29,872 nt of DNA, taken from positions 1-29,872 of IMG/VR virus record IMGVR_UViG_3300009164_000247. One strand, given 5' to 3'. This document shows positions 1-29,872 of the stretch, one piece after another; position 1 is the stretch's first letter; each line of letters starts with the position of its first letter. The stretch comes from a virus. The translations under genes were made by a program, and so were the position numbers. A model generated the notes under the pieces. That model did not search any database. It saw only the letters and a list, made by a program, of their open reading frames with translations, and had not been told where the DNA came from.

Positions 1-1227
1 AAAAACTTACAACAATCCGGCGATCAAGCTAATGAAATAGGCAAAGCATTACTGGACTATGACAAAGATAGTGCTACAAAAGATGCAGTACCGATTGGAA
101 AAGAAAGTGAAGTTTACGACAGCAAGTCTGGAACATTTTTTAAAGGCAAGTTAACAATAACTCCAGGTCAGAGTGATTTTAAATTTTCGCAAGACAGTGA
201 TATTGTCAATGCAATTAATCAAGTGGTGTTAAAAAGTACATATATTAAAAAAGCATTCAACACAGAAAATTTAAGCCCTGAAGGTTACAGGAATTGGTGG
301 AGGGTTGATTGCCAGGTGTATAACATTGGACCAGTTAGGGCAGACACTGGAACCAAACCCAAATTGTTTGTTTACAGAGTTCATCCTTATAACGTGCATT
401 CTAGTAGATTGATGCCAGCTGGCCACAGAGCTCCGGGATATGATAATCTCAAATTGCAAGTAGTAAAAGAATACAACTATATCTATACCGGAGCCAATGT
501 AGATGTTATAAAATTTGAGATAAAATTTAATACTGGATTTTCTTATGAAATGGCCGCAGACGGTTTACAACGAACACAAGACAGTGTTAAAGAAACAGCA
601 GAAGGCGGCGCAAAAGACAAAACAAAAGAAGTAATAAATCCATTGCCTCCAGGCAAATTGCCGCAACCAGGCAGTACTCCAACTATTGTAAAATTTATTA
701 AAACATTAACTGGAACTGACCGAGGCGGTGGTGGTGGCCCTGATAATCAAGGTGTGCGAGCGGCAAGGTTGTTCCATGATGCTGTTACCAACACACAAAC
801 AGCCATGATGGATCTTGAGATGGAAATTATAGGAGATCCTTACTTTATAGCACAAAGCGGCATCGGCAATTACACTGCATCAGCTACACAGTATGCTAAT
901 CTAAACAATGATGGAAGTGCAAATTATCAAAACGGCGAAGTTGATATAATGGTAAATTTCAGAACTCCAATTGACATCAATCAAACTACAGGATTGTACA
1001 CGTTTGCAGGCGGCACAACTAGATTAGATCAATGGAGTGGACTATATGCAGTACAAAATGTAACTAGTACTTTTAAAACAGGACAATTTAAACAGACATT
1101 GAAAGGCATGCGTCGACCGTTACAAGAATTGCAAGAAGAGTCCACTCCAGCAGACACATTTGTGGCTAATAAAGACGCCCCTCCAGAAGATAGAGAAGTG
1201 GCCACAGGGGACGAATATGACTACTGA
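1..1227 (+). CDS. Putative baseplate hub protein, gp27-like by position (5' end missing)
   Basis: The reading frame is open from the first base of the window, so the true start lies upstream and at least 408 residues are present. A GTG at 223 is only an internal codon. The protein has an N-terminal beta-rich part, then a Gly/Pro/Lys-rich linker (bases about 595-690) and a run of five glycines (about 724-738). After these comes a segment ending in LEMEIIGDPYFIAQSG (about 814-858). Such an 'L-x-I-x-GDPY' strand is typical of hub proteins of the gp27/gp44 class that form the ring above the spike. It overlaps the gp5-like gene by 11 bases, which suggests translational coupling and a shared complex. 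Assignment as the hub rests on the GDPY motif and on its place beside gp5; another baseplate structural protein is possible. No enzymatic motif is visible. Confidence 0.55.
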   Translation, partial: KNLQQSGDQANEIGKALLDYDKDSATKDAVPIGKESEVYDSKSGTFFKGKLTITPGQSDFKFSQDSDIVNAINQVVLKSTYIKKAFNTENLSPEGYRNWWRVDCQVYNIGPVRADTGTKPKLFVYRVHPYNVHSSRLMPAGHRAPGYDNLKLQVVKEYNYIYTGANVDVIKFEIKFNTGFSYEMAADGLQRTQDSVKETAEGGAKDKTKEVINPLPPGKLPQPGSTPTIVKFIKTLTGTDRGGGGGPDNQGVRAARLFHDAVTNTQTAMMDLEMEIIGDPYFIAQSGIGNYTASATQYANLNNDGSANYQNGEVDIMVNFRTPIDINQTTGLYTFAGGTTRLDQWSGLYAVQNVTSTFKTGQFKQTLKGMRRPLQELQEESTPADTFVANKDAPPEDREVATGDEYDY

Positions 1228-2683
1228 AAATAATTTTAATCAAGCATCATCTGGATCAAGCGACGCTCGCCCTGGTCCGTTTTTGGCAACTGTGGTTGGC
1301 CACCAAGATCCAACATTCATGGGTACTATTGAAGTTGAACTGTTGCGTCCAACTGGTAATAACAGTGACGAAACTGCTTTGCACCAAGTAAAATACATGA
1401 GTCCATTCTACGGTGTTACTTCGGCTGCTCATCTTGGTTCAAATAATGATTATGCAAGTACACAAAAAAGTTATGGTTTTTGGATGGTGCCGCCTGATGT
1501 GGGCACAACAGTAGTGGTAATTTTCATAGACGGTGATCCAAGACGCGGATTCTGGATTGGTTGTGTGCAAGATCAAGGTATGAATTTCATGTTGCCTGGA
1601 CTTGCTGCCACGCAAAAAGTTGAAGAAGATGTTGAAGCTGACAAAGCAGGAAGATACGGTAGAGTTCCTGTTGCAGAATACAACAAAAAAGTTACTGGGT
1701 TTGAAAATCCTGATGGCACACAAACTTGGAAACCCAAACATCCGTTAGCAGATGCGCTAGGTAAACAAGGACTATTATTTGACGACACCAGAGGAATCAC
1801 ATCAAGCAGTGCCAGACGTGAAGTGCCAAGTATGGTGTTTGGCATCAGCACACCTGGGCCAGTGGATAAAAGAAACGGCGCTCCACGTGGCCGCATTGGC
1901 AAGGAAGAATGGAAGATTGATAATGCGTTTGTAGGCAGACTTGGAGGCAGTACATTTGTAATGGACGATGGCGATGCTAGATATTTGCGAAAGAAAACAG
2001 CTAGTGAAGGCCCTCCTGAGTATGCATCTTTAGAAAACGATGAATCTGGAGGCAATGTAGAAATTCCTCATAACGAATTAATACGTTTAAGAACACGCAC
2101 TGGGCATAAAATACTTTTACACAACAGCGAAGATTTAATTTACGTTGGTAATGCTAAAGGTACTGCTTGGATTGAATTAACAAGCAACGGAAAAATTGAT
2201 ATCTACTCAAAGGATAGCATCAGTGTACATACAGAAAATGATTTGAACTTTACTGCTGACAGAGATATCAACATGACAGCAAAGGGTAATATTAATTTAA
2301 ATTCAACTGGACTAACTAATTTAACAGCTAAAACAAATATCAATTTGAACTCAGCAGGAAATAATAATTTTACAACTACTGGCATAACAAATATCAACAG
2401 CGGCGGGAATCATGTTGAAACAGCGGCACAAATACACATGAACGGCCCGCAAGCAGCCAAATCTGTAAAAGCACCAACAGCAGTTCGTGTTCCCCAAGCT
2501 GAGCCTTGGAAAAGTCATGAAAATTTAGATCCCACATCATTCACGCCTGACAAAACAAAAGCCATTGTGCCAGCAGTAGGAGCTGATCCTGTACCTGTTG
2601 AAGAAGTAGAACCGGCCTTGTGGAAAACTTACTCAACCGGGCCTGACGATACATTTACAGTTAGACCGCCTGTGGCCACTTAG
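1217..2683 (+). CDS. Baseplate central spike protein, gp5-like, without lysozyme domain
   Basis: This 488-residue protein would form the trimeric central spike below the hub. Residues about 20-140 fit an OB-fold of the gp5/VgrG kind, with FLATVVGHQDPTFMGTIEV, then a strand reading FWMVPPDVGTTVVVIFIDGD and the turn RRGFWIGCV. Residues about 315-420 are short Asn/Thr/Ile-rich repeats (DINMTAKGNINLNS and similar), typical of the triple-stranded beta-helix needle. A Pro-rich tail follows. T4 gp5 carries a lysozyme between these parts; here residues 150-270 show nothing like it. I chose the ATG at 1217 because AGGGG lies 6 bases upstream. A TTG at 1160 would add 19 residues that lie wholly inside the upstream gene. 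The gene overlaps the upstream stop by 11 bases and is followed 8 bases later by the gp25-like gene. The family is clear; the lack of lysozyme is directly visible. Confidence 0.9.
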   Translation: MTTENNFNQASSGSSDARPGPFLATVVGHQDPTFMGTIEVELLRPTGNNSDETALHQVKYMSPFYGVTSAAHLGSNNDYASTQKSYGFWMVPPDVGTTVVVIFIDGDPRRGFWIGCVQDQGMNFMLPGLAATQKVEEDVEADKAGRYGRVPVAEYNKKVTGFENPDGTQTWKPKHPLADALGKQGLLFDDTRGITSSSARREVPSMVFGISTPGPVDKRNGAPRGRIGKEEWKIDNAFVGRLGGSTFVMDDGDARYLRKKTASEGPPEYASLENDESGGNVEIPHNELIRLRTRTGHKILLHNSEDLIYVGNAKGTAWIELTSNGKIDIYSKDSISVHTENDLNFTADRDINMTAKGNINLNSTGLTNLTAKTNINLNSAGNNNFTTTGITNINSGGNHVETAAQIHMNGPQAAKSVKAPTAVRVPQAEPWKSHENLDPTSFTPDKTKAIVPAVGADPVPVEEVEPALWKTYSTGPDDTFTVRPPVAT

Positions 2684-2691
2684 GAGCAATA

Positions 2692-3135
2692 ATGAGTTCG
2701 AATTCAAAATTATATAAAAAAATAACATTGCCAGCAGTGAGCCAGCCTGATAATCTTGGCGAAAAAAAATACAAAGGATTTAGTACAGTTAACACTAATA
2801 CGGAAAACTTTAACCTCTATGATTTTGAACTGATAAAACAGGATTTGTTCAATCATTTTTACACACGCCAGGGTGAGCGATTAATGCAGCCAGCATTTGG
2901 CACAATTATATGGGATTTGTTATTTGAACCCTTGACACCTGAAATAAAAAACTTAGTTTTAGAAAATATTAATCAAATAGTTAACTATGATCCTAGAGTC
3001 AAAGCAGAGAATGTAACAGTAACAGCGTATGACCAGGGCATACAGGTACAATGCACCTTGGTATTCTTGCCTTATAACATATCGCAAACACTTCAACTAC
3101 GCTTTGATCAAGCCAACGGACTATTGATGCAGTAA
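2692..3135 (+). CDS. Baseplate wedge / sheath initiator protein, gp25-like
   Basis: This 147-residue protein belongs to the gp25/GpW (W-like lysozyme-fold) family. In contractile tails that protein sits in the inner baseplate, joins the wedge to the first sheath ring and helps start sheath assembly. The core signature is present at residues 61-71 (GERLMQPAFGT), followed by W74 and the FEP turn at residues 78-80. The segment DPRVKAENV and a beta-strand pair at the C-terminus are also usual for the family. The N-terminal 45 residues are polar and probably flexible. The size is close to that of T4 gp25 (132 residues). AGGAG at 2682-2686 lies 5 bases before the ATG and overlaps the stop codon of the gp5-like gene, so the two are probably co-translated. 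No catalytic function is expected despite the family name. Confidence 0.93.
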   Translation: MSSNSKLYKKITLPAVSQPDNLGEKKYKGFSTVNTNTENFNLYDFELIKQDLFNHFYTRQGERLMQPAFGTIIWDLLFEPLTPEIKNLVLENINQIVNYDPRVKAENVTVTAYDQGIQVQCTLVFLPYNISQTLQLRFDQANGLLMQ

Positions 3136-3156
3136 AATACGCAGTTAATATTTGAA

Positions 3157-3164
3157 AATAAATA
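3157..3164 (+). promoter_or_regulatory. T4-type late promoter box AATAAATA before gp6-like gene
   Basis: AATAAATA differs at one position from the T4 late promoter box TATAAATA, which is read by a phage sigma factor (gp55 in T4). It is followed by CAATAC and ends 17 bases before the ATG at 3182. Three other gene starts in this window have the same box at nearly the same distance, which raises confidence. A weak AGGAT Shine-Dalgarno sequence lies at 3172-3176. Confidence 0.6.
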
Positions 3165-3181
3165 CAATACTAGGATAACAT

Positions 3182-6100
3182 ATGAGCTCCATTGATAGAC
3201 AAAATAACTTGCTGATTACTGAAGATTGGAAAAAGATTTACCAGTCTTTTAAAAATGCGGATTTCCAAAGCTATGACTTTGAAAACTTGCGCAGGACTAT
3301 GATTACCTATCTGCGTACAAATTATCCTGAAGATTTTAACGATTATATTGAGTCCAGCGAATACCTTGCTCTTGTGGATCTTATTGCGTTCCTGGGTCAA
3401 AGCATAGCTTTCCGTGTTGACTTAAATGCTCGTGAAAATTTCTTAGAACTAGCAGAACGCCGCGACAGTGTATTGCGGCTAGCCCGGCTAATCAGCTACA
3501 ACGCCAAACGTAATATCCCTGCTAACGGTTTATTAAAATTTACCACAGTTAGAACAACAGAAACTGTGGTAGACAGTAATGGACGTAATTTATCAGGACA
3601 AGTTATTACATGGAACGACCCAAGTAATACCAACTGGTTAGATCAATTTACTAAAATTATGAACGCCGCAATGCCCGCAACACAGCAGTTTGGGAATCCA
3701 TCAGCTAAAGCAGACATTTACGGTATTCCAACAAGTCAATATAGATTCCAAGGGTCAAACACTGATGTACCAGTATACTCTTTCTCAAAATCAGTAGCAG
3801 GCAAATCTATGAATTTTGAAATTACCAGCACAACTATCAGTGGTGAAGAATTCATTTACGAAGAAGCGCCAAAGGTTGGTAATAGCCCGGCATGCATTTA
3901 TAGAGACGACGGACATGGCGCTGCCAGTATCAATACAGGATTCTTTTTTAATTTTACACAAGGCACATTAAATGCCGGAGCATTTACAATCAGTCAGCCA
4001 AGTACAAATGAATCAATTGATATTGCAACACAAAATATTAATAATACGGATGTATGGTTATATAGATTAGATCAGAATGGTGCAGAAGCAGAGCTATGGA
4101 CCAAAATTCCAGAACTAACTGGAAACAATGTCATTTACAACAGTCTTAATAAAAGCATAAAAAATATATATGCAGTAGTTACACGAACAGGAGACGCAGT
4201 GAGCCTGGCATTTAGCGATGGCACATTTGGCACATTACCTCTTGGTGATTTCAGAACTTATTATCGTATCAGTAATGGATTATCGTATGTTATAAATCCT
4301 GCAGATATTAGAAATATTTCAATATCTATTCCTTATACTTCTCGCAAAGGCCAGAACGAAACACTGACAGTTACTTTAAGTTTAGTCAGTACAGTGTCCA
4401 ATGCAGAATCTACAGAAACTAATGCATATATCAAAGCAAATGCATCAGCAACTTATTATACACAAAATCGAATGATAACAGCAGAGGATTACAATATTAG
4501 TCCGTTGTCTGTAAATCAGCAAGTTGCCAAAATAAAATCTGTGAACAGAACTTCTAGTGGTATTAGTAGATACTTTGATCTTAAAGACCCCACTGGAAAA
4601 TATAGCAGTACAAATTTATTTGGAAATGACGGAGTTGTATTTCAAGAATCCTATACATCACCTATGAAATTTAAATATAGTACTAAGGTAGATATTGAGG
4701 GAATTATATATAATAAAATTATTGATATAATTAAAAATCCAGATCTAAGAAATTTTTATTATTCAAATTTTATTAATTTTTTATCAACTAGTTTAAATAT
4801 TGTATGGTACAACAAAACATCTGACACCGCTTCAAGCACAGGCTATATTGGAGAATTAAATGATACACGACCATATCCTGTGGGTTCGTACACCTCAACA
4901 GATTTAAAATATTTAACGGCTAATTCTTTAGTAAAATTTACAGCACCAACCGGTTATTATTTCGATCTTGACAATAATAATGCTCTAATTTTTGGAGATG
5001 CCACGCTAGCTAACAGAGTGTCTTATGTATGGGCTCAAGTAGTATCAGTTAATGCAAACGGCACTGCCGCTGGAACTGGTACACTATCTAACGGACTTGG
5101 GCCAATTACTTTAAATCAAGTAATACCAACAACTGCTCAAATAACTCAGATTATTCCAAAATTATCCTTATCAATTTCTAGCTCGGTTATCACCGCCATG
5201 ATAGATTTAATATACAGTAACAGACCGTTTGGGTTAAGGTATGATGCAACTGATCAGAACTGGAAGATAATTTTTGAAAACAATTTAGATTCAACTTCAA
5301 GATTTAGTCTATCAAATCAAGGCAACAATTCTAATTTAAAAAACGACTCCAGTTGGATCTTATTATTTGCAACTGACAATGATTTTTATACTGTCACTAC
5401 CAGATTATTAAGATACGTATTTGAAAGCGATAATGAAATACGATTCTTTTTTGAAGATAATTCAACAGTTTATGATAATACAACTAATTCAGTAGTTAAA
5501 GATTCAATTAATATATTAAGCATTAATCCAAAACCTGGCCCAACTGGAAAACCATTTACACAGGATTTAAAATGGGATATTGTGTCGTCATTTAACGGAC
5601 TAGATGGCTATATTGATAATAAAAAAATAGTAGTATCTTTTCAAGATTCTGATAACAACGCTGTTGTTGACAATCCTCAGTTGTTTCTTGACATTGTTGA
5701 TTATGCAAATATTACAAATCCTTATATAGTACAAGAAAAATATGCTATCTCTGCAGGACAAAATGATTATCGTTATAGAAATAATGCAGATAATAAAGTA
5801 AGGTTTTTCTCAACGCAAGCCAGTGTGGGATCTTTATCAAACTATGCCAACGGCCAGTATTTTTATTTTGCTGATACTGGTGTTGTGAAACAATTAAATT
5901 TAACAAAATCAACATTAGTACCAACTTTAGATTATAAAGTGTATGTTGGTAGAGGCAATTTAAAATTTCAATATATCCACCGAGCAGATTATCAATCAAG
6001 AATAGATCCTGGCGCAAGTAATATAATGGACATATACGTTTTAACTAAAAGTTATGACACATTGTTCCGACAGTGGCTAGACGGATCAACAACAGTAAAA

Positions 6101-6634
6101 CCGTTGCCACCAAGCTCTGCTGAATTATATAATCTAATAGCACCTAAACTAAATCTAATTAAGTCTATAAGCGATGAAATTGTATACCATCCGGTAACAT
6201 ATAAATTATTATTTGGTGAAAATGCATCTGTTGATTTACAAGCTAGTTTTAAAGTTACAAAAAGTTTAAATTCAGTAGTGTCAGAAAACGATATTAAATC
6301 TCGTGTAATAACAGCAATTAATCAATTCTTTACTCTTGATAACTGGAACTTTGGCGATATATTTTATTTTACAGAACTATCAACTTATGTAATGACACAG
6401 CTTGCTCCTGATATCACTAATTTTATAATTGTACCAAGACAAGACGGTTCTTACTTTGGTAGCTTATTTGAAATAAAATGTCCAAGTGATCAAATTTTTA
6501 TTAGCAGTGCTACTGTAGACGATATTGAAATAATTACCGGAATAACTTCGGGGAATATTAAGTCAGTAACAGGCCAAGCACTTAGTGCAGTATCTTCACA
6601 AAATACAACAAGTTCAACATACGGAAATATCTAA
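3182..6634 (+). CDS. Baseplate wedge protein, gp6-like, enlarged
   Basis: In T4, gp6 dimers form the inner ring that ties the six wedges together around the hub. This 1,150-residue protein shows the typical N-terminus: an acidic/aromatic helix region with DWKKIYQSFKNADFQSYDF, then EYLALVDLIAFLGQSIAFRVD and LNARENFLELAERRDSV at residues about 57-105. It also shows a typical C-terminus at residues about 1020-1125, with NWNFGDIFYFTELSTYV, IIVPRQDGSYFGSLFEI and a TVDDIEIITGIT end. Between them lie about 900 residues of beta-rich sequence, so it is far longer than T4 gp6 (about 660 residues). It has its own late-promoter-like box upstream. Its TAA stop overlaps the ATG of the giant gene by one base (TAATG), which fits co-translation of two wedge components. 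The identity as gp6 is firm; the role of the long middle part is unknown. Confidence 0.9.
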   Translation: MSSIDRQNNLLITEDWKKIYQSFKNADFQSYDFENLRRTMITYLRTNYPEDFNDYIESSEYLALVDLIAFLGQSIAFRVDLNARENFLELAERRDSVLRLARLISYNAKRNIPANGLLKFTTVRTTETVVDSNGRNLSGQVITWNDPSNTNWLDQFTKIMNAAMPATQQFGNPSAKADIYGIPTSQYRFQGSNTDVPVYSFSKSVAGKSMNFEITSTTISGEEFIYEEAPKVGNSPACIYRDDGHGAASINTGFFFNFTQGTLNAGAFTISQPSTNESIDIATQNINNTDVWLYRLDQNGAEAELWTKIPELTGNNVIYNSLNKSIKNIYAVVTRTGDAVSLAFSDGTFGTLPLGDFRTYYRISNGLSYVINPADIRNISISIPYTSRKGQNETLTVTLSLVSTVSNAESTETNAYIKANASATYYTQNRMITAEDYNISPLSVNQQVAKIKSVNRTSSGISRYFDLKDPTGKYSSTNLFGNDGVVFQESYTSPMKFKYSTKVDIEGIIYNKIIDIIKNPDLRNFYYSNFINFLSTSLNIVWYNKTSDTASSTGYIGELNDTRPYPVGSYTSTDLKYLTANSLVKFTAPTGYYFDLDNNNALIFGDATLANRVSYVWAQVVSVNANGTAAGTGTLSNGLGPITLNQVIPTTAQITQIIPKLSLSISSSVITAMIDLIYSNRPFGLRYDATDQNWKIIFENNLDSTSRFSLSNQGNNSNLKNDSSWILLFATDNDFYTVTTRLLRYVFESDNEIRFFFEDNSTVYDNTTNSVVKDSINILSINPKPGPTGKPFTQDLKWDIVSSFNGLDGYIDNKKIVVSFQDSDNNAVVDNPQLFLDIVDYANITNPYIVQEKYAISAGQNDYRYRNNADNKVRFFSTQASVGSLSNYANGQYFYFADTGVVKQLNLTKSTLVPTLDYKVYVGRGNLKFQYIHRADYQSRIDPGASNIMDIYVLTKSYDTLFRQWLDGSTTVKPLPPSSAELYNLIAPKLNLIKSISDEIVYHPVTYKLLFGENASVDLQASFKVTKSLNSVVSENDIKSRVITAINQFFTLDNWNFGDIFYFTELSTYVMTQLAPDITNFIIVPRQDGSYFGSLFEIKCPSDQIFISSATVDDIEIITGITSGNIKSVTGQALSAVSSQNTTSSTYGNI

Positions 6635-9600
6635 TGACTGATTTTACAAATCCATCGGGCTCTAAAGGACTTAGCGTAAATTTAATACCTAACTTTTTTA
6701 AAACAGATGCTAACAAAAGATTTTTACAAGCTACAATTGATCAACTAGTAACACCTGGAGCTGTCAAAAAAGTTAATGGTTTTGTAGGAAGACAATACTC
6801 TAAATCAACCAGCGGGACAGATTTATTTGTTGAAGCCACTGATACTATCCGACAAAATTACCAGTTAGAACCATCGTTAACTGTGCAAGATACATTAGGT
6901 AACAACACATTTTTTAAAGATTACATAGACTATATTAATCAGCTAGAAGTGTTTGGAGCTAATACAGCTAATCATGCAAGGCTTAATAAGCAAGAATTCT
7001 ATTCATGGAACCCGCATATTGATTGGGACAAATTTGTTAATTTCCAAAATTACTACTGGTTATCCTATGGCCCTAGCACCATTACAATTTACGGTCAGCA
7101 ATTAACTGCGGAAAGCACATATAAAATTTCTTTAGAGTACCAAGGTCAAAATAATCAATATGTTTTTACTCCAGACGGATTAACACCAAACCCTTCAATA
7201 CGACTTTATAGAGGACAGACTTATAAATTTATTGTATCCAGTCCAGGCAATCCAATCAGTATCAAAACTGCTAGGTCTTTAGGCATTACCGACCGATATG
7301 TGATTTCAGGCATTGATGCTTACGGCGTTGAGAACGGCGTAATAACTGTAGTAATTCCAGTAAATTCGCCAAATGTTTTGTATTATCAAAGCGAAACTGA
7401 TATCAATTTAGGTGGTGTCTTTGAAATATATGATATAGATGAAAATTCTTTTATCAACGTTGCAACAGATATTTTAGGAAAAATTACATATACATTGAGT
7501 AATGGAGTTGAATTGTCTAACGGTATGAAAGTGTCGTTTGGCGGCCAAGTTTTTCCTTTGGAATATGCAACCGGCGAATACTATGTTGAAGGGGTAGGCA
7601 CGGCAATTAAATTAATTGAAAAATCTATTTTAGAAATTTCTACAACCTATACAGAATCTGAAACATTATTATTTGATTCAAATAACTTTGATACAGATGC
7701 ATTTAGTGATTCAACCGGCTTTGCAAAAACATTAGATTATATGGTTATTAATCGAGCCAGCCGAGACCATAACCCTTGGTCTAGGTATAATAGATGGTTC
7801 CACAAAGATGTAATAACTGCCAGCGCAACATTTAACAACACAACCGCATCGTTGGACCAGAGTCTTCGAGCAGTACGGCCTATTATTGAATTTGATGCTG
7901 ACTTAAAATTATTTAATTTTGGCACAGATGCCATAGCTGATATAGATTTGGTTGACTCGTTTACCACGGATGCATTTTCAACAATTGAAGGTAGCTTGGG
8001 ATACAGCATTGATGGTATTAGTTTATCAGCAGGTCAAAAAATCTTATTTTTATCAGATAATGATAGACTAGTTAAAAACAAAATTTTTAAAGTAGAATTT
8101 ATTGATGTCAGACACCTATCAAGTAACTCTAGACAAATTCATCTAGTAGAATTACATGCGCCGGTCATCAATGAAGTAGTATTAGTTAAACAAGGAAAAA
8201 CCAATCAAGGATTAATGTATTGGTTCAGCGGCACTACTTGGGTGCTAGCGCAACAAAAATCAGATACCAATCAATTTCCATTGTTTGATGTTGTTGACAA
8301 CAACGGAATTAGTTTTGGAAATTTAGAAAAATACGACGGTAGTACATTTAAAGGAACACAATTATTTTCCTATAAAGTTAATTCTAACGGGATTATTGAT
8401 ACCAATCTTGGGTTTGGATTATCTTATAGGAATATAGAAAATATAGGCGATATTGTTTTTAATTTTAATTTTGATACTGATACATTTTCTTATAAAAAAA
8501 TAACTAATATTATACCAAGCCCAATTAACACGGGATATTTACTTACAAAAGATTATGCAGGAAACACAGTTTATACAAATACATGGGAAAAATGTAATGC
8601 AAAAACAACTCAACCTGCTATTCGAATTTATAAAAATTCAAACACTGTTAATAATTTTAAATTAGATATTTTTGATAATGTGTTAGATCTTGCAGATTTA
8701 ATAATACGTGTGTATATTAATGGCAAACGTTTAGCAAGGGATCATTGGTCTGTAGCGGATAGTTCAGATTATAAAATTATAAAATTCAAAAACGATGCTT
8801 TGCCGACAGATGTTATTACAATTAAAGCATATGCTAATCAACCAATTAATAGTAATGGGTTTTATGAAATTCCTGTAAACTTACAACATAATCCTATGAA
8901 CAGTTCGGTATCGTCTCTGACATTGGGGGAAGTAATCGATCACGTTGATAGTATTGTTGATAATATCTACCAGGAGGATGCAGATAGCATAGAAGAAGTT
9001 GACTACGATCTAAAAACTAATCTTACGTTTATTGGCGTATTTCCGGGAGCAAGTAATTTACGAGATTTAGGTAATATTACTCCGTACGGTACAAAATTTG
9101 TTCAACACAGCGGCCCAGCAAGTATTTCTTTATATCACATTACAACTGATACTAATAATGTAATACGATCGGTGCAAGAAAGTAGAGACAAATATGTGCA
9201 ATTCAAAAAGAATTTCTTAGCAGTTGCTTTAAATTTGGGAGTTGAAACAACTCCCGCAAAGCAGGTTGATTTAATATTAGAAAAGATTAATAAAGATTAT
9301 TCAAAGAATAATTCATATTATTTTAGTGATATGGTTCCGTATCGAGCCAGCACAACAACTAATATTACTGTAGTTGATGCTCGTATAAAAACATATCCTT
9401 TAAAGACAGCATTTACTTTGGACATATTGTCTAGTAGGGCAGTTATTGTTTATGTTAATAATGAACAATTAATTTATAAGAAAGATTATTATTTTAGCGA
9501 GCAAGGATTTGTTGTCATCTCAATAAACTTAAATGAACGTGATGTTATAACTATTTCTGAATATGAAAGTACAGACGGCTCGTATGTTCCTGAAACTCCT

Positions 9601-12600
9601 ACAAAATTAGGCATGTGGCCAAAATATGAGCCAAAAATTTATCTTGATACAACATTAGTCACTCCAAGATTGATGATACAAGGACATGATGGTAGCCATA
9701 TATTGGCTTATGGTGATTACAGAGATGGTATTATACTTGAACTAGAAAAACGAATTTTTAATAACATCAAAATAGAATATAACACAGAAATTTTTGATAT
9801 TGCAGAGTTGTTACCTAGCTATAATCGACCCGGTGACTATTCTCGTACAGAGTTCAATCAAGTACTGGCCCCGTCATTTTATCAGTGGTCATCATTAGTT
9901 GATAGAGATTTCACAAAGCCCTTGAGCTTTGACAGAAATAATCCGTTTACTTTTAAATACAGTTCTTTTAGTACACCAGACGGAAAAGAAGTTCCAGGTT
10001 ACTGGCGCGGAATTTATCAATGGATTTATGATACAGCTAGGCCTAATCTATGCCCGTGGGAAATGCTAGGATTTAGTTTAGAGCCAAGTTGGTGGCAAGG
10101 TTTATACGGCCCTGCACCATACACTAGTGATAATCTTGTAATGTGGAAAGATATTTCAGAAGGGTTTGTGAGAGAACCTGGCGTTCCTGCAATACAATTA
10201 AAGAAATATATTAAACCATTTTTAATAAAGCACCTGCCAGTTGATAACGAGGGTAATCTAGTTAACCCATTAGTTTCTGGATTTATAAATGGAACCATAA
10301 CATCAAATTCTCAAACAGATTTTATATTTGGTGATATTGGCCCTGTTGAAAATGCGTGGCGCCGCAGTAGTCATTATCCGTTTAGTGTAATACTAAGTGC
10401 AATTTTATTAAAACCAGCTGACACTTTTGGAAAATTATTAGATCGATCTAGAATTAAACGAAATCTATGCGGTCAACTAATTTACAGTGAGACAGGATTA
10501 CGAATCAAATTATCGGATATTGTATTACCAAGCATTTATTCTAGTGAAAGTCGGGTGCAAACATCCGGCATTATTAATTACATTACAAATTATATTCTAA
10601 GTGATAATTTAAAATCATACAATAATTACATTTATGATTTGTCTTATTTGAACACACAATTGAGTCATAGGATTGGAGCATTCACAGCAAAAGAAAAATT
10701 TAAATTATTATTAGACTCTAAATCTCCAATCTCCACAACCAGTGTTTTTGTTCCGCCAGAGGATTATACACTAATATTAAATTCATCGTCTCCTATAAAA
10801 CGATTAGTTTACAGCGGAGTTATTATTAGTAAAATGGCTGATGAATATGAAATTAAAGGATATAGCAGGACTGCTCCTTATTTTAAATATTATCAATACC
10901 AGCAATCTGGAGCCACTATAAATGTTGGCGGCATTTCAGAAAGTTTTGTCATATGGACCTCGGGCGAGAAATATGCAACAGGTGCATTAGTTAAGTATAA
11001 TAACAAATATTTTAGATCAACAGCGACACATACTAGTGCAACTGCCTTTGACACATCATTTTATCAATCGTTGCCACGGTTGCCAGTGATTGGCGGCAGA
11101 GATGCAATACTTAGAAAATCTTGGGATAAATCTAATGTTAACGTAGCTCCTTACGGTACTAAATTTAGAGAAATACAAGATGTAGTTGATTTTCTATTAG
11201 GGTACGGCGAATATTTAAAAGATCAAGGATTTATATTTGATGAATTTAATCCAGTATTAAAAGCAGTTACTAACTGGGAAACTAGTGCAAAAGAATTTTT
11301 ATTTTGGACAACACAGAATTGGTCCAACGGCCAAGACAAATGGAAAGATTGGACTCCAGGCATACGTTTAAAATATGGTGATGTTGTTCGTTACAACGGA
11401 GATTACTATAAGTCTAACAAAGATACAACTTCCAGTATATTTTTAGAATCTGCATTTACAAAAATTGACGAGTTGACTAGTAATGGCGCCGCCGCAATAA
11501 GTTTAAGTCCATCAGCTGCCAAATTAACATTTAAAACAACATTAAGTGTGATAGATGATATTCGTAATCCTTTTAACGGATACGAAATTTTTAAAGTTGA
11601 CGGTACACCGCTTGAACCAAGTTTTATAAATTCTTTCAGGGAAGACAACGCAGTTAGTTATAGTCCACGTGGAGATGCTGGAATCTACGGAGCAACTTTT
11701 TATCTAATACAACAAGAGCACGTTGTTTTATTAAACAACAGCACAATTTTTAACGATACAATTTTTAAACCAGAAACGGGATACAAGCAAGACAGAATTA
11801 AAGTTTCTGGGTATGTTAGCACAGATTGGTACGGCGGTTTGGATATCCCAGGTTTTATCCTTGATGTGGCCAAAATACAAAACTGGACTCCGTGGGAAGA
11901 TTACGATTTAGGCGATATCATAAAGTATAAACAATTTTATTATACTGCAAGTAAATTTTTACCTGGTGCAGTATCGTTTGTTAACGAAGATTGGATATTG
12001 CTAGATAAAAAACCAACAACCCAGCTATTGCCTAACTGGACCTATAAAGCAGAACAGTTTACTGATTTTTATAGTTTAGATAGTGATAATTTTGACACAG
12101 CACAGCAAACGTTAGCTCAACACTTAATTGGTTACCAAAAAAGACAATATCTTACAAATATTATTAAAGATGATGTGAGCGAATTTAAATTCTACCAAGG
12201 AATGATACGTGAAAAAGGAACACAAAACAGTTTAAACAAATTGTTTGATGTAAAATCAGCCATGGGCGAAGAAAGTCTGACATTTTACGAAGAATGGGCA
12301 ATTAGAACAGGACAATATGGCGCCAGCGAAGCGTTTGAAGTTATTGAGTTTACATTAGACGAATCAAAAATTAGAAGTAACCCGCAAGGATTTTACTTAT
12401 CGGAGAACAGCGATGATCCTAACGATTTTATTATTACATACAACGCAAACCAATTATATTTAAAACCGGCTGGGTATGAATCAAATCCGTGGCCAGCGTT
12501 AAAAACATATCAACCTTATTTAAGAAGTGGTGGATATTTTAGATCGGATGAAGTATCCGTAACTTTATTTTCTTTAAATGACATATTATTAAAAAACCCA

Positions 12601-15600
12601 ACTGATTTTAAACCAAACTCTTATATAGCAGTTACCTTTGAAGGAATAAGTTGGAATGTGTATCGGTATGTGGATGCAAATGTTACGGTTACTGCGGTAG
12701 ATTACAATAATGTAACAAAAACATTAACTCTAACAGTAAATCAGTTAGTGGACTTTCCAGTAGGTTCTTATGTTGGAATTGACCAAGTTGATTTAATAAA
12801 AGGATTCTATAAAATCGTTGCTGTATCCTTGAATACATTCACAGTCTCTGCAACAATTTCAAGTTGGGCTCCTCCGTTCACACAATCAGAAAATTTAATA
12901 ATTTTTAAATTAGTTAGCCAACGCTCGTCATCTATGGATACTGTTGATAGTGTGGTTAGACCGACACTAACCAACGGCGACAAATTATGGATAGATTCTA
13001 ACAGCAATGGTAAATGGTCAGTGTGGGAATACTCGCCAGTTTACAGTAGAAAAACAATTCCAAATTCTTCTCCAATTGATGGTATAAATTACGGAAAAAT
13101 TATTTCTTCTACAAAGTTGGGAAAAATTATTGCAATTGGATCCAACACTGGCGAAATAGAACTATGGGATAAATCTGGATACAACTCTCAATGGATTCAA
13201 CGCCAACTAATTACTAAACCGTTTATTAGTTATTCTAGTAATACCGGAAAAATTGCTACCACTGTTGCACTATCGTATGATGGAAAATGGTTGGCAACTG
13301 GATCACCGTTAGCAAGCAATGCTTATACTAAGTTTAAAGGAACATTTATTGGAGGCAGCGGGTACGTTGCTGAAGATATAGTATACATAGATAACGTAGG
13401 GTCATACACTGGCTTTTATCAAGCATTGAGCAACAATAATGGAAACACAATGCCGCGCCCAGACGGAATTTCAGGAACAATTCCAAATGTTGCATACTGG
13501 AAAAAAATAAAATATGTTCCCACAGTCTTAAGTGGAACCAGCAATAGCTTAACAGCGCATGGCGTTATTAGTCTTTATAGCAAAGATGCCAATAATATTT
13601 TTACATTAGTTGATACTATAATCAGCCCATTCCCAACTGAAAATGAACAATTTGGATCTCAGCTAGCATTTGCTGATAATGCATTGTATGTGTCTGCAAT
13701 TGGACATAGTAGCAATACCGGAAGAGTTTATAAATTAAAATATTCAACAGATGTACAAGCATCCACATATTATAATCCTGTCGGAAGTTTAGGCACTGTA
13801 TTAAAGCTAACCTCCACAACCGGCATACTACCAGGTATGATTATTTCTGGCGGTGGCTTTACTTCAAATCAAACAGTAACATCTGTAATAGATCAAACTA
13901 CTATAACAATTTCACAACAGCCTGACACTACTCCAACAGCAATTATTAATTTTTCAATTGTAGGCTGGGGCTTTGATTTATCAGCAACTGTAACAGGTGA
14001 TGTTGTTGGACGACAATTTGGCGCCGGAATTGTAGCGACCGATAATGACAACACATTGGTTGTTTCGTCTAATAATGGTACATTATCTGGACAAGTTAAA
14101 ATTTATAAATCAGGAGTACTGTCGCAAACCATAACTGGTACAAATTTAAATTTTGGAAAAAGTGTTGACATTTCTGACAATGCCGATTATCTAGCAATTT
14201 CTGATAGTTTATCAACTAATGAAAAACCTAATTCGGGTATTGTAAATATTTACAAATTCACCCAATCCGCATATGTGTTGTATCAGTCATTAAAAAATCA
14301 CAAACCAGAAAACTCAGGATACTTTGGCAGTAAAATAGCCTTCATAGACAACTATAAAACAATAGTGGTATACAGTTCAGATGCAGATACTATTTTAAAC
14401 ACTACATTTGATGAAAATTCAACATTATTTGATAAAGAATCTACAAACATATCTCAAATAGCGGGCGAGTCGGGACGTGTTGATGTTTATGATATGTACG
14501 AAACCAAATGGATTTATAGCGAAACTTTAGAAAATTTACAAACAAGCGGCTCGGGTTTTGGTCAAGCAATTGCTACAGGTAATAATCATATTTTTGTAAC
14601 TGCGCCTTTTGAAACGGATCAAAACTTACAATCAGGTATTGTTATTGATTATGAAAAACGAGAAAATACATTTAGCTGGAATATCAAACATCAACAAATC
14701 GATATACCAGATGCTAAAAAAATCAAATCTGCATTTTTGTATAACAAAGCCACCGGCGAATTAATAAAATATATTGATGTTATTGATTTAGCACAAGGAA
14801 AAATTGCAGGAATTGCAAGAGAAGAAATTAAATATTCGTCTTATTATGATCCTGCAACGTATTCTATCAACACTAACAGCAGTGATATAACAGTGGACGC
14901 TGATGCTCCTTGGGGAAAAGCACAAGTTGGTCATGTTTGGTGGGACTTAAGAACTACTAAACTTGTTGATGCATACGATGATGAAATTGTATATAGAAAC
15001 AGCGTATGGAATTCTTTAGCGTTGGGAGCATCAGTAGATTTATACGAATGGGTTGAAAGTACGTTACTACCGGCCGCATGGGATGTACAAGCCGATACAG
15101 AAGCAGGAATTGCTAACGGAATCAGCGGAACTAGTTTATACGGAAACAATGTTTACTCTGTAAAAGAAAGATACGATACCTCGTCCCAGACTAAAAAATA
15201 CACTTATTATTATTGGGTAAAAAATAAAAAAACCATTCCAAATATAACAGGTAGAAATTTATCTGCCAGCGATGTTTCAAGTTTAATTGCAAATCCACGT
15301 GGCTCAAATTATACGTATATTGCATTAACAGCAACTAATTCTTTTAGTTTAATAAACGTATTACCGTATTTACAAGATACAAATGTTGTACTATCAGTTG
15401 AATACTGGATAGTGGATAACATATCACAAAATATCCATAGCCAGTGGAAAATTATCAATAATGATTCGCTAACAATAATTCCGCCTCAGATTGAACAAAA
15501 ATGGTTTGATAGTTTGTGTGGAAAAGATACCAGTGGCCGAGATGTTCCAGATTCTACATTGCCAGATAAAATTAGATACGGCGTTGAAAATCGACCGCGA

Positions 15601-18600
15601 CAGGGCATGTTTATAAATCGATTTGAAGCACTGAAACAGCTGGTTGAAGAAACAAACATTGTATTATTGAATAATCCAATAACTGAAAGTAGAAATATTT
15701 CAAATATTGATGTAAAAGATGCATACCCTAATAAAATATTAGGATTGTATGATACTATACAAAATACTTCGGAAGAATTAAGATTTGTCAACGTGGGCGC
15801 ATTTAAACGTCCAATTTTAAGCAATTGTATAATAGTTGATGGAAAAATTACAGGAGTCAATATAGCAAACCCAGGCCGCGGATACCTAGTTGCCCCTTAC
15901 ATTTCAATCTTAGGCACTGGCGAAGGAGCAATAGTACAAGCTGTATTAAACAGTAACGGCACCGGACAAGTTGTAGGAGTAACAGTTGTAAATGCAGGCG
16001 AAGGGTACGATGATAATACCATTGCATCAATTCGTGATTATTCAGTATTAGTGCAAACTGATTCAGAAGCACAAGGAGTGTGGAGTATATATTCTTATGA
16101 TCCAACAGGGAGAGTATGGTCTCGAACTAAATCACAATCATATGATGTAACAAAATACTGGAGTAAAACTGATTGGTATGCAACTGGCTATAATCAATTT
16201 ACAGCCATAGATCATGCAGTTGATATGGTATCAGACCTACAAACAACAAATGATTCAGTCGGGCAAATTATCAAAGTTCGAATTAATTCAACTGGTTGGT
16301 CGTTACTGGAAAAAATTTCAGATGTTGATTCGTTTGACTACACACAAATGTACAAAGTTGTTGGATTAGAAAACGGCACTGTGCAATTAAGCAACGCATT
16401 ATATTCAGCATCAAACATTAGCACTGGCTATGATGGAACCACATATGATGGTAATGCGTTTGATAACTATCCTAATTTAGAACTTCGTATTATTTTAAAC
16501 TCTTTGAAAAATGATATATTTGTTGATGATTTAAAAATACATTATTTAAATTTATTTTTTACTACAGTACGGTATGCATTAAGCGAACAAGTTTACTTAG
16601 ATTGGATTTTTAAAACAAGTTTTATCAAGGCCCGCCATAATGTTGGATCACTATCAACACCTGTTACTTATAACAATGATAATTTGACCAATTTTCAAGA
16701 TTACATAAATGAAGTAAAACCATTCAAATCTAAAATACGAGAATATGTCAGTAGTTATCAGTTAGTAGATTCCAATGAAACTATGGTTTCAGATTTTGAT
16801 TTGCCACCAATATATAGAAATAATGCAATAACAACAATAAACACAAGCGCAACTAACGGAACTATTTCTGCAGATGATGCTGTTATTAGACAATATCCTT
16901 GGAAAAATTGGTTAGATAATGTTGGATTTATTGTAACAGATATAAAAATTATTAGCGGCGGATCTGGATATATTTCAGAACCCGTGTTAACAATAAACAG
17001 CGATTCGGGTTCGGGAGCAACTGCTAGAGCTTTTTTCACAAACGGAATTATTAATAGAATCATATTGCTTACTTACGGATCGGGATATTTATCAGCACCC
17101 ACAGTTTCAATCTCAGGTGGGTTATCGGCAACTGGTGTAACTGCCAAAGCAGTGGCAATCATTGGAAATAGTGTGTCGTCTAACAGTCATCACGGTGTTG
17201 TTAGAACAAGTTTAATTAAAATAAAATTTGATAGAACAACAAGTTCTTATTTCTTTGTAGATTTAAAAGAAACTGAATTTATTAATACTACTGGAAATTT
17301 ACAATATAAACTTACATATGCTCCTGATACCACTATTGGAAATACAATTGTTACAATAAATGATGTTCCGTTATTAAGAGAAAATTACAAATTAACAACA
17401 GTTACTTCCACCACTGATTATACAAAGTATTCAGGATTAATAACATTCACAGCTGGAACACAACCTGCTACTGGAAAAATAATTAAAATTGTTTATTCAA
17501 AAAATCAGTTGCTATTAAATGCAGCCGACAGAATAAATCATTTCTACAATCCCCAAGACGGTGACATTGGAAAAGATTTATCACAGTTAATGACTGGTGT
17601 TGATTACGGCGGCGTAATAGTTCAAGGACTTGGCTTTGACGTCAGTGCCGGCTGGGGCACTATACCTTGGTTTACAGATAAATGGGACAGTTTTGATCCA
17701 TCATTTGATGATTATATTATAACAGTTTCGGCTAATAATCACGCTTTTACATTACCGTATGTTCCAACTAGCGGCACTAAAATTAATACTTATTATGTTG
17801 GTTTAAATTTAACTATCATACCAGTAGTAACAAATCAATTAACTTATACATACAATTATATTGGAGTCAACCCAACTGCTACATTAACTCGCAGTGTGGC
17901 AACAGGCGGCACAACATCAAACTACATACCAATTGGTATATATGATCCGGTATCTGTTGTTATAGCAGTCGCAAGTGTTACTGGAATTCTTCCAGGAATG
18001 TATGTGATAGGAACAGGATTTTTATCAAAACAACGAGTATTATCAATTAATACTAGTAGTAACACAGTTACATTAAGTGCGCCTCCTAATTTACAGCCTA
18101 ACGGAACTTTATATTTTACTAAAAGTATAGCAGGATCAACTACATTATCATTATCCAGCACCGCGGGGTTACAAGTAGGAGACGCCCTAGCAACTTCGGC
18201 AGCATCATCATTCGGTGTTGATACCGTTATTAATACCATTGTAAATAATACAGAAATTATTTTAAATCAAATAATTTATGTTACAGTTCCGTCTTCTGCA
18301 ACTATTATTTTTACTAGGCCGTTGAGAAAATACACTGATATAGTAATAACTAATGGGTTTGTAAATTTAACAACTCCGTTAGTGTCGGGTAGTGTAATTA
18401 ATATTTCAAGCACATTGCCCAGTATTAAACTAGATGATGAATATTTTGGAACACCTCAACAAACTAATACCAACGCAATAATAGCTACTTTTATTGGCAA
18501 CGGGATTGCAAACACAATAACAATACCAAATACATTTGTAGTATCTGCTGGCGACAAATTTATTCTTAGAAAAAGCACTAGTGATGGATCGCTAACTCCG

Positions 18601-21099
18601 CAAGACACTGATTACGATTCATTGGTAACTGGCGGTGATATGAACTATTCTACAGCATCGGGACTAGCGGCTGATGATATATTAATGGACGGTGATAACT
18701 TTGTTACGCCAACATCTAGTCCTGCACCGGAGGAAGTAGTCCCAGGGCAAGTGGTTGATGCAGTTGCAATTAAAGTATACGACCAGCCGCAGTCTGGATC
18801 TGCAAGCATCAAAGTTGATAATTTTATTGCTAACGGTTCTGCAACACAATTTAAACTGTCACAAAATCCAAGTAGTGCAGAATCGATAATTATTAAAAAA
18901 TCAGCCACTATTTTAAATTCTAATCAATACACACTTGATTATAGAAATAGAACAGTAACTTTAGTAGATGCGCCAACTGCCGGAGAAATACTAAGCATTT
19001 ATAATATTGGATTCAGCGGCAGCAATATTTTAGATATTGATTATTTTATTGGCGACGGACAAACAACTGAGTTTATTACCAAAGCTCCATGGTTGTCGGC
19101 AGTTACTCATATTGTTTATGTAGACGGCGTTGTTGCAACTCCGGTTTTATTCCAAACAGATGCAACCTATGAAACAGCTAACCGTGTTGCTTTGCAATTT
19201 GCAACACCTCCTGCTGTTAATTCTTTGATAAATTATGTAATTGTGTCAGGTAGCCAACAAACTTTTTCAATAACCAAAAAAGAAAAAATTGCAACAGACG
19301 GTAGATTTACTGTTGACCCAGCGACTGGTTTGTCTTCAGGCACATCGTCATATACACTAGCATACTCTGTAGGCAACAACTTACCAGCAGAAGCAAATAT
19401 GATTGTTCGGGTAAACCAAACAATTTTGTCATCACCAATCAGTACTTATTTTACAATAAAGAATAACAAATTAACTTACAAAGTTGATCCAACAAAAATT
19501 GTTCCGTACTCTACTCCTATCACAAATATCTTAGTTATTGTTGGTACTGAAATATTAAAATTAGGAACAGATTACACAGTTGATCCTGGCGGATTAACAA
19601 TTAAAATTAACAAAATTACCTACGCAATTCATGTTAATAAAACATTGGTAATCACAGTGAATTCTTCTCAAGGCTATATATACAATGCAATCAATAATAA
19701 TATTATATTTTCACAAGTTTACACCAGTAGCGATATAGTAGAAGTTGTTAGTTCGTACAACCATGATATTTTAGATATACAACGTACTGCGGTTACTATC
19801 AGCACCAACTTATCAATAACACAGAATACAGCTGAATATTACACTTATAAAGAATCATTGTCTGGGTTAATTGCCCTTGACAGAACTGTGATTTCTGATG
19901 AATATATCTGGGTAGTACAAAATGCCACATTGCTAGTGCCTTCTGTAGATTATAAATTAAATGATAACAAACAAAGTATACAATTGGCAATTAAGCCGGC
20001 TATCAACGACGTGTTTACTTTGATTACTTTTAGTAGTAATGTATTAGGATCAACAATTTCTTATATGCAATTTAAAGACATGCTAAATCGTGTGCATTTT
20101 AAGCGTCTAAGTCAAAATAAACAAACTCAGCTGTCACAACCGCTGGCATTTAACAGTACTACTATTGAAGTTGAAAATGCAAGTAATTTTGATGCTCCAA
20201 ACCCTTCTATCAATCGGCCTGGCATAGTTGAAATTAGGGGTGAACGAATTGAGTATTTTGGACTTGTTGGAAACACACTAAGCAAACTACGTCGAGGCAC
20301 ATTGGGTACAGGTATACCAACAATTCACCCCGCTGGCACTTTGGTGCAAGACATTGGCCCGTCAGAAACGCTACCGTATACTGAATCTTCTGTGATACAA
20401 CAAGTAGAATCAGACGGCTCCAGCATCATCAATTTAAATTTTGTTCCAGTAAAAGTTATAGAGAATGCAATAGATTTTACTATTAATCGACAATATAAAA
20501 TTGTTACATTGGGTACGACTGATTGGAATACAGTTGCCAACACAACAGGCATATTATATAATGTTGGAAATACTATTACTGTTATCAAATCAGCAACTGG
20601 TACAGGAACAGCAATAGCAATATCATACGGACAATGCGACGAACTTGAAGTTTTTATAGGCGGATATAATATTGACACTGTATGGAATAGTAATGTTGTT
20701 TATGCAACCGGTGATATTGTTATTTCAGGAAGTTACACATACCAAGCTAATTTTAATCATACTAGCAGTATATCTTTTAAAGAAGATTACAATACTGGAG
20801 CCTGGAAACTATTTGTTGGCAACACGCGATTGAAAAAGAAACCTTATAAAGTACATCACGAATTACAAAGTTCAAATTCGTTGTTAAATCCAACAAATTT
20901 TGACCAGTTGCTGGATGCTGAATTCACTGTAGATGGAACATCATCAGTTATTAAATTAACAAATCCGGTTGACATTGGAGTTAGGGTAACTGTAGTTAAA
21001 AGAATGGGTATAGATTGGGATAGCACGTTAAATATACAATACGATTCGGGTGCTATAACTGAATTTTTAAAAGCAACCCCAGGTATCTGGTATTCATAA
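6634..21099 (+). CDS. Giant modular virion protein, 4,821 aa, in the gp7 position
   Basis: This is one uninterrupted reading frame, roughly 520-530 kDa. It starts at an ATG overlapping the gp6-like stop, with GGAA 7 bases upstream. Its place after gp6 matches gene 7 (baseplate wedge) of T4, but I see no convincing gp7 similarity. Modules seen in order are: a family N-terminus (NLIPNFFKTDANKRFL), a cupredoxin-like domain (residues about 186-268), long conserved stretches containing PGYWRGIYQWIYDTARP and FYQGMIREKGTQNS, three carbohydrate-binding-like modules (1441-1793), and a beta-propeller-like region (about 2153-2675). These are followed by a conserved ENRPRQGMFINRFEAL segment, two GxGY modules, small fibre-type modules (about 3768-4304), MQFKDMLNRVHFKRL, a GTTDW module and a last carbohydrate-binding-like module (4684-4729). 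No catalytic motif, signal peptide or membrane segment is evident. I infer a baseplate or tail-fibre scaffold with possible host-surface contacts. Relatives are typical of marine T4-like phages, where they are annotated only as virion structural proteins. Confidence 0.85.
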   Translation: MTDFTNPSGSKGLSVNLIPNFFKTDANKRFLQATIDQLVTPGAVKKVNGFVGRQYSKSTSGTDLFVEATDTIRQNYQLEPSLTVQDTLGNNTFFKDYIDYINQLEVFGANTANHARLNKQEFYSWNPHIDWDKFVNFQNYYWLSYGPSTITIYGQQLTAESTYKISLEYQGQNNQYVFTPDGLTPNPSIRLYRGQTYKFIVSSPGNPISIKTARSLGITDRYVISGIDAYGVENGVITVVIPVNSPNVLYYQSETDINLGGVFEIYDIDENSFINVATDILGKITYTLSNGVELSNGMKVSFGGQVFPLEYATGEYYVEGVGTAIKLIEKSILEISTTYTESETLLFDSNNFDTDAFSDSTGFAKTLDYMVINRASRDHNPWSRYNRWFHKDVITASATFNNTTASLDQSLRAVRPIIEFDADLKLFNFGTDAIADIDLVDSFTTDAFSTIEGSLGYSIDGISLSAGQKILFLSDNDRLVKNKIFKVEFIDVRHLSSNSRQIHLVELHAPVINEVVLVKQGKTNQGLMYWFSGTTWVLAQQKSDTNQFPLFDVVDNNGISFGNLEKYDGSTFKGTQLFSYKVNSNGIIDTNLGFGLSYRNIENIGDIVFNFNFDTDTFSYKKITNIIPSPINTGYLLTKDYAGNTVYTNTWEKCNAKTTQPAIRIYKNSNTVNNFKLDIFDNVLDLADLIIRVYINGKRLARDHWSVADSSDYKIIKFKNDALPTDVITIKAYANQPINSNGFYEIPVNLQHNPMNSSVSSLTLGEVIDHVDSIVDNIYQEDADSIEEVDYDLKTNLTFIGVFPGASNLRDLGNITPYGTKFVQHSGPASISLYHITTDTNNVIRSVQESRDKYVQFKKNFLAVALNLGVETTPAKQVDLILEKINKDYSKNNSYYFSDMVPYRASTTTNITVVDARIKTYPLKTAFTLDILSSRAVIVYVNNEQLIYKKDYYFSEQGFVVISINLNERDVITISEYESTDGSYVPETPTKLGMWPKYEPKIYLDTTLVTPRLMIQGHDGSHILAYGDYRDGIILELEKRIFNNIKIEYNTEIFDIAELLPSYNRPGDYSRTEFNQVLAPSFYQWSSLVDRDFTKPLSFDRNNPFTFKYSSFSTPDGKEVPGYWRGIYQWIYDTARPNLCPWEMLGFSLEPSWWQGLYGPAPYTSDNLVMWKDISEGFVREPGVPAIQLKKYIKPFLIKHLPVDNEGNLVNPLVSGFINGTITSNSQTDFIFGDIGPVENAWRRSSHYPFSVILSAILLKPADTFGKLLDRSRIKRNLCGQLIYSETGLRIKLSDIVLPSIYSSESRVQTSGIINYITNYILSDNLKSYNNYIYDLSYLNTQLSHRIGAFTAKEKFKLLLDSKSPISTTSVFVPPEDYTLILNSSSPIKRLVYSGVIISKMADEYEIKGYSRTAPYFKYYQYQQSGATINVGGISESFVIWTSGEKYATGALVKYNNKYFRSTATHTSATAFDTSFYQSLPRLPVIGGRDAILRKSWDKSNVNVAPYGTKFREIQDVVDFLLGYGEYLKDQGFIFDEFNPVLKAVTNWETSAKEFLFWTTQNWSNGQDKWKDWTPGIRLKYGDVVRYNGDYYKSNKDTTSSIFLESAFTKIDELTSNGAAAISLSPSAAKLTFKTTLSVIDDIRNPFNGYEIFKVDGTPLEPSFINSFREDNAVSYSPRGDAGIYGATFYLIQQEHVVLLNNSTIFNDTIFKPETGYKQDRIKVSGYVSTDWYGGLDIPGFILDVAKIQNWTPWEDYDLGDIIKYKQFYYTASKFLPGAVSFVNEDWILLDKKPTTQLLPNWTYKAEQFTDFYSLDSDNFDTAQQTLAQHLIGYQKRQYLTNIIKDDVSEFKFYQGMIREKGTQNSLNKLFDVKSAMGEESLTFYEEWAIRTGQYGASEAFEVIEFTLDESKIRSNPQGFYLSENSDDPNDFIITYNANQLYLKPAGYESNPWPALKTYQPYLRSGGYFRSDEVSVTLFSLNDILLKNPTDFKPNSYIAVTFEGISWNVYRYVDANVTVTAVDYNNVTKTLTLTVNQLVDFPVGSYVGIDQVDLIKGFYKIVAVSLNTFTVSATISSWAPPFTQSENLIIFKLVSQRSSSMDTVDSVVRPTLTNGDKLWIDSNSNGKWSVWEYSPVYSRKTIPNSSPIDGINYGKIISSTKLGKIIAIGSNTGEIELWDKSGYNSQWIQRQLITKPFISYSSNTGKIATTVALSYDGKWLATGSPLASNAYTKFKGTFIGGSGYVAEDIVYIDNVGSYTGFYQALSNNNGNTMPRPDGISGTIPNVAYWKKIKYVPTVLSGTSNSLTAHGVISLYSKDANNIFTLVDTIISPFPTENEQFGSQLAFADNALYVSAIGHSSNTGRVYKLKYSTDVQASTYYNPVGSLGTVLKLTSTTGILPGMIISGGGFTSNQTVTSVIDQTTITISQQPDTTPTAIINFSIVGWGFDLSATVTGDVVGRQFGAGIVATDNDNTLVVSSNNGTLSGQVKIYKSGVLSQTITGTNLNFGKSVDISDNADYLAISDSLSTNEKPNSGIVNIYKFTQSAYVLYQSLKNHKPENSGYFGSKIAFIDNYKTIVVYSSDADTILNTTFDENSTLFDKESTNISQIAGESGRVDVYDMYETKWIYSETLENLQTSGSGFGQAIATGNNHIFVTAPFETDQNLQSGIVIDYEKRENTFSWNIKHQQIDIPDAKKIKSAFLYNKATGELIKYIDVIDLAQGKIAGIAREEIKYSSYYDPATYSINTNSSDITVDADAPWGKAQVGHVWWDLRTTKLVDAYDDEIVYRNSVWNSLALGASVDLYEWVESTLLPAAWDVQADTEAGIANGISGTSLYGNNVYSVKERYDTSSQTKKYTYYYWVKNKKTIPNITGRNLSASDVSSLIANPRGSNYTYIALTATNSFSLINVLPYLQDTNVVLSVEYWIVDNISQNIHSQWKIINNDSLTIIPPQIEQKWFDSLCGKDTSGRDVPDSTLPDKIRYGVENRPRQGMFINRFEALKQLVEETNIVLLNNPITESRNISNIDVKDAYPNKILGLYDTIQNTSEELRFVNVGAFKRPILSNCIIVDGKITGVNIANPGRGYLVAPYISILGTGEGAIVQAVLNSNGTGQVVGVTVVNAGEGYDDNTIASIRDYSVLVQTDSEAQGVWSIYSYDPTGRVWSRTKSQSYDVTKYWSKTDWYATGYNQFTAIDHAVDMVSDLQTTNDSVGQIIKVRINSTGWSLLEKISDVDSFDYTQMYKVVGLENGTVQLSNALYSASNISTGYDGTTYDGNAFDNYPNLELRIILNSLKNDIFVDDLKIHYLNLFFTTVRYALSEQVYLDWIFKTSFIKARHNVGSLSTPVTYNNDNLTNFQDYINEVKPFKSKIREYVSSYQLVDSNETMVSDFDLPPIYRNNAITTINTSATNGTISADDAVIRQYPWKNWLDNVGFIVTDIKIISGGSGYISEPVLTINSDSGSGATARAFFTNGIINRIILLTYGSGYLSAPTVSISGGLSATGVTAKAVAIIGNSVSSNSHHGVVRTSLIKIKFDRTTSSYFFVDLKETEFINTTGNLQYKLTYAPDTTIGNTIVTINDVPLLRENYKLTTVTSTTDYTKYSGLITFTAGTQPATGKIIKIVYSKNQLLLNAADRINHFYNPQDGDIGKDLSQLMTGVDYGGVIVQGLGFDVSAGWGTIPWFTDKWDSFDPSFDDYIITVSANNHAFTLPYVPTSGTKINTYYVGLNLTIIPVVTNQLTYTYNYIGVNPTATLTRSVATGGTTSNYIPIGIYDPVSVVIAVASVTGILPGMYVIGTGFLSKQRVLSINTSSNTVTLSAPPNLQPNGTLYFTKSIAGSTTLSLSSTAGLQVGDALATSAASSFGVDTVINTIVNNTEIILNQIIYVTVPSSATIIFTRPLRKYTDIVITNGFVNLTTPLVSGSVINISSTLPSIKLDDEYFGTPQQTNTNAIIATFIGNGIANTITIPNTFVVSAGDKFILRKSTSDGSLTPQDTDYDSLVTGGDMNYSTASGLAADDILMDGDNFVTPTSSPAPEEVVPGQVVDAVAIKVYDQPQSGSASIKVDNFIANGSATQFKLSQNPSSAESIIIKKSATILNSNQYTLDYRNRTVTLVDAPTAGEILSIYNIGFSGSNILDIDYFIGDGQTTEFITKAPWLSAVTHIVYVDGVVATPVLFQTDATYETANRVALQFATPPAVNSLINYVIVSGSQQTFSITKKEKIATDGRFTVDPATGLSSGTSSYTLAYSVGNNLPAEANMIVRVNQTILSSPISTYFTIKNNKLTYKVDPTKIVPYSTPITNILVIVGTEILKLGTDYTVDPGGLTIKINKITYAIHVNKTLVITVNSSQGYIYNAINNNIIFSQVYTSSDIVEVVSSYNHDILDIQRTAVTISTNLSITQNTAEYYTYKESLSGLIALDRTVISDEYIWVVQNATLLVPSVDYKLNDNKQSIQLAIKPAINDVFTLITFSSNVLGSTISYMQFKDMLNRVHFKRLSQNKQTQLSQPLAFNSTTIEVENASNFDAPNPSINRPGIVEIRGERIEYFGLVGNTLSKLRRGTLGTGIPTIHPAGTLVQDIGPSETLPYTESSVIQQVESDGSSIINLNFVPVKVIENAIDFTINRQYKIVTLGTTDWNTVANTTGILYNVGNTITVIKSATGTGTAIAISYGQCDELEVFIGGYNIDTVWNSNVVYATGDIVISGSYTYQANFNHTSSISFKEDYNTGAWKLFVGNTRLKKKPYKVHHELQSSNSLLNPTNFDQLLDAEFTVDGTSSVIKLTNPVDIGVRVTVVKRMGIDWDSTLNIQYDSGAITEFLKATPGIWYS
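7190..7440 (+). other. Cupredoxin-like domain without copper ligands (within giant protein)
   Basis: Residues about 186-268 follow the pattern RLYRGQTYKF, then a 'G-N-P-I-S-I' turn, then VPVNSPNVLYYQSETDINLGG. Plastocyanin-like domains in phage and bacterial surface proteins usually read 'RGxTYxF ... HP ... APxxLYYQCxxHxxMGG'. The four positions that would hold His, Cys, His and Met are N206, S253, D256 and L259 here. The fold is inferred from the pattern; the loss of ligands is directly visible if the alignment is right. Confidence 0.5.
10954..11079 (+). repeat. Carbohydrate-binding-like module 1 (giant protein)
   Basis: Residues about 1441-1482 read W-x5-Y-x-TGALVKYNNKYFRST followed by a Thr/His/Ser-rich loop. 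This matches the short aromatic pattern of CBM5/12-type (chitin-binding type 3) modules: W, Y, G-x-x-V-x-Y-x-x-x-x-Y. It is the first of several related modules in this protein; a sugar ligand is only inferred. Confidence 0.5.
11340..11475 (+). repeat. Carbohydrate-binding-like module 2 (giant protein)
   Basis: Residues about 1570-1614 contain DWTPGIRLKYGDVVRYNGDY followed by YKSN and a Ser/Thr loop. This shares the W...Y-GD-V-x-Y-x-x-x-Y-Y pattern with the module 260 bases upstream. Confidence 0.5.
11878..12012 (+). repeat. Carbohydrate-binding-like module 3 (giant protein)
   Basis: Residues about 1749-1793 contain NWTPWEDYDLGDIIKYKQFY followed by YTASKFLPG and, after a loop, EDWILL. It has the full aromatic pattern, including the closing Trp that these modules usually have. 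Confidence 0.55.
13351..13510 (+). repeat. Carbohydrate-binding-like module 4, set between propeller blades
   Basis: Residues about 2240-2292 read GGSGYVAEDIVYI, then an aromatic GFYQAL and a closing AYWKKI. The pattern is G-Y-x-x-x-D-I-V...F-Y-x-A...Y-W-K-K. It is a more distant match to the other modules and is placed between two propeller units. Confidence 0.4.
13755..13970 (+). repeat. TGILPGM-type fibre module, copy 1 (giant protein)
   Basis: Residues about 2375-2445 read LTSTTGILPGMIISGGGFTS followed by a 'TVTSVIDQTTITIS' strand. The same pattern returns at 17935-18117 (VASVTGILPGMYVIGTGF, then VLSINTSSNTVTLS) and in weaker form at 18121-18310. Modules of this kind are common in phage fibres. 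This copy lies between propeller units. Confidence 0.6.
15829..16040 (+). repeat. GxGY-type module, copy 1 (giant protein)
   Basis: Residues about 3066-3136 contain two 'N/G-x-G-x-GY' turns (VNIANPGRGYLVAPYISI and VTVVNAGEGYDDNTIASI) that bracket a 'GTGEGAIVQAV' strand. This is a small beta module seen repeatedly in large phage structural proteins. A second copy is at 16924-17170. Confidence 0.6.
16924..17170 (+). repeat. GxGY-type module, copy 2 (giant protein)
   Basis: Residues about 3431-3512 repeat the copy-1 pattern: IKIISGGSGYISEPVLTI, then SGSGATARAFF, then ILLTYGSGYLSAPTVSISGG. The two copies are about 900 bases apart and flank a conserved stretch containing YLDWIFKTSFIKARHNVG. Confidence 0.6.
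17935..18310 (+). repeat. TGILPGM-type fibre modules, copies 2 and 3 (giant protein)
   Basis: Residues about 3768-3892 hold two adjacent units. The first has VTGILPGMYVIGTGFLSKQ. The second is more divergent, with STTLSLSSTAGLQVGDAL followed by VINTIVNNTEIILNQ. Both keep the order: strand, 'G-hydrophobic-x-x-G-hydrophobic' turn, strand. Confidence 0.5.
18805..19545 (+). repeat. Tandem F-x-G-D/N-G beta modules (giant protein)
   Basis: Residues about 4058-4304 hold at least three successive units of about 75-80 residues. They run: 'DNFIANGSATQFKLS ... SNQYTLDYRNRTVTLVDAP', then 'DYFIGDGQTTEFITK ... VALQFATPPAVNSLINYVIV', then a weaker third unit 'TSSYTLAYSVG ... NNKLTYKVDP'. Each begins with F-x-(A/G)-(D/N)-G-x-x-T-x-F and ends with an 'aP..g..i...y' strand. 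They look like stacked immunoglobulin-size fibre domains. An earlier, weaker copy (ATFIGNGIANTITIPNTF) starts near 18486, followed by an acidic Pro-rich link reading APEEVVPGQVVDAVAIKVYD. Confidence 0.5.
20470..20640 (+). repeat. GTTDW-type module (giant protein)
   Basis: Residues about 4613-4669 read YKIVTLGTTDWNTVANTTG, then YNVGNTITVIKSATGTGTA. This follows the recurrent phage module 'Y.I...GTTDF..vGA....G..F.at..gtGtG'. It links the conserved MQFKDMLNRVHFKRL part to the last carbohydrate-binding-like module. Confidence 0.6.
20683..20820 (+). repeat. Carbohydrate-binding-like module 5 (giant protein C-terminus)
   Basis: Residues about 4684-4729 read WNSNVVYATGDIVISGSYTY, then QANFNHTSS and a closing GAWKLFVG. 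This is the clearest copy of the W...Y..GD-I-V...Y-x-Y-x-A...W pattern and lies about 90 residues before the end of the protein. Confidence 0.6.
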
Positions 21100-21140
21100 A
21101 TTCAATGCTTATAACATTAAACTAGCAGATAATAATACTT

Positions 21141-21148
21141 GATAAATA
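21141..21148 (+). promoter_or_regulatory. T4-type late promoter box GATAAATA
   Basis: GATAAATA followed by CAATA lies in the 69-base gap after the giant gene and ends 20 bases before the ATG at 21169. It differs at one base from TATAAATA and repeats the box seen before the gp6-like gene, including the flanking CAATA. Confidence 0.6.
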
Positions 21149-21168
21149 CAATATAAAGAGAGTCTACT

Positions 21169-21783
21169 ATGCAGAGTCAAGAAACAACTGGAATCCACAT
21201 TGAAGGGCATATTAAAATATGGGACCCTGAGTCTAAAACCGTCTATATTAACAAGCGTAATGCTATTCATTATGAAAACATCAGTATAGCACTAGCCAAC
21301 AGCATAGCAAACAGCGGCAAAGGATTTGTTTATGAAATGGCATTTGGCAACGGCGGCACAGCCATAGATCCAACAGGCATTATCACATACTTGACACCCA
21401 ACAGTTCAGGGTCCAATGCCAGTTTATATAATCAAACTTTTCAGAAAGTAGTCAACCAAAATTCCAGTAATAACACAGACCCCAGTAGAAATTTCATAGA
21501 AGTTAGACACGTTACTGGCACAAATTACACTGATGTGTTTGTAACCTGTTTGTTAGACTACGGTGATGGTAATACTTCAGGACAGCAAGCCTTTGACAAC
21601 ACAACAGATGCAAATGGCACATTTGTATTTGATGAGCTAGGATTAAAATCTTACAGTGCTTCTGGAAACAGTTTATTATTAACACATGTTATTTTCCATC
21701 CTGTGCAAAAAAGTCTTAACAGACTAATCCAAATTGACTATACTGTTCGAGTACAAAGTCTAACTGGCATTGTGGGGGTATAA
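21169..21783 (+). CDS. Conserved virion structural protein, possible baseplate wedge component
   Basis: This 204-residue protein starts at an ATG with the purine-rich stretch AAAGAGAG 6 bases upstream. The N-terminal half has HIEGHIKIWDPESKTVYINK, then NAIHYENISIALANSIAN and a glycine-rich YEMAFGNGGT. The C-terminal half is beta-rich, with TGTNYTDVFVTCLLDYGD and LNRLIQIDYTVRV. The polar, beta-rich composition without signal peptide or membrane segment suits a virion protein. Its place after the gp7 position and before the fibre genes corresponds to gp8 of T4 (334 residues), but I see no clear sequence match to gp8 and the protein is much shorter. It leads a unit with two fibre genes; the next gene starts 3 bases after its stop. 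The function is not established; a wedge or fibre-attachment role is inferred from position only. Confidence 0.7.
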   Translation: MQSQETTGIHIEGHIKIWDPESKTVYINKRNAIHYENISIALANSIANSGKGFVYEMAFGNGGTAIDPTGIITYLTPNSSGSNASLYNQTFQKVVNQNSSNNTDPSRNFIEVRHVTGTNYTDVFVTCLLDYGDGNTSGQQAFDNTTDANGTFVFDELGLKSYSASGNSLLLTHVIFHPVQKSLNRLIQIDYTVRVQSLTGIVGV

Positions 21784-21786
21784 CGA

Positions 21787-23910
21787 ATGAGTTATCAAGT
21801 TACGTTTACTGAAACAACTAATCCTGCAAAACCTGCATTAACTGTAGCAGATCAAACTTTAAATACACAAACTAGTTTAACGTTTGTGGGGAAAAATTAT
21901 GCAGGATATGCTCCTGTTGTTGCAAACAATTTCTTACACCTACTAGAAAATTTTGCAAATAACTCAGCACCAGCAAATCCAATTGAAGGACAGTTATGGT
22001 ACGATAATACCAGCGGTGTAAGTTTGCTAAAAGTATTTGACGGAACCATTTGGACATCAGCTGGCTCTGTTAAAAAAGCCGGCGCGGCACCGTTAGCAGC
22101 CAACAGTAATCCAGGAGATTTGTGGGTCAATACCACAACTGCTCAGTTATATGTATTCTCAGGAAGTAACTGGTTATTAGTGGGTCCTCAATTTAGTTCA
22201 GGAAGTTTAACAGGTACTGTGGTAGATACAATTATTGACACTTCAAATGTAACGCACAGTGTTATATCCTTGTATGCCAACAACTATCAGTTGGCAATCA
22301 TCAGCAAAGAAACATTCACGCCAAAGTCAACAGTTGTTGGATTTACCACTATCAATCAAGGATTTAATCTCAGTTCTGTTGATTCAGCCAACACCACAAG
22401 TTTATCAAGGATATGGGGAACAGCAAGTAATGCTGATGCATTATTAGTCACTGGGGTATCAGTACCATCTGCAAACTTTTTAAGATCCGACACATCCAGT
22501 ACTAGTAATTTTCCATTGACCATACGAGCTGACGGCGGTTTAACTATTGGCAGCAACTCAAGTTTCAACATTGGCCGAGATGGCACTAGCACAGTTTTAT
22601 ATTCAAAATCTAGTGGAGACAGTGTTGATTTTAAATTAAACAACAACAGCATACCAGTTACTGTATTACATTTAAACGCATTGTCTAGAGTAGGCATTGG
22701 TTCTAACAACACTGCACCCACAGCTACATTAGATGTTGCTGGTACTGTTACAGCTAGCGGTGATTTATCAGTAACAAGTACTACTGATTCTACATCTTTA
22801 ATTACTGGCAGTATCAAAACTGCTGGCGGCATCTCAGTAAGCAAAAATATTAGAGTTGGCAAAGATGTAACAATTAACGGCAAACTGTATTTGAACACAC
22901 TGGATCCTACTACAGGACTAGAAGCTCCGGGGTCTGTGATATTACCATCCAGTAATGGAATATTTGATATTGGATCCAGCATTGCTAAATTTAGAAACGT
23001 TTATGCTGATTCGTTTGTAGGTGATTTTTCGGGAACATTTACAGGAACATTACAAGGCAGTATCAGCGGCTCAGCGGCTCGATTAGCCAGTCCAACTGTG
23101 TTCAGTATACAGGGAGATGTAAGTAGCGACAATATTAGTTTCACCGGCCAAAGTTCTTTGGGAACAGCAACATTTACCACAACAATTAATCAAAATTTTA
23201 TTACTAATAAACCTTCGGTAGATGATTCTTTTTTATCAGATCAATTGTTAGTTTATCGAAGCGGTAGTGCCAATCTAGTAAAGATGACAAAAGAAACTTT
23301 ACTAAGGCATGTGGCAACTGTTCCAATTGGAGTAATAATGCCATTTGCCGGAACTATTGTGCCTGAAGGTTACTTGTTGTGCGACGGTAGCGAAGTCAAA
23401 ACAGCAGATTATCCAGGTTTATATGGAGTCATTGGATACACATATAAATCAGCTACATTGTTATCCGGAGCCGCAACATTTGCTTTACCAGATCTACGAG
23501 GCAGATTCCCGTTAGGTAGAGACAACATGGATAACGATCAACGTATTCCATCACGTGACGATGCAAGTATTTTAATTGATGCAGGTGGTGGCCCAGCAAA
23601 TAGAGTCACGGATGTCACAGCTGACATAGTTGGAACAGGTGCCGGCGCTCAAACAGTTACTTTATCAATCAACAATTTGCCAGACCACACACATAATCTC
23701 AGCAGTACATCTGCTCAGTATTATGCAGCCGGACTTCCCAGCGGTATTAGCGATACTTCAGCAGTACCGGGGTTGGGACTTCCAAATTCAAGCACTGGCT
23801 CTGGGTTGCCAAACAGCGGCGGAATCATTTCAAGTACACTGGGATCTGCGGTAACCATAATGAATCCGTATACAACTATAAACTACATAATTTTTACTGG
23901 TGTCCTATAA
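21787..23910 (+). CDS. Fibre protein 1 with phage tail-collar domain (gp12-like)
   Basis: This 707-residue protein has three parts. Residues about 20-190 form the N-terminal domain shared with the next two genes (FVGKNYAGYAPVVANNFLHL, then LLENFA, GQLWYD, GDLWVN). Residues about 200-500 are fibre repeats such as ATLDVAGTVTASGDLSVTS and IGSSIAKFRNVYADSFVGDF. Residues 512-707 form a tail-collar domain starting VPIGVIMPFAGTIVPEGYLL, with LPDLRGRFPLGRDN. H634 and H636 in PDHTHNLSS correspond to the HxH that binds metal in T4 gp12. The protein ends TTINYIIFTG. Collar-domain fibres attach to the baseplate and contact the host surface, like the T4 short tail fibre. The ATG has GGGGG 8 bases upstream. 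The gene ends in an ATG overlap with the next fibre gene. Trimerisation is expected from the family. Confidence 0.85.
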   Translation: MSYQVTFTETTNPAKPALTVADQTLNTQTSLTFVGKNYAGYAPVVANNFLHLLENFANNSAPANPIEGQLWYDNTSGVSLLKVFDGTIWTSAGSVKKAGAAPLAANSNPGDLWVNTTTAQLYVFSGSNWLLVGPQFSSGSLTGTVVDTIIDTSNVTHSVISLYANNYQLAIISKETFTPKSTVVGFTTINQGFNLSSVDSANTTSLSRIWGTASNADALLVTGVSVPSANFLRSDTSSTSNFPLTIRADGGLTIGSNSSFNIGRDGTSTVLYSKSSGDSVDFKLNNNSIPVTVLHLNALSRVGIGSNNTAPTATLDVAGTVTASGDLSVTSTTDSTSLITGSIKTAGGISVSKNIRVGKDVTINGKLYLNTLDPTTGLEAPGSVILPSSNGIFDIGSSIAKFRNVYADSFVGDFSGTFTGTLQGSISGSAARLASPTVFSIQGDVSSDNISFTGQSSLGTATFTTTINQNFITNKPSVDDSFLSDQLLVYRSGSANLVKMTKETLLRHVATVPIGVIMPFAGTIVPEGYLLCDGSEVKTADYPGLYGVIGYTYKSATLLSGAATFALPDLRGRFPLGRDNMDNDQRIPSRDDASILIDAGGGPANRVTDVTADIVGTGAGAQTVTLSINNLPDHTHNLSSTSAQYYAAGLPSGISDTSAVPGLGLPNSSTGSGLPNSGGIISSTLGSAVTIMNPYTTINYIIFTGVL

Positions 23911-25742
23911 TGAGTTATACAATTACAAAAACTGATGGCACAACAATAACACAAATTGTTGATGGTAGTGTGGATCAAACTTCAACTGATTTGACACTTA
24001 TTGGAAAAAATCTTGCGGGTTACGGTATTTTTATAAATGAAAATCTAGTAAAATTATTAGAAAATTTTGCAAGTACTTCGCAACCATCTTATCCATTAAC
24101 TGGTCAGCTATGGTTTGATACTACTGAAAACAGATTAAAAGTATATGACGGTAGTAATTTCAAAGTCAGTGGTGGAACAATAGTTTCACAAACACCCCCA
24201 AGCAGTATTTCTGCTGGAGATATGTGGATTGACAGTGCCCGTCAGCAATTGTATTTTAATGACGGGTTGTCTACAAAACTTGCAGGACCAATATACACAT
24301 CAACTCAGGGCATAACAGGGTTTAACGTTGAAGAAATAGTTGACACTGTTGGTGTGTCACATACTATTTTAAAATTATATGTAGCACAATCGTTAATTGG
24401 AATTTTTAGTAAAGATTCTTTTACTCCAGGTTCAACTATAGCAGGATTTGCAGGCGCAGTTTCAACTGGATTCAATGTCAGTACATTATCTGGAGTAAAA
24501 TTTTCCGTAGCTTCATCACAAGCAGATTCCTTGTTGGCAGCAGACGGCACACCAAGAACTGCGGCCAACTTTTTATCAACATTAGATGATTCGGCAACAA
24601 CTGGAACAGTATCTATTCAAAATGCAGTTCCGTTGGTGTTAGGTGAGGGTGCCAGTACTGAGATAAATGCAACAACATCAATATTTCAATTTAAATCAAA
24701 TACCAGCAATCAAAATTTTGGTGTTAATTTATTAAGCGGAAGCGGATTAGCAACTGCATTTTTCATTAATGCTACAACGCAACGTATGGGAGTTTACACA
24801 GAGCTACCAACAGCGACTTTAGATGTTAACGGAGACGCAAGGATCAGAGGAAGTTTAACAGTAGAAGGCAACGTAACATCGGTCAATACAACAAATGTTG
24901 AAATAGCTGATAAATTAATTGAACTTGCAAAAGTCGCTTCTCCTTCAAATGCAACAGCCAACGGCGGTGGTATATCAATAGAAGGCGGAACAGACGGCGA
25001 CAAAACGCTTACCTGGACCACAACTGGGTCAACATGGGCATCATCTGAAAATTTTAATTTAGCAATTAATAAAGCATATAGAATTAACGGATTTGACGTA
25101 CTGAGTCAAACATCACTAGGAACAACAGTAGCAAGTGCTCCGGGTCTGACTAGTGTTGGCACGTTAACTAGTTTACAAGTTAGTAATCTAAGTGTTAACG
25201 GTACTACAATATCAAGTACTTCGATTAACTCCAACATTATATTAAGCCCAAATGGATCTGGAACAATCAGCATGAACAATGCTAAAATTTCAAATCTAGG
25301 TACTCCTACGGATCCAGCCCATGGTGCCAATAAATCTTATGTAGATTATACTGTGCGTTTTGCACCATTGGGATTAAGCGCAGATACAACTGGACTTACG
25401 CCTCCACAAATAAACTCAGAAATACTTATAAAGATTTTCCCGTGGCAGGATCACGAAGCAGGCACTAAATTACGATTGATTTGCACAGATAAGTCAGCAA
25501 GCGGATACGATCAAGGAAGCTCCTACAACAGTCGTTACAAGCTGTTTGTGTTAACAGCAACAGGAATAGGTGATGCCAAAATTTGGCAATACGGTGGCCC
25601 AATATATGAAATTTGGGATTCAGGTACTTCGTATGTTAGTAACAGTGTTGTTTCGTACCTAACTGGGTCATATATTTCTATTTTAGCTTCACTAAATCAA
25701 ATACCTTCGTCGTCTCCAACGTATTGGACTCCGCTAGTATAA
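23910..25742 (+). CDS. Fibre protein 2, paralogue, with carbohydrate-binding-like C-terminus
   Basis: This 610-residue protein shares the N-terminal domain of its neighbours (residues about 20-185: LIGKNLAGYGIFINENLVKL, LLENFA, GQLWFD, GDMWID). A fibre shaft follows, with ATLDVNGDARIRGSLTVEG and the segment NLGTPTDPAHGANKSYVD at residues about 462-479. That segment is a classic fibre motif preceding a head domain. The head is different from those of the paralogues. It contains KIFPWQDHEAGTKLRLIC and ends (residues about 567-610) with an aromatic-rich module that has IWDSGTSYVSNSVVSYL and a final YWTPLV, resembling the carbohydrate-binding-like modules of the giant protein. The start overlaps the stop of fibre 1 (TAATG), and no good Shine-Dalgarno sequence is visible, so translation is probably coupled. 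I infer a host-surface contact role. Confidence 0.8.
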   Translation: MSYTITKTDGTTITQIVDGSVDQTSTDLTLIGKNLAGYGIFINENLVKLLENFASTSQPSYPLTGQLWFDTTENRLKVYDGSNFKVSGGTIVSQTPPSSISAGDMWIDSARQQLYFNDGLSTKLAGPIYTSTQGITGFNVEEIVDTVGVSHTILKLYVAQSLIGIFSKDSFTPGSTIAGFAGAVSTGFNVSTLSGVKFSVASSQADSLLAADGTPRTAANFLSTLDDSATTGTVSIQNAVPLVLGEGASTEINATTSIFQFKSNTSNQNFGVNLLSGSGLATAFFINATTQRMGVYTELPTATLDVNGDARIRGSLTVEGNVTSVNTTNVEIADKLIELAKVASPSNATANGGGISIEGGTDGDKTLTWTTTGSTWASSENFNLAINKAYRINGFDVLSQTSLGTTVASAPGLTSVGTLTSLQVSNLSVNGTTISSTSINSNIILSPNGSGTISMNNAKISNLGTPTDPAHGANKSYVDYTVRFAPLGLSADTTGLTPPQINSEILIKIFPWQDHEAGTKLRLICTDKSASGYDQGSSYNSRYKLFVLTATGIGDAKIWQYGGPIYEIWDSGTSYVSNSVVSYLTGSYISILASLNQIPSSSPTYWTPLV

Positions 25743-25753
25743 CATCAAACTAG

Positions 25754-25761
25754 TATAAATA
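25754..25761 (+). promoter_or_regulatory. T4-type late promoter box TATAAATA
   Basis: This is an exact match to the T4 late promoter box, in the 41-base gap before the third fibre gene, ending 22 bases before its ATG. AAGGAA at 25769-25774 serves as the ribosome binding site. Confidence 0.7.
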
Positions 25762-25783
25762 ATGAAATAAGGAAAAGAGCGCA

Positions 25784-27259
25784 ATGGCATACACTATAAA
25801 CAGATACAACGGAGCACAAATCACAGTAGTTGCAGACGGCACTATTGATACCACGCTTGACGTTAAATTAATTGGAAAAAATTACGCAGGTTACGGAGAA
25901 ATACAAAATGAAAATCTTGTATTCTTGCTTGAAAATTTCTCAAGCCCAACACAACCTCCTCGACCAATTTCGGGACAAGTATGGTTTGATAGTTCCAATA
26001 GCAAATTAAAATTTTACGACGGTACAAAATTCAAAACTACAGGCGGCGCCGAAGTTTCAACAACTCCTCCTACTGGATTATCTGAAGGCGATTTTTGGTG
26101 GGACAGATCAAATACACAACTACATGCATGGACTGGTTCTAGATTTGAATTAATTGGACCGCAAGGAGTGGCCGGATCTGCAACAACCCAGATGCGTTCA
26201 GTTAGTTTAACAGATACTAACGGAGCACCCCATGCAGTTATACAGGGTATTTCTAATGGTCAAACTATCTTCACTATCAGTTCTGATGCTGATTTTACCT
26301 TAAATACCTCGGTAAATGCAATTACAGGATTTACAAAAATTCGTCAAGGTGTTACATTATGTTACACTAACTCGGAAGGGCCATTGCTAGGACAAACCAC
26401 AAGTAATCACAGATTTTTTGGAACTTCTACAAATTCAGAAAGACTAGGCGGATATGATATTAGTGCGTTTGTGCTGTCCGGCGCTACCAGTTTTAGTTCA
26501 TCTATTAATTTTGCTGACGTGGGTTTTACAGTTGGTAACCCAGTTGCTAAATTGCGTGTGTTTAATGATAGTGCTACCACTCCAACAATTTATAATCAGC
26601 AAGGTGACACTATTGTTTTTAAAACAACTGTATCAAGTGCTGAAAAAACACCACTAAAATTGGTAGGAACAGATGTGTTACCTGGTATAAATCTTACATC
26701 TAATTTGGGGTCACCTACTTTAAAATTTAACAACTTGTATGCAAATTACATCTACGGAACAATTGAACAAGCGGATAAATTAACAGTTAACGGTACTTAT
26801 AGATCTGCAAGTACAGATCCAGGTATCAATACCATTGCTGCCAGAGATGGAGTAGGAACTCTTTCGGCAATCTTATTTTCAGGTGTAGCAACACAAGCCA
26901 ACTATGCTGACTTGGCAGAAAAATATCTTGCTGATGCAGAATACGAAGTTGGTACAGTTCTAATGGTTGGCGGCGAAAAAGAAGTTACTGCTTGTACAAT
27001 TGGTGCCCGAGCAATTGGCCCAGTGTCTGAAAAACCTGCTTATCTGATGAACAAAGATTTAGAAAACGGAACAGCTATTGCATTAAAAGGCAGAGTTCCA
27101 GTAAAGGTTACAGGGCCAATAGTCAAAGGACAACATCTAGTTGCTGGCCCAAATGGAACCGCACAATCTGCAGGGTCGGGTAATCCAGACACATTTGCTA
27201 TAGCATTAGCAAGCAATGCTGATCCTTTAATTAAATTAGTTGAATGTTTAATACTATAA
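25784..27259 (+). CDS. Fibre protein 3, paralogue, with cyanophage-type fibre end domain
   Basis: This 491-residue protein repeats the shared N-terminal domain (residues about 20-140: LIGKNYAGYGEIQNENLVFL, LLENF, GQVWFD, GDFWWD). The shaft is shorter than in the paralogues and includes LGSPTLKFNNLYANYIYGT, a unit also seen in fibre 1. Residues 374-491 form an end domain beginning YADLAEKYLADAEYEVGTVL, with GGEKEV, AYLMNKDLENG and ALKGRVPVKVTGPIVKGQ. This pattern is common at the ends of fibre proteins of cyanophages and related aquatic phages. No protease motif is evident in it. The gene has its own late-promoter-like box and an AAGGAA ribosome binding site 9 bases before the ATG, so it may be expressed apart from fibres 1 and 2. 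Role: fibre or baseplate-attached adhesin, inferred. Confidence 0.82.
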   Translation: MAYTINRYNGAQITVVADGTIDTTLDVKLIGKNYAGYGEIQNENLVFLLENFSSPTQPPRPISGQVWFDSSNSKLKFYDGTKFKTTGGAEVSTTPPTGLSEGDFWWDRSNTQLHAWTGSRFELIGPQGVAGSATTQMRSVSLTDTNGAPHAVIQGISNGQTIFTISSDADFTLNTSVNAITGFTKIRQGVTLCYTNSEGPLLGQTTSNHRFFGTSTNSERLGGYDISAFVLSGATSFSSSINFADVGFTVGNPVAKLRVFNDSATTPTIYNQQGDTIVFKTTVSSAEKTPLKLVGTDVLPGINLTSNLGSPTLKFNNLYANYIYGTIEQADKLTVNGTYRSASTDPGINTIAARDGVGTLSAILFSGVATQANYADLAEKYLADAEYEVGTVLMVGGEKEVTACTIGARAIGPVSEKPAYLMNKDLENGTAIALKGRVPVKVTGPIVKGQHLVAGPNGTAQSAGSGNPDTFAIALASNADPLIKLVECLIL

Positions 27260-27269
27260 AGGGAATCAC

Positions 27270-28151
27270 ATGTCCGGCTTAAATACTGCTGTTTTAGCAA
27301 CCGATTATAACACAATACAATCAAAAATTAACAATATACTTGGTAGTGGATCAGGTGACTACGGTTACGGGCAAACTGTAACCAGCAGTCAAGTTGCTAG
27401 AACTAACAGAATCACTGTGGCCCAGTGGAATGCATTGCGCAACGATCTTTTAAAAGCCCGTAATCATCAAACAAATGTCAATGAAAGCGCCTTACTAACA
27501 GTTGCATCAACTACTATCCGTATTAGAGAAGCAGATAGATTAGCTTACAGTACATTTGCTGATGTTGTAACAACAAATAGATTAGTTTCTCCGCCAAGCG
27601 ATCAAGCATCATTAACAACATTGCAAAATGTTACTAGAACTGCGCCGTGGTCTACCACAATCAGTCATGAAATAACTGTAACATTTTTATCAGAAGACGC
27701 TAGTAGATTTTTCTTTAATAGCGGCAGTGCTATAAGATTTAGTTCAGGCTTAACTGGGTTTTCAACTGGAATCAGTTTACTAGTTAATCAGTCTTGGCAA
27801 ACTTTGTTAGCAAACATGGGAATTATCAGTTTCAACGCATATTCAACCACCAAGACCGGAACTGGTACAGCACAAGCAATTGGGTTTTACAACTTAACAA
27901 CTACCAATCAGTTGGTGTTTACAAAACTAGTTGAGGCTGGAAATCAGTATACACCTAATCAATATCAACTTTATGTAAAAAAATCTGGAAACTCTGTTAT
28001 TTTTACACCCACATGGAGCTATGTTTCTGATGGAAATTATGGAAATTTTGAACCAGCAGATGGTACGTTAAATAGTTTGGTACAACTATACACCGCAACT
28101 GGCCCAAATGTTTCAGTAACAGCCCCAACAAGCTCTACAACCAGCTTGTAA
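27270..28151 (+). CDS. Structural protein with DYGYGQTV domain, short paralogue
   Basis: This 293-residue protein starts at an ATG with AAAGGG at 27258-27263, overlapping the stop of fibre 3. It is probably translated from the same transcript as fibre 3. Its N-terminus has DYNTIQSKINNILGSGSGDY, then GYGQTVTSSQV and QWNALRNDLLKAR with HQ. Later come TTISHEITVTFL, a FFFNSG turn and VEAGNQYTPNQYQLYVKKSG. It is a full-length paralogue of the first 300 residues of the next gene and ends in a Thr/Ser/Pro tail (VTAPTSSTTSL) where the other continues into repeats. The family occurs among fibre genes of aquatic T4-like phages, but no function is known to me. The beta-rich, cysteine-free make-up and position suggest a virion decoration or fibre-associated protein. 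Confidence 0.75.
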   Translation: MSGLNTAVLATDYNTIQSKINNILGSGSGDYGYGQTVTSSQVARTNRITVAQWNALRNDLLKARNHQTNVNESALLTVASTTIRIREADRLAYSTFADVVTTNRLVSPPSDQASLTTLQNVTRTAPWSTTISHEITVTFLSEDASRFFFNSGSAIRFSSGLTGFSTGISLLVNQSWQTLLANMGIISFNAYSTTKTGTGTAQAIGFYNLTTTNQLVFTKLVEAGNQYTPNQYQLYVKKSGNSVIFTPTWSYVSDGNYGNFEPADGTLNSLVQLYTATGPNVSVTAPTSSTTSL

Positions 28152-28167
28152 TCTTTGTGTGAATCAC

Positions 28168-28188
28168 AGTATCCTCAGCACCGATACT
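28168..28188 (+). terminator. Possible weak terminator hairpin
   Basis: AGTATC and GATACT form a 6-base-pair stem around a 9-base loop, followed by TT and then A-rich DNA. It lies between the stop at 28151 and the next late-promoter-like box. The stem is short and the T-run is poor, so it may have no function. Confidence 0.25.
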
Positions 28189-28193
28189 TTAAT

Positions 28194-28201
28194 AATAAAT
28201 A
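28194..28201 (+). promoter_or_regulatory. T4-type late promoter box AATAAATA
   Basis: AATAAATA followed by CATA ends 21 bases before the ATG at 28223. It is the same octamer as before the gp6-like gene. AAGGGA at 28212-28217 is the ribosome binding site. Confidence 0.6.
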
Positions 28202-28222
28202 CATACATAATAAGGGACAATA

Positions 28223-29812
28223 ATGGCAGCAGGTATCGGATCTAAAATAGAATATTTAGATTATAATGAAATACAATCTATTGTTAGAGATGTGTTTGGT
28301 ACCGGTGCTGGCGATTACGGATACGGACAAACCGTTACCAGCAGTCAAGTTACTCAATATGCAATTGTCTCAGTTACTCAGTGGAATTCTTTAAGAAACG
28401 ATTTGCTTAAAGCTAGGCAACATCAAAGCGGTGTTGACGAATCTGGAAATTTAGGACTTCCTACTCTTGATATTCGATTAGCTGATGCAGACAGGGCCGC
28501 ATATCTAAGTATGGCAAATCTAGTTAAAAACAACAGATTAATTGCTCCTCCCAGCGGCGAAGCCAGTTTTGTGACACTTACAACTGCAACCAGAGCATCT
28601 GGATGGAATTCTTCTATAAGCCACACAATAACTATAGAATTTGGAACCGCAGACAAATTGCGATGGTTTTTTAATTCAGGAGGAAATTTTCAACTTAGTG
28701 CTAGCCTCACTAATTATCAAACATCGGGTGGTAGTGCTTTAGTAAATTCTTCGTGGTATACGCTATTGACAAATATGGGAATTATAAAACTCTCAAGGTC
28801 AACAACAACTAATACAGGAACAGGAACCCCTGCTACTGGTATAGGATTTGGAAATCTTAATTCTACTGATCAATTAATTTTTAGTAAATTAGTAGAAGCA
28901 GGAAATCAATATACACCAAATCAGTATGATTTATATGCAAGGGTATATGGAGGATCAGCGTTGATCCTTACTCCAACTTGGTCGTATACTGATGCAGGTA
29001 ATGACGGCGCTTATAGAGTATTTGAGCCAGTCATTGGAACATTAACTAGTATTTGTCAAATGTATATTGCTTCAGGCGCTAATGTTGCAATACCTTATCC
29101 AACGGTAGACGTTGTTGGATCTGGTTGGAGTTATACTTCAGCATATGTTGCCCCACCACCAACATATAGCGTCAGCCCAAGTGCCACATTAGTAAACGAA
29201 GGAAACACTGTTACATATTCTGTCAACACTAGCGGAGTAGCAAACGGTACTGTGTTATACTGGACCAATAGCGGAACAACTTCAGCACAAGATTTTACCA
29301 GTAATACAAATTCAGGATCGTTCACAGTTTCAGCTGACTTAGGATCTGTAGTTAGGCAATTAAGTTCAGATTTAACAACAGAAGGTCCTGAAACTATTAT
29401 CTTACAAATTCGAACAGGATCAATATCAGGACCAGTTGTGGCAACTTCTTCTATAGTTACAATAACAGATTTGTCAGTAACTCCGGTATCAGTAACAATA
29501 ACCACAAGCACGTTGTCAATAGATGAAGGGCAAACTATTACCTTTGCCATCAATACAGCCGGAATTGCCAATGGAACTGTGTTGTATTGGACCAATACTG
29601 GTACCACAGTTCCTGCAGATTTTGCAGATACAACAAATAGCGGATCTTTTATTGTAAATTTAAATCTTGGTATAGTAACAAGACCAGTGTCAGCTGATTT
29701 AACGACAGAAGGACCAGAAAGTATTATATTAAATGTACATTCTGGATCAATTGCCGGGCCAATTATAGCAACCTCGTCTACAATTGTGGTGGCTGACGTT
29801 TCTCGATCCTAA
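28223..29812 (+). CDS. Structural protein with DYGYGQTV domain and two Calx-beta-like repeats
   Basis: This 529-residue protein starts with the domain shared with the preceding gene (residues about 1-300: DYNEIQSIVRDVFGTGAGDY, GYGQTVTSSQV, QWNSLRNDLLKARQHQ, VEAGNQYTPNQYDLY). After a Pro-rich hinge (APPPTY) come two tandem repeats of about 105 residues, at residues about 314-419 and 423-527. Each has the order 'EG-x-T-V/I-x-(Y/F)', 'NGTVLYWTN-x-GTT', 'DF', 'NSGSF', 'DLTTEGPE' and 'ATSSxxxxxD'. This is the pattern of Calx-beta/immunoglobulin-like repeats in extracellular adhesins, where acidic loop residues often bind calcium. The gene has its own late-promoter-like box. It is followed by a hairpin 36 bases after the stop. 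A surface-displayed adhesive or decorating role is inferred. Confidence 0.8.
   Translation: MAAGIGSKIEYLDYNEIQSIVRDVFGTGAGDYGYGQTVTSSQVTQYAIVSVTQWNSLRNDLLKARQHQSGVDESGNLGLPTLDIRLADADRAAYLSMANLVKNNRLIAPPSGEASFVTLTTATRASGWNSSISHTITIEFGTADKLRWFFNSGGNFQLSASLTNYQTSGGSALVNSSWYTLLTNMGIIKLSRSTTTNTGTGTPATGIGFGNLNSTDQLIFSKLVEAGNQYTPNQYDLYARVYGGSALILTPTWSYTDAGNDGAYRVFEPVIGTLTSICQMYIASGANVAIPYPTVDVVGSGWSYTSAYVAPPPTYSVSPSATLVNEGNTVTYSVNTSGVANGTVLYWTNSGTTSAQDFTSNTNSGSFTVSADLGSVVRQLSSDLTTEGPETIILQIRTGSISGPVVATSSIVTITDLSVTPVSVTITTSTLSIDEGQTITFAINTAGIANGTVLYWTNTGTTVPADFADTTNSGSFIVNLNLGIVTRPVSADLTTEGPESIILNVHSGSIAGPIIATSSTIVVADVSRS
29162..29806 (+). repeat. Two tandem Calx-beta-like protein repeats
   Basis: Repeat 1 spans about 29162-29478 and repeat 2 about 29489-29803. 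They remain similar at DNA level in the core: ACTGTGTTATACTGGACCAA near 29251 against ACTGTGTTGTATTGGACCAA near 29576. Differences fall mostly at third codon positions, which indicates protein-level selection after duplication. Confidence 0.75.
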
Positions 29813-29848
29813 TCTCAATATCCGTAACCTCTTGACTAGATAATTATA

Positions 29849-29868
29849 ATAGTGTATTATTACACTAT
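29849..29868 (+). terminator. Perfect hairpin after the last gene, possible terminator
   Basis: ATAGTGTA and TACACTAT form a perfect 8-base-pair stem with a TTAT loop. It lies 36 bases after the stop of the Calx-beta gene. Only CTCG follows before the window ends, so no T-run can be seen. It could be a terminator or an RNA-processing structure. Confidence 0.4.
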
Positions 29869-29872
29869 CTCG

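Follow-up and report, generated by a model that had tools for sequence, protein, structure and literature searches.

What does a single open reading frame encode that takes up almost half of a viral DNA record of 29,872 nucleotides (IMG/VR record IMGVR_UViG_3300009164_000247, positions 1 to 29,872; hereafter, the window), and does its product represent a new kind of virion protein or a greatly enlarged form of a known baseplate component? The genomic setting, the relatives of the protein, and its modular composition each contribute to an answer, in which the best supported reading is that of a protein equivalent to gp7 of phage T4.

An intact giant gene behind gp6

The giant gene lies at positions 6634-21099 on the + strand, as do the other features mapped up to position 21783, and runs from ATG to TAA as an uninterrupted frame of 4,821 codons with 0 internal stops, corresponding to a protein of 4,821 residues and 535 kDa. 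It covers 14,466 of the 29,872 bases (48%), in agreement with the original prediction of an intact 14.5 kb frame filling about half of the window. As a virus record of 29.9 kb, the window is possibly a fragment, which leaves some room for an assembly artefact or a chimeric frame; however, this explanation is almost certainly wrong, as it is contradicted by colinear genes in phage isolates and by closely similar intact copies elsewhere. Over residues 960-1945, an intact 4,841-codon copy on a second contig (L008/G002) has 96% identity, and an intact 4,829-codon copy on a contig of 356 kb (L024/G001) has 84%. Since these copies come from independent contigs, the giant frame is not an assembly join, and the gene is real and intact.

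The giant gene is preceded by genes for a gp5-like hub/spike protein with an OB domain (1160-2683; PF04717, phrog_13211), a gp25-like baseplate wedge or sheath initiator protein (2692-3135; PF04965, E=2e-10), and a gp6-like baseplate wedge protein of 1,150 aa (3182-6634; phrog_10646 with 994 bits, and phrog_219, the T4 gp6 family, with E=3e-15). The start codon of the giant gene is located inside the stop codon of the gp6-like gene (taATG, 6632-6636), and the location in the gp7 position is thus as originally described, T4 gp7 (1,032 aa) likewise following gp6. The giant gene comes after gp6 in almost all relatives, and at 232 loci the distance between the end of the gp6 match and the start of the giant frame has a median of 12 nt. 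The order of gp6, giant gene, and a downstream gene of 204 aa (21169-21783; phrog_11259, function unknown; 31-56% identity in jumbo-phage relatives) is also found in PA5oct, Phosso, Atu_ph07, and Vibrio 2.275.O, with small genes interposed in some, and relatives of the 204-aa protein occur at the SCTP-2 and RaK2 loci as well. Salicola phage SCTP-2 is an exception in terms of gp6, its gp6 relative being ~92 kb from the giant gene; directly upstream of the giant homologue in this phage is a second giant ORF (gene 141, 3,096 aa; L005:5609-14899).

On the 3' side of the 204-aa gene, the window continues with a tail-collar fibre followed by more fibre-like proteins. Three consecutive fibre-like genes at 21787-27259 have a common N-terminal domain of ~80 residues (phrog_14394/phrog_15511) and look like a paralogous fibre array, while the adjacent genes of 293 aa and 529 aa at 27270-29812 are alike in their N-terminal halves, the 529-aa gene being extended at the C-terminus by repeats that match Ig weakly. 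No tRNA was found in the whole window, and a PADLOC run on three neighbours yielded no match.

A known family of giant proteins

Profile searches place the giant protein in phrog_10938 (annotated as 'virion structural protein'), with 1,026 bits distributed over five stretches, and its conserved blocks are colinear with those of the isolate members of this family. Relatives detected by tblastn are found in 60-64 isolate records, nearly all of them jumbo myophages, and scans of IMG/VR yielded at least 580 relatives per scan; a scan of IMG/VR based on Phosso found no relative. The original prediction suggested that the conserved stretches be compared with phage proteins and anticipated related virion structural proteins in marine T4-like phages. 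The search does reveal a known family; however, the nearest relatives are jumbo myophages of the RaK2, 121Q, PA5oct, and Atu_ph07 type and not marine T4-like cyanophages. The profiles of the cyanophage giant gp7 proteins (phrog_2885 and phrog_701) did not match, phrog_10938 alone being listed, and neither an NCBIfam search nor a phmmer comparison of the whole protein with PDB sequences produced a match.

The size of the giant protein was originally considered exceptional, as one of the largest proteins in a virion of this type, but it is ordinary within its own clade. Isolate members range from RaK2 ORF070 (3,326 aa), 121Q gp582 (3,323 aa), Vibrio 2.275.O (3,771 aa), and SCTP-2 (3,807 aa) to PA5oct gp355 (3,857 aa), Atu_ph07 gp180 (4,449 aa), and Phosso (4,555 aa). 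At 97 loci, complete homologous frames counted from stop to stop have a median length of 4,555 codons and extremes of 2,613 and 5,237, in a sample that is biased by the 80-best search rule, leans towards close relatives, and counts some contigs twice. The window gene is therefore of average size for the clade, in which the longest relatives have 5,237 aa or more and open frames extend to 6,444, and the proteins in the gp7 position of cyanophages are of 5,195-7,022 aa. The giant protein is thus large but typical of a virion protein family that is already known, and not a new kind of protein.

The annotation of this family is uneven. PHROGs assigns phrog_10938 to the category head and packaging, though its place beside gp6 points to the baseplate. 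For Klebsiella phage K64-1, the region of the giant gene appears as numerous small hypothetical proteins in the RefSeq record (NC_027399) and as a single one in AB897757, which is an annotation difference. ORF58 of Sinorhizobium phage AP-J-162 (4,455 aa) follows the 'baseplate wedge protein' ORF57 and is labelled only 'Structural protein' (PMC11242549). A study of RaK2 adsorption contains no mention of gp070 that could be found (PMC10253068), and for the giants of jumbo phages, the literature searched provides neither a solved structure nor an assigned role. The expectation that structure and role are undescribed is thus borne out as regards the role, in a family that is itself known.

Conserved blocks and inserted modules

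Comparison with distant relatives sets the limits of the conserved blocks along the protein, namely block A (residues 1-180; 6634-7173), block B (residues 360-905; 7711-9348), block C (residues 975-1560; 9556-11313), block D1 (residues 1621-1745; 11494-11868), block D2 (residues 1801-1945; 12034-12468), block E (residues 2675-3012; 14656-15669), and block F (residues 3137-3430; 16042-16923). Block C is the longest block common to all jumbo-phage relatives, and a further conserved block near the C-terminus (residues 4475-4564; 20056-20325) has 37% identity to the PA5oct relative.

Four modules along the chain resemble carbohydrate-binding modules. CBM5/12 module 1 (residues 1435-1487; 10936-11094) is contained in block C and occurs in 84 of the 115 relatives aligned, module 2 (residues 1561-1620; 11314-11493) is a clade-specific insert present in 29, and the CBM5/12-like module 3 (residues 1746-1800; 11869-12033) is an insert present in 98 and absent from distant relatives. 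Module 4 (residues 4676-4725; 20659-20808) was recognized by Pfam and internal-repeat comparison. PF02839 (CBM5/12) matches three stretches of the giant protein (E=2e-11), and VIA returns a fold match with Z up to 7.2 and an rmsd of 1.2 over 45 residues. Pfam alone gave no score to the piece with module 3, which was assigned by its self-similarity to modules 1 and 2 together with a match between model and PDB. By Pfam and by fold, these are CBM5/12 carbohydrate-binding modules, for which sugar binding is predicted.

The history of the first three modules was reconstructed on a FastTree tree of the 115 aligned relatives with the CBM columns left out. The fewest changes required are three for module 1 and one each for modules 2 and 3, so these modules are discrete insertions that are rarely gained or lost. 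The original prediction of conserved stretches alternating with mobile modules is accordingly upheld with respect to the alternation and to growth by module insertion but not with respect to mobility, as the traced CBM modules are stable. For modules 2 and 3, each with a single change, the tree gives no support to high mobility.

Other parts of the chain are variable or repetitive. Residues 1946-2680 (12469-14673) form a variable stretch with FG-GAP/propeller-like repeats, in which a match to FG-GAP_2 (E=0.003) falls below the Pfam cutoff; the equivalent interval in Phosso and Atu_ph07 is twice as long (~1,500 residues) and contains GGxGY repeats. Internal-repeat comparison also revealed a duplicated module, with a copy of 62 residues at 2380-2441 (M1; 13771-13956) that has 38% identity to a copy at residues 3764-3829 (M2; 17923-18120). 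A GGxGY module at residues 3065-3130 (15826-16023) is common to the giant gp7 proteins of cyanophages, and a pair of such modules lies at residues 3431-3520 (16924-17193); in the cyanophage giants, the GGxGY modules of both stretches are repeated many times.

Structures were predicted with AlphaFold2 for two pieces of the protein, residues 960-1945 (mean pLDDT 84) and residues 2674-3432 (14653-16929; mean pLDDT 89), the latter including block E. In Foldseek searches of the PDB, the first model mostly matched CBM modules, and the second, searched unsplit, had no match under E=0.2. Strong matches of the second model in BFVD are proteins of uncultured phages and of Atu_ph07 that seem to belong to the same family; the other BFVD matches are short ones of the repeat module. 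Residues 2674-3432 thus have a confident model without a close match among the solved structures searched. The T4 gp7 chain does not appear in the match lists of either model, an absence that does not speak for a different fold.

A probable gp7 equivalent and its alternatives

The relation to T4 gp7 is difficult to establish by ordinary comparison. The T4 gp7 domains PF21428, PF21427, and PF21456 (Gp7_helical, Gp7_5th, and Gp7_6th) and phrog_964, all of which match T4 gp7 itself as a control, have no match in the giant protein, which is therefore not filed in the T4 gp7 family. HMM-HMM comparison of whole blocks with the gp7 proteins of T4, IG49, and P-SSM2 matched only the GGxGY modules, to P-SSM2. 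A KGI/KGT hairpin, whose motif is FY..KG(I/T)..S...LFK.LY, links the cyanophage giants to T4 gp7 (HMM-HMM 92%) and in some of these giants coincides with a match to PF23786 (Baseplate_wedge). In the giant protein, a KGT helix hairpin at residues 1853-1878 (12190-12267), composed of FYQGMIREKGTQNSLNKLF (1853-1871) and the residues following it, is the candidate equivalent of T4 gp7 FYSTKGIEASYKFLFKVLY. Compared with the gp7 core profile, the FYQGMIREKGTQNSLNKLF block is the best of 190 windows (score 19.6, versus 13.8 for the next unrelated window), and in an overlapping test it is the best of 153 windows; the match is short, with a pairwise E of only 0.007-0.01. As a control, the gp6-like protein of the window and T4 gp6, which are homologues by profile, gave E=0.011 in the single-sequence test, no better than the KGT match. 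The profile of the N-terminal gp7 helix matches residues 10-42 best among 190 windows, weakly, and residues 91-148 in another test, and a search for cyanophage gp7 cores of greater diversity recovered only close relatives of the query. By these sequence comparisons, the evidence for homology to T4 gp7 is weak, while equivalence to gp7, as judged from position and core motif, is probable.

Mass spectrometry indicates where the members of this family are found. Table 1 of the phAPEC6 study lists gp245 ('hypothetical', 381.88 kDa), detected through 17 unique peptides at a coverage of 7.6%, as well as gp244 ('baseplate wedge', 131.18 kDa) (PMC7247149). The masses computed for family member 121Q gp582 and for 121Q gp583 are 381.87 kDa and 131.21 kDa, 121Q and phAPEC6 being isolates of the same species; the agreement between 381.88 and 381.87 kDa identifies gp245 as the equivalent of gp582. 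The record of PA5oct gp355 also carries an ESI-MS/MS mark. These detections place two relatives of the giant protein in virions, in support of the virion protein originally proposed, whether as an uncut chain or in pieces. At a coverage of just 7.6%, the phAPEC6 relative need not be intact in the virion, and this low coverage, together with the suspected cleavage of head proteins in RaK2 (PMC3622015), could be accommodated by a long precursor that a phage protease cuts into several virion proteins. Such processing is nevertheless most improbable, given that all relatives keep the conserved blocks along the whole chain in one frame and that cleavage of the giant protein is reported nowhere in the literature searched.

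The order gp25-gp6-giant gene, the rank of the KGT block as best window, the presence of relatives in virions, and the membership in phrog_10938 together argue that the product of the giant gene is likely the baseplate wedge protein equivalent to gp7 in a jumbo myophage of the RaK2/PA5oct type. The missing gp7 Pfam match, the null result of the whole-block HMM-HMM comparison, the distant gp6 of SCTP-2, and the head and packaging label in PHROGs count against this reading. The lack of a clear sequence match to T4 gp7, the broken gp6 linkage in SCTP-2, and the elaborate fibres borne by RaK2-type phages (PMC3622015, PMC10253068) would also suit a jumbo-specific peripheral baseplate or whisker scaffold that follows gp6 by chance, another small protein completing the wedge core; this seems unlikely, however, as the coupling to gp6 is conserved in most relatives, the position equals that of gp7 in T4 and in cyanophages, and the best window against the gp7 core profile is the KGT hairpin. 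Several wedge or fibre proteins fused into one chain (gp7 with gp8, gp9, gp10, or gp11) might explain that the genes at 21169-29812 match no gp8, gp9, or gp11 family and that the GGxGY module is also present in a cyanophage gp10-like protein. This is quite improbable, since none of the blocks matched T4 gp8, gp9, gp10, gp11, or gp12 when all were compared by HMM (best E 0.07), a result on which a gp8-gp12 fusion was rejected, and cyanophages with still larger proteins in the gp7 position retain separate gp8 and gp9 genes.

The core bundle and trifurcation of the wedge in T4, XM1, and the T6SS are built from two gp6/TssF chains together with a single gp7/TssG chain (PMC10457771, PMC6300606). 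As a gp7 equivalent, the giant protein would join two copies of the upstream gp6-like protein in a (gp6)2-gp7 heterotrimer at the base of the baseplate, with one giant chain per wedge and six per virion by analogy with T4. A short core, consisting of the N-terminal helix and the KGT hairpin near residue 1860, may anchor the protein in the wedge, while the ~1,800 residues between helix and hairpin, along with the later domains, may form the outer baseplate rim, where the CBM5/12 and propeller-like modules could bind surface glycans or dock fibres. More tentatively, it is conceivable, though somewhat doubtful, that with a gp7 core split in this way a single chain supplies both the inner wedge and most of a glycan-binding outer rim that replaces T4 gp8, gp9, and gp11, and that cyanophage gp7 was inflated independently at the same point, where the insert is of ~150 residues in P-SSM2 and ~620 in Syn33. 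Should the giants prove to be inflated gp7 equivalents, a large unannotated part of the virion would be named, the head and packaging label corrected, and a testable rule suggested, namely that insertion at a single permissive site is how wedge proteins become larger. The family itself is already known, and what merits testing is gp7 equivalence with a core that is both split and inflated.

Comparison with known systems

Giant proteins following gp6 exist in both jumbo phages and T4-like marine cyanophages. The isolate members of phrog_10938 resemble the window protein in the colinearity of blocks A-F, the placement after gp6, and, in most, the 204-aa gene downstream. In the window protein, by contrast, two CBM inserts are specific to its clade, the interval of residues 1946-2680 differs, and the C-terminal half has diverged; it is 270-1,500 aa longer than the members from PA5oct, 121Q/phAPEC6, RaK2, Atu_ph07, and Phosso. 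With T4 gp7, it has in common the gene position after gp6 and, as a candidate, the KGT/KGI helix hairpin, which is the best-scoring match; it is more than four times longer, with the candidate hairpin at residue 1,853 as opposed to ~735 in T4 gp7.

The giant gp7 or 'baseplate wedge initiator' proteins of cyanophages (phrog_2885) are similar in position after gp6, giant size, and GGxGY modules, and include the gene annotated as gp7 in P-SSM2 (5,195 aa; same gp25/gp6/gp7 order) and those following gp6 in Syn33 (6,376 aa), ACG-2014d (6,817 aa), and S-MbCM6 (7,022 aa); they have no clear full-length homology to the window protein and other insert content. A 498-codon frame in Variovorax phage V45v66 (L100:11689-13182) has a gp7-like KGT core (PF23786) followed by GGxGY-type repeats. 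At the other extreme of size are the minimal gp7 equivalents XM1 gp17, with only 242 residues, and TssG, which are set beside the giant protein by their proposed common role as the third chain of the wedge heterotrimer.
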